This document shows positions 1 through 64,000 of a stretch of 64,000 nucleotides of DNA, one piece after another. The notes below the pieces were generated by a model. The model was given only the letters and a program-made list of their open reading frames with translations. It was not told the DNA's origin and searched no databases. The translations under genes and the position numbers were made by a program. Within the stretch, counting starts at the first letter, position 1, and each line of letters opens with the position of its first letter. Source of the stretch: Argopecten irradians (lineage: Eukaryota; Mollusca; Bivalvia; Pectinida; Pectinidae). Location: positions 21,166,362 to 21,230,361 of the forward strand of contig NC_091142.1 in NCBI RefSeq assembly GCF_041381155.1. Direction: 5' to 3'.

Positions 1-589
1 TCACAACGCTGGTAACTTTTGTTTAATGGTAACATCTTAAAAGCCCATCTTCGTTTGTGAGAATGACGATTATTGCACATATATCCATATTTCTGAATTT
101 CATCTATGTGATACAACTTTAATAGAATATGTTTCTTATCAGATGCTCTTAACCTCATAGCTGGTATTCTGTTATAAAGAGTTTGCTAAGCTATCATTTA
201 GATCTAATCTATCGTTGTGACATTTAACTCTGATGCAATATCAAGGCTTTATAGTTACTGATATTGGTATAAAAAATCGAAGCATTCAGCAAAATTATCA
301 AAGTTTTTAATACTAAAATAGAACAGATGCTTAACTATGTCACTGACCTTATTGTTTAATATTTGATCAATTTTCGGAACTGAAATTCACAAACCCACAA
401 GATGTTTCTGAATAGCTACAATTTTACAATATGCAGTTAATATGGTGTTAAAGCGAACGACATAACTCTTCTGTATAAATTACAGTCAGTATAGTATCAT
501 AATTGACCAAATCAAAGTATTAATATATGACATAGTTATTTATTTATAATATAATAATGCATGTGAATTATTAAAACCTACTGAAAACT
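1..589. other. No gene recognised (probable intron or 3' flank)
   Basis: This is AT-rich sequence with no exon pair, repeat structure or ORF that I can support. It lies downstream of the last micro-exon copy seen. Confidence 0.4.
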
Positions 590-1650
590 TTCGTCGTGTG
601 TTCAGACGAAGTAATAATATCGTCTTTTGTTGGTGTTTCTTCGTAGTTTCTTTCTGTGTTGATATCGACCCATCTGATAAAATAAATCATTTAACTGTTG
701 ATTAATAAACATAGATTATGTATCCAGTAGGATAATGATTCCCGTTTTTCTCCGATTTTTTTTGTCTTTTCTGCAAACAAATTTGTAACGAGAAGTATGA
801 AGTATACAAAACCGTAATTGTCAACAACTAAATGCGTTTTTTTTTTTTTTCCGTTTTCTATCACAATATTCTAACTTAATTAAACTGTTTAGAGCATATT
901 GTTTACAATATAAAATAGGAGGTGGTTGAATGAGATAATCATTATGGAGTTCTGCCAAAATAACATAATTTCACATTTACAACATGAACATTACTACAGA
1001 AGGTATTAAATTTTGGTTTTATTTTCAGTTAATTACATCAGCATGCTAAATATAATTTTGATACAAAACTGCGTAGATGCTTAGGAACCAAAAACGGTAG
1101 GGATTAGTTGGCATGCTAGTGTACATCAACCCGGATAAATACAAAGTATTCCAAAATGATAGCTCCATCTGGTTAAAAACCTATTTCACAGTTAACGCTA
1201 CTGCCATCAGTTTACAGGGAAATCATTGGAAATTTCAACATTTTATTTCTTAATATAATTGTTAATTCTAATAATGCAATAAAAATATCACATAATATTA
1301 CAATAATGACAATACTTGTATCTTAAGTTTCCTTTTTTAGAGGAAATTCTCATGATACAAATTATTGGATATCAAGATAATATGTACAAATGTATATTAT
1401 TTTATTTCATTATAAGAGTTACTCCCCATGTTATTTATTTATTGGTTATTGTACTAGCGTTGCATTTTTCTATACAATGCAAATCGATTTTATAGTTTAT
1501 ATTGATATAAACTTCCTCTCGGGAAATATTATATTAATTACAGAAAAAGAGGATAAATTAAAGTTTCTCATACCTGGGTCACACCTGGTGTATTTTCTTC
1601 TGTGGATTCTTCATTTTCTTGTACCCTCCTCCCCTTATTAACAAAAGAGA
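590..1650. repeat. Direct duplicate (copy 1) of a block carrying two exons
   Basis: This block aligns by eye to about 4,510-5,620: the exon-like stretch, then the ctgcaaacaa and aaccgtaattgtc segments, then the tacctgg exon-like stretch, in the same order. Here both exons are damaged. The copy of the 81-nt exon (about 596-673) has a frame-changing indel and no clear GT donor. The copy of the 51-nt exon (about 1,572-1,631) keeps GTATGAG but has a 2-nt length change and a TGA in the expected phase. Poly-T lies at about 838-850. Confidence 0.65.
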
Positions 1651-2199
1651 TCATACACCTTATGTTTCATCGTGCATGAGTGAATATGTAAAGTAACTTA
1701 CCTATCTAAGACGAACATGTGTGATACGAATTTCAGCTTATAACAAAGTTAATTCAAAACATACAACGAATTTTACCTTATTGCGAATCATCTTTAATTT
1801 TTAATGTTTCTTTCTGTCGTATTCTAAAGGAATAACAATAGATTTCTGTCATTCCACAATTAAGATTAATATCTACCATTGAAGGTAGGTATTAGCGTTC
1901 ACAGTTTACTTAGTAAGTGTAATGTCATGAAGTTTCAGAACAACTACTTCAATGTTAGTTAACACAAATGATGTCACAGTCGATAAAATCCCATCGCAAG
2001 GGAGATAGCTCCATAATGTATAAACTAACGATGGGATAGTTAACTGAATGTCTATCAGTAGAACAAATCGTTCGTTATTAGCTGTGTACATAAATTCAGG
2101 GGTCAGTGATATGTTGTAATGTTAAACCTCATTTAAGAAAGGTTCATTATATAAAAATATACATCTTATATTCATGGACAGTTAATAATTGTTTCCTAC

Positions 2200-2247
2200 C
2201 TGGATCGCCTCTTCGCTGTTTAACATTCGGCTGTCGATGTTGTCTTC
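2200..2247 (-). CDS. Micro-exon gene: 48-nt phase 1-1 exon
   Basis: The acceptor is cgttttaag and the donor CCAG|GTAGGAAAC. The exon is 48 nt. In phase 1-1 it encodes RQHRQPNVKQRRGDPG, a strongly basic segment ending in the same DPG as the exon at 5,546-5,596. Another frame is also open, so the reading depends on the phase pattern of the gene. Confidence 0.45.
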
Positions 2248-3509
2248 CTTAAAACGAAACGAAAAGAAAAAGCCAAAAGGCGTTTATGGTTATTAAAGTA
2301 CGTGTATCTTTTTGCTAAATTCTGCTCTTTCTCTTTTATCATATGCTCGACATGCATGCGTTCATAATTCTATATTCCCCACCTGAATAGACTCATTGCT
2401 GCATAAGGCAGATAACAGCAAATTTATATTGAATACCATTATGGTTCTTAGCATAAAAAAATTAAGTTTCCATCTTGTTGTTTCGTCGCCCTTGCCTATA
2501 TGGAGTCGGAAAGAACCCATGTGAAAATTATTGTTTGCGTTTCCTAGGATATTTCTGTTCGGATTTCAATAAAATCGATTAAGAAATTTATTAGTTGTAG
2601 TTATATGAAATAAAGACCAGACAAATGCTGTATGTTGGCTTTGTTCTACCGTCGGAAACGGTGAACGGAAGACATGCGTAAACAGCCGATCGGTCGAAAC
2701 CAAAGTTCATATAGGGATTGGATTTCGCTTTTATGTTAACCATGCTTGTATGGAGCAATTCCTCTAAGAATATACTCAATATGGGACGCTAGCGAAATCC
2801 AATCCCTATATTTACACTCATACGACTTTTTATTTATATTTTATGCAATAAAATAGTCATTTGAAAGTGACGTAATTATTCAATAAAAGTCGGTCAAAAG
2901 TTGGAGGAGCTTACTCAATCGAACAGCGAATGATGACTCTTCACGTAAGATAGAATTATTCATCCGCGACGACAAAAACGTTCAATATTTTAGTGTAAAA
3001 TAAACATGGCAAACAAAGTAAATTTCAGAGATATTTTATTTTATCAGATCAGAGCTATTAAGATATATTCAATTTTGCTAAAAGTTAATATATAGCGTAA
3101 TAACAAAGTATTTGTACTCGGCCACATGTGCGAACTCGGTGACCGTTATTGTGCAGCGAGTAGCTCAATGTGTTTGAGATTGTCGTCTGACTTGACGATA
3201 TTACATCCTTGGGAGCCATGTGATTATATAATGCTTAGATTCATCGCCATCGATAAATGGAACAACTTCACTTGTGTTTGATGGATACATTGTATTTGTG
3301 GTGACGCGTTACTGTTAACACGTGGATTACTAGCGGTGCATGTTTTATAATACACACGATCAAATTCTCAAAGAAGAAAGACATGAGGATATGTTTATAA
3401 CTGACCTCTGTCAGAGGGTCTCACGCCCGTCCACCCCAATGACTCAATCGTAGGACGAACACAGACACAGCCACCATACAGTTATGGTAAACAAAATCGG
3501 CTAGCATTA
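2248..3509. other. Intronic or intergenic, no gene seen
   Basis: I see no supportable exon. Two near-identical tracts (aaatccaatccctata at about 2,795-2,811 and its inverse at about 2,713-2,728) form a local inverted repeat. Confidence 0.35.
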
Positions 3510-3990
3510 GTCACCTTGAGGATACAACTGTCGACCGAGGCAAAGCCGAGGGTGACAGTGATATTCCGAGGGGTGACACTATACAATTAATGCCCCGTGA
3601 TAAAGCGTTATGACGATTTGACCACCCGAGTGTCGTTATGTCACCCCGATGATGTAGCCCAAGAGTAGAAAAAAGAAACGAGTACGCATCTTTTTCGGGC
3701 GGTTAATATTTTGTAATGTCAAAAATACACTATCACTCGTTGCTAGGGGGTTGCTACGAACGTGGCTTTTGTCTTCTTTTGTTCTAATGCTAACTGCCGT
3801 GTGAAAGTGTATAATGCCAAATCACTCTCGACCAATCAGAATACATGATTTAAGCTGGAGGTAAAATAAATACTACCTGCTTTAGAGGATGACAGTGCCT
3901 AGTGTCACCCTTCAGATTATCAATGCTATCCTCGGCTTTGCCTCAGTGTTATCCTCGGGTTGATACTAGGCACATCACCCTCTAACGAAT
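3510..3990. mobile_element. Foldback/MITE-like element
   Basis: The left end carries gaggcaaagccgag with gggtgaca motifs (about 3,520-3,595). The right end carries the inverse, ctcggctttgcctc with tgtcaccc (about 3,895-3,960). A non-autonomous DNA element with imperfect subterminal inverted repeats is likely. Ends and target-site duplication are not resolved. Confidence 0.5.
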
Positions 3991-4025
3991 GTAATATTTA
4001 ATATACAAATATGGCCCTTGTGGGA

Positions 4026-4087
4026 GGGATACATCTAGAATTGTCTCCCTGGAAAGAGTTATTTTCTCGAGGGCGAAGATGTATCCC
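4026..4087. repeat. Short hairpin, 11-bp arms
   Basis: The inverted repeat gggatacatct / agatgtatccc lies at 4,026-4,036 and 4,077-4,087. It stands between the foldback element and the ttatttccctgg minisatellite. Confidence 0.6.
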
Positions 4088-4283
4088 GACACATAGGGAC
4101 ATAAATATTTTATTATACCGAACAAAATTAAAAGAAAAAAAATCTCTGTTAAAAGAACCCATGAAGATATTTCCCAACAACAACGTTGTTAAATTCCTTG
4201 GGCTATAAAAAATAAACAACAGCGTTGCCATTGTTGGTTGACGTTGCAGATGACGTCAACTTCCAATCACGTGCGGAGCTTCC

Positions 4284-4375
4284 AAGGGGTTATTTCCCTG
4301 GGGTTATTTCCCTCGGGAGTTATTTCCCTGGGGTTATTCCCTCGGGGGTTATTTCCCTGGGTTTATTTCCCTCGC
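4284..4375. repeat. Minisatellite, unit ttatttccctgggg / ttatttccctcggg
   Basis: About six imperfect copies of a 14-16 bp unit occur in tandem. Short ORFs over it on the plus strand are repeat artefacts. Confidence 0.8.
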
Positions 4376-4518
4376 CTTCCAATTCCGGGGAAACATCTAA
4401 CTTATTCAATGTCATGTGATCAAGTTTAATCCAATCAGAACATTCTAAATGAAAGTGAGGTATAATAAATAATAATATGATATGCATGTCAAATATTTAG
4501 CGATATCTTAAAACTTAC

Positions 4519-4599
4519 CCCTGTGATCAGACAAAGAGATAGGAGCATCCTTTGTTGATGTTTCTTCATTATTTGTTTCTTGATTAATATCAGATCCAT
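4519..4599 (-). CDS. Micro-exon gene: 81-nt phase 1-1 exon
   Basis: The acceptor is tttattttaccag and the donor AGGG|GTAAGTTTT. The exon is 81 nt and phase 1-1, encoding GSDINQETNNEETSTKDA followed by PISLSDHRG. It is acidic, rich in Asn and Thr, and probably disordered. A decayed copy lies at about 596-673. Confidence 0.55.
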
Positions 4600-5545
4600 C
4601 TGGTAAAATAAATCAGTTAACTGTTAATATATCATTGTTAATTACATATCCGGTAGGATATTGATACGCGCTGTAGAAAATTCTATCTATACAATTATTT
4701 TCCTTCTTTCTGCAAACAACTTTTTAACGAGAAACTACGTATGATGTATATAAAACCGTAATTGTCTACGACTAAATGCGGTAATTTCCGTTTCCTTTCA
4801 CAATTTTCTTTATTAAACTTGTAAATATATTTAAAATTTCTGGATTGGAAATTAAGATCATAAGTGTTCTGAGTAAACATTGCAACTTTCGTTTAGGTAT
4901 ATTGTTTAGGCTAAAATCGGAGGCGGGTTATGGAGACAAACTTATGAATTCTGAAGAAATAGCAGCAATTCACATGTACAACATGAACTTTTCTACATAA
5001 GATAAATAAGGTTTTATTTTATTTTCAGTCAATTACATCATCATGCTAAATTTCACTCTGATACAAAATTGCGTAAATGCTAAGAAACCGAAAACAGTAG
5101 GGATCAGATGACATTCTAGTATAACATCAACCGGATAAATACTAAGTATTCCCAAAGTTATATATCCATCTTGTTTAAAACCTATTACAGACTAAATGCC
5201 AACACCATTAATTAGAGGGAAATCAGTGGGCATTTAAACTGTTTTATTTCTTAATATTATTGGATATATCCAAAGTACGCCATATAAATATCACAATATA
5301 TTACAATAATGTCAATATTAAGCTTATGTTTCCTTGTTTTATAGGAAATTCTCAAGATATGCTATATTTTGATATCATGATAAGTCTTGTGTCACTTTCC
5401 ATTTTGTTATTTTATGGTTCTAAGTAGCTTGAATTTTTCCATATAACATTACAGTAATATACCGAGTAGAAATTAATACAAACGTCATTTCATAAAATAG
5501 TATTTTCATTGCGGAATAAAGAGGATAAATTATGAGTATTCTTAC

Positions 5546-5596
5546 CTGGATCACTCCTGGTGTCTTCTTTTATTGATTCTTTCTTGGCTTTATCAA
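5546..5596 (-). CDS. Micro-exon gene: 51-nt phase 1-1 exon (Lys/Glu-rich)
   Basis: The donor CCAG|GTAAGAAT is strong and the acceptor is ataagggaag. The exon is 51 nt and phase 1-1, encoding DKAKKESIKEDTRSDPG. An alternative AG five bases upstream would break the phase. A decayed copy lies near 1,572. Confidence 0.5.
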
Positions 5597-5849
5597 CTTC
5601 CCTTATAAACAAAATAAATCATGCACCTTTGATCCTTGCGGAGCAAAACTTAAATATTGAAACGTGTTTAATACAATTAATTATGAAATTAATACAAATT
5701 CACTATATAACTACGAAAGCCAACATTCTTAATAAGACTAACGCCAAAATGTGTTGCAAACATCCTGTTGTGGAGGCCATTTTGTCCGACCGTTCTCGTA
5801 TCCTGGCGTCATGCAGTTTTCTTGACATCATCTCATTGTTTCTGTCATA

Positions 5850-7619
5850 ACTTCACAGTGGATTTTCTGACCGGCACAGCCAAATTGCTCCGACTAGTTA
5901 AAAATGTTTACACTAGTGGCATATGTAAACAAATTGCAAACGGGCAACGTCAGTGTGGATATTGGATAGATTATGTGATAAAGTATTGGATAGATTATGT
6001 GATAAGTATATGCTTATAGGGGTATAGAAAACCCTACCATACATATATATCAAAATGTCAATTTCACTTTGTGTTAAGATTAACCATTAATATGCAGCGT
6101 TAAAGTAGTAAAGAATGATTTTGCGGTGCTCACATAAAAAAAGTTGAAAGAGCACTCGGTATTTAGTAGGTTTCACAGAATCTGAGTTTGCTACGATAGA
6201 GAGAAAATAAGTTTTACCTGCCACTTTAACACACTTTCCCCAACGTAATTTATAATCATTTGATCTCATGATATATCTGTTGGCCAATAACCATATAAAT
6301 CACAGATTTTAAAGAACGAATAACATTTGAACAATAGAAAGTAATGAAAGTAGTTTGCACGAATGACACCTTAAAGCAACGTTGGTCTCAAATATCTCAT
6401 GCTATGGTTAACATATGGATACTGACGAAAAGAAGGACAGACACGTACACTTTCATTAATTTACTCCTTTTGGTGAAAAATGTTCATAATAATTTAAAGA
6501 TTTCAAGTTAGAAGAATGGTAATAAAAATATATATATTTCGACAATAACACTTGTATTAATGCACCTCTATCTTAAAGCTTAGCTTACAGCTTTTGTACG
6601 TTGTCTTCTAATGTTGTTCTTAGAACATCTAAAACCCAAAAACACAAAAAAAAATGCTTTCTGTACGATTGTAATACCACGCTAGTATCAGAATTAGTTT
6701 TCCTGAACATTGAATTCACATGAATGTTTAAAAATATTTATCTGAGTGAGTTATTTTTCTTTAATTATTTGCACATTTCCTCTTATTGGTCATTACCGTA
6801 GCTAAAGATTTTTTTTTAAATACTAAGCGTGTATTACTTTTCCTGTCAACAAAACATGTCGATGAAAAATAATAACGGGCCATTAGGTATAATTTGTAAA
6901 TGATGAAGATATTAAAAAGGTTATCACAGAAATCCGGCTGGTGCTTGGACAGTCCGTATGTATAGGATAGCATTGTCTCCTTTCTCCCAAAAAACAAAAC
7001 GATCAGTACCGAGACGACATATTGTAAAAGGAAATTTGAAGTCTCAAAAACTAAAAGCTTACCGTTTGTGTAGTTAATAGTAAATTTAATGTTTATTCTC
7101 ATAATGTCTGTCGTATTCTATTTCTATGGGCTGTCCATTTCATCGGGCAGAGAAATGACACTATACACGTATACCGGAAGTTTGAATATTGTTTTATGAC
7201 TTAAACTTTATTAAAATCTAGTCACCCACTTATCATCAGCAATAAGCTGTTTAAAGGAAAAGTTTACAGAGGACAGACTTTTCATTGGTGGTAACTGTGA
7301 GGAAAGTAAGAACGTTTTGTAACTAAAGAAGATTACTAATTCGTCTGCTCCTGTTTTTGATAGTGAAAACAATACAATATGTCAGCGGTGGAACATCGAA
7401 ACTGAACATATTCACAGGGTTTTAATTTTGCAGTATAAACTTAATATACATTTTTGAGCATTGAATAACAGTTAAGAAATTCAAAATGTTGAACAAGTTG
7501 ATGCTTTGAATTCGTTGATATAGCAAACATTTTCCCTATCTACTGTACAGTATAATGCAAGAAGGATTGCAAATATGCTTTTATTTCGATATGTTTATAA
7601 ATCGTTATATATAAAGTAC
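5850..7619. other. Intron between micro-exons, no further exon supported
   Basis: There are splice-like donors near 6,218 (CAG|GTAAAA) and 7,043 (ACG|GTAAGC) on the minus strand, but I found no acceptor giving an open phase 1-1 exon. A tract at about 7,313-7,400 recurs at about 32,237-32,320 (dispersed repeat). Confidence 0.4.
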
Positions 7620-7804
7620 GACAAAAGGTTTTCTGTAAGCGTAAGCGTTTCATTGATTACATAAAGAAATTATTCTTGAAGGTGCTGAAGTATTGCCACT
7701 GTATCGATATTGAAACAATTGCATCGCTGGTATATGTAAAAAAAGTATTCTTGCAATAGAGATTTGCGTTGAACAAAAAAGAGACAAAAAAGATGGAAAA
7801 GTAC

Positions 7805-7846
7805 CTCGTTCCGTTTGTAGATTTTGAAAAAGTTCCTGCAGTCCAT
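7805..7846 (-). CDS. Satellite-borne 42-nt exon, copy 1 (diverged)
   Basis: The reading is ttgtag|AT GGA CTG CAG ... CGA G|GTACTT, 42 nt, phase 1-1, encoding (D)GLQELFQNLQTER. It matches copy 2 at 36 of 42 positions, while flanking sequence is visibly less conserved. That suggests constraint on the exon. The donor is weak. Confidence 0.45.
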
Positions 7847-8606
7847 CTACAATGCAAATTATATCAAATTATTAAGTTATAAGAAACCATGTAAGATGCC
7901 AAAAAGCATACTATATTATATACCAACAAAATTGTATTAGCAATTATGATGACATTCCATCACATACATAGGACTGATGTTTAAACTCCCTTACTGGTTT
8001 AAAATATTGTCACTATTTCAATACTTCCACAGGTTTACGTACTGGCGTTTTTACAATATCAATTAATGAACAATCTTAAAAGAGTAAGCACGTTTCTTGA
8101 TCAATTTGTATATTAAGACAACGTTTATATAGATCATCGAAAATGTATAACATAACACAAGTGCAATGCCTAAAATGCTTCATAGATCCTACTACAGAAC
8201 TAAAGAAAATGAAAAAAAGGCGGAAGACTAATCGTATTCCGTTTGAAATACATGGATTTCTCTTAATGAAATATCACCAGTTTGCATAACAGTTGAGATA
8301 TTCAAGAAAATCAGTTGGTGTTTTGAATTCGATGATATAGCGAAAGTTGCCCACGACGAACTTAACCCATATATATAGGATAAGCAAGAACATTTGCTAT
8401 TATAACTCTATTTCGATATGTATACAAATCGTTTTTATGCAAAATACGAAATAATCTGTAACCGTTTTGTTCAATATGTCAAGAATGTTTTATTGAAAGA
8501 GTTGAAATATTGTCACTAAATCGATATCACAACAGTTGTATCACAAAATATGCAAAATATGTGCCATTGAACCAACAAGAGACACAGAAACGGGAAAAAA
8601 CGGTAC

Positions 8607-8648
8607 CTCGTTCCGTTTGTAGATTTTGACAACGGTCCTGAAGCTCAT
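8607..8648 (-). CDS. Satellite-borne 42-nt exon, copy 2
   Basis: The reading is ccattgtag|AT GAG CTT CAG ... CGA G|GTACCG, phase 1-1, encoding (D)ELQDRCQNLQTER. Leu at positions 3 and 10 of the 14-residue unit gives a seven-residue repeat if units are joined. Confidence 0.5.
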
Positions 8649-9451
8649 CTACAATGGATATCATATTGAATTATAATTAACAAAATATGATAACAAAATA
8701 AACCTCGAAAGATGAAATGCTAATTATAAATTATGAAACAAGAGAACGAAAAATTTGAAGACTCATCATATTAAGTTTGCTACATTCTGATTAAATTCCG
8801 TCACAAACTAAGATCTGATGCTAAAACGCTTTTATTGATTTAAAATATTGTCACTATTTCAATACTTCCACAGGTTTACGTACTGGCGTTTTACAATATA
8901 AATTGAATTAACAGCTTAAAAGAGGAAGCACGTTTCTTGATCCATTTGTATATTAAGACAACGTTTATATAGATCATCGAAAATGTATAACACATAACAC
9001 AATTACGATGCCAAAAATGCTTGATAGATCCTGTTACAGAAGTAAAGAAAATGTAAAAAAAGGCGGAAGACTGATCGTATTTCGTTTGAAATACATTGAT
9101 TTCTCTTTATGGAATGGCACCATGTTTGCATAACAGTTGAGATATTCAAAATAATCACTTGGTGTTTTGAAGTCGATGATATAGCGAAAGTTGCCCACGA
9201 CGAACTTAACCCATATATATAGGATAATGCAAGAACTGTTGCTATTATAACTCCATTTCGATATGTATACGAATCGTTTTTATGCAAAATACGAAATAAT
9301 CTGTAACCGTTTTGTTCAATATGTCAAGAATGTTTTATTGAAAGAGTTGAAATATTGTCACTAAATCGATATCACAACAGTTGAATCACAAAATATGCAA
9401 AATATGTGCCATTGAACCAACAAGAGACACAGAAACGGGAAAAAAAGGTAC

Positions 9452-9493
9452 CTCGTTCCGTTTGTAGATTTTGACAACGGTCCTGAAGCTCAT
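9452..9493 (-). CDS. Satellite-borne 42-nt exon, copy 3
   Basis: The exon is identical in sequence to copy 2 (ELQDRCQNLQTER), with an intact AG and GT on either side. Confidence 0.5.
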
Positions 9494-10288
9494 CTACAAT
9501 GGATATCATATTGAATTATAATTAACAAAATATGATAACAAAATAAACCTCGAAAGATGAACTGCTAATTATAAATTATGAAACTAGAGAACGAAAAATT
9601 TGAAGACTCATCATATTAAGTTTGCAACTTCTGATTAAATTCCGTCACAAACTAAGATCTGATGCTAAAACGCTTTTATTGGTTTAATATATTGTCACTA
9701 TTTCAATACTTCCATAGGTTTACGTACTGGCGTTTTACAATATCAATTAATTAACAGCTTAAAAGAGGAAGCACGTTTCTTGATCCATTTGTACATTAAG
9801 ACAACGTTTATATAGATCATCGAAAAATGTATAATACAACACAAGTACGATGCCAAAAATGCTTGATAGATCCTGTTACAGAAGTAAAGAAAATGCAAAA
9901 AGGCGGAAGACTGATCGTATTTCGTTAGAAATACATAGATTTCTCTTTATGGAAATGGCACCATGTTTGCATAACAGTTGAGATATTCAAAATAATCATC
10001 TTGGTGTTTTGAAGTCGATGATATAGCGAAAGTTGCCCACGACGAACTTAACCCATATATATAGGATAATGCAAGAACTGTTGCTATTATAACTCCATTT
10101 CGATATGTATACAAATCGTTTTATGCAAAATACGAAATAATCTGTAACCGTTTTGTTGAACATGTCAAGAATGTTTTATTGAAAGAGTTGAAATATTGTC
10201 ACTAAATCGATATCACAACAGTTGAATCACAAAATATGCAAAAATGTCATTGAACCAACAAGAGACACAGAAGAGGAAAAAACGGTAC

Positions 10289-10330
10289 CTCGTTCCGTTT
10301 GTAGATTTTGACAACGGTTCTGAAGCTCAT
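10289..10330 (-). CDS. Satellite-borne 42-nt exon, copy 4
   Basis: The exon is phase 1-1 and encodes ELQNRCQNLQTER, a single Asp-to-Asn change from copy 2. Splice dinucleotides are intact. Confidence 0.5.
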
Positions 10331-11129
10331 CTACAATGGATATCATATTGAATTATAATTAACAAAATATGATAACAAAATAAACCTCGAAAGATGAACT
10401 GCTAATTATAAATTATGAAACTAGAGAACGAAAAATTTGAAGACTCATCATATTAAGTTTGCAACTTCTGATTAAATTCCGTCACAAACTAAGATCTGAT
10501 GCTAAAACGCTTTTATTGGTTTAAGATATTGTCAATATTTCAATACTTCCACAGGTTTACGTACTGGCGTTTTACAATATCAATTAATTAACAGCTTAAA
10601 AGAGGAAGCACGTTTCTTGATCCATTTGTATATTAAGACAACGTTTATATAGATCATCGAAAATGTATAACATAACACAAGTACGATGCCACAAATGCTT
10701 GATAGATCCTGTTACAGAAGTAAAGAAAATGCAAAAAGGCGGAAGACTGATCGTATTCCGTTTGAAATACATAGATTTCTCTTTATGGAATGGCACCATG
10801 TTTGCATAACAGTTGAGATATTCAAAATAATCACTTGGTGTTTGAAGTCGATGATATAGCGAAAGTTGCCCACGACAAACTTAACCCATATATATAGGAT
10901 AATGCAAGAACTGTTGCTATTATAACTCCATTTCGATATGTATACAAATCGTTATTATGCAAAGATACGAAATAATCTGTAACTGTTTTGTTGAATATGT
11001 CAAGAATGTTTTATTGAAAGAGTTGAAATATTGTCACTAAATCGATATCACAACAATTGTATTTCACAAAATATGCAATATGTGCCATTGAACCAACAAG
11101 AGACGCAGAAAAGAGGAAAAAAACGGTAC

Positions 11130-11172
11130 CTCGTTCCGTTTGTAGATTTTGACAACGGTTCCTGAAGCTTAT
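11130..11172 (-). pseudogene. Satellite-borne exon, copy 5 (frameshifted, 43 nt)
   Basis: One extra base in the 5' half makes this copy 43 nt, so inclusion would shift the frame. The splice dinucleotides remain. Confidence 0.45.
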
Positions 11173-11972
11173 CTACAATGAATATTATATTGAATTTTAA
11201 TTAACAAAATATGATACCAAAATAAATCTCGAAAGATGAACTGCTTATTATAAATTATGAAACAAGAGAACGAAAAAATTGAAGACTCATCATATTAACG
11301 TTTGCTACTTCTGATTAAATTCCGTCACAAACTAAGGTCTGATGCTAAAACGCTTTTATTGGATTAAAATATTGTCACTATTTCAATACTTCCACAGGTT
11401 TACGTACTGGTGTTTTACAATATCAATTAATTAACAGCTTAAAAGAGGAAGCACGTTTCTTGATCCATTTGTGTAATAAGACAACGTTTATATAGATCAT
11501 CGAAAATGTATAATATAACACAAGTACGATGCCAAAAACGCTTGATAGATCCTGCTACAGAACTAAAGAAAATGCAGAAAGGCGGAAGACTGATCGTTAT
11601 TACGTTAGAAATACATAGATTTCTCTTCATGAAATGGCACCATGATTGGATAACAGTTGAGATATTCAAAATAATCAGTTGGCGTCTTGAATTCGATGAA
11701 ATAGCGAAAGTTGCCCACGGCGAACTTAAGACATATATATAGGATAATGCAAGAACTGTTGCTATTATAACTCCATTTCGATATGTATACAAACCGTTTT
11801 TATGCAAAATACGAAATAATATGTAACCGTTTTGTTGAATATGTCAAGAATGTTTTATTGAAAGAGTTGAAATATTGTCACTAAATCGATTATCACAACA
11901 ATTGTATTACAAAATATGCAATATGTGCCATTGAAACCAACAAGAGACACAGAAAAGGGAAAAAAAAGGTAC

Positions 11973-12014
11973 CTCGTTCCGTTTGTAGATTTTGACAACG
12001 GTTCTGAAGCTTAT
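11973..12014 (-). CDS. Satellite-borne 42-nt exon, copy 6
   Basis: The exon is phase 1-1 and encodes KLQNRCQNLQTER (Glu-to-Lys at the first full codon). Splice dinucleotides are intact. Confidence 0.45.
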
Positions 12015-12864
12015 CTACAATGAATATTATATTGTATTATAATTAACAAAATATGATACCAAAATAAACCTCGAAAGATGAACTGCTAATTATAAAATTA
12101 TGAAACAACAGAACGAAAAAATCGAAGACTCATATATATTACGTTTGCAAACGTCTGATTAAATTCCGTCACAAACTAATGTCTGATGCTAAAACGCATT
12201 TTATTGATTAAAAATAAAGTCAACTAATTCAAGACTTCCACAAGTATACATACTGGCGAATTATAATATAAAATTAATGAACAGCTTTAAACAGAGGGAA
12301 TCACGTTCGTATGATCGAGTTTGGTAAAGTTAAGACAACGATTATATTAGATCATCGAAAACTGTAAAACATAAACACAAGTACGTTGCACAAACTAGCT
12401 TTGATAGATCCTGACTTACATAAGTAAAAATAAAATGTTAATAAAGGCGGGAAGACTTGTGATCGGCATTTCCGTTTGAAATACATTGATTTTCTCATTA
12501 TTGATTTGCACCCAATGTTTGCATAAACAGTTGAGATAGTACAAAATATATCCACTTGGTGTTTTGAAGTCGTAAGAATATAGCAGAAAAGTTTCCCACC
12601 GGGACGAACGTAACCCATATATTATTAGGGTGTTAAATGTCAAGAACTTTTTGCTCATTATAACTTTCCATTTCGATATGTATACAAATCGTTATTATGC
12701 AAGATACGAAATAATCTGTAACCGTTTTGTTGAATATGTCAAGAATGTTTTATTGAAATAGTTGAAATATTGTCACTAAATCGATATCACAACAGTTGAA
12801 TCACAAAATATGCAAAATATGTCATTGAACCAACAAGAGACACGGAAGAGGAAAAAAAAGGTAC

Positions 12865-12906
12865 CTCGTTCCGTTTGTAGATTTTGACAACGGTCCTGAA
12901 GCTCAT
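12865..12906 (-). CDS. Satellite-borne 42-nt exon, copy 7
   Basis: The exon is identical to copies 2 and 3 (ELQDRCQNLQTER). The monomer just before it (12.2-12.7 kb) is riddled with small indels, yet this exon is clean. Confidence 0.5.
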
Positions 12907-13752
12907 CTACAATGAATATCATATTGAATTATAATTAACAAAATATGATAACAAAATAAACCTCGAAAGATGAAATGCTAAGTATAAATTATGAAAACAA
13001 GAGAACGAAAAATTTGAAGATTTATCATATTAAGTTTGCTACTTCTGATTAAATTCCGTCTATACAAAAACTAAGATCCTGATGCTAAAACGGCTTGGTT
13101 AATTGATTTATAAATATTGTCACTATTTCATATACTTCCAACAGGTTTTGACGGTGTACTGGAGTTTTACAATATAAATGAAATAAACAACTTAAAATAG
13201 GAAGCGAACGTTTTCTTGATCCCATTTGAATATTTAATGACAACGTTTATATACAATCATCGCAAATGTATAATTATAAACGACAAATACGATTGCCAAA
13301 AATGCTATGATAGATCCTGCAACAGGAAGTAAAAGAAAAATGTAAAAAGGCGTTAAGACTGATCTGCATATACGTTTGAAAACATACATTGATTTCCTCT
13401 TTTATGGAATGGCACCCATGTTTGCAAAACAGTTGAGATATTTCAAAATAATCACTATGGTGTTTTGAATTCGATGATAATAGCGGAAATTGCCCACCGA
13501 CGAAGACTTAACCCATATATATAGGGTAAGTGCAAGAATTTTTGCTATTATAACTCTATTTCGATATGTATACAAAACGTTTTTATGCGAAATACGAAAT
13601 AATCTGTAACCGTTTTGTTGAATATGTCAAGAATGTTTTATTGAAAGAGTTGAAATATTGTCACTAAATCGATATCACAACAGTTGTATCACAAAATATG
13701 CAAAATGTGCCATTGAACTAACAAGATACACAGAAGAGAAAAAAAACGGTAT

Positions 13753-13794
13753 CTCGTTCCGTTTGCAGATTTTGCCAACGGTTCTGAAGCTCAT
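13753..13794 (-). pseudogene. Satellite-borne exon, copy 8 (donor lost)
   Basis: The open frame encodes ELQNRWQNLQTER, but the donor GT is AT (GAG|ATACCG), so it should not be spliced in normally. Confidence 0.45.
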
Positions 13795-14587
13795 CTACAA
13801 TGAATATCATATTGAATTATAATTAACAAAATATGATACCAAAGTAACCCTCGAAAGATGAAATGCTAATTATAAATTATAAAACAAGAGAACGAAAAAT
13901 TTGAAGACTCATCATATTAAGTTTGCAACTTCTGATTAAATTCCGTCACAAACTAAGATCTGATGCTAAAACGCTTGTATTGATTTAAAATATTGTCACT
14001 ATTTCAATACTTCCACAGGTTTACGTACTGCAGTTTTACAATATAAATTAATTAACAGCTTAAAAAAGGAAGCACGTTTCTTGATCCATTTGTATATTAA
14101 GACAACGTTTATATACATCATCGAAAATATATAACATAACACAATTACGATACCAAAAATGCTTGATAGATCCTGCTACAGAATTTAAGAAAATGCAGAA
14201 AGGCGTAAGACTGATCGTATTCCGTTTGAAATGCATGGATTTCTCTTTATGAAATGGCACCATGTTTGCATTAAAGTTGAGATATTCAAAATAATCATTT
14301 GGCGTTTTGAATTTGATGATATAGCGAAAGTTGCCCACGACGAACTTAACCCATATATATAGGATAATGCAAGAATTTTTGCTATTATAACTCTATTTCG
14401 ATATGTATACAAAACGTTTTTATGCGAAATACGAAATAATCTGTAACCGTTTTGTTGAATATATCAAGAATGTTTAATTGAAAGAATTGAAATATTGTCA
14501 CTAAATCGATATCACAACAGTTGTATCACAAAATATGCAAAATGTGCCATTGAACTAACAAGATACACAGAAGAGAAAAAAGGGTAC

Positions 14588-14629
14588 CTCGTTCCGTTTG
14601 CGGATTTTGCCAACGGATCTGAAGCTCAT
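14588..14629 (-). CDS. Satellite-borne 42-nt exon, copy 9
   Basis: The exon is phase 1-1 and encodes ELQIRWQNPQTER. The second heptad Leu is replaced by Pro, which would break a helix. Splice dinucleotides are intact (GAG|GTACCC). Confidence 0.4.
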
Positions 14630-15345
14630 CTACAATGAATATTATATTGTATTATAATTAACAAAATATGATACCAAAATAAACCTCGAAAGATGAACTG
14701 CTAATTATAAATTATGAAAAAACAGAACGTAAAATTTGAAGACTCGTCATATTACGTTTGCAACTTTTGATTAAATTCCGTCACAAACTAAGGTCTGATG
14801 CTAAAACGCTTGTATTGGTTTAAATTTTTGTCACTATTTCAATACTTCCACAGGTTAACGTACTGGCGTTTTACAATATCAATTAATGAACAGCTAAAAA
14901 GAGTAAGGACGTTTCTTGATCCATTTGTATATTAAGACAACCTGTATATAGATAATCAAAATGTATGCATTAACACAAATAAGATGCCAAAAACTCTTGA
15001 AAAATGTAAAATACAGAACTAAAGAAAGCTTTGAAATACATGGATTTCTCTAAATGAAATAGTAGCACGTTTGCATAACAAGTACCTCAATTTTAATGTA
15101 TATCAAATGAAATAAGCTTAAACAAAATACGATAGGATTATTGAAACATATACTGTAATTATTTCGAAATTATCACAAATATTTCGATAGAAACGGTTAA
15201 AGAAAATGTAAAATGTAGAGGACATTTCATTTGGAGGTTTTGATGACGTACCAGTACTTCAATTAAAGTATTTAGCATATTCATATGTGTCATCAAATTA
15301 TGTATGACGTCAAAACTGTTTGAATATTTTTATACATATATGATA

Positions 15346-15446
15346 TATCAAAGAAACAATTTAACAAAGCATGGGGTGCCGTAGATCGTGAGTTCGAGGC
15401 CCGGGTAGGGCTTTGTCATGCTTTGTTAAATTGTGTTTCTTTGATA
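15346..15446. mobile_element. Near-perfect foldback with B-box-like loop
   Basis: Arms of 28-30 bases (tatcaaagaaac...caaagcatg and its inverse) enclose a GC-richer loop holding gtgagttcgaggccc. This resembles a tRNA B box (GGTTCGANTCC). Size is about 100 bp. It may be a palindromic SINE/MITE derivative. Confidence 0.7.
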
Positions 15447-16079
15447 TTTATTATACATACTGTATATGATATATATACGTGTAAATTACAACAAATGAAA
15501 AGGCAAAATGAGGAAATATTACCATATGGTTTTTTTGTAGTACAAACGCATTACATTCATTTATTTCTTCTACTGTAACATTATTTTCATAATGATAAAG
15601 ATAAGCCGCAAATCCCAAATAAGTAATCTCATTCTCTAACATGGCGGATACGCATTTACAATCTCTGCATAGTACATTAACATATTAATGTGTGTAAACG
15701 ATATTAACATCCACAAGTACAATATATTTATCAATTATTCATAAGACAACATTTTTATGATAAATTACATAAAGGATATTCATTGTTTCACAACGAATAC
15801 CGAATATTTTCCATCGAGATAGGTGGAAACGGTGAGTGAAAACATCAAGTCTCAAAATCACGAGATGAAATATTACTGGTATTCATTAAGAAATAATGAT
15901 TATTCTATATATTACACTTTAACTTCCGCAAATGGTCATTCCTCCTTTTTATTGAATGATTTGATTATTTCGTCGTATTTATGTAAGCGTAACGCCATAT
16001 ACCTACACAAAATTATGACGTCATTTTTGCGCAAAAACTAATGAAACAATTAATATTTTATTTCCACTGTCAATATTAC

Positions 16080-16290
16080 ATTATGATTGGTCAAAAGCGA
16101 GTGAAAATATTGAGCCAAGTATATCAATTTATGTTCACCGTAAAACCTTATATATCACTGCGAAAAAAGGAATATATCATGTTATTCCACTCATAGGCCA
16201 TTGTATAAATGTACTGGGTGTTGAATACATTTACTGCTATTCCATACTATTGGAATAACACCTTCTTGTCTTTTGATTGGTCGATAATTT
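16080..16290. repeat. Dispersed repeat, inverted partner at 19.97-20.05 kb
   Basis: The tract with cattgtataaatgtactggg and flanking ggaata motifs reappears in inverse orientation at about 19,979-20,052. It is probably a MITE family member. Ends are not defined. Confidence 0.55.
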
Positions 16291-17689
16291 AAACTTTGGT
16301 CTGAACTACTTTGTTATCATTGCCACGTCACAAATTGTTAAAGTATCACGTATTTTCATTGTCACTGCACAGTACCTATATGTTACTACTAAGCACAATG
16401 TATGATATTTTCCAGTTTTTACATTGGAAATTAGGCTCTGACGCACCAATACCACAATCAGAGTTTACAAGCTCAAGAAAAGACTGGGTTTTACGTCAGT
16501 ATAAAATTTACTGCAGTATATAAAATATTCTGAAATTGATCAATATGAAAATATTTGTTTACAAAAACTAATTGAAATGGATTGAAATGTTGAACTTCTT
16601 GTTGTATATTCCGTTTTATCTATGGGGCTATTTCATCTACTATTATTGGTTGTCGATGGCACCACGCCGGAAGTAGCTAAAACTCAACTCTTTCCAACTA
16701 AATCAATGGCTCTTCCATCAAATGATATTTTTACTATACAAACGTATAAGTTTTATTCGACACCCAATGTATGTTACACACCAATACTTAATTGGTTGTT
16801 TTATTCCTATCGCTGCTTGCAGAACAATCCGCTGTTGAAACCAGAAATGTGCCGGCGTCTGAATCCTGCATGGGTTTTTTTTTCATTCGTAGCATAAACT
16901 TTATCGCTATGGACTCAAAATTCAAAAATATTTTTGTTTAGTGTTATATATTACCGTACAAGGACCCTGTGGTGATTTCCATAGAATCAATGCACATGGA
17001 CGGACTTTAACTTGATTACACTGTAAATATGTCCGAATGTAGTCCGACAACGATAAGTCTATTGTTAAAGTACCTACAGAAATCTGGACTAAAACAGACG
17101 CTCGGTAACAGTAGGAATGCATGGAACAGTTGTTCATAATTTGAATTTGTTAATATTATGTAATTGAAAAAATATCATTAAACAAATAAATTAGTGTCTA
17201 TTGCTAATATGATGATATCACTAAACCGTATTTGCGTATGTCAAAAATGTTATTTCATTTCAGCCTTCTTGTTGTTGCTTTAATTGTGGTAGAACAGGTC
17301 ACACAGCTTGGGGTTATTGGATATGGAATATATTTTACTCTCATTAAGTTATTATTAAGTTACAGAAGCTTGTATCTTACAATAATTACAATACGTACAG
17401 TGCATATGTCTTAATTTTAACTACAAATAAGTACAAATAAGAGTTCAAAATAAATTATGACAGTACTACCAGAAATCATATTATTTAGTCTACAGTGCAT
17501 TATAAAGTCAACCCAAAAAGCCAATAATTTTTTATTGTAACTAATGTTTATAATACATCATACATGTTTGTCCATACCTTTTAATGATTTTCACATATAC
17601 ATTCACCGAAACTGACGGTTCTCAATTTTCTCCCAGTTACGGTACATATAACTTTAAATACAAACTGTAGAAAGGTAGGAAATAGATTG

Positions 17690-18190
17690 GATAAATGTTT
17701 GGAATTTTTTTGGAATTACCGACTATGCGATTACAAATAAAATGAAAGAATTTCAATGGAAAAGTATACGTACATAGGGTAATATATACCGAAAACAATT
17801 TAAGTCTAATGAATAGATCCGATGGACTATGATATATGTGTAGAACTGAAAATGAGACTTTAACCCATTTGTTTTTAACTGTTTATACATGCTAATCTTT
17901 ATAATAATGAAAGTTTTGACACTGTAAATGACATGGAATATTGATGAGGAGAAACTGATTCTCGGTGACTGCACTTATAATTTATTAAAAAAATGCAATA
18001 TCTAACACAGTCATAATTACAACTAAATGGGTTATATGGAAGATCAAGAATATAAAAAATACCAAAACAAATCAACTTCTACATCAGCATTTCAAATTTT
18101 AAAAGAATTACTTAAAGAAGATCTGTCATTATATATAATAATCAAACAAAATGGAAAAAAGGTATTGATAGTTTCAAAATACCGAAGTTT
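17690..18190 (+). pseudogene. Possible LINE 3' ORF remnant
   Basis: In the plus orientation a broken reading resembles the C-terminal part of an L1/Tx1-like ORF2. It has an ITDYAI-KEFQWK-like stretch, then L-CRTENETLTHLF, then WKIKN-KY-like and KELLKEDLSLY-like pieces, separated by stops. It is weak, similar only in style to the LINE at 29-32 kb, and may be chance. Confidence 0.25.
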
Positions 18191-18276
18191 ATTACAAGAA
18201 CTGTGACTTTAGAACTACATGTATTTATAATTACTCTTTTATAACTCAAGTATATGGGAGAGTTAGCTCCCCTTGT

Positions 18277-18300
18277 TGCTACGCCGCTTGAGGCGTAGCA
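18277..18300. repeat. Small hairpin tgctacgcc / ggcgtagca
   Basis: A 9-bp perfect inverted repeat with a 6-nt loop, GC-rich against an AT-rich background. The role is unknown. Confidence 0.5.
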
Positions 18301-19146
18301 GTTAGAATCGGATGCAAATCACACCATCTTGCAGGATAGCCATGTAGCAAGAACGCTTGAATCAGATGGATGTTCGGTGTGTTACAGGCACTGCCTGTTG
18401 AAGTAATATTAAAACGAATTACGGAAACAGACTTTAATATGTCCGGCTTCGGACGCCATCTTCCTGATAAAGCATGGTCACATGTGCGCTTGCATCCGTT
18501 AATTAGATTTCGTTGTAGAACAAGCATTAGTGGTAAAAGTATTGTGAATAAGGATTATCTAGAAATTAATCGGGCATTTTAATTAAATCTGGTTCCATTT
18601 ACAGATGGAACAAATATATCTGTAGTAGTATACCATGTTCGAGACATTACTTTTATATTTCTTATCTAATTTAGATCACCATCGTGTAACATTATTAATT
18701 ATGCATATTATTAACGGGACACGGAACATACTAAAATGAGGGATGACAGTACATACTAAAAGCGGAATGAAAACGGACCATAGAAACACATAGATACATA
18801 TTAGATTAAGTTCAATATTTTCTTTGCCTTTCCTCTGAGCTAAGCAATCTCTGCATCAAACCCTTTTTAATTTGTTGGAAGCAAAAGTATTATTAACTGT
18901 TCGTCTGTACTAGACCTGGCTACCTTGTACTAACACAAGCTCAAAAATTATAAAATGGCTTTCAACAGAACAATTAAAAATGCCTAAACAATATTATCAT
19001 ATCGTTGTTTAATTTCCATAATCTGTCCAATCAAAGGGTTAAGCTTCGCGTAGCCACCTAGCTTTTTGGGAAGCTAATACTTGTAATACTATTGTGTTAT
19101 TCATACCCCTTTAAACTAATTATGGATTGATTAGAAGTTAAATTTT

Positions 19147-19190
19147 AAAAAAAAAGTAAAAAAAAAAAAAAAAAAAAAAAAGAAGAAGAA
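19147..19190. repeat. Poly-A / AAG tract
   Basis: A run of A interrupted by single G and ending agaagaagaa. It could be the tail of a retroposed element in the plus orientation. A second tail-like end (gaataaaacaaattttgtaaaa) occurs at about 19,538-19,565. Confidence 0.6.
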
Positions 19191-20113
19191 TGTACATATT
19201 AACAAATAACATTACATAATATGTGTACCACTGAAATTATTAAAAGTAAGAAAACATTTATACCAATTTGTAATAGAATGTCACAATAATTTGATGGCAA
19301 TATTAACCACCTGTATATATACACAATGTAAATAATTATTTGAAATTACAAATATCAATTTATTGTGAATGGATATGAATGATTGAGATGTAATGATGAA
19401 TAAATGATGAATATATCTGTAAATAATGTGAAAGCGGTGACAGTTTGTGTTCAAGATTAGAATAATCTATTTAAATATGGAAATTTGTGTGCAAGTCCTT
19501 CTGTGAAAGGAACATCATGTTATTTATTTATGTCTATTGAATAAAACAAATTTTGTAAAAAAAACTGTTATTTGCCTCCATATGCTATAAAGGTGTAGTA
19601 CTATCTTCTTATGTAAAAAGGCACTCATTAATAATGGTTAAAAACAAATCACTTTATCTATGAACACTACTATTCTATGTATGCCTACTTACAGACCGTC
19701 GTTTTGATTCATATAAATACATTAAACAACTCGATGTCGAACTTTATGTACACGCGGGCATATTTACGGCAAGCTGATATATCCATTTCTCACCAAATGA
19801 TCGGCAAACCATTATAAGCCAAATATTTTATGTATTAATACTACTAACATCACAAAAATGGTCATCGTATAGCTATAATATCACTGACCAAAAACACGTA
19901 CCAGTTTTCAGGCGATACTTTATGCAACGAAAATGAAAGTGTGCATTCCTTTGCCGTCACAGATTAGATTTGAAAAGCGGTTTCAACACCCAGCACATTT
20001 ATACAATGGCCTGAGAGTGGAATAATACGAGGTATTTTGGTATAAAAAGGAATATCTGAAGTGTCCCTGTAAAAATCAATATAAAAGTAAAACTGCTTAT
20101 AATAATAACTTAC

Positions 20114-20167
20114 ACTTTTCCCACAATATCTGTATTAAGAATTGTTGATATGCTGATGATGTGTTTT
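20114..20167 (-). CDS. Micro-exon gene: 54-nt phase 1-1 exon
   Basis: The acceptor is gtttttttatttcag and the donor AAGT|GTAAGTTA is strong. The exon is 54 nt and phase 1-1. It encodes NTSSAYQQFLIQILWEK. It resembles the 51-nt exons in its acceptor region and Ser-rich start, so it may be a third diverged copy of the same unit. Confidence 0.5.
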
Positions 20168-20289
20168 CTGAAATAAAAAAACACTTATTTAGGAATGTTG
20201 AAAGGTTATTATGACGTCATCCATGCAATAAAACATTGCATACTTATGACACAATAGTTTTCGTCTATTATATGATTCCAATATACACA

Positions 20290-21120
20290 GTGACACGAAT
20301 CAGAATCTTCATTACATGAGATAGAAGATAATAATATGTTACTCGTTTGCAACATCAATTTTTATAACTATTTTGTAAAATTCGTTACTTAATTGATGTA
20401 ATAATGATGGAACAGTGTTCATGGAATAATCAATATACATACAAAAACACTGATAATCAACTTAAGTGTTGCCGACGACTTCTTTAATGGTTTTCGAGAT
20501 TCTATTGATGCTTTTTCTACAATTAAAAAAAGAATATAATAAATGTTCCATCCCGTAAGTCAGATGGCGTACTTCCTTACACCCTCGCGCCTTCACACAG
20601 TGACTAAAGTATTACGCTGTGTGGTACAGATCTATGCGGTATCGAAAACAACAGATGCATTAGTTTTTTCTTTATGTATGACAAGTCGGCAATTATATCC
20701 GTTGAATATCTGGATCGCATTGCATCTAATGCACACATGTAACCCTCTCTTTATGAAATATATCAGCATCCGTTCACAATACATCTTCTCTCATAAAAAC
20801 TATGTAAACAAAACCATAAATGCACATGCTTAATGCAATAATATTAGAACGGGAGTATAATTTTTGTTTCAAATATGTAAATTTAATCAGTCAATTGTGT
20901 TTGAGTATAAATTGTGGAATATCTAAATGATATGAAAATCCAAAACGCAACTGAACAAATGATTTGCTATTAAGCGATTCGCGTATTCCAGTTTTATCAA
21001 GACTGTAAAATGAAATACTGGGAATTTATTCTATCGTTAAATGCTTCTAAACTACATTAAAAACACTAAGACACACGTATGCGACTACAAAGGAAATAAT
21101 GACACAATTGTTTATTTCAA
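20290..21120. repeat. Diverged duplicate block related to 24.15-25.08 kb
   Basis: Segments such as ttgaatatctggatcgca and caaccctctctttatgaa (here aaccctctctttatgaaata) and gatcagtcaattgtgttt-like tracts are shared with the 24-25 kb region, in partly rearranged order. Both blocks include the 51-nt micro-exon. This looks like duplication of exon plus intron. Confidence 0.6.
20466..20516 (-). pseudogene. Decayed copy of the 51-nt micro-exon
   Basis: The stretch is homologous to the exon at 24,630-24,680 and flanked by the same duplicated intron sequence. The acceptor ttttttttaattgtag is intact and the reading frame KASIESRKPLKKSSAT is open. The donor has lost the GTAAGT seen in the other copy (now CTTAAGTTG), so normal splicing looks impaired. 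A weak GTTGAT donor two bases further on could be used but would shift the frame. Confidence 0.4.
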
Positions 21121-22102
21121 TGTATAAGTTAATCACACATCTTAAGTATTTTTGTTTTGTTTCTTTCAGCTTTTGAAAGTTATAGGATAACATATTAAGA
21201 TTTAGCTGCAATATTGCAGCTCAGAAGACTTTTGGCAGATAATCGTCTTTAGAGCTACAAGTGATACATATTACTGCTAACGGAGCAAAGCATTCATCGA
21301 GCCATATTACTAAGCGAAATTTCCTGCGTATTGCCCCTTGGGCTATACGAATTTCTACACCAGATGGTGCGTAATGCATGCTATCTACTGATGCGGTCTA
21401 TCTTTGGAACTATTACCAATTTTGAAAAATATGCGGGCTATACGTTGTAAACTGTTTCAAATACACATGGAATAGCTAGTAACCCTCTTACGTTGCTGAA
21501 GTATTTTCACCTGAGCCACATTTGTTTTATTTAAAACAGATTTGCAAAAAGATATGCTATTGATAACTTTACATGTCTTGAAGTAAACTTATACCGCCTT
21601 TGAAATGAAATCACTTTATCATGTAGATTGACGTAATATTATTATTACATACAATCTATATACTGTGCTTTCAAGGATTACATTAACGTATATTCAGCGG
21701 GCAATCTGCAGGTGCGGGTTATCTGGAGTATAATTCATAAAATCATAGAAAATGCACGATAAAGCTTTCCGCGGGATATACCCCGGTGCGAGTTATACGC
21801 AGGAAATTACGATACTTGCACACCCGCCCTCATAAATACTAGTAACAACATTTTTTTAACAAATGCATAAATGTATACATGTATAAAAGTTATATATTAT
21901 AACCTATGTATATTACACGTTGGCATCTTTTATTTTTCTAAATTAGAAGTCAAACAATTATTTAAAGTACACTTAATGTCACTGGTGCTGTGATGATCAC
22001 ACCTATAACTGAAATTACATTAGACAGAAGGAATTGGAAGGGTACGTTTTATATTTTAAAACTAATAAGGTGTTACATGTGTGGTTGGAGTACGAGGGAA
22101 CC

Positions 22103-22173
22103 CTGAAATATATACAGGAGAACACAGTCAGCACGCTATAACTTTTAATGGCGTCCGGATACAAAGTCACGTA
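22103..22173. repeat. Exact 70-bp direct repeat, copy 1
   Basis: The stretch from cctgaaatatatacaggaga through ggatacaaagtcacgt is repeated without visible change at about 23,198-23,267. Flanks differ. Confidence 0.8.
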
Positions 22174-23197
22174 ATACAACATTATGTTACAAAGACTCAA
22201 CTTGTTTGTCTAGGGCATACAAATAATGCTAATGCATCCAAAATCAAAATGCAATTGACACATATTCATGACTAGAATTGCAGTACTCATTTTAAAGCGA
22301 CTAATGACCAATGTCGGACAATTTACTCATCTCATTACCCTTATACAGAGTAATTAACAGAAATATGACTTTAAAATTGATCCGACCTGTCATGACTAGG
22401 ACTTTACATGAAATAACATCTAACTCCTGACATACCACATGTAAAAATGGCACTAATACAATTTCACTAGGCATGACTAGTAGTAATGAATTCAAAATAC
22501 AAAAATACCAATATGAAATACTATAGATTACACCAAAGGTGTATCACGGTGTATCACTAAGACTAAGTTCAAAATTCAATTGAGTTGTTGTTATTGAATT
22601 TTCAGAAATAATATTTATATAAATCTTTTACAAAGTAATTTTGGACCATTCAGTTAAATAACCATGCAAAGCTATTATAAAATGTCTATCCTGTAAATTC
22701 TCTATTATTAATGTAACTCATTCCACTAATCTTATTCCTATTACACATAAACTCTTAGCTACCAGTGTAATAATCGTATGTTTACATGAACGATAGTCAA
22801 TTCCGGTTAAATCATGGTCGCAGACATGTTTACCGGAAGGCCAAATGGATTCTGGGTAAATTTCCAGATAAAATTTATAAAGTTTTCAAATTTATCAATT
22901 TAAAAAATATTCCAAAAACGTGCTTACAAAAACTTGAAGCAAATACCAAAATATAATGTTCAGTGACTTTTTACATGCATTTACAGATCAAAGACTTCTG
23001 ATTAAGTAAGTTGAAAAACTTGACATCTCAAAGCACATGTTTTTACATAGCGAAGCTTATCTACGCTTCAAAACATAAAAATATAACCTTTCTACAGTTT
23101 GTCAACAACAATTAAACATTTCTAAGGATCAACAATGTATTCATGCATCTTTGTGCCAAGGCTCAGTTTCAGGCATTAGTTTAAACACATCATTTAC

Positions 23198-23267
23198 CTG
23201 AAATATATACAGGAGAACACAGTCAGCACGCTATAACTTTTAATGGCGTCCGGATACAAAGTCACGT
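23198..23267. repeat. Exact 70-bp direct repeat, copy 2
   Basis: This partner of 22,103-22,173 lies 1.1 kb away in the same orientation. On the minus strand each copy ends in tatatttcag, a good acceptor-like sequence, but no open phase 1-1 exon follows. Confidence 0.8.
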
Positions 23268-24149
23268 GACAACCAAAACCGATCGATAACATTTTGCTGC
23301 TGCAACCTTGCGAGTTATTCCCCTTTCCCCACTGATGCTCAGATTACATGGTACCATTCAACATTAGCTATTCTTCATCATAGGTAATTAAAAAAAATAT
23401 ATGGGGTACAACCAATGACTGAAATAATTACCATTTCTGATTATAACAAAGGTAATGCACCGTTAAATTCAATAGATTATTTCTCATAATACTTTTCTTT
23501 TAAATAATGCAAAATATGTTATGAATACACATGTAAGACAAGGATATGTTTCAATCGACACCATTTAAGCTAATCATCTACCCGATATCTATCACAATGG
23601 TGACTTTGGTAAGGGAAATACCCCGATACACTATTATACGTATGGTATCTTGATTGTGAAGTGGACGACTATTCTTTTTTAAACGAAGGACAATAAAATG
23701 ACTTGATTTATTACACTTTTGTCTTTTAAAATGAATATTTTATCCTTGTGGTATTAGTGATGAACGTGCCGTCATATCAGATATAAACAATGTATCATGT
23801 TATAACGTCATAATTTGATATCAACACTCCGGATTCTAGTGCTGCATTCTCGGTGTCCGTTGCAAACGATAATTTCTTATAAAAATGTGAACAGCGGACA
23901 CACTTTTAAATTTCAAAGTAGATCTAGTTCGGATAAACCAACTTCATCAACGTTCTTAGAAAGATTACAGAAATCAGAAATCATCTGTTGATAATGATTT
24001 GACGGGAGACATTTGACTTAAGGTGAATCAGGCTGAAATCAGTTATGTCCATATCGCCCAAAGCGCTCTGATACCAAGTTTTCGGACTGCGATATCAAAA
24101 CCATATCTTATGATCAGTTATAAAACCTTTAATTAATATGCGTAAGACA

Positions 24150-25080
24150 ACAGTGTAAAAACGGGAGTGGTTTACAAATTTGCTACGTTGATCAGTCAAT
24201 TGTGTTTATTATTAATTGTCAAATATCTATCATATGACAATCCCAATTATTTATCTGTTATTTTGCGGTTCACATGTTCCAGCATTATCACATAGAACAA
24301 GAGAATGGAAATATATATTCTCTCGTTAATTGTTTCTAAAATGTGTTAAAATACTAAGACCTAAGAGAAATAACACTATTACGTCGTCATAGTAATAACG
24401 ACACGTTTGTTGATCAAAAAATATGCATACGTTAACCACCGAGAGTAATTTTAGTAATTTTGTGTTTATTTCATCTTTACAATGTTGTAGGCTAGCGAGA
24501 TAGAAGACAGTGATAATTACTCTTGTTCAGCATCTTTTTTTTTTCATTACTATTTTGTACGTTACTTAATAAATCAATAAGTAATCAATATACTTGTAAA
24601 ATAAATGTAAACATGAATAATCAACTTACTAATTGCCGACAATTTCTCTTCTTGATCTTGAGATATCAATGATGATATTACTGAAATTAAAAGACAAATA
24701 TGATAAATGTTCTACCCCGAGAGTCATATGGTTTACTTATATGCACCCTCACAGTAGCCAAAGTATTACGATCTATGAGGTATCGAAAACAACAGATACA
24801 TAATTCTTTTCTTTATCTGTGACAATCCCCCATCAGTTATACATGTATCCTTTGAATATCTGGATCGCAGTGCATATAATTCACACATGCAACCCTCTCT
24901 TTATGAAATATAGGTTTACAGTATTTGTCGACAATACGGTTAGCAAGCTGATCAAATCGATCTCTTTTAAAGATACATGTATATCAAAATATTGTAAATA
25001 ATAATGCATATAAAGAATACAGAGACGGATCCCAATCTTCATTATATGTAATAGATATCAAAAGAGTGTTATATAATCAC
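24150..25080. repeat. Diverged duplicate block related to 20.29-21.12 kb
   Basis: This partner of the 20-21 kb block carries the intact 51-nt exon at 24,630-24,680. Shared tracts include tttgaatatctggatcgcag and ccctctctttatgaaatata. Confidence 0.6.
24630..24680 (-). CDS. Micro-exon gene: 51-nt phase 1-1 exon
   Basis: The acceptor is tttaatttcag and the donor ATTA|GTAAGTTG is strong. The exon is 51 nt and phase 1-1. It encodes ISSLISQDQEEKLSAI, a polar, helix-prone segment. A diverged copy lies at about 20,466-20,516 inside a duplicated block of about 0.5 kb. Confidence 0.55.
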
Positions 25081-25969
25081 TGGTTGGTAACATTTTCTCA
25101 TAACGAATTTGTAAAAATAAACGTAAATTTATATGGTTAATGAGAGAACGAACTACGAATTGTGGTTGTAACATTGCTATTCAATCAGTCATATGTGAAT
25201 TTCTACTATCGGCACAAGGAAAGTTAATATAATCATCATTTTTGTCTGAATTTTGTTTTTACTATTAACACAACAACTGTTTCTTTTTTTATCTTATTAT
25301 GTTCCTTGGATATCAGCTGGATTACACTGTTTGTCAGTCTGTCAAGTTCGGAGGACTTTTTCTAAACGACTAGAATTATAATTCCTTCTTGGGACATACG
25401 ATAACGTTGCTTTATTCCTTGTGTATGCGATATGTTGCAGCCAATACCAGACGTAGGTTTGAAATAATATGATTTATTTCATTATAATAGTATATCATAG
25501 AGTATATCATACATTATATTAAATCGATATTCCAATTGAAAATCCCAAAATAACTGATAATAAGTTGTCCCATTTAATTCAATTGTCAAGTTATACTGAA
25601 AATTCACATATGACTGATTGAATAGCAATGTTTCAACGACAATGTTATATCGTCAAATCAGACAAAAATGTCAAATAAATTTAGCTACTTGAACACTGGT
25701 GTTTTGGCAACTTCGAAAACTCCAGTGTGTAAGCGTGCGTCAGCCTCACCTCGCTGCACAATAACAGTCACAAAGAGAACAAATACTTCTATTACCTGAC
25801 TCTCTATTTAAGTGTATATTACGCATTTTGGCCTGTTTTATTGTTAAATCCGTTTACACGACCAAAACTTCGTAAACATCAGCCAGGGTGTAAAAGTCGA
25901 CTGTTGCACCGTACTGTTACATGCGTGAAAAGTATGCGCAGACATTTCCCCCGTGCGGGACTCAAGCGT

Positions 25970-26345
25970 TATTCGGATCCAGATTGTTTATTGTCGTCTG
26001 CGGAAAGTGGCTGAACCCAACAGTGACAGCTGCAGATTTCAGGATTTTCCGAACAGGATTTTGATTTATTGATGGAAAATAGGGACTCTTTAAGTACCAA
26101 GAATGTAATCAAGGGAGCTGTCAACAGATCAACGAAATATTGCGAAAAGAAAGACTTTCCCGTGATAGATGAAACATGCAGCAACGCAGAATTGAACGGG
26201 TTTCTGTGCAAATTCCCGTGGAAATTACGTCGCACTGAGAACGAAAGATGACAATCTCTATACCAAAAAGTCATTTCTTTCCATAAGATCTGGGCTACAA
26301 AAACACTTTGAGAAGAAGGCACATGTTGACATTGTAAACCATCCT
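25970..26345 (+). pseudogene. KIAA1958/Crypton-like fragment, frameshifted
   Basis: The plus-strand reading FSEQDFDLLMENRDS, then KNVIKGAVNRSTKYCEKKDF, then IDETCSNAELNG, and after a frame change LYTKKSFLSIRSGLQKHFEK, resembles the N-terminal core-binding region of Crypton-derived proteins (KIAA1958, ZMYM and QRICH1 group). These derive from tyrosine recombinases. A TGA and frame changes interrupt it, and there is no catalytic part. It is probably a dead transposon or retro-fragment in an intron of the micro-exon gene. The minus-strand ORF over it is a shadow. Confidence 0.5.
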
Positions 26346-26971
26346 GACTTCAGTAGGTCATGTAAAATAGTTTGGATCAAAATGTTTGTTACTTTCGATG
26401 TAATAAATATGAAATCATCCATAATTTGTTGCTTCGCCTATCCTTCTTACTATAATTTGTTCAGTTTCTTAAATAGTGAGTCAGGTAATAAATCATTTAT
26501 TTCATTGGTACTGGGGGAACAGTCAAATCATTGCCCCGAGGTAGCAGGGAAGACCTAGGAAACTGTTGCCTGAGGCTTGGTTTGACAGAATCCAACTGGG
26601 ACGCTTTCAGTGTACAACAAAATTCATCATTCTCACTAACCGGCTACACATGTCATGTACATTGAATTTATTATTTTCATGTATCAGATTGACATACATT
26701 TTACCGGATAAACATATATACATCTGTTAAATGTAGGAGCGTTTTTCACATTTACGGCGAAATAATTTATTTTTAATTGTATTTATACTATATCCAACTC
26801 TCTGATAGGCAGATTGTTTTTCTTCATATACTATGACGAAAAACTACTCAATCCGAGAAATAGAGACATCGACCTTGCATATTGATTTAGAAAACAAATC
26901 CCATTGGAAAATCATTGGAATGATACGTTTAAACGTATTTTATGTTATCAAGTAGTCTGAAAAATTAATTA

Positions 26972-27093
26972 TAAGCATTGATGTAACTATTTTTTAATTT
27001 CATTGGGTTATGAAATAAATTTTGTTTGCAAATTGTGCGAGTCCGCGTAGCGGATTCTTACAAGAGTCTCTCAAATAGTTACATCAATGCTTA
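26972..27093. mobile_element. 122-bp MITE-like element, 21-bp perfect terminal inverted repeats
   Basis: The arm taagcattgatgtaactattt at 26,972-26,992 is repeated inverted at 27,073-27,093. The internal part includes gtccgcgtagcggat, itself a small palindrome. Confidence 0.7.
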
Positions 27094-28900
27094 AATATAT
27101 GTATGTGATTAAAGTATGTTTTGCTATATTCTTCTCAAATAACTACTGTATAGTTGTTTATGTTGCCACTGACTTACATTTCGCTTAACTCACAGATCAT
27201 GGTATTACATATAACGTCATGTTACGTAAATGACGCTTGTAAAGGCTGTAAAGGTGTATCTCGAAAAAATAATTAAACCACCGTCAATAAGTTACACCAT
27301 TTACACCGGCGAAAATAGGCAACTATACAGCAATAAAATGAAATATAATTTGTTTTATTTGATTATACTCGACAGTTAACATCTTTAAAGGCACAATATA
27401 CGTTTTTTTTCAGTTTATTTTGTTATCACAAAAATTTTCAAGAACATAACTACGTTTTCTCTGCATAAAATGTTGATTAAAGCCAGGTAAGATGTAACTG
27501 AGACCAACTGTGAAGTTTCGAAAAAAAAAATTAAAAAATTGATGTGTCCCAAAATAACTACAAAACGAAACTTTACGCAGAATTTCACGGAAGCACTCGA
27601 TTTCCGGAAAATATCACATGACCCGGTCGATATAGGCTATGGGCCTATGTACGAAACGCTTCGGTAATTGTCGGTTTTACAATTGCGACTGTTTCAAGAT
27701 GGCAAGTATGTTTACAAAACGATTTTTGAATGTTCGATATCATAAGTTCATCTGCAAAAATCAATATCATAATACACGTCTTTTATCTTTATTCTAGGTC
27801 ATTGGAACAATATTTGATCATTGTTTATGTTTATTTACAAAACAAAAACTAAAATGTTACGTATATTTGGCCTTTAAAGATGCTCTAACGCCGACAGAGC
27901 ATAAATGATTCTCAGAATTTGAACATTAATTGTGTTTAACCGTGTATATATAAGTCTAGTTAACACAAACAAATAATGTGAAATTATTTATTTGCTTCTG
28001 ATGCATGTTCAATCAAAGCTTCATTCAATATAGCATATAGTGCCACTTATTTTTTTTTTGGGATGCTATTTATTATTTTTAATGTTTTGATCTTGAAGTA
28101 AAATAAAAACCTCAGACTTTTCAAAGGTGGTAATGGTGTAAAATGAGTAACTTTTTATATATATATATTTTTTTTTATTTTTGAAGAGATTTTACATGGG
28201 TACAAAAAGCATTTACATATGATATTCAATATTCATAATTTAAATCGTAATTTTCATTTATAAACTTTGAATTTCTCTTATACAGTAAACCACGTTATTT
28301 ACACTGGCTGTTAGATATAATGCACTCTCAAGGTGTTCATTTAAAAAATAAAGTTTACTCTCTCTGTAGATATATATATATATGCATTATATATATTGAT
28401 TAGTTATTACGTGTTTTTACATCTATATAATCACTCGACTGAATTATATCAAATCTGAAAAGGAGAAAAAATAGTTGCCGTGTAGACAAAGTGGTTTACA
28501 GTACCAGGTATTCCCTATACAATATGATAGTAATTTTCTTGAGTTTTAATTGAACGATTAAAGACAAACAATTGCAAGTTGCACCCTTTTAGAAAAGCAA
28601 AAGAAGAGATTAAGTAAAAAAGAAGAATAGTAGAAAGAACTGAGAGAAAGAAGAAGAGGCAATGGACTGAAAAGGCTCATCATTCTCAATGAGATTTATA
28701 AAATCATATGTAAAAAGATTAGATACCACACTAAAAAACTTTCCCATTTCCTCCACTCGTTGACAAATTTCATTATATGTGTTTCACCCTTGGTGGTTGC
28801 AATGTATTTTTCAGTCCTGTACATATCCTTCAAAAGATTTTTAAACGCATTCATTGATAAACCAATTTGGAGACATCTAGCACTATAAATGTATTACTTT
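27094..28900. other. Intron; AT-rich repeats, no gene
   Basis: It contains poly-T (about 28,157-28,185), TA runs (about 28,368-28,384) and possibly the 3' UTR and tail of the minus-strand LINE. I see no exon. Confidence 0.4.
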
Positions 28901-28949
28901 AGTACTAAACTGACAACATTATCTGTATGATTTTTTTACAGTTAGAGAG

Positions 28950-31900
28950 TCCAAAAATAAAGGATTCCTTATTAAACCTAAATGGAATTAAATGTATCTC
29001 TAACATGGATTCAAAATTTGATAGGAATAACTGAACATTTCCACAGTCCCATTAAGTATGAAAAATTAGTCTCAATTTCGGGTTTACACTGATGACAGTA
29101 AGGAGTGTCCAAAAGGCCTATTTTAAACAGATAGGAATTTGTGGTTAAAATATACTGATTAATTCTAAACTGAAGCCGCCATTGCAATTTTGTGCTTCTG
29201 GACTGATAAAAGGAATTATGTATTTTTGTCCTCAAACCAAAAATATCATCCCATTTTTTTTCTTCCTGTAGCAACAGTAGTATTCTGGCAAAGTACCTTA
29301 TAAAAATCACTTGCTCCTTTTTATGCTTAACAAATATTTCTAAGGTTTTTTGGGATGAATGGGTAATTTAAATCCTATTGGAAATTTCATCTGATGAGAA
29401 AGTGTTTTTAATGGCATTGATTTCACCTTGCTATGTAAGAAAATCTGTATGCATATTAAATTTGTTTAAACTCATATAAAGTGTAAAACACACCATTTTC
29501 ACTATTTTTTATCATATCATTCAGGATTAGAACACCTTTCTGAAACCATTCTTTATAAAAAAAACTTCTATTGTTAATTTTTATTGATTCATTATGCCAA
29601 ATAGGAAATTTAAGAACATTATCATTTTTCTTTTTAATGTTTTCAGACTTTAAAGTAAGTTTACACCAACTTTTGAAAACATTTTTACAAACCAGGTTTT
29701 TTACAGTTTTGTTGAAATTTTGAAATATAATCACTACCACAATGCGCTAATATGTTTTCATTACCAAACCTTTTAAAAATACAAGCTCCATTTTCCCTCT
29801 GATGTGTACAACCTACCTATCCATGTTAGTTTCAGGGAGTCAATAAAGGATTCTAAATGAATCATTTTAAGTCCACCCTCATGGAAACTTTTAATAGTTA
29901 TTTCTCTTTTTTATATTCTGAGATTTACCATTCAATAAAAAAAGTTATAGAGTTCTATATTCATTTTTTTAAATAGGCTATCCAGATTCGGCAATGTTAT
30001 GAATAGATGATTAAGTTGAGATATCAGAAGAGACTTGATAATATGTATTTTGCTAACAGGTGTGAAATTTCTTCTCTTTCGGGTATTTATCAAAGATTTA
30101 AGTGTAACAATTTTTTTATCATAGTTCAGTCTGAGTATTCTATGTAAATCAACACTAAAGTCTATACTTAAAACTGTAAATTTTGTTATACCCCATTGCA
30201 AATTCCATTTTAGGATATATATATATATTCACTATATGTTTTACTACCAATCCACACAACTTGCGTTTTTCTTTTGTTTATTTTCAGACCAGAGATTTTT
30301 GCATAGTTATTAAGCTCGTTCACGGATTCCTTCAAAGATATTTTCCTACCGTCTAAAATAAGAGAAGTATCATCCACATATTGGGAAAAAACTATTGGAA
30401 TACTCTCTCTATTTATACCTTTGATATTCTTATTTTTTCTAATTATAATCGCAAGTATTTCGACACATAAAATAAATATATAGGGAGCAATAGGGTCACC
30501 CTGACGACAGCCTCTTTTGACTTCAAAGAAGTTTGAAAGATTTCCACCTTGATTTATATAAGAAAGTGCATTTGAGTGCAAAACTTTTATCCATTTACAA
30601 ATATCGGGACCAAAATTAAAAAAGAGAGAACACAGTTAATAAATTTCAAACTAACAGAATCAAAAGTCTTTTCAAAATCTATAATTAAAAGCATACAGGG
30701 TATATATATATCATCCGCATATTCCATAATGTCATAGATCAATCTAGTATTTTCACCTATATACCTACCTACAATAAAACCTGTCTGATCTCTACTTATC
30801 AATTTGTTAAGAAAAAAATTCAACCTACACGCAATTGAGCCAGATTCAATTTAATACACAATATTAAGCAATGAGATTGGTCTCCAGTTTTTTTTAAAAA
30901 GTGTCTAGGTTTATCTCCTTTTGGTATACATGTTACAATTCCCTGCCTTTGAGTTATAGATGATTCTTCTTTTATAAAACCATACTTAATAGACCTAACA
31001 ATGAAGTGTCCTATTTTTCCCAAAAAACATTTTAAAAATTCTACAGTGAAGCCATGGGAACAAGGACTATTGGCATTCTTTATTTATTAGTATTAGCAGC
31101 TTCCTCAAAAGAAAAAAATTCCCTCTAACAACATTGATTCTGTCTGATTTAGTTTTGGAACATCATTATCATTATTTAAAAAAGTATCAAGATCAATATC
31201 TTTCTCTATAATTGGAATTATTTTTGAAGTATAGTTCCGATTTTCTAGGTTAAAAAACATACTTGGTAGGTTTTTCACCTTCAATCCATTTGGCTTTGGA
31301 ACGTATGGTATTACCCTTCAGTTTATGTTGCCTTATTTTTTCTAACTCTTTCTTTTTTTCATCTAATTCTTCAAAATCATGATTGTCCTCTTTTGCCTCT
31401 TAATATCTAATAGACTCTATAAGAGTATCTTCCTCAATATTTTGTTGTTTTTTCTTGAAGGATGAAAAAGATATTGTTTTCCCTCTAATTTCAAGTAGGA
31501 GTGTTTTTAAAAAAATGATCATTAATTCGAAACTGAATATCACTATCAGAAATGTTCTCAAGAGAATCAATGTTATATGCTGGAATAGCATATTGTATTT
31601 TTACTTCTGATATAAGCTTATTTATTGTGTCTAAGTATTCTCTATCATGCAAAAGCGAATTATTAAACTTCCATAAACCTTTACCTTTTTAAAATCATTA
31701 AATTTAATTGATATATTTGGTGATGAATGGTCTGTACGGTATCCGGTATCTATATTAGAGCTCTGTATATTGCCTATCATGTTTCCTGATACTAAAAAAA
31801 AGTCAAGACGTGCTTGTTTTAAGGGGTTAGATCTTCTCCATGTGTATGTTCTAGTGTCTGGATGATGTTGTCGGTATATATCAAATAATCCTAGTTCTTC

Positions 31901-32235
31901 AATCATCTCAATAATTGTATCTCTAGCTTTTCGGTTGTTTGTCTCTTTATAACTTTGATCATAGTCTAGGTCTGGGTCTAAGACTAGATTATAGTCTCCA
32001 CAAATAATATGAAACTCATTATAAAAATTGAAAACAGCATCTAAAACTTTGTTGTAAAAATCAGGCGTGTCTGTATTCGGCCCATACACTGTTATTAAAG
32101 TTATTCTTTTCCCACTAATTGATGAGTCTAGAGCTATGAAATTCCCTTCAGTATCCTTCCTTTCCTTGACAATTTTAAATTCAAAATTATTATTGAATAA
32201 GATTGCTACCCCTCTCGAGTTTGACTTAAAATTTT
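28950..32235 (-). mobile_element. 5'-truncated L1/Tx1-like LINE, decayed ORF2
   Basis: Read on the minus strand in pieces, this is a non-LTR retrotransposon ORF2. About 32,235-31,631 is the second half of an apurinic endonuclease domain (VYGPNTDTPDFY, CGDYNLVLD, RLDFFLVS, TDHSSPN). A linker follows, then reverse transcriptase at about 31,020-30,210 (RQGDPIAPYIF and the catalytic box QYVDDT). Post-RT sequence (NYDKK...TPVSKIHIIKSLLISQLN) covers 30,201-29,932, and a C-terminal region with LQFRINQYILTTNSYLFK and CHQC covers 29,456-29,011. Several frameshifts and stops separate the pieces, so it is inactive. The first part of the endonuclease is missing at about 32,235, as expected for a 5'-truncated insertion. 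The 3' end is unclear. It sits antisense to the window but in the same orientation as the host gene. Confidence 0.85.
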
Positions 32236-32392
32236 TGTAATTGAAGAAGATTACTTATTCGTCTGCTTTTGTTTTTTATTGAGAAAGAAATACTATTTGT
32301 CAGGGGTGGAGCACATTTAAAAGGTTGTTATGAATGTAATTTAGTGTACAATTTGTTGTATAACCAACGCCTAAAGTAGGAAAAATCACATA

Positions 32393-32545
32393 ATAGAAAC
32401 GTGTTAGAAAACCATTTAGAAAACCTTTTACGTACGTTACATTATGGAAACGCGTAAGAAAACATCTAGAAAACCTTTTACGTACGTCACACTATGGAAA
32501 TGTGTTATAAAAACACATGGAAAACCTTTTACGTACGTTATCCCT
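32393..32545. repeat. Tandem repeat, about 56-70 bp unit, three copies
   Basis: Three copies of the phrase gaaaaccttttacgtacgt, each preceded by a variable atggaaacgtgtta-like half, precede exon 5 of the micro-exon gene on its donor side. Confidence 0.7.
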
Positions 32546-32580
32546 TATACACACCGGGCTATGATTTGATTCGTTCATAC

Positions 32581-32646
32581 CTTTGAGATTTCTGTCTGCT
32601 GCTAAAGAGATTCCCTGGAAACGGCCATTTTTCATGGTATTTATAA
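32581..32646 (-). CDS. Micro-exon gene: exon 5, third 66-nt unit
   Basis: The acceptor is a clean pyrimidine tract, acattttttt cag, and the donor is AAAG|GTATGAACG. The exon is 66 nt and phase 1-1. It encodes INTMKNGRFQGISLAADRNL-KG. It resembles exons 3 and 4 in length, phase and the central NG position. It lies just beyond the 5' side of the LINE insertion, so the LINE sits in the next intron. Confidence 0.55.
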
Positions 32647-33697
32647 CTGAAAAAAATGTTACTTAAATCAACCGTTTGAATATGGTAGTGAATATGAATC
32701 TATTGACATTGTTTTATTTCATTTGAATTAAATATGATGAACCACGCATAAATCTCCGTAACAAATTATCTAATTTTATTTACAACCATTACTTATTAAT
32801 TTCTGTTATTGCTTATCTGTTGTTGTTTTTTTACTTAAATAAGAGTTAACAATATTGCGCTAAATTTGATTAGCCGCATACCGTTTCATAATAAAACATT
32901 TTGTATCTCTTACATAATTGGCTGTAAATGTATTTTGAATCTAAATTAATATTTTCGTCATAATCAGTTTGACCAAAAATGTTAGCGGATAAAAGGCAGC
33001 TAAGCCTTTAGCTTGATTTATGCATCTTAGACACAAATCAATAGAACTAGTATTGCGTATTTTGGTATATGTGGTTTTATGAGTGATGTCCCTCAATCGG
33101 CCAATATTGAATTATTCCTCATTAACAATCGGCGTCTATTTTTGGATTACTCACTGGATGTTTGGTCGATTATCATGTGGAATGTTGAAGGCCCCTCTCA
33201 TAAGTCAGCCATATTGAATTTTGAAGATAAGAACTAAATGTTTAACACGCTTTATTATACAGAAAATAACACACTCTCTTCCTCCCATACCTTAAGCCTG
33301 ATTTTGGATAATTGGTCCCCTGTTTCTCAATATTTTTTTTAAGTTTGGACCATGTAGTTTTTTTATTACATTGCAATTTGCTTTTGTGTGGAATATGCAT
33401 ATTAATAAATTGATAGATAGCTTGCCTTGCGATGGATATTTTATAGATATTCATTAACATATATTAATAAGTTAACTTGAAATAAAGCTCATATAATGAT
33501 TAACGAATTTCATAGGTAGTAGTTTCATGCAATTTATGGAAAACAATACAATACACCGAATGTGCAATGTATGAAACACAATAAAATACACCATAAAGTG
33601 TCTTGATATTGCGAAAAATAGAACTCATTAATCCATTATATATGCAGACATTCATATAATTGGTAACAAAACTAAGGAAATATGATTATAAACCCCT

Positions 33698-34175
33698 GCG
33701 AGATGGTATTCATGATATTATGAATATTCATGAATGATTCATGAACTTTCAAGAATATTAGCAGATTGTGGTTCATGAAAAAAAGTTCATGAATATTCAT
33801 CAAATGACTCTCATGAACTATTCATGAAGTTTTATGAATCCATGAAACATTCATGATTGTTCATGATCAATGTGTCAAGAATTATCCATGAAGTTTTATG
33901 CATGACTTATATTCATTAAAATTCTTCAAAATGAATGAAGATGTTTCCCCTGCGAGATGGTATTCATGACATCTTGAATATTCATGAATGATTCATGACC
34001 TTTCAAGAATATTCGCAGTTAGTGATTCATGAACAAAAGTTCATGAATATTCATCAAATGACTCTCATGAACATCAATGTGTCAATAATTATCCAGGAAG
34101 TTTTATGCATTACTGATATTCATTAAAATATTCATGAATAATTGAAGAATATTCATGAATTTTATTCATGAATAA
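33698..34175. repeat. Duplicated TTCATGAA-rich block, about 250 bp x 2
   Basis: Both halves begin cctgcgagatggtattcatg (33,698 and 33,949) and run in parallel with small changes. They are packed with attcatgaat/ttcatgaa palindromes on both strands. Confidence 0.85.
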
Positions 34176-34622
34176 TTCATGAAAGCTCAGTAATATCATT
34201 CTGTTATAATAATGGGAATATCCGTTTGACATGTGTACAATTGACTCACGAATTAAATGATGTTACTATAACCTCATATTTAAGCAACAGTGTCTGTTTT
34301 AAGCTGTAACGTCTCGAACTTTACGGACGACAGACAGATAAACAGAAAACAGAAAGACAATTTAAGAATTTTGAAGGTCCAACTTCTTTGCACAAAATGA
34401 GATGAAGACAAGCGATGTAAAATTATTAATATTCCAAAGATTAAGCCTTAAATTTTGAAAAACATTATATGAAGACGTTAGACGGACGTTGTAAAAACAC
34501 AACCCCATACTTTCATTTGCAATTTTACAGCAATCTAAATACAACGTTGGATCGGACCTAATAAAAACGTCCTCCGGATGTTGTGTGTCCGCTGGGACCT
34601 GTATAATTTATTTTGTTTATAC

Positions 34623-34688
34623 CTGGAAGAAGACTGGTATCTGTAGAGTCAGAACGCCTTGCCTGGTAACCTCCATTTTCCTCGGCAT
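34623..34688 (-). CDS. Micro-exon gene: exon 4, 66-nt phase 1-1 unit
   Basis: The acceptor is attacag and the donor CCAG|GTATAAACA. The exon is 66 nt and phase 1-1. It encodes D-AEENGGYQARRSDSTD followed by TSLLPG. It shares length, phase and the A-x-E-N-G core with exon 3, which indicates exon duplication. The C-terminal half is rich in Ser and Thr. Confidence 0.6.
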
Positions 34689-35120
34689 CTGTAATCGGAA
34701 AATTATTTTCAATCCCATTGAGTAAAAGTTGATTGATATGAAACTATTGAAAAATGTTTTATTTGATTTCTAGTAAGCAATATAAATATCGTGAATTAGT
34801 TACAAACATATAATAGCGAAATTTTACGCCAACGAAATTAAACAATTGAACAAATATACAACGATTTATTGTTTTCATAAGATTATATCCGACAATTAAC
34901 AATGTATTTTAAAATGGTTGTATGTGCATTGTGTTGTATACAAACGCCTCAAACTAACATCAACTTATTCCGTGTGTACTCCTATAATCTCTGACCGTGA
35001 CAAATGTGCCTAATGTTCAATTAAAGTTCAAAGGTGACTTTAGTATGGAGTCGTGTAACCACCATAATTGTTGTACTGGCGTTTTCCATTATATTCATGT
35101 ATGATTTGTTTCTTTTATAC

Positions 35121-35186
35121 CTGTGAGATATTTGGTTTCTGTTTTGTCGATAGACAAGCCTTGTTGAAATCCATTTTCCTTGGCAT
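35121..35186 (-). CDS. Micro-exon gene: exon 3, 66-nt phase 1-1 unit
   Basis: The acceptor is attacag and the donor CACAG|GTATAAAAG. The exon is 66 nt and phase 1-1. It encodes D-AKENGFQQGLSIDKTE followed by TKYLTG. It is paralogous to the exon at 34,623-34,688: same length, same phase, the same start ATGCC and a shared A-x-E-N-G core. Confidence 0.6.
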
Positions 35187-35597
35187 CTGTAATACGGAAA
35201 TTATTGCATATACATTGTGTGAATGTATTAATAGATATATAACTATTGAATGTGTTTTATTTCATCTGTAGTTAGTATGATGATTCACGCATAAAATAAA
35301 TTACCTAATTATCATTATAACTACTTCGATAACTCGTATAATCATTGTATTTATCTCACTGCATTTTTTCTAGATATTTTAATTACACCCAGTTATTTTA
35401 AACCAAAAGATGAAAAACATAGAGGATAAGCTCTTTAGAAAGTAATATATGTTTTGACATAATATCCTGCAATTGTTTAATGTCTTTTAGAATCAATTTT
35501 ACTCCTTATGTAATTGATAGCAAACACATTTGTGATAATTAATATTATAAGAAACGACTGACGATTTTAGGAGAGAAACAATGCTTTCCATACTTAC

Positions 35598-35671
35598 CTT
35601 GAGTCCTGTTTGATGCATCGTTATTGGGGTCAGTATCGTTGTCTGAGGCTTCATGTATATTTTCCTTTTCC
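35598..35671 (-). CDS. Micro-exon gene: exon 2, acidic/Asn-rich
   Basis: The acceptor is tattttcag and the donor CAAG|GTAAGTATGG is strong. The exon is 74 nt, starting with 1 nt and ending with 1 nt of split codons. It encodes EKENIHEASDNDTDP and continues NNDASNRTQG, a hydrophilic, probably disordered segment. A second open frame exists across the same stretch, but only this one links to the exons on both sides. Confidence 0.55.
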
Positions 35672-38600
35672 CTGAAAATATATAGGCCGATATTGATTGC
35701 AGGGAATATGTCAATTCAATGTTATTACTGAGAAATCATCGAAAATTAAGAATAAGCTACCTATCTTGTATGGAATTTCAAGACAGGACTCACAAAAATA
35801 CCATATGCTATGAAGACATATATATATTTTTGATTACGTTGCTGCAACAGTTTACAACAGAAAAATAAAACATCGTATTTCCCTGGGGCGCATGCCCCTA
35901 TGATGACCTCTCGTCCCCCTTCCGATTGTACAACAATGACGAGCGAAGGGTAAAACTTCATTTTTTACTTATCGCAAATTTAAGTATTATTTAACCCATA
36001 ATAGTGAATCGTGAATTTACGGTATAATAAAAAATAGTAAATAGTTAAGATATTTCCCTTGGACAATTCCTCGGGAAATAAAACACCTTCGGGTAAATAA
36101 CCTTTGAGACCACACTCCCACCGGGTCCATAAATGCATAGTATGTACTACCTGTGGTCTTATTTACAAAGTGGATTCCACAATAATCTGGATTCAAATGT
36201 TGTCAAACGAAAACATAAATGCTCATTTAAACATGAATGGAATGTTTCATTACAATTGATCCAGTAGTTTTGGAAGCGTAGTTCGGAGAGAATGTAGAGT
36301 GAAGTGACTTCTTATATATATATATACACATATATGGTCCCCATTATTACTACCGTTGGTGGAGCACTGTAGGGAGAATTGTAGGAACATTTCTTTATTG
36401 TCTATAGTGACCTGGTGACCATGGCAAACATTTTTTGACACATGTTAAAATTGACCTTGCAGTTTAGAAGGATTTGTTCAAACAAATTTGTTCTTTGGAC
36501 AGACACATAGACAAGTTGATTCCACTATGCCTCTCTAACTTTGTTAACTACTCTCCACTAGACTTCGCTCCGAAGATAAAACGACATATCAGGACTATTG
36601 ATCTTGTCAATTTGATTAGATACTACTTATAACGTTCAAGGGATCTTCTTTTCCAGAATATTTTTGCCATTAGTTGTTAACTGGATGTTGAAACGCGAAA
36701 TAGACTTTTAAAGCAGACGCTGTGGATTTTGCCGGTACATCCATCATGACGTCAGTCTATCGATGGAACTTCAAATTTCATATGTGAGTTATTATCTAGA
36801 CGTTACAGTTGAATTGAAACGTGATCAAACTATTTCTTTCGTGTGCCTTTTCAATGCTGAATGCTTCCTTAACAATAACAAAACTTCCTTTCCACCTTGT
36901 TTCCATTGTAAACCGAAGGGAATCCCGTGTCTTAATGAGCCAAGCATTTTGTCGATTGAATAAATTAATCAGAGCTTACTTTGTCAGGATTTCGATGAAG
37001 ATGCTGACCTTAGCTCTCTTACAATTTATGAGCGCAGCCTTGCGGAAAGAAATGCTACTAATCATGCGATTCACGCTACACAAGACAGTATCCTAAGTCG
37101 CATTCACGGGCATCACAAAATATTTACAATTGTATCAGTTCGTAATGGCAACAGTCGTAAAAGATAAACACGCAAAATAGATTGATACAATAGATTTACA
37201 TTTTGTCTTAAAGCATAACTTCATAGTTGTTAATATGACACTGTCGCTTCGAAATTTCCCGCTTGGCAATGAAGAACGACTTTGCGATATACATGGTATA
37301 TAGCCGCAGTAGGCTTTGGGTGGAAATAGATGATATTAGTAGGTAAACTGTATTATCGGGCTTGCCTCGTGCGTAAATTATATGCTTTCTGAAGTCAACT
37401 TTCTTCTAGCAAACTGAAATTTTATCTGAAATGTCAGCAAAGCTAATGTGTAACTTATACACCACTTACTATGTTATCTTTAATTCAATCGAGGTAATGT
37501 TATAAAATTTCATTCATGTAAGACATGTAATCTCAATATCGGAAATAAAGAATCTATCTGACTATCTGTTTGCCTGTCTTTCTGCCTATAAGGCTAATAT
37601 TTCAATATAAAAGTGACTTCTAACAGTGAATCAGTGCATACAATTTAGCAATACAGACAGAAACACATATAAAAGTAGTCAATCGTCTGACGAGTTAGGG
37701 TAGAAAACTCTTTCACCTCTTTTTGATATATATGTCATCTAAAATGCATTCATAACAACTACTGTATATGCATGTACTACTATTTTGTAGGAGTTAATAA
37801 AAACCAAACATCGGATCAATAATAGTATTCTATAATTAATAACATACACTTACACTTTTTCATTTAATATATTCAATATGCCCATTCACATATATATCAA
37901 ATAAGTTAAATTATAGGATGGTTAATTTGTAACAAGGGCCGCCAAGTATTGGTCCAAATGATCCCACAGTGACTGCGTCCAGTAGAAAACAACCATAAAA
38001 TTACATGGCTGTGTTTGCATTAGTTACACATTCATGTAGCCTCAATGTCTTTCAACGAAATGTTCTGGGCGCAGCCATTATGGAATCATTTCCACTAATA
38101 AATCCGTTCTTACAAAACCTTTCCCATGATTCTAATTAATATGTAATATAAATGTGAAATTATATATTAAATATAACTTTTTTTTCCATATCACTACGAA
38201 ATTAAAACAAACAATAATATTAATGACATGTATATAGTGATCATTTATCGTATCAGTTACGCTGTATAAAATGAAAGATAGGTTTGATAATTTTATCTGT
38301 AATAATGGAGTCGACTAACCTATATCCAAGTTATCCTATCTTATCTGAACCTGAATGTGTGTGTGTGTGTTTGTTTATTTATTCACTGGCTTGTCTATGT
38401 GAATGTTATACAGGCACAAATGGTTGTACGAGTGTTGACAGATAAAAGATATGGCCTATATTTTAATGCTGCATTACCTGGATAACCGTGTTCTTTATAT
38501 TTGCATTTATACTCACTCAATAATATAAATTAGTATTGCATATAATTTGTGTTATATATTCAGCACTTTTGAATTTGTATTCAAAATTTTGTTTTTCATA

Positions 38601-39270
38601 TTTTCCATTTGTGTCTTTTGTGCTGTAACTATATTGTAAAAGTTATTTAACATTGTATCCCGAAACGATTTTTCATAATCCGATAAAACTAAAATAAAAT
38701 ATTTCTTCTTTCTTGGATTCGAACTTGCATGTCTTGCTTGCGAAAAGCAAGTTTATTGTTAATATGCAATCCTACACAAATTAAGACATACATTTGATGG
38801 TTTATGTGGATAATATACAAAAATCATTTTTAGAATTGATCAACCCCTCCAAAAATCATATCCTCAATCAAATCTACATAAAAAGATTAATACATGTATA
38901 TTAGTTCCCGCATATTAACTCCAGTTACTAAAGTTTAGCTCCTTGCCCCTTGACATTTGGCATTTACACCTACTTGACCTCCAAAATTCGATTTTGATAT
39001 TTACAAATAAAATAATAATAAATTCTAGAATATATAGTTATTGACGCGAAATGAACAAGATTGACACCCTGTGTAAAAAAAACCAGCAACGATAACAACC
39101 AAATTATCCCAACAACAGACACTTCACAATATATTTGAAATTGATTTGGTTGGTTATAATATTGTAGAAAAGTCATGTTTTCTTAAATCATAAACAAAAA
39201 TGACAGTTTAGTAACTACAATAAAGAAGTGTAAATCTAAATATGTAACAGTTTGATCAAGCCCACCGTAC
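35672..39270. other. First intron of the micro-exon gene, no other gene seen
   Basis: The 3.6 kb between candidate exons 1 and 2 holds AT-rich sequence, short TA and GT runs (about 36,315 and 38,354) and no supportable coding region. Confidence 0.4.
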
Positions 39271-39287
39271 CTGTTGTTGTCATCCAT
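39271..39287 (-). CDS. Micro-exon gene: candidate first coding exon (MDDNN + split codon)
   Basis: The reading is ATG GAT GAC AAC AAC AG followed by donor GTACGG. The ATG context AACATGG has A at -3 and G at +4, a good animal start context. The exon ends in phase 2, and the next exon found (35,598-35,671) begins with the single base needed to complete the Arg codon. That phase match is the main support. A 17-nt exon could be a chance match. Confidence 0.45.
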
Positions 39288-40110
39288 GTTACACAACTAT
39301 TAACTTCCTGGTCAAATTAGATATGTGATTATACATTTATGATAAACAGTCGACATATGTACTGTTATAGTTGACCTTTCATAATTCTGAACATAAGAAC
39401 ATGTAAATGTTTTATATCAAGCGCAAACGAATTAACAAATTCATGTACTAATTAAAATCAAAAATATGCACAAGGAACATATTATATATAAACCATAATG
39501 TATGTAGAGTACATAAGCCTTTATATGCTCACATAGAAACATATAAGTCAGAAGTGCGAAAATAGTTTTGAAATATGACGGTCGCCATTTAATTATTTAT
39601 CAAATTATGAATCTCTTTATTTTCGAAATAGTAATTAATATATTCCAAATTCATTCTGGTTTGTCCACTAAACAAAAGTATTCCAAATATGTAATTGATT
39701 TCAGTTTTTTCAGTTCTCTCTCTCTCTTGAGATTAATGATGTGCTTTCACTTATGATTTTAGTCAGTATGTATGAAGTTTTTAAATATGTTGAATGTTGT
39801 CTTTTAAATGAAAAATAATGTAAAGTTTATCACATAATTTGTATTATGTGAGAACGCTGATAAAACTAAAACAACATGAAAAGAAAATCTCGCAACTTTT
39901 TTTAAAACTGTTTTTTCTCGACAAACAAATTCTGCCAAAATGTGTCTCAGTTATTTATGGCCACATACACAAATCTGCATTTGATGTTATACATTGTAAT
40001 ATAACAATTTAAAATAAAACCATTATGAAATAAGGAAGGGAAAGGGAGGTAAATCGTACAGAAATTTTGAAACAGACGTAAAACAAACCTTTTCAACTTT
40101 AGCATTAAAC
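39288..40110. promoter_or_regulatory. Intergenic stretch: 5' flank of the micro-exon gene, 3' flank of the SLC6 gene
   Basis: It lies between the ATG exon at 39,287 and a minus-strand AATAAA at 40,111-40,116. The promoter of the micro-exon gene is expected here, but I see no convincing TATA or initiator. A short CT run lies at about 39,716-39,726. Confidence 0.3.
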
Positions 40111-40116
40111 TTTATT
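40111..40116 (-). terminator. Candidate polyadenylation signal AATAAA of the SLC6 gene
   Basis: The plus strand reads tttatt, minus AATAAA, about 400 bases after the stop codon in exon 14. It is a common hexamer in AT-rich DNA, so support is modest. Confidence 0.35.
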
Positions 40117-40517
40117 TTAATAATATACGAAATTCAAATTACAATATGGAAATGTAGTAAATGTCAAAAATATGAAAGTTATAGGTGCCATAATTTGGCG
40201 AACATTCTGACATGTAGATTTATTGAAAACCACTAAGTGAATTAAGATGTGAAAATCATTCAAATGGACAAACCTATAAATATTAAAAACTCTGCTTAAT
40301 TCATTACTATGAAAATCACGGTACCGATAACTTTAATAATCATAATCACATCAACAAATTGATATATAAATTTGGTCATGCATATCTCCTTCAAAAACAA
40401 ACTAAATGAAATACAGCAGAAACATAAAACAAAACAAAGAAAAACTTCAAACATAAGAAGAACATGATTGCATTTCTTTGCATCCGGCACTTCCTTCCTT
40501 AGAACACAAGACACAAT

Positions 40518-40709
40518 TCACATTGCATCATTTGGCTTAGAATCATTTTCAGTTGCTATATGTAAAGAAGTACTGTCCCGATTTCCGTAGAAGTTGAACA
40601 AGATTAACTCTCGGAAAGACAAACTGCGGTCAGTTTTGAGCAGTGGTATGGTGACGTCACGGCAGGCGGGTCCCCATTCTGTTGTTGGAGTGGTGGAGAT
40701 CCTTAGGCG
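40518..40709 (-). CDS. SLC6 exon 14: C-terminal tail
   Basis: The exon is 192 nt including TGA, acceptor gttataaatag, phase 0. It encodes RLRISTTPTTEWGPACRDV and continues to ...ENDSKPNDAM. The WGPA element after a basic stretch is typical of SLC6 C-tails. It is single copy, downstream of cassette A, and no equivalent follows exon 13B. Confidence 0.85.
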   Translation of the reverse strand, partial: RLRISTTPTTEWGPACRDVTIPLLKTDRSLSFRELILFNFYGNRDSTSLHIATENDSKPNDAM

Positions 40710-41290
40710 CTATTTATAACATTCAAATTCAAATGCATACGTTAATGATTGAGTAACTATTTTATTCAAGCCAAATAAAAATGTGAACTCGCTAGATTTA
40801 TTACCTCGAGCACTCGACAAAACATATATTGTAATCATGTTGAGCCCTGGAGATACTGTATAACATGAAACAATCGTGGGCACTTTCTTTCGTTGGTTGG
40901 AACTTTCGAGGGTAAAATATTTGTGTTTAGCAGATGGAGCAAATTTTTCTATTCATGGCTACATAGCAACAATGAAAACAACATCGAAGATTTCATGTGA
41001 AAAATAATAGGTCCAGCGCTTGGGATGTCACAGAACAAGAGAAAAACATTGGCTACCTTCCTTGGATACGCACTGTCATATCTGGGGCATGTCTCAGACA
41101 CGATTTATAGAAAATGTTACTTCATTATAGTTTTTATACTCTCGAATGCATGCTTTTTACTTTGCATTGTCAACTTTAACTATAATCATATTGCGAATAA
41201 TCTAAATATAAATATATAAGTAATCAAGGTATTCTCATTGTCCATAGTAATTTAATACCTTAGCCATCACCATAATTGTTATTACTGTAC

Positions 41291-41458
41291 CTTTCTCAGA
41301 GATCCTTCCTGTGTAATGATAATCATGACCGCGTACAGGATGATGGGTACAACTGAGGTCAGAGAGAAGCACCATCCAATAGCCGTGGCGTAGGTAGGGT
41401 AAGTATAACTCCCCAGGGTTGGGGGTCGATAGGTGTACACGCTTACCACAAGTAGGAA
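41291..41458 (-). CDS. SLC6 exon 13A: TM12 (intact)
   Basis: The exon is 168 nt, phase 0-0, acceptor ttctttgctcag, donor AGAAAG|GTACAG. It encodes FLLVVSVYTYRPPTLGSYTY, then PTYATAIGWCFSLTSVVPII, then LYAVMIIITQEGSLRK. YPxxAxAIGW is the family TM12 motif. It joins exon 14 in phase. Confidence 0.9.
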
Positions 41459-41639
41459 CTGAGCAAAGAATTGACAAAACAAGTACAGTCTCATCTCTAA
41501 AGACCATCCAAATGACCCTTTATATAATAGTGGTCTTTATACACAGGTAAAATGTGTTTAAATTGACCATTGGGGTACTAAAGAAAGTGGTCTTATAAAA
41601 TAATTTCTATAGACAGATTTGGCGCCTCTGTGTTTTATC

Positions 41640-41865
41640 AGAAAGATTGGTTTTATTAGTTCAATGTCCTATTAACAGCCAGAGTCATGTAATATAAGGA
41701 CGTGCCATGTTTGTTGGTGGAGGAAAGCCGGAGTACCCGGAGAAAAACCACCGCCAGTACCTGGAAACTACCCCACGTGAGAACGCGCGACCCAGAGGTA
41801 GAGGGCTTGTAGTAATATGTCGAGACATCTTAACCGGCCAATGTAACCCCGTTTTATCAGAATAG
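41640..41865 (-). mobile_element. tRNA-derived SINE in intron 12A
   Basis: On the minus strand it starts with a degraded tRNA-like head (tggccggttaag as A box, gggtcgcgcgttctca in the B-box place). The core ccgggtactccggctttcct and ggcacgtcctta follow. The core matches a SINE type common in bivalves as I recall it. A truncated copy at the same place in cassette B shows that it predates the duplication. Confidence 0.65.
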
Positions 41866-42303
41866 GGAAGTCTTTCGTCAGAGATCATAATTGTTATATA
41901 TGTTTGCCAAAGATTCCAATTCTATTGTATGGGCAAATGTCTTCTTAAATCTTAACAAAATTGTATTATATTGATTCATTCCATATACTAGAATGTAATA
42001 TCACTTGAAAACCGTGTTGTGTTGCTAGTTGGACGCTGATGTGGCATTCTAAATAAAAGTATATACGTATGAGCAGGACTGCTTCACAAATATTGTCAGA
42101 TAACTGTGCATTAAACTTCGGATTCCGATTTCTCAAATAGAACTGCAGATTTAAATCAAAACGATTTTCAAAAGTTTTTTTCCTTTTGTAATTTATATGA
42201 CAACATGACTTAAATAAATGTTTGCGTAAAATTTGGAGGAATATCAATTTCAAATCGTATAAAACTGTATATATGAGGATATTTAAGACTACTGGGAACT
42301 CAC

Positions 42304-42404
42304 CAGTAGAAACATTGGCATAATGAAAGCACAGCTAAATCTGATGAGTGCTGGTAGAGGCCTTCCGAGCATCAGCTGTATATCTCTATCAATCTTGTCC
42401 CCAC
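42304..42404 (-). CDS. SLC6 exon 12A
   Basis: The exon is 101 nt and unchanged relative to 12B. Confidence 0.88.
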
Positions 42405-42669
42405 CTACAAAGCATTGACTGAATTGAATATCATCACAATATCATATGAATTTATATATTTAATGATTATCATAGTACGTGTATCACTTGCTATATTATG
42501 CTAAATGAATACTAGTTCGTTGGTTGTGTGAGTGAGAGAATCTCTGCAGAGTTTGTTTTACAGACAGCATTTCCTTTTAACAAACCATGTCAAGCTCAAA
42601 ACACACACTGCTCAACGGACAACGTAGTATACCAAAACATGTTAGTACTCTTATCAGTCGTATGACAGA

Positions 42670-44170
42670 AGACACCATACTGAATTATCACCATACTGAA
42701 TCATCACCATACTGAATCATCACCATGCTGAATCTTCACTGAATCATCACCATACCGAATCATCACCATACTGAATCATCACCATGCTGAATCTTCATCA
42801 TACTGAATCGCCACCATACTGAAATAATGGCTAAATCATCTATGAATCATCACTATGTTGAATCGTCACCATACTGAAACATTACCATATTAAATCATCT
42901 CTGAATCATCACCATGCTGAATTATCACTGATTCATCGCCATGCCGAATCATCACCATGTTGAATCATCACATTGCTGAATCATCACGATGCTGAATCAT
43001 CACCATGTTGAATCATCACATCACTGAATCATGACCATGCTGACCACGCCATACCGAATCATCACCATGCTGAATTATCACTGAATCATCACTAAATCAT
43101 CACCATGCTGAATCATCACTAAATCATCACCATGCTGAATCATCACTAAATCATCACATGCTGAATCATCACTGAATCATCACCATGCTGAATCATCACT
43201 AAATCATCACCATGCTGAATCATCACTGAATCATCACCATGCTGAATCATCACCATGTTGAATCATCACTGAATCATCACTAAATCATCACCATGCTGAA
43301 TCATCACTGAATCATCACCATGCTGAATCATCACTAAATCATCACCATACTGAATCATCACTGAATCATCACCATACTGAATCATCACTGAATCATCACC
43401 ATGCTGAATCATCACTGAATCATCACCATGCTGAATCATCACTGAATCATCACCATGCTGAATCATTACTGAATCATCATCATGCTGAATCATCAATGAA
43501 TCATCATTGAATCATCACGATGCTGAATCGTCACTGAATCATCACCATGCTGAATCGTCACTGAATCATTACGATGCTGAATCGTCACTGAATCATCATG
43601 ATGCTGAATCATCACTAAATCATCACTGAATCATCACCATGCTGAATCATCACTAAATCATCACCATGCTGAATCATCACTAAATCATCACTGAATCATC
43701 ACGATGCTGAATCGTCACTGAATCATCACCATGCTGAATCGTCACAGAATCATTACGATGCTGAATCGTCACTGAATCATCATGATGCTGAATCATCACT
43801 AAATCATCACCATGCTGAATCATCACTAAATCATCACCATGCTGAATCATCACTAAATCATCACCATGCTGAATCATCACTAAATCATCACCATGCTGAA
43901 TCATCACTGAATCATCACGATGCTGAATCGTCACTAAATCATCACCATGCTGAATCATCACTAAATCATCACCATGCTGAATCATCACTGAATCATCACG
44001 ATGCTGAATCGTCACTGAATCATCACCATGCTGAATCGTCACTGAATCATTACGATGCTGAATCGTCACTGAATCATCATGATGCTGAATTATTACTCTG
44101 CACCATGCTGAATCATCACTGATGAATTACCATACTGAATTTTCACTGTATCATCACCATACTTAGCCAT
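42670..44170. repeat. GAATCATCAC minisatellite in intron 11A (about 1.5 kb)
   Basis: Tandem units of the type ctgaatcatcaccatg and ctgaatcatcactaaatcat form higher-order blocks. The minus-strand ORFs reading MIQHGDDSV repeats are artefacts of a stop-free unit. Confidence 0.93.
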
Positions 44171-44269
44171 CACCATGTGCAAGATTATTTTGACAAAATA
44201 GATAAGATATCACACTGCAAAATATTTCTGTATTTTTTGCTACTTTTAGACTAGTATCTTTTAACATAC

Positions 44270-44369
44270 CATATATCCAAAAGAAAACGATAGATTCTCC
44301 TATACAGATCAGCATGATACATCAAGTACCGAGATACCAGTCTACCAGTTGGAACATGTAGACCCCAGC
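44270..44369 (-). pseudogene. SLC6 exon 11A: premature TGA in TM10
   Basis: The exon is 100 nt with intact splice sites. Codon 16, TGG (Trp) in 11B, is TGA here (44,322-44,324), and the next codon changes Ser to Cys. Ala14 is Gly. Inclusion would end the protein inside TM10. Confidence 0.9.
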
Positions 44370-44566
44370 CTGTAAAACGAAACGCAACAATGTAAATCAC
44401 GGGAAAAGTTTGCATTAAAGTTCAAAGTTGTATGTAAACCACTCCACCACCTTTCCTAACGTTATAAAAATGGCAAATGGTGATTCATCGCGTTTGAAAA
44501 ATTTGGACCGCACAATTTCGATATATGTATAATGACGTAGTTAGTTCAGCTATAAAAATAGCATAC

Positions 44567-44698
44567 CTTTGTAGCAAAAGGAATGCTCAGTAAGAGTGCA
44601 AGAACGCTAAACCCGCCTAGTAACCATGGACGTTTATTGTGTAGAAAGCTTGGAAAATTTTCCTCCAAGATTAGCATTACCGGTTCAGTTTCAATGGT
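44567..44698 (-). CDS. SLC6 exon 10A
   Basis: The exon is 132 nt and encodes the same 44 residues as 10B. Confidence 0.88.
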
Positions 44699-44913
44699 CT
44701 GCAACAGAAATACAAAGTGAATGATGAAATGAAGAAACCGACGAGTTATTGGCAACGCCGCGTCATATTAGACAAATGAGAAAGCTTCCCTTCAGCAGAT
44801 TTATAAGACAACAGCAAGGCTTTTCTTAAGTTCTAAAAAGATTTTTAAAAACAACGTTGATACCATGTTCTATGTCAAGCACTATAGAAGCCCAAAGTCT
44901 GGTAAAATCTTAC

Positions 44914-45029
44914 CATAGCATCAATGCCCGGTAAAAGAAGCGTGACAAAAAACAAAACGCACCAAACTTGTGGCAAGGGGAAATAACTCAACGCCTTTGG
45001 ATACGCAATGAACCCAATCGAAAATCCAC
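44914..45029 (-). CDS. SLC6 exon 9A
   Basis: The exon is 116 nt and unchanged relative to 9B. Confidence 0.88.
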
Positions 45030-45540
45030 CTATAATAATAAAATACAACAGTATTTATCTTACAGATTCATCAGTCTACGAAACATATAAGTATGTAAAC
45101 GTTTAAAACAAATACAATATACAAGTGCGAAACTGCATGATAAAATAGTGGATTGAACTTACAAATGTTAACAATATTTAGTTCATGTCGATTCCGCTAT
45201 ACGTGATGCTGACATTGACACGCATTCATTCACATGCACGGAATAGCATCCAACATTCCCTTCCCAGCCCAGTCATATAATACAGACAAGCATTACCTTA
45301 TGTCTTTTTATACGGGCGCTAAGCATGAACTTCAGATACACCCAAATGGTGATTTTTTTCTGTAGGACAGAATTTTTAACTATGATAAAAGGGTTTAGAA
45401 GATCCTTTTAATATTGACACAAACGAAGCGCATCGCATTTGTTATTTTTCAATCAACGATTTGGCGGTTTATTTTGGGAATACCAAGCTGTCCCAGCTGC
45501 AATCTCAAATTATTGTACAAAACACACAGTCAATACTTAC

Positions 45541-45665
45541 CTGATGTAACAGCGTCGGTGATTGGTACGTTGGCTTCTGACGCCATGACCCCTAACACGG
45601 AGAAGACAACCAGTCCATTCAGAAGGCCGTACAGTAAGGTCGCCACTGTCGTGGATACTGCCGCC
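45541..45665 (-). CDS. SLC6 exon 8A
   Basis: The exon is 125 nt and unchanged relative to 8B, with acceptor tcccaacag and donor GTAAGTA intact. Confidence 0.88.
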
Positions 45666-46137
45666 CTGTTGGGACACAGTTAAAACGTTCATTGAAATTT
45701 AGATAAAGTTATGGTCGTCGACATTGTTATCTTAATGGGCCTTGCGAATACATCACGCAATATTTACATTATTCTCCTCCTTGTTGATTTTGGTTTATGA
45801 ACGCCCTATTAACGGCTAGGTTTATTGAAGGTCGGTATCGTGTACATGCATTGTGTTGCAGGATACTGTCGTATGTTTTGTTGTGACTCTTTGTAACAGT
45901 GCAAGTCCTTTAAGTATCATCTGACTGAAGCATACATAAAGAACAAACACATCCAACCCGATCACATAATACCGACAACAGGACAACCAGACGACCCATT
46001 TCCCTTAAATCTGGGTCAGAATCTACCACTTTTATAACCTAGGTGTGTTGCATAGGGAACATCACCATCAGTCTCCCTCACAGGGGCGAATGATCAACCT
46101 GTTTTGTGATGTAAGTACATAAAATAACATTGACTAC

Positions 46138-46241
46138 CTCAGACAATTGGTCCGGAAGTGATTATGACATCCCATCATCATGAGTCCTCCCCAACCAGGT
46201 CCAAGGGTGTAAAATGTCATAAAGGCGGCTTCAATCCACAC
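46138..46241 (-). CDS. SLC6 exon 7A
   Basis: The exon is 104 nt and unchanged relative to 7B as far as I can see. Confidence 0.88.
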
Positions 46242-47213
46242 CTTTTATAACCCAAAGAGAAAAAATATTATTGTTGATAAATAGTACCTATTTAACCATT
46301 CATAAAGTTGGCGTCCGGGAGGTTCCCTAATGCATCATTGTGGCTTCAATTCTTCAAAATAGCATTAGTCTATATATGTGTATGATTAATGCATCAATTT
46401 TGAAAGATATAATGTTGCATACAATGTAAGAATGTTATGAATGTAATAAATGTATGTATATATTTATGAACCTATATCAATTGAATACGTTTAATTAATG
46501 GAATTTTGAAAAGGATGCTTTTTATATCATAAACCAGCAAATAATACTGCACGTTAGTAGGTTAGTGGTAAAGTGATACTTATATATGTATGCAAATACA
46601 TACTTATAGCATCAATAGATACGTGGGATGCTTTGACGCTATACCCACGGCATATCGTGATATTGGCAGTTACTGCATTAACGGATGCACTATATCCTTC
46701 AAAATGTTGAGCAGCATACACATGTACAGGCTAAATGTTATTTTGATATATCTATTAAGATACTTTATTGCATTAGGAAGTTTACCAGACCTTTGTATCA
46801 AAATTAATTCTAAAGTATATAATAAATGAGAAAATAAAATATTCTGGCAAATTTTAAGGGGCAAATAAATATAATTTCATATTTAGTTGAATAATTAATA
46901 AGTAACGATCGATCAATTACATTAGTATAATACTGCATAAGCGTTGAAAAAACGAATATTATATTTATAACTCAATTGCTTTGCACATCTTAAAAAGTAA
47001 TTATCTTCGGTGGTTGTCACTAGTAAGCGGAAGTGAAGTCACAGTTTTCTTCATCTTCGGTATCTTCAGATTATCAAAAGAGTTTATATTTAATAGGTGT
47101 ACGGTAACACCACAGTCTCAAACCCAAATCATTAATGTGTAAACTGCACGCTGGAGGTAGACAATCATTAAGGACTAGAAAAATCTCAAATGGTAATTTA
47201 AAATGATTTCTAC

Positions 47214-47343
47214 CTCGATGTTACCAAGTTTTGTAAAATCTGGCGTTATAAAGTACAGCATGCCTTCTGTGGCTCCTGGTAGGAAGAGCGCCCTGACCCA
47301 AATAAGGATTACCAGAACTACAGGCAAGATGGCGGTTACGTAC
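47214..47343 (-). pseudogene. SLC6 exon 6A: acceptor and first codons deleted
   Basis: Compared with 6B, nine bases are missing (B ctgtaggtgatgtacgta, A ctgtacgta). The AG acceptor and the first residues are gone. The donor and the rest (YVTAILPVVLVILIWVRALF) remain. The nearest internal AG (cctgtag) would start the exon out of frame. Confidence 0.88.
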
Positions 47344-47578
47344 AGCAGATAAAATGTCATAATAATATGTCAATATGGCGGTTACATAGACAATATTCAA
47401 AGCACCTTACACTGAAATTGCAGACTAATATGGCGATAATTTTCTATTAAGTCAATGCATCGAATGAAAGTTATGAACCGACATACACAGCTCAATATGA
47501 CACTCAAGTACACCAGGTAACACGTGCAGTAGATTATGTTACAATAATAAACAGGTATTTTTTCCATCTGTGATTTAC

Positions 47579-47711
47579 CTTTCCTAATGACTTAACACTT
47601 TTCACACAGGCCAGGAAGACGATCACACGGACAACAATGTAGTAGAGAATATACATTCCATTAACCTCCCCGATATCTTCTATCCCACTCGATCGACGTA
47701 GCACTTTCTTC
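47579..47711 (-). CDS. SLC6 exon 5A
   Basis: The exon is 133 nt, identical in coding sense to 5B, with splice sites intact. Confidence 0.88.
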
Positions 47712-50386
47712 CTATAATTGAAATACTGCAGTTAATGATTCATTCAAAAGAAGCCTTTCACTAAATCTTTATCGAGGTTTTATGACCATGCCTTCACAGC
47801 ATACGCATCTAAGATTAGCCACTAAGGTTTGATTGGCGTATTTTACGTCCTGATCACAGTCATTTAAGGACTGTCAGGTTTGATGTGATGTTGTAGGAAA
47901 ACTGAAGTATCAGGAGAAAAATTACGGACCAGCGACCTGTACCCAGTATCACAGGGACCTGGCACGATTTTTTGAAACTAACAGTATACATATACAAATT
48001 ATAGTATCAAGGGTTTGAACTAGGCGGTCGAGAAAAACGGACCTATTTTTTAAAACCGTGATCATACCTTAAAGAGAAATAATTTATCTTTCCATTGAGT
48101 GCTTGATGAACGAAATTGGCCAAGTATTGACGAAGTTATGGCTTGATATATCGGGATATTTACGAAAAATATGCTAGATAGACATTTCCCTGTCCGGTCG
48201 AAATGTCGTCTCGGCTCTAATGGGTACCTCAAAAACCAAGCCAAAATCACAAAATCTACGCTTGTGGTGGTAAACAGTACCCATAACTGTGTTCATCCAA
48301 AATCTCCTTTGGAGGTGTCATGACCCGTACTTTGTAGAAACTCTATTAAAACATCGTGTAGCTCACTTACTTTAACCGTCACCGCCATGTTCATTTTTCT
48401 CTCGGAACGCTTCTCGACTTTACATATCGTGACTACATTATGCAAATTATGTAATGTTGTGCTTTTGGGTAAACTCGAGAAGCCAGTATCTGCACCAATA
48501 TGGGTTAGAAATGTTCTCCGGAAAACGTTCAGATTACCACGCATATATGTAATGAAAATATCGGTTTCTCGTTTTTCTCAGTAATAAATCCAATCATCCT
48601 TCAAGACAAGCATTTGGTTGAGGCGGGCAAATCTCAACAGTCATAATACTTTGTCTGGAACCCTCCTGTAGCTGAGAGGTTTATATGTGCACAATGAATG
48701 TATGTCTTTGTATATTAAGAAATAATGTGAAGGAAGTTTAAAGTATATATAGTTGTGTGTTGAATGGGTTTCCTTTTGTGTGATGATGCTTAATGTTATA
48801 TATTTACAGTCAGTGGTGAATTGATAGTATAAACCCCGTTGATTTCAACCAAAGGCTACTCAACTTTATTTCTCGATAGATTGAGTATGTCACGCGCAAT
48901 TTGGAGCCAAGCGGATGAATTTATTATGGTCCAAATCAGAAACTTTTGGTGTTTTCAGGACCGAACGTACGTTCGATGAACATGTACATGTATCAAAATA
49001 GGTTTTAGAACACATATACATATACGTGTGTAAATACAAATGTAGAAAAGCTACATTGTTTATGTTACTACCGTACCTCTTTGAGCAATGCTTCCGTGCG
49101 TATGATAAATAAACAATGTTGTACAATGTACAATTTTGCACATTCCGATGACGTCACAATGTTTACATGTTGTGTGTCGGTGAGGCTGTGTTGTTCGCTA
49201 CAATATGTAGATCTACATCCTATTTGTATTTTTAACATCTTTGGTTGTACGCAATTGGATAAGATATGTCAGGACAACATCAGTCTTTGAGTTGCATAAG
49301 TTTAACCAAAACGACCTAGCACGATAATGCATTTTTGTTTGCCTCGGGGGACAGACAAGTCCGGCGAGAGTAGGCCTTACAACACAATGTACGTTTGGGT
49401 GTTTCGAAATATCAATGAAACAGAATCCTACAATTATAGCTTTACAATACTTGTAATAGATATCTCTAATATTTATTGAAGTGATTGAAACAACAATATC
49501 AATATAAGCTACCATTTTGAGAGCGGTAAACTTTTACCTAGTGGGCCTACCTGTGTTTGTACATGTTTCCTCGAAACGACGTCCGATACATTTGAAAATC
49601 TCCAAAATCCGGAAATAATGACATGGAACTATGTAAACATCCGTGTATTCAAGTAATTTCAAACGTGAACTGATAATTTAGTAGAACTCAAGTGATCACA
49701 AAATTGAAGAAACTCTATGTTTGTCACACCTCCTTGACACAGGCAGTTTGAATCGGACGACGCGTCACAACTACGTTAAATATCCTGCCACGTTATGAAT
49801 TGTGTAAGCGTGTGTAATCATACGAAGTAAAAGATTAAAACCAAAGTGCTTTGCACTATGGTGTTTTTAACAACAGATATATAAAACGATTTATAGTTTC
49901 ATACCGGAAAAACTCCAGATAAATGCTTCATCAGACGGAACTCATTTTATTTGTATGTTCATTGATAAATTGGCGGGAATTTCCGCCACTTCGAGTGGCT
50001 GTTCCAAATACCTGTCGGACCTAAACGATATAATTCAATTTTAGTCTTATAAATGCCATAAACACTATCAAGGGTAAATTTTGAGCTATGAAAATAATAG
50101 TTAAGACTGTAAATATAAGGATTAAAGGTCTCTTTCTGGTGGTTCTATCGAAGGATAAAGTTGAGTAGGGTATCGATATTTGTTTCATGGACATCGATAG
50201 CGGTCCATTCCAAATATCGATACCCTACTCAACTTTATCCTTCGATAGAACCACCAGAAAGAGACATTAATCCTTAAATAATACACTATGACGTTTTGAA
50301 TAAAATTTCATTTTGAACGAAAAAAAAGGAGAAAGGAAACCTTTTCGCGGTGTAAACCAAATAAAAAACCATATCATTTGACTTAC
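47712..50386. other. SLC6 intron 4A (and equivalent 57,330-59,790 in B)
   Basis: The intron holds several short ORFs conserved between cassettes simply because the copies are young. I see no domain in them and do not call genes. Cassette B differs by small indels. Confidence 0.5.
50119..50273. repeat. Long hairpin in intron 4A, about 62-bp arms
   Basis: Arms ggattaa...gtctctttctggtggttcta...tatcgatattt are near-perfect inverses around a loop of about 27 nt. In cassette B the site reads caaggggacattaatcc, so the left arm, loop and most of the right arm are absent. Confidence 0.9.
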
Positions 50387-50436
50387 ATCCAGAATTCTTC
50401 TATAGCCGATACTGGTGAAGAAGTAATTAGTGTGAC
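50387..50436 (-). CDS. SLC6 exon 4A
   Basis: The exon is 50 nt, with silent differences from 4B only, and splice sites intact. Confidence 0.85.
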
Positions 50437-50728
50437 CTTAAAAAAAGAGGTGAAATACAACGTAAGTCTAGGGAAAAACGACAACTACTTATCTATTACC
50501 GTTCACAAGATGCTGTCGTGTACTTTAACGTAATATATAGTCAAAGGTAATTTAAAAAACATTAATACAAGCTGTTGCCTTATTATCATATAACTCAGGT
50601 TTTTTTTCAATTGAACTTTTTAATTAAAAATAAGAACATAACGACCTGTTAAGTAGTTTCAAATTTGAGACCATAATATCTCATAACGAATGCATGATTG
50701 TGATCTATGATGTACTTATTTCAAATAC

Positions 50729-50958
50729 GTTTTTAGAAAGTGGATTTCCCGTGGACGAGCTATGCGATGAAATATTCCGGTTGTTGGGACTTTGGTGAAA
50801 TCCTGTGTTGCAATTCTCCGTGTTCCAGGTGTTGTTGCAGCTGGTCCAAGGAAGCTCGGCTTGGAAGGAATTCACTAGGTACTCGATGATCCAGGATCGC
50901 ATCGCAGTGTCATACACCAAACTCACACCGTTGATGATGAGTACAGCTAAACCAAAAC
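50729..50958 (-). CDS. SLC6 exon 3A
   Basis: The exon is 230 nt with the same splice sites as 3B. It differs in protein by at least Asn for Ile after WNTENC. It could accept exon 2 directly (phase 1). Confidence 0.85.
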
Positions 50959-51695
50959 CTAGGTAACAAATGGACTCGAATAAGAATTGAAGTTCATTGA
51001 TAATGTTTTTCACGATCAGTGAATGCTTATTTACCTATTCAGGACTCTTGACATATTAATAACTTTAATGGGTCAGACTTTCCACTGTCTAACCCTTTAA
51101 AAAGACAAATGTTCAAAGGTCACCAAATTTAAAAGGTCGAAAACGAGTTAAGATAATGGCCATATATCGCAACTTTAAAGATGGGCAGATAAGAAAACTC
51201 CTGAACGATCCTAAACATAGCTTTAATCACATAACAGTTATTCCAAATTTTAGATAGTTCGAAACCAATACGCTACAAAAGTCATGTGTAAATTTCATGA
51301 ACAATGAACCCATTATGGAAATTTCGAGGGTAAAATATTTGTGTTAAGCAGATGGAGCAAATTTTTCTATTCATGGTTGCATAGCAACAATGAAAACAAC
51401 AGCGAAGATTTCATGTTAAAAGTAATAGGTCGAGCGCTTGGGATGTCACAGAACATTGGCTACCGTCCTTGGATACGACACTGTCATTCCGGGGCATGTC
51501 TCAGAAATGAATTATAGAAAATGTTATCATTATATTTTTTATACTCTCGAATGCATGCTTTTTACTTTGCATTGTCAACTTTAGCTATAATCATATTGCG
51601 AATAATCTAAATATAAATATATAAGTAATCAAGGTATTCTCATTGTCCATAGTAATTTAATACCTTATCCATCACCATAATTGTTATTACTGTAC

Positions 51696-51865
51696 CTTTT
51701 TCAGAGATCCTTTCTGTGTAATGATAATCCTGACCGCGTACAGGATGATGGGTACAACTGAGGCCAGAGAGAAGCACCATCCAATAGCCGTGGCGTAGGT
51801 AGGGTAAGTATAACTCCCCACGGGGTTGGGGGTCGATAGGTGTACACGCTTACCACAAGTAGGAA
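51696..51865 (-). pseudogene. SLC6 exon 13B: TM12, frameshifted (170 nt)
   Basis: The exon is homologous to 13A (168 nt) but has two extra bases (cg) near 51,820-51,822. In the frame set by exons 3-12 it reads FLLVVSVYTYRPPT and then leaves the family frame, reaching TGA near the exon's end. YPTYATAIGWCFSLASVVPI is present only in another frame. TM12 and the C-tail would be lost. Confidence 0.88.
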
Positions 51866-52049
51866 CTGAGCAAAGAAATTGACAAAACAAGTACAGTCTC
51901 ATCTCTAAAGACCGCCCAAATGGCCATTTATATACTAGTGGTCTTTATACACAGGTAAAATTTTGTTTAAATTGACCATTGGGGTACCAAAGAAAGTGGT
52001 CTTATACAATCATTTCTATAGACAGATCTGTCGCCTCGGTGTTCTATCA

Positions 52050-52200
52050 AAAAGTTTGGTTTTATTAGTTAAACGTCCTATTAACAGACATGGTCATGTA
52101 ATTTAAGGACGTGCCAGGTTTGTTGGTGAAGGAAAGCCGGAGTACCCAGAGAAAAACCACCGACCAGTACCAACGTAGTCCCGTTTTATCAGAATAGGGC
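52050..52200 (-). mobile_element. SINE copy in cassette B, tRNA part deleted
   Basis: The core matches the cassette A copy (aacgtcctattaacag, ggacgtgccaggtttgttgg, gaaagccggagtaccc) but jumps from gaccagtacc to the distal flank, losing the tRNA-like head. Confidence 0.65.
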
Positions 52201-52922
52201 AGTCTTTCGTCAGAGATCTAGTCGTATATATGTTTTCTATTGTATGGGCAAAGGTCTTCTTAAATATTTACAGAAATGTATTATATTGATTCATTCCAAA
52301 TGTACTAGAATGTAATATCACTTGAAAACCGTGTTGCTAGTTGGACGCTGATGTGGCATTCTAAATAAAAGTATATAGTATGAGCAGGACTGCTTCACAA
52401 ATATTGTCAGATAGCTGTGCATTAAACTTCGCATTCCGATTTCTCAAATAGAACTGCAGATTTAAATCAAAAACGATTTACAAAAAAAAATTCACTGTGA
52501 CCTATTTTTTTGACACTAAGTTATATTTTCCAATATGTTTTATTTTCAACATATCAATGCATTATCATTCTTTAAATATCATTCAAAAATATCATTTGAT
52601 TCCAGCAAAACTGAACAAAACAGATAATTGACCTTCCTATTTAACCTCTCACATAACTGACAAGGAACTACGACCTGACCTTACGTATTAGTCCTATCAT
52701 GATACCCTAACCCCCCGGTATCTGTGAACAAAAATAATGTTTATCGGTCATGGCCACCAAAGGACCCAAATAGACAATCTTTGTTTCGGGGTCTGGAATG
52801 ACCTTTGATAATGTTAAGTGAGTTGAAAATTATTTGCCACCCATCATTTAATTTCAAGTTCATTTTGAATATATCGTATAAAGCTGTATATATGAGGATA
52901 TTTAAGACTACTGGGAACTCAC

Positions 52923-53023
52923 CAGTAGAAACATTGGCATAATGAAAGCACAGCTAAATCTGATGAGTGCTGGTAGAGGCCTTCCGAGCATCAGCTGTAT
53001 ATCTCTATCAATCTTGTCCCCAC
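52923..53023 (-). CDS. SLC6 exon 12B: IL5 and TM11
   Basis: The exon is 101 nt, acceptor aatgctttgtag, donor CTACTG|GTGAGT. It encodes GDKIDRDIQLMLGRPLPALI and RFSCAFIMPMFLL, matching the DIxxMxG...W...SP family pattern in diverged form. Confidence 0.9.
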
Positions 53024-53354
53024 CTACAAAGCATTGACTGAATTGAATATCATCACAATATCATATGAATTTATATATTTAATGATTATCATAGTACGTG
53101 TATTACTTGCTTTCGTTTGTGTGTAATACAAGATCTCCATTACAATTGTATTGTCTTTTTTCACCAGACAATCTAATTAGTATTATGCTAAATGAATACT
53201 AGTCCGTTGGTTGTGTGAGTGAGAGAATCTCTACAGAGTTTGTTTTACAGACAGCATCCCCTTTTAACAAACAAGTTCAAGGTCCAAACACACACTGCTC
53301 AACGTACAACGAAGTATACCAAAACATGTTAATCTAATAATTTGTGTGACAGAA

Positions 53355-53765
53355 TACACCATACCGAATCATTAACATACTGGATCATCACCATGTTGAA
53401 TTATCACTGATTCATCGCCATGTTAAATAATCACTGAATCATCACCATGCCGAATCATCACCAAACTCAATCATCACCATGCCGAATCATCACCAAACTC
53501 AATCATCACCATGGCCGAATCATCACCAAACTCAATCATCATCATGCCGAATCATCACCATGTTGAATCATCACTTAATCATCAACTGAATCATCACCAT
53601 ACTGAATCATCACTGAATCATCACCATACTGAATCATCACCATGAATTATCGAATCACACTGAATCATCACCATACTGAATCATCACTGAATCATCACCA
53701 TACTGAATCATCACTGAATCATCACCATGCTAAATCATCACTGAAGCATCACCATGCTTAGCCAT
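53355..53765. repeat. GAATCATCAC minisatellite in intron 11B (short allele)
   Basis: About 0.4 kb of tandem gaatcatcaccatgct-type units. The cassette A counterpart is about 1.5 kb. Confidence 0.9.
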
Positions 53766-53882
53766 CACCATGTGCAAGATGATTTTGACACGTTTAATAT
53801 TTTAATGAAAATAGACAAAATATCACACCGCAAAACATTTCTGTATACTATGCTACTTTTAGGCAAGTATCTTTTAGCATAC

Positions 53883-53982
53883 CATATATCCAAAAGAAAA
53901 CGATAGATTCTCCTATACAGATCAGCATGATACTCCAAGTAGCGAGATACCAGTCAACCAGTTGGAACATGTAGACCCCAGC
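53883..53982 (-). CDS. SLC6 exon 11B: TM10 (intact)
   Basis: The exon is 100 nt, acceptor cgttttacag, donor ATATG|GTATGC. It encodes AGVYMFQLVDWYLATWSIML and ICIGESIVFFWIY. The acidic gate position (LVDWY) is kept. The Trp in ATWSIM is a stop in copy A. Confidence 0.92.
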
Positions 53983-54173
53983 CTGTAAAACGAAACGCAA
54001 CACCACGTGCATTTCGGGAAAATGAGTATGTGAACCACTCCACCACCTTTACTAATATTATAAAATTGCTTTAAAACACGCAAAGGGGGATTCATCGCGT
54101 CTGAAAAAATTGGACCGCACATTTGCGATATATGTATAACGACATAATTAGTTCAACTATAAAAATAGCATAC

Positions 54174-54305
54174 CTTTGTAGCAAAAGGAATGCTCAGCAA
54201 GAGTGCAAGAACGCTAAACCCGCCTAGTAACCATGGACGTTTATTGTGTAGAAAGCTTGGAAAATTTTCCTCCAAGATTAGCATTACCGGTTCAGTTTCA
54301 ATGGT
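54174..54305 (-). CDS. SLC6 exon 10B: TM8 end, IL4, TM9
   Basis: The exon is 132 nt, phase 0-0, acceptor tctgttgcag, donor ACAAAG|GTATGC. It encodes TIETEPVMLILEENFPSFLH, then NKRPWLLGGFSVLALLLSIP-FATK. Confidence 0.9.
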
Positions 54306-54520
54306 CTGCAACAGAAATACAAAGTGAATGATGAAATGAAGAAACCGACGAGTTATTGGCAACGCCGCGTCATATTAGACAAATGAGAAAGCTTCCCTTC
54401 AGCAGATTTATAAGACAACAGCAAGGCTTTTCTTAAGTTCTAAAAAGATTTTTAAAAACAACGTTGATACCATGTTCTATGTCAAGCACTATAGAAGCCC
54501 AAAGTCTGGTAAAATCTTAC

Positions 54521-54636
54521 CATAGCATCAATGCCCGGTAAAAGAAGCGTGACAAAAAACAAAACGCACCAAACTTGTGGCAAGGGGAAATAACTCAACG
54601 CCTTTGGATACGCAATGAACCCAATCGAAAATCCAC
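54521..54636 (-). CDS. SLC6 exon 9B: EL4 end and TM8
   Basis: The exon is 116 nt, acceptor ttttattattatag, donor GCTATG|GTAAGAT. It encodes GFSIGFIAYPKALSYFPLPQ, then VWCVLFFVTLLLPGIDAM. The Na2-site Asp (SERT Asp437) is kept, and the next residue (Ser438) is Ala. Confidence 0.92.
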
Positions 54637-55149
54637 CTATAATAATAAAATACAACAGTATTTATCTTACAGATTCATCAGTCTACGGAACATATAAGTA
54701 TGTAAACGTTTAAAACAAATACAATATACAAGTGCGAAACTGCATGATAAAATAGTGGATTGAACTTACAAATGTTAACAATATTTAGTTCATGTCGATT
54801 CCGCTATACGTGATGCTGACATTGACACGCATTCATTCACATGCACGGAATAGCATCCAACATTCCCTTCCCAGCCCAGTCATATAATACAGACAAGCAT
54901 TACCTTATGTCTTTTTATACGGGCGCTAAGCATGAACTTCAGATACACCCAAATGGTGATTTTTTTCTGTAGGACAGAATTTTTAACTATGATAAAAGGG
55001 TTTAGAAGATCCTTTTAATATTGACACAAACGAAGCGCATCGTATTTGTTATTTTTCATCAACGATTTGACGGTTTATGTTGGGTATACCAGCAGAGTGT
55101 CCCAGCTGCAATCTCAATTTATTGTACAAAACATACAGACAATACTTAC

Positions 55150-55274
55150 CTGATGTAACAGCGTCGGTGATTGGTACGTTGGCTTCTGACGCCATGACCC
55201 CTAACACGGAGAAGACAACCAGTCCATTCAGAAGGCCGTACAGTAAGGTCGCCACTGTCGTGGATACTGCCGCC
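55150..55274 (-). CDS. SLC6 exon 8B: TM7 and EL4 start
   Basis: The exon is 125 nt, acceptor gttccaacag, donor ATCAG|GTAAGTA. It encodes AAVSTTVATLLYGLLNGLVV, then FSVLGVMASEANVPITDAVT-S. FSVLGxMA is the family motif. By eye, SERT Asn368 (Na1 and Cl-) corresponds to Thr and Ser372 (Cl-) to Gly. Confidence 0.92.
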
Positions 55275-55746
55275 CTGTTGGAACATAGTCAAAACGTTCA
55301 TTGAAATTTAGATAAAATTATTGTCGTCGACATTGTTATTTTAATGGGTCTAGCGAATACATCACGCAACATTTACATTATTCTCCTCCTTGTTGATTTT
55401 GGTTTATGAACGCACTATTAACGGCTAGGGTTATTGAAGGTCGGTATCGTGTACATGCATTGTGTTGCAGGATACTGTCGTATGTTTTGTTGTGACTCTT
55501 TGTAACAGTGCAAGTCCTTTAAGTATCATCTGACTGAAGCATACATAAAGAACAAACACATCCAACCCGATCACATAATACCGACAACAGGACAACCAGA
55601 CGACCCATTTCCCTTAAATCTGGGTCAGAATCTACCACTTTTATAACCTAGGTGTGTTGCATAGGGAACATCACCATCAGTCTCCCTCACAGGGGCGAAT
55701 GATCCACCTTTTTTGTGATGTAAGTACATATAATAACATTGACTAC

Positions 55747-55850
55747 CTCAGACAATTGGTCCGGAAGTGATTATGACATCCCATCATCATGAGTCCTCCC
55801 CAACCAGGTCCAAGGGTGTAAAATGTCATAAAGGCGGCTTCAATCCACAC
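55747..55850 (-). CDS. SLC6 exon 7B: TM6
   Basis: The exon is 104 nt, acceptor gggttataaaag, donor CTGAG|GTAGTC. It encodes VWIEAAFMTFYTLGPGWGGL and MMMGCHNHFRTNCL, matching the unwound TM6 (SLGPGFGVL) of the family. By eye, SERT Gln332 corresponds to Met and Ser336 to Thr. Confidence 0.92.
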
Positions 55851-56822
55851 CTTTTATAACCCAAAGAGAAAAAATATTATTGTTGATAAATAGTACCTAT
55901 TTAACCATTCATAAAGTTGGCGTCCGGGAGGTTCCCTAATGCATCATTGTGGCTTCAATTCTTCAAAATAGCATTAGTCTATATATGTGTATGATTAATG
56001 CATCAATTTTGAAAGATATAATGTTGCATACAATGTAAGAATGTTATGAATGTAATAAATGTATGTATATATTTATGAACCTATATCAATTGAATACGTT
56101 TAATTAATGAATTTTGAAAAGGATGCTTTTTATATCATAAACCAGCAAATAATACTGCACGTTAGTAGGTTAGTGGTAAAGTGATACTTATATATGTATG
56201 CAAATACATACTTATAGCATCAATAGATACGTGGGATGCTTTGACGCTATACCCACGGCATATCGTGATATTGGCAGTTACTGCATTAACGGATGCACTA
56301 TATCCTTCAAAATGTTGAGCAGCATACACATGTACAGGCTAAATGTTATTTTGATATATCTATTAAGATACTTTATTGCATTAGGAAGTTTACCAGACCT
56401 TTGTATCAAAATTAATTCTAAAGTATATAATAAATGAGAAAATAAAATATTCTGGCAAATTTTAAGGGGAAAATAAATATAATTTCATATTTAGTTGAAT
56501 AATTAATAAGTAACGATCGATCAATTACATTAGTATAATACTGCATAAGCGTTGAAAAAACGAATATTTATATTTATAACTCAATTGCTTTGCACATCTT
56601 AAAAAGTAATTATCTTCGGTGGTTGTCACTAGTAAGCGGAAGTGAAGTCACAGTTTTCTTCATCTTCGGTATCTTCAGATTATCAAAAGAGTTTATATTT
56701 AATAGGTGTACGGTAACACCACAGTCTCAAACCCAAATCATTAATGTGTAAACTGCACGCTGGAGGTAGACAATCATTAAGGACTAGAAAAATCTCAAAT
56801 GGTAATTTAAAATGATTTCTAC

Positions 56823-56957
56823 CTCGATGTTACCAAGTTTTGTAAAATCTGGCGTTATAAAGTACAGCATGCCTTCTGTGGCTCCTGGTAGGAAGAGCGC
56901 CCTGACCCAAATAAGGATTACCAGAACTACAGGCAAGATGGCGGTTACGTACATCAC
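56823..56957 (-). CDS. SLC6 exon 6B: TM5 (acceptor intact)
   Basis: The exon is 135 nt, phase 0-0, acceptor tctgctgtag, donor ATCGAG|GTAGAAAT. It encodes VMYVTAILPVVLVILIWVRA, then LFLPGATEGMLYFITPDFTK-LGNIE, the TM5/EL3 signature (Y.TA..PY....I...R...LPGA..G). Copy A lacks nine bases here. Confidence 0.92.
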
Positions 56958-57196
56958 CTACAGCAGATAAAATGTCACAATAATATGTCAATATGGCGGT
57001 TACATAGACAATATTCAAAGCACCTTACACTGAAATTGCAGACTAATATGGCGATAATTTTCTATTAAGTCAATGCATCGAATGAAAGTTATGAACCGAC
57101 ATACACAGCTCAATATGACACTCAAGTACACCAGGTAACACGTGCAGTAGATTATGTTACAATAATAAACAGGTATTTTTTCCATCTGTGATTTAC

Positions 57197-57329
57197 CTTT
57201 CCTAATGACTTAACACTTTTCACACAGGCCAGGAAGACGATCACACGGACAACAATGTAGTAGAGAATATACATTCCATTAACCTCCCCGATATCTTCTA
57301 TCCCACTCGATCGACGTAGCACTTTCTTC
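57197..57329 (-). CDS. SLC6 exon 5B: TM4
   Basis: The exon is 133 nt, acceptor aaattatag, donor GGAAAG|GTAAATC. It encodes KKVLRRSSGIEDIGEVNG, then MYILYYIVVRVIVFLACV and KSVKSLGK. The pattern RVL...SGIEDLG...KGVKSTGK is typical of SLC6. Confidence 0.92.
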
Positions 57330-59790
57330 CTATAATTTAAATACTGCAGTTAATGATTCATTCAAAAGAAGCCTTTCACTAAATCTTTATCGAGGTTTTA
57401 TGACCATGCCTTCACAGCATACACATCTAAGACTAGCCACTAAGGTTTGATTGGCGTATTTTACGTCCTAATCACAGTCATTTAAGGACTGTCAGGTTTG
57501 ATGTGATGTTGTAGGAAAACTGAAGTATCAGGAGAAAAATTACGGACCAGCGACCTGTACCCAGTATCACAGGGACCTGGCACGATTTTTTAAAACTAAC
57601 AGTATACATATACAAATTATAGTATCAAGGGTTTGAACTAGGCGGTCGAGAAAAACGGACCTATTTTTTAAAACCGTGATCATACCTTAAAGAGAAATAA
57701 TTTATCTTTCCATTGAGTGCTTGATGAACGAAATTGGCCAAGTATTGACGAAGTTATGGCTTGATATATCGGGAAATTTACGAAAAATATGCTAGATAGA
57801 CATTTCCCTGTCCGGTCGAAATGTCGTCTCGGCTCTAATGGGTACCTCAAAAACCAAGCCAAAATCACAAAATCTACGCTTGTGGTGGTAAACAGTACCC
57901 ATAACTGTGTTCATCCAAAATCTCCTTTGGAGGTGTCATGACCCGTACTTTGTAGAAACTCCATTAAAACATCGTGTAGCTCACTTACTTTAACCGTCAC
58001 CGCCATGTTCATTTTTCTCTCGGAACGCTTCTCGACTTTACATATCGTGACTACATTATGCAAATTATGTAATGTTGTGCTTTTGGGTAAACTCGAGAAG
58101 CCAGTATCTGCACAATATGGGTTAGAAATGTTCTCCGGAAAACGTTCAGATTACCACGCATATATGTAATGAAAATATCGGTTTCTCGTTTTTCTCAGTA
58201 ATAAATCCAATCATCCTTCAAGACAAGCATTTGGTTGAGGCGGGCAAATCTCAACAGTCATAATACTTTGTCTGGAACCCTCCTGTAGCTGAGAGGTTTA
58301 TATGTGCACAATGAATGTATGTCTTTGTATATTAAGAAATAATGTGAAGGAAGTTTAAAGTATATATAGTTGTGTGTTGAATGGGTTTCCTTTTGTGTGA
58401 TGATGCTATATATGTGATAGTATAAACCCCGTTGATTTCAACCAAAGGCTACTCAACTTTATTTCTCGATAGATTGAGTATGTCACGCGCAATTTGGAGC
58501 CAAGCGGATGAATTTATGATGGTCCAAATCAGAAACTTTTGGTGTTTTCAGGACCGAACGTACGTTCGATGAACATGTACATGTATCAAAATAGGTTTTA
58601 GAACACATATACATGTACGTGTGTAAATACAAATGTAGAAAAGCTACATTGTTTATGTTACTACCGTACCTCTTTGAGCAATGCTTCCGTGCGTATGATA
58701 AATAAACAATGTTGTACAATGTACAGTTTTGCACATTCCGATGACGTCGCAATGTTTACATGTTGTGTGTCGGTGAGGCTGTGTTGTTCGCTACAACATG
58801 TAGATCTACATCCTATTTGTATTTTTAACATCTTTGGTTGTACGCAATTGGATAAGATATGTCAGGACAACATCAGTCTTTGAGTTGCATAAGTTTAACC
58901 AAAACGACCTAGCACGATAATGCATTTTTGTTTGCCTCGGGGGACAGACAAGTCCGGCGAGAGTAGGTCTTACAACACAATGTACGTTTGGGTGTTTCGA
59001 AATATCAATGAAACGGAATCCTACAATTATAGCTTTACAATACTTGTAATAGATATCTCTAATATTTATTGAAGTGATTGAAACAACAATATCAATATAA
59101 GCTACCATTTTGAGAGCGGTAAACTTTTACCTAGTGGGCCTACCTGTGTTTGTACATGTTCCTCGAAACGACGTCCGATACATTTGAAAATCTCCAAAAT
59201 CCGGAAATAATGACATGGAACTATGTAAACATCCGTGTATTCAAGTAATTTCAAACGTGAACTGATAATTTAGTAGAACTCAAGTGATCACAAAATTGAA
59301 GAAACTCTCTGTTTGTCACACCTCCTTGACACAGGCAGTTTGAATCGGACGACGCGTCACAACTACGTTAAATATCCTGCCACGTTATGAATTGTGTAAG
59401 CGTGTGTAATCATACGAAGTAAAAGATTAAAACCAAAGTGCTTTGCACTATGGTGTTTTTAACAACAGATAAATAAAACGATTTATAGTTTCATACCGGG
59501 AAAACTCCAGATAAATGCTTCATCAGACGGAACTCATTTTATTTGTATGTTCATTGTTAAATTGGCGGGAATTTCCGCCACTTCGAGTGGCTGTTCCAAA
59601 TACCTGTCGGACCTAAACGATATAATTCAATTTTAGTCTTATAAATGCCATTAACACTATCAAGGGGACATTAATCCTTAAATAATACACTATGACGTTT
59701 TGAATAAAATTTCATTTTGAACGAAAAAAAAGGAGAAAGGAAACCTTTTCGCGGTGTAAACCAAATAAAAAACCATATCATTTGACTTAC

Positions 59791-59840
59791 ATCCAGAATT
59801 CTTCTATAGCCGATACTGGTGAGGAAGTAATCAGTGTGAC
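59791..59840 (-). CDS. SLC6 exon 4B: end of EL2
   Basis: The exon is 50 nt, acceptor ctttttttaag, donor GGAT|GTAAGTC, phase 0 to 2. It encodes VTLITSSPVSAIEEFW, matching the family xSPVxEYW/F element before TM4. Confidence 0.88.
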
Positions 59841-60132
59841 CTTAAAAAAAGAGGTGAAATACAACGCAAGTCTAGGGAAAAACGACAACTACTTATCTAT
59901 TACCGTTCACAAGATGTTGTCGTGTACTTTAACGTAATATATAGTCAAAGGTAATTTAAAAAACATTAATACAAGCTGTTGCCTTATTATCATATAACTC
60001 AGGTTTTTTTTCAATTGAACTTTTTAATTAAAAATAAGAACATAACGACCTGTTAAGTCGTTTCAAATTTGAGACCATAATATCTCATAACGAATGCATG
60101 ATTGTGATCTATGATGTACTTATTTCAAATAC

Positions 60133-60362
60133 GTTTTTAGAAAGTGGATTTCCCGTGGACGAGCTATGCGATGAAATATTCCGGTTGTTGGGACTTTGGT
60201 GAAATCCTGTGATGCAATTCTCCGTGTTCCAGGTGTTGTTGCAGCTGGTCCAAGGAAGCTCGGCTTGGAAGGAATTCACCAGGTACTCGATGATCCAGGA
60301 TCGCATCGCAGTGTCATACACCAAACTCACACCGTTGATGATGAGTACAGCTAAACCAAAAC
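60133..60362 (-). CDS. SLC6 exon 3B: TM3 and start of EL2
   Basis: The exon is 230 nt, acceptor ttgttacctag, donor AAAAAC|GTATTTG, phase 1 to 0. TM3 is FGLAVLIINGVSLVYDTAM. EL2 holds LPWTSCNNTWNTENC, the two-Cys disulfide motif of the family, with NNT, NIS and (across the junction) NVT glycosylation sequons. A local 31-bp tandem duplication lies just upstream at about 60,440-60,500 and is absent from copy A. Confidence 0.9.
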
Positions 60363-60750
60363 CTAGGTAACAAATGGACTCGAATAAGAATTGAAGTTCA
60401 TTGATAATGTTTTTCACGATCAGTGAATGCTTATTTACCTATTTACCACCAAATTTAAAAGGTCGAAAACGAGTTAACCACCAAATTTAAAAGGTCGAAA
60501 ACGAGTTAAGATAATGGCTATATATCGCAACTTTAAAGATGGGCAGATAAGAAAACTCCTGAACGATCCTAAACATAGCTTTAATCACATAACAGTTATT
60601 CCAAATTTTAGATAGTTCGAAACCAATACGCCACTTCTTAGCTACAAAAGTCATGTGTAAATTTCATGAACAATGAACCCATTAGAACACTTTACTGGCG
60701 ACAAATCCCCCGTACACCTGTATTATTTCATCACATGGTCTCAAACGTAC

Positions 60751-60882
60751 CTCTAAATAATGGGCAGATATCCCAGATCCTCCACGGCCCTTTGGCCGAG
60801 TACTGAGACATGGCAATCTCTATAAAGTATAGCGGGGCGCCGCACAGTAACATCAGTATGCTATATGGAATAAGGAACGCTC
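60751..60882 (-). CDS. SLC6 exon 2: TM2 and IL1
   Basis: The acceptor is attgttcacag and the donor AGAG|GTACGTTTG; 132 nt, phase 1-1. It encodes AFLIPYSILMLLCGAPLYF and IEIAMSQYSAKGPWRIWDI-CPLFR, a close fit to SLC6 TM2 and the first intracellular loop. The Tyr of the LIPY motif, a Cl- ligand in SERT (Tyr121), is present. It is single copy and upstream of the duplication. Confidence 0.92.
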
Positions 60883-61489
60883 CTGTGAACAATGGAAATG
60901 AAGAATAATACCTGGTTTACCTTGATAAGGATTTTTTTTATCTAAACAGATCATTATTACATTGTTGATCTGTATTATAAGGGTATCCATCACTGAAGAT
61001 AACGATGGTATCCTTTTATTGCTTGATAAAGACGATTTCTCACTCAGACGTATTGAAAAAATGTATTTCTTTACATGTTTTTAGTTATTAAGTTCGAGTA
61101 GAATTCATATACGTCATCACCAAAATCTAAAATGAAATAATGGTGTCAAAATAAAAAAGGTTTACAAAAAACGTTAGCAAAGCTCTAGCTCGTAGTTTTT
61201 TATAATGCATAATTCAATTTTACTTGTTACGAGCATTTTCATTGGCTTAAAAATTTACTTTATCAGCCCACAAAGGAAACAATGGCGTCGCCGTTTGTGA
61301 CGTTGCTTCTAATTGGCTGAGATGACGGCGTAATGATTTCATAGACAAAGGAGTCCCAAAATGAATTAAAAAAAAATTCATTCAAGTTAATCATTAAGTA
61401 TAATGTATGGAATAAGCAATGTGGCAACATATTTAAAATAGATCAGCTTTATCATGATATTTTATAAAGGATGTTCTGACAGTACCTAC
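60883..61489. other. SLC6 intron 1
   Basis: About 600 bases without coding sequence. The part at about 61,190-61,345 (ttacgagcattttcattggc ... ctaattggctgagatgacgg) looks like a dispersed repeat. Confidence 0.45.
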
Positions 61490-62177
61490 CTCCACCGTTC
61501 CTATACGTCAGATAGGGAAGTCTCCATACATCCGGAAGTCCGAAGGAATATCCTAGCAACGTTACAAGAAACTCAAGGTTGGATGTCCACTTGATCTTCC
61601 CGAAATGGACCTGGTCCGAACCACTTGACACTGAATCAGGGATAGCACGTTCAGTCTCTGGATCCGAACAGGAAGTAGCAATAGCAATACCACTAGTACC
61701 TGTGACATTTTCTCTAGTATCAATGACTTTTCCACTAGTATCTGTGACATTTTCTCTAGTATCCATGACATTTCCACTAGTATCTGTGACATTTTCTCTA
61801 GTATCGATGACATTTCCACTAGTATCTGTGACATTTCCACTAGTATCTGTGACATTTCCACTTGTATCTATGACATTTCCACTAGTATCCATGACATTTC
61901 CACTTGTATCTATGACATTTCCACTAGTATCCATGACATTTCCACTAGTATCCGTGATATTTTCACTAGTATCTGTGACTTTTCCACTAGTATCTGTGAC
62001 ATTTTCTCTGGTATCCATGACATTTCCACTAGCATCCTTGACATTTCGACTGATATCCATGACATTTCCGCTGGTATCCATAACATTTCCAAAAGGAGTA
62101 TAGATATCGCTCCCATTGCCCGTGATATTTTTGCCCGTTTTCGGAATTTCGCACCTAGTATCCATGTTGATATCCAT
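61490..62177 (-). CDS. SLC6 exon 1: repeat-bearing N-tail and TM1
   Basis: I start at the ATG at 62,175-62,177 (MDINMDTRCEIP). The frame is open a further 21 codons upstream but without an ATG, and a TGA lies just beyond. Residues about 29-168 are 20 tandem heptapeptides of the type SGNVMDT. The tail ends with KWTSNLEFLVTLLGYSFG and LPDVWRLPYLTYRNGGG, the TM1 signature of SLC6. The donor is GGAG|GTAGGTACT, phase 1. In TM1 the family GLGN is GLPD: the Asn that coordinates Na1 (LeuT Asn27, SERT Asn101) is Asp. The TM1 Arg gate residue (VWR) is kept. A more 5' exon cannot be excluded. Confidence 0.88.
61674..62093 (-). repeat. In-frame 21-bp coding minisatellite, 20 heptapeptide units
   Basis: The units vary around S/R-G/E-N-V-M/I/T-D-T. 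Because the unit is 21 bp and lacks stops, long ORFs also appear on the plus strand and in another minus frame. Those are shadows. Only the SGNVMDT frame continues into TM1 of the transporter. Confidence 0.9.
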
Positions 62178-62340
62178 TCTAGCTGTACGGTACAAAAACC
62201 TCGACTTATATCCAGGAATATTTAGGTTTTTTTCAATCAAATAATTTTTTCATTAGTCAAGTATAGATCGATATGCATTACACAGAAGGCGAATACTGAT
62301 ATCATTACATATACATTATATCTGCAAAACCAACAGGTTA

Positions 62341-62935
62341 TAAGCTGTTTTTACGCAATATACATATGAAGTGCGGTGTAAACTATGCACATACATCTCT
62401 GTCATACTTTTTGTAAATGCGCCGTCATATTATTTACATATTATCAGTCTGCATTCAGCATAAATATTAATTTGCAGTATGCACTTTGTTAGTGAATGGT
62501 ATACAAAACACATGATAATGCATGTAATACTATTGCTTACTAATGACATAACTGTTGTTTCATATCTCTTTGAAAACCCATCCGCTATCTCTAATGGAAA
62601 ATATATTATTCTATAGGGTATTTTATTGGGAAATTCATAGAAAATAACAAATTTAAATGAATGTAGGTTATCCTCTCATTAATGAAATCGGTCATCTATG
62701 AGGTATTTTTACGCGATATAAATATGAATTGTGCTGTACACTAAACACATACATCTCTGTCATACCTTTGTTTTCAAATGCGCAGTCATTTTATTTACAC
62801 ATTATCTGTCTGTCTTCAGCATAAATATCAATATGCAGTGTGCACTGTGTGAGTGAATGGAAAATAAAACAAAAAAAAATGATGACACATGTAATACATC
62901 TATATAATTACTAGTGATATAACTGTTGACATATT
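62341..62935. repeat. Diverged direct duplication, about 355-bp spacing, upstream of SLC6
   Basis: Two blocks (about 62,341-62,560 and 62,695-62,935) share ttacgc-atata, acatacatctctgtcata, cttcagcataaatat and tagtgaatgg-like tracts in order. They lie in the 5' flank of the SLC6 gene, where a promoter or 5' UTR exon might be. Confidence 0.65.
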
Positions 62936-63247
62936 AATATAAAGGTAGGTATTTACTCACTAATAAAATTGAACATCTAAATGAGTGTAAATTCTGAGTA
63001 ATTATAAGGATAATCTAGCTACACTGTATACAATTGAGGTATGCAAATAAAGTATGTTGTTGACTCATTACTGCCGTTCTATCATAAGATTGCACGATTG
63101 TGTTACAGTACCAGTGTATCGACTCATTGTAGTAGATAACATCGCTACATGTTACAGGTGAAGTGCCTATGTAACACGCATTGTGATTGGCTGAGTTGAT
63201 CTAAAAATAGAAGAGAAAAACGTGTGCGCACAGTAAAGCTGGTTTTT

Positions 63248-63511
63248 TTAGCCAGCCATGCTTGGTCTCATTTTCTTCCGATATTCGACGAATTTAACAA
63301 CTTCTTCACTGACCTTTGTTGGTGTCATTATAGACCGAACACGTGGAAGCAGAGAACCATGCTGTTCCTCGCACAACTTTGCAATGTTTCCGACAGGTGG
63401 ATTTACAAACGTCGGCCGCTTTAGATATATTTCCATAGGACACCCCATGCCATCATTGTACATTTTCACTACCCTTTCGCGTACTTTTAGATCGGTTCGT
63501 GGCTTTGACAT
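63248..63511 (-). CDS. Paired-domain-like helix-turn-helix fragment
   Basis: The 87-codon ORF begins MSKPRTDLKVRERVVKMYND. Its later parts CEEQHGSLLPRV and TPTKVSEEVVKFVEYRKKMR resemble the paired-box pattern (R.RIVEL...G, YxETGSxxPR, ATPxVVxKIxxYKRxxPS). The middle (residues about 24-45) does not fit well, perhaps through compensating frameshifts. It stops right after RPSMAG, where paired domains continue FAWEIRDRL. It could be a Pax-like gene fragment or the N-terminal HTH of a Tc1/mariner-type transposase remnant. Function is not claimed. Confidence 0.4.
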   Translation of the reverse strand: MSKPRTDLKVRERVVKMYNDGMGCPMEIYLKRPTFVNPPVGNIAKLCEEQHGSLLPRVRSIMTPTKVSEEVVKFVEYRKKMRPSMAG

Positions 63512-64000
63512 GTCGACATATGATCGGTTGAGGACTGCTTCTAATTTTGGCTGTGATCGGTTGAACCGCTTCTAATTTTGGCGCAATTTTAGCGAGAGAT
63601 TAAAATAGTAACGTAACGTTACACATGTGCAAACACACATGTAACTTACCGGTAACTTATAATATGCACGCGTTGGCAGCTTGGCGATCGACGATTTTTA
63701 GTACTTCCACACTTTTTTATTCAGTATTAAGTTCAAATTCAGAGTTAAATTGACATTTTAAATATACCTTACCATAATTATGAAACTGAACAGTTGTTTT
63801 AGCAAATACTCTCTTCTTGACCTTCATATTTATTCATTAACGGTACCAGTATTATCATGTTTAAATCAATATTATGTATTCTTCTACAGCTAGTATAACC
63901 TGATTGTGTGTTATCTCTTTCCATGTTTGATTTTTTTCTATCATCTTATTTATATATTTACAACAGCTATTTCAGGAAACTCTGTCAGTCAAGTTCGTCA
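63512..64000. other. No gene seen
   Basis: AT-rich sequence. A short direct repeat (gcttctaattttggc twice, about 63,537 and 63,569) lies just upstream of the paired-like ORF. Confidence 0.4.

What the first reader, a model, noticed from the sequence alone, without database searches (positions are those of the whole stretch)
7620..15000. A satellite array whose every monomer carries a phase-neutral 42-nt coiled-coil exon
Directly seen: an array of about 840-bp monomers in which each unit contains, on the minus strand, an AG|42 nt|GT block reading ELQDRCQNLQTER or a close variant. The block is 14 residues, exactly two heptads, with Leu seven apart. It enters and leaves in phase 1, matching the flanking micro-exons. 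Inference: monomer copy number could set coiled-coil length, so satellite expansion or contraction and alternative splicing would change protein length without frameshift. Three weak points: the GTACC donors are poor, copies 5 and 8 are broken, and copy 9 has Pro in the zipper. The diverged copy 1 keeps 36 of 42 exon positions while its flanks drift, which favours constraint.
Basis: partly seen in the sequence, partly recalled or inferred. Interest (0 to 1): 0.88.

Follow-up and report, generated by a model that had tools for sequence, protein, structure and literature searches.

The report
Exon-bearing tandem repeats in scallop WWE genes
A repeated DNA array in a bay-scallop chromosome carries one small exon-like block of a coiled-coil gene in each copy, and sister loci next door have multiplied the same block on their own, so the coil's length may depend on copy number; no RNA has been seen yet.

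Summary
Nine ~840-bp monomers each carry the minus-strand block; seven of nine have 42 nt, an open frame and AG/GT (copy 5 is 43 nt, copy 8 lacks GT). The block is a conserved exon of a small paralogous gene cluster: between genes, exon and splice sites are 71-81% identical, flanks 41-48%. A DNA-only search finds 21 relatives outside the array; the proposed frame is open in 21 of 21, the others in 3 and 5. Two sister loci have their own repeats: 541 bp with two AG/GT exons per unit, about eight units, where a 78-90% identical sister has one and a part; and ~3-kb spacing at a third. Joining predicted gene A exons (broken copies left out) gives 373 residues, ATG to stop, ending in a Pfam-significant WWE domain. 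So: an intragenic exon array in a micro-exon, coiled-coil, WWE gene. That copy number sets coil length is natural but unproven: no RNA, no allele counts, weak donors, no constraint detectable within copies 2-9. Kin: Tetrahymena LRR exon arrays, LPA KIV-2. New variant of a known kind.

The parts
39271..39287 (-). Predicted first coding exon, ATGGATGACAACAACAG|gtacgg (MDDNN, ends phase 2); a candidate giving the same peptide sits at C9:21137219-21137183 upstream of gene B
   Evidence: prediction
35598..35671 (-). Micro-exon E0, 74 nt, phase 2 to 1, acidic (EKENIHEASDNDTDPNNDASNRTQ)
   Evidence: splice sites
35121..35186 (-). Micro-exon E1, 66 nt, phase 1-1
   Evidence: lies in a segment duplicated with E2
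34623..34688 (-). Micro-exon E2, 66 nt, phase 1-1, duplicate of E1
24630..24680 (-). Candidate micro-exon E3, 51 nt, phase 1-1
   Evidence: splice sites only
20114..20167 (-). Candidate micro-exon E4, 54 nt, phase 1-1
   Evidence: splice sites only
7461..15080 (-). Tandem array, about nine ~840-bp exon+intron monomers, edges diverged
14588..14629 (-). Coiled-coil exon copy 9 (ELQIRWQNPQTER; Pro at a Leu position)
13753..13794 (-). Copy 8 (ELQNRWQNLQTER); donor GT replaced by AT
12865..12906 (-). Copy 7 ELQDRCQNLQTER
11973..12014 (-). Copy 6 KLQNRCQNLQTER
11130..11172 (-). Copy 5; 43 nt, one inserted base, would shift frame
10289..10330 (-). Copy 4 ELQNRCQNLQTER
9452..9493 (-). Copy 3 ELQDRCQNLQTER
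8607..8648 (-). Copy 2 ELQDRCQNLQTER
7805..7846 (-). Copy 1, diverged, GLQELFQNLQTER
5546..5596 (-). Micro-exon E5, 51 nt, phase 1-1; counterparts in B, C, D at weak E-values (0.028-0.25) but in the expected order and strand
4519..4599 (-). Micro-exon E6, 81 nt, phase 1-1; counterparts in B, C, D (E <= 5e-8)
2200..2247 (-). Micro-exon E5b, 48 nt, phase 1-1, basic; counterparts in B and C
546..1661 (-). Duplicate of the E5-E6 block (4472-5629) in which the E6 copy has lost a base and the strong donor: decayed exons by my reading of the alignment

Best explanation
The array lies inside a predicted ~52-kb minus-strand gene (gene A; window 39,287 down to C9:21,153,818, about 12.5 kb past the window's low end) that belongs to a small scallop gene cluster. 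The gene is built of many short exons, symmetric phase 1-1 between the first two and the last two exons: acidic and basic modules, a coiled-coil module of 42 nt, and a C-terminal WWE domain (WWE domains are reported to recognise poly-ADP-ribosylated substrates). The 42-nt exon plus its intron was duplicated head to tail, most simply by unequal exchange. This happened separately at sister loci with different units (840 bp, one exon; 541 bp, two AG/GT exons; about 3 kb). Because each exon is 42 nt and phase 1-1, adding, losing or skipping copies leaves the WWE frame intact and changes a Leu-heptad rod in 14-residue steps. SHOWN: exon family, conservation between genes, separate arrays, unit-number difference between sister loci, an open joined frame ending in WWE. 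INFERRED: transcription and splicing of the monomers; a soluble coiled-coil scaffold with an ADP-ribose-reading end whose rod length or oligomer state depends on exon number; weak donors giving partial inclusion, so that broken copies 5 and 8 can be skipped. My odds: real exon of this family 0.9; array exons at least partly used in mRNA 0.6; length has a function 0.35.
For: Genome search with 79 bases around the exon: 17 places, nine in the array, seven elsewhere on the same contig and one on contig C100; four of the eight cover only bases 1-47 or 1-48, i.e. acceptor AG, exon and donor start. DNA-only search of 264 kb plus locus D with the 42 bases of copy 2, no frame or splice condition, <=11 mismatches: 21 relatives outside the array, none on the opposite strands; followed by GT in 21 of 21, preceded by AG in 15 of 21, proposed frame open in 21 of 21, other frames in 3 and 5 of 21. 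Eight exons of genes A, B, C: identity exon 0.78, acceptor 0.81, donor 0.71, flanks 0.48 and 0.41; pN/pS 0.63 (these exons had been picked by translation, so the 16-of-16 open count of that call is biased and I rest). Order CC-E5-E6-E5b in B and C, CC-E5-E6 in D. Locus D: 541-bp unit, 8.4 copies, 95% matches; 17 AG/GT exons found by DNA pattern, 16 without a stop, one of these with one unread base. Sister B has one near-full unit and part of another. A third repeat locus. This WWE exon matched at four places, all in the cluster; joining it to the next conserved exon raises Pfam from 25.0 bits over positions 1-37 to 30.4 over 1-64 of 67. Joined gene A exons: 373 residues without a stop. One heptad column is Leu in 13 of 14.
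Against: No RNA evidence could be consulted. No protein of this gene turned up in two searches of a 5.8-billion-protein database that does hold A. irradians proteins; they covered lengths 131-1076 aa and word-sharing candidates only, with a query lacking the WWE part. Donors are weak. Two of nine exons here and one of 17 at D (in-frame stop, L011:2129) are broken. Six of the 21 relatives lack the acceptor AG: a further block in B and in at least five units of D, which looks like a decayed third exon per unit. Among copies 2-9 the exon is no better kept than 213 of 857 windows, and its changes look mostly non-synonymous; copy 1 differs from copy 2 by five non-synonymous and one synonymous change (my counts from the alignment). 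The start exon and E1-E4 rest on splice signals (and, for E1/E2, a duplication); no counterparts of E1-E4 were found in B-D. The joined frame leaves out copies 5 and 8 and was put together by me. Four WWE exons serve five loci with the coil exon (A-E), so D or E may lack its own end, or be one gene.
Confidence: 0.7

Rival explanations
1. Exon-derived satellite: the exon was real in the ancestor, but in gene A the array is now an intronic satellite whose copies are skipped, or used once, and drift neutrally.
For: Two of nine copies broken, weak donors, no constraint seen among copies 2-9 (213 of 857 windows as conserved), mostly non-synonymous changes (my reading), no protein found. A single-monomer relative on contig C100 has lost the acceptor AG, and a third block in D units lacks AG too.
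Against: Repeats at two sister loci multiply the same exon; seven of nine here stay open with AG and GT; at D 16 of 17 have no stop; copy 1 keeps the exon while its flanks drift.
Confidence: 0.3
2. Mutually exclusive exon cassette (Dscam-like, recalled): one of the nine exons is chosen per transcript, giving sequence rather than length variants.
For: Tandem duplicated exons of equal phase and length; weak donors.
Against: Copies 2, 3 and 7 encode the same 13 residues, so choice among them would change little; four of five GLEESCNK-type exons read at locus E are also identical in protein. Docking or selector elements were not looked for.
Confidence: 0.07
3. Plain non-coding satellite in which the open 42-nt block is chance.
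For: Weak donors; no RNA.
Against: The block is conserved with its splice sites in paralogous genes whose introns hardly align; the frame is open in 21 of 21 relatives found by DNA alone against 3 and 5 in the other frames.
Confidence: 0.03

Closest known systems
Tetrahymena LRR genes with 90-bp exon arrays (PMC6564038; abstract and passages read)
   Same: Tandem exon+intron units inside genes, exons of one exact length, one intron phase, unit length differing between lineages through the intron, exon number varying between inparalogues, unequal crossing over proposed.
   Different: There: ciliates, LRR domain, phase 2, thousands of genes over ten species, RNA-seq support. Here: an animal, a 14-residue coiled-coil module, phase 1, a handful of loci, no RNA.
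Human LPA kringle IV-2 VNTR (PMC6314250, PMC11462820; search listings only)
   Same: A kb-scale coding unit (5.6 kb, 1-40 units per allele in the listed abstract) whose number fixes protein size; that each unit holds whole exons is recalled.
   Different: Kringle domains, allele variation established; here only a difference between sister loci in one assembly.
CLEC4M/CD209 neck VNTR (PMC3261175, listing) and fish CD209-like necks (proteins P0003, P0006)
   Same: Repeated heptad units of variable number beside an end domain.
   Different: CLEC4M repeats lie within one exon (recalled); those are membrane lectins, while the predicted protein here has no lectin domain above cut-off and no membrane span.
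Schistosome micro-exon genes (PMC10526429; passages)
   Same: Many short exons, mostly of lengths divisible by three, with long introns.
   Different: Those encode secreted proteins with a signal peptide; here none is apparent and there is a WWE domain.
WWE-domain proteins such as RNF146 (PMC10877565, PMC11269756; listings)
   Same: Pfam PF02825 above its gathering score.
   Different: No other Pfam domain above cut-off in the predicted 373 residues. Sequence match to the RNF146 structure is weak (E 0.7).

Membership tests
Intragenic exon array (exon+intron tandem units) | Repeat unit holds whole exon(s) with both splice dinucleotides and intron | tested here: met
   7 of 9 units in A; 17 AG/GT exons at D, 16 without a stop; six further blocks at B and D lack AG
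Intragenic exon array (exon+intron tandem units) | Exon symmetric, so number can change without frameshift | tested here: met
   42 nt, phase 1-1, in 8 of 9 copies; copy 5 is 43 nt
Intragenic exon array (exon+intron tandem units) | Unit number differs between close relatives of the gene | tested here: met
   D about 8 units; sister B one near-full unit and part of another
Coding VNTR of the LPA KIV-2 kind | Unit number differs between alleles | not testable with these tools
   one assembly only
Coding VNTR of the LPA KIV-2 kind | Units present in mature mRNA and protein | not testable with these tools
   no RNA data; no protein found
WWE-domain protein | Pfam WWE above gathering score | tested here: met
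   30.4 bits against 21.1 for the two joined exons; 26.8 in the whole prediction
WWE-domain protein | Binds poly- or iso-ADP-ribose | not testable with these tools
   no assay; binding residues were not checked
Coiled coil | Heptad with hydrophobic core positions | tested here: inconclusive
   Leu in 13 of 14 at one heptad place; the other core place is W/C/F in 7 and R in 7 of 14; coiled-coil Pfam profiles match below cut-off
Schistosome-type micro-exon gene | Secreted, N-terminal signal peptide | tested here: not met
   19-residue hydropathy at most -1.88 at the N-terminus and 0.47 anywhere; no signal-peptide program was run and the start exon is itself a prediction
C-type lectin receptor neck | C-type lectin domain and membrane span | tested here: not met
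   on the predicted protein

The most novel reading that the evidence does not exclude
A length-tunable ADP-ribose reader: recurrent expansion of exon-bearing satellites in a scallop gene cluster, together with partial inclusion through weak donors, makes each locus and allele produce a ladder of WWE proteins whose coiled-coil rod grows in exact 14-residue steps, a fast-evolving way to vary spacing or oligomer size of a stress or immune scaffold.
Probability: 0.2. Interest if true: 0.78.

Novelty: new variant of a known kind. Interest (0 to 1): 0.58.

Why it matters
It gives a natural series (one and a part, about eight, and nine units at sister loci, with three unit lengths) in which satellite turnover and protein length can be compared directly, and a case where an intronic tandem repeat carries an exon in its units rather than neutral filler. 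If RNA confirms it, tandem-repeat instability would be a direct route to stepwise changes in coiled-coil length in an animal, testable by counting units per allele and reading protein size on a gel.

Tried and rejected
Lectin-receptor reading (suggested by fish CD209-like hits with 14-residue neck repeats): set aside, since the predicted protein has no lectin domain above cut-off and no membrane span. Bacterial coiled-coil hits P0016 and P0017 and a bacterial M-protein chain in PDB: read as generic heptad similarity. SLC6 tail: I considered that the micro-exons were the tail of the SLC6 transporter upstream; by my reading the transporter's own tail and stop lie at about 40.5 kb. Copies 5 and 8 as assembly errors: cannot be decided. 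The whole-monomer genome search (window 8607-9451) did not complete. A first exon scan was too strict to be of use, and a tblastn run failed to give output. A pattern script missed sites, so I repeated it by plain counting. Literature: ten searches listed no paper that I recognised as being on this gene family or on a scallop coiled-coil exon array; only the listed part of the hits was seen.

Results that did not favour me: no constraint among copies 2-9; copy 1's exon beaten by 181 of 990 windows over the whole monomer; E1-E4 without counterparts in B-D (hits shown up to E 0.5); AG-less blocks at B and D; WWE exons of A and B identical, hence uninformative on selection.
Full report
WHAT WAS CHECKED. 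Self-comparison of the window shows a tandem array from about 7,461 to 15,080; TRF with a longer period limit gives 7,940-15,000, period 837, 8.3 copies, 89% matches. Nine minus-strand blocks of the stated kind lie at 14629 down to 7805, 802-892 bp apart. Eight of nine are 42 nt, copy 5 being 43; eight of nine have GT, copy 8 having AT; copy 9 has Pro. Seven of nine have length, frame and both splice dinucleotides intact.

WHERE IT IS. The window is C9:21166362-21230361 of an 846-Mb genome in 1,508 contigs. C9 is 44,102,855 bases long, the contig length given for an Argopecten irradians glycine-transporter protein P0021, and the 24 best tblastn pieces of P0021 in the 264 kb match at 87.5-100%. 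I infer bay scallop; the tool names no organism.

CHANCE AND CONSTRAINT. Among copies 2-9 the exon has 12 departures from the majority in 344 cells against 441 in 6,856 elsewhere, but 213 of 857 windows do as well, so this is no evidence of constraint. For copy 1, 181 of 990 windows beat the exon over the whole monomer, half of which is not diverged; in the diverged half (bounds chosen by me) 7 of 668 do, all overlapping the exon. The strong evidence is between genes. A 79-base query found 17 places in the genome, eight outside the array, four of them covering only bases 1-47 or 1-48. For eight exons of genes A, B and C (28 pairs, copies 1 and 2 of A included) identity is 0.478 upstream, 0.814 in the acceptor, 0.781 in the exon, 0.707 in the donor and 0.411 downstream; pS 0.312, pN 0.197. 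In that call the frame was open in 16 of 16 exons, but those had been chosen by translation, so I repeated the test on DNA alone: with <=11 mismatches to copy 2's exon there are 21 relatives outside the array in the 264 kb and locus D, none on the opposite strands; frame open in 21 of 21, other frames in 3 and 5; GT after 21 of 21; AG before 15 of 21. The six without AG are a further block at B and in at least five units of D, probably a decayed exon.

THE FAMILY. Loci B (minus, 21.12-21.09 Mb), C (minus, 21.064-21.050 Mb) and D (plus, 20.859-20.873 Mb) carry the coil exon followed by counterparts of E5 and E6 (and E5b in B and C) in the same order and strand; the E5 matches are weak alone (E 0.028-0.25), E6 strong. 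E6 has pN/pS 0.21-0.56 in five of six pairs; the sixth, B-D, has no synonymous change. Further down, a larger exon scores as a WWE domain (25.0 bits, cut-off 21.1). A search with it matched four places in the genome, three minus beside A, B, C and one plus at 20,921,695 (the tool scores only its best candidates, and other, more distant WWE genes would not show). A second exon, identical in A, B and C and two bases different at the plus copy, follows each. Joined, the two score 30.4 bits over positions 1-64 of 67 and the frame then stops: the WWE domain is C-terminal. The WWE exon has pN/pS 0.40 between A and C; A and B are identical there. Joining the predicted gene A exons with the seven usable array exons gives 373 residues without a stop; of Pfam families only WWE passes its cut-off, with coiled-coil profiles below cut-off over the array part; hydropathy suggests no membrane span or signal peptide. 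Other possible exons (for example near C9:21163784 and 21162537) were left out, so the true protein may differ.

SEPARATE ARRAYS. At D the unit is 541 bp, 8.4 copies, 95% matches, with two 42-nt AG/GT coil exons per unit (KLEERYQNLRTER type, and EEHERRQKLQKKY type with gtaagt donors): 17 exons found by pattern, 16 without a stop, one of these containing the single base I had not fetched. B and D are 87-90% identical over the longer blocks and 78-82% over two shorter ones, but B has one near-full unit (504 of 541 bases) and 322 bases of another. Units within D are 94-96% like one of them, so the growth most simply follows the B-D split, gene conversion aside. A third locus (E, plus, 20.890-20.900 Mb) shows nine hits to the D unit. 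I read about 4.4 kb there: six blocks were recognised, five GLEESCNK-type exons with gtatgt donors and one GQQESCKNLKTER with gttcat; three hits gave no recognisable block; two series of hits are spaced about 2.9-3.6 kb. That E is a regular tandem repeat was not tested. Contig C100 holds a relative of the 840-bp monomer at about 79% identity whose exon lacks the acceptor AG.

HOW IT MOST LIKELY WORKS. Shown: a phase-1-1, 42-nt module; Leu at one heptad place in 13 of 14 heptads; repeated, separate amplification. Inferred: unequal exchange between monomers adds or removes 14-residue steps in a rod between a disordered-looking N-terminal part and a C-terminal WWE domain. Weak donors, also seen in exons of B and D (gtacct), would let the cell skip broken copies. 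WWE domains are said to recognise poly-ADP-ribosylated substrates (abstract in the listing); that is untested here.

AGAINST. No transcript was seen; two protein searches found no product of this gene, though A. irradians proteins are in that database. Five coil loci share four WWE ends. The arrays hold broken copies. Constraint between genes shows that the exon was selected in the family, not that each monomer is used today. The other core place of the heptad alternates with Arg, so how firm the coil is stays open.

COMPARISON. [quoted passage not shown] This case differs in module (coiled coil plus WWE), phase, lineage, and in offering different unit types within one cluster. None of my ten literature searches listed a paper that I recognised as on it. 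I call it a new variant of a known kind.

Noticed in passing
window 62249-40520, minus: Two tandem SLC6 (glycine-transporter-like) gene copies about 9.6 kb apart; the first encodes an N-terminal run of about nineteen 21-bp (7-residue) repeats (DTSGNVM type) in frame before TM1.
   Followed up: partly
C9:21148649-21138503, minus: A further SLC6 copy between gene A's end and gene B's start, so the cluster looks like a repeated SLC6 plus WWE-gene unit.
   Followed up: partly
window 42673-44181 and 53379-53768: Tandem repeats of 16/27/54-bp CTGAATCATCACCATG-like units inside both SLC6 copies, about 1.5 kb in one and 0.4 kb in the other.
   Followed up: no
window 30213-32254, minus: Remains of a LINE with endonuclease and reverse transcriptase similarity (Pfam PF03372, PF00078) within a predicted gene A intron.
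   Followed up: no
C9:21162956-21162909, 21164771-21164724, 21168608-21168561, minus: Basic 48-nt phase 1-1 exons (KQPRK..., KQHRH..., RQHRQ...) look like another internally duplicated exon class; E6-like acidic exons look like a third.
   Followed up: partly
L011:2129-2170 (+): One type-2 coil exon in the 541-bp array has an in-frame stop.
   Followed up: no
locus D positions 9616, 11238, 11777, 12864, 13403 (L010+N+L011 numbering) and C9:21103654: A third coil-like 42-nt block, frame open and GT kept but AT instead of AG before it.
   Followed up: no
C9:21022628-21028025, plus: Long open stretches resembling a retroelement polyprotein; seen only in an exon scan, not examined.
   Followed up: no
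window 32388-32540 and 33707-34184: Short tandem repeats of about 51 bp and of ATTCATGAA-type units.
   Followed up: no
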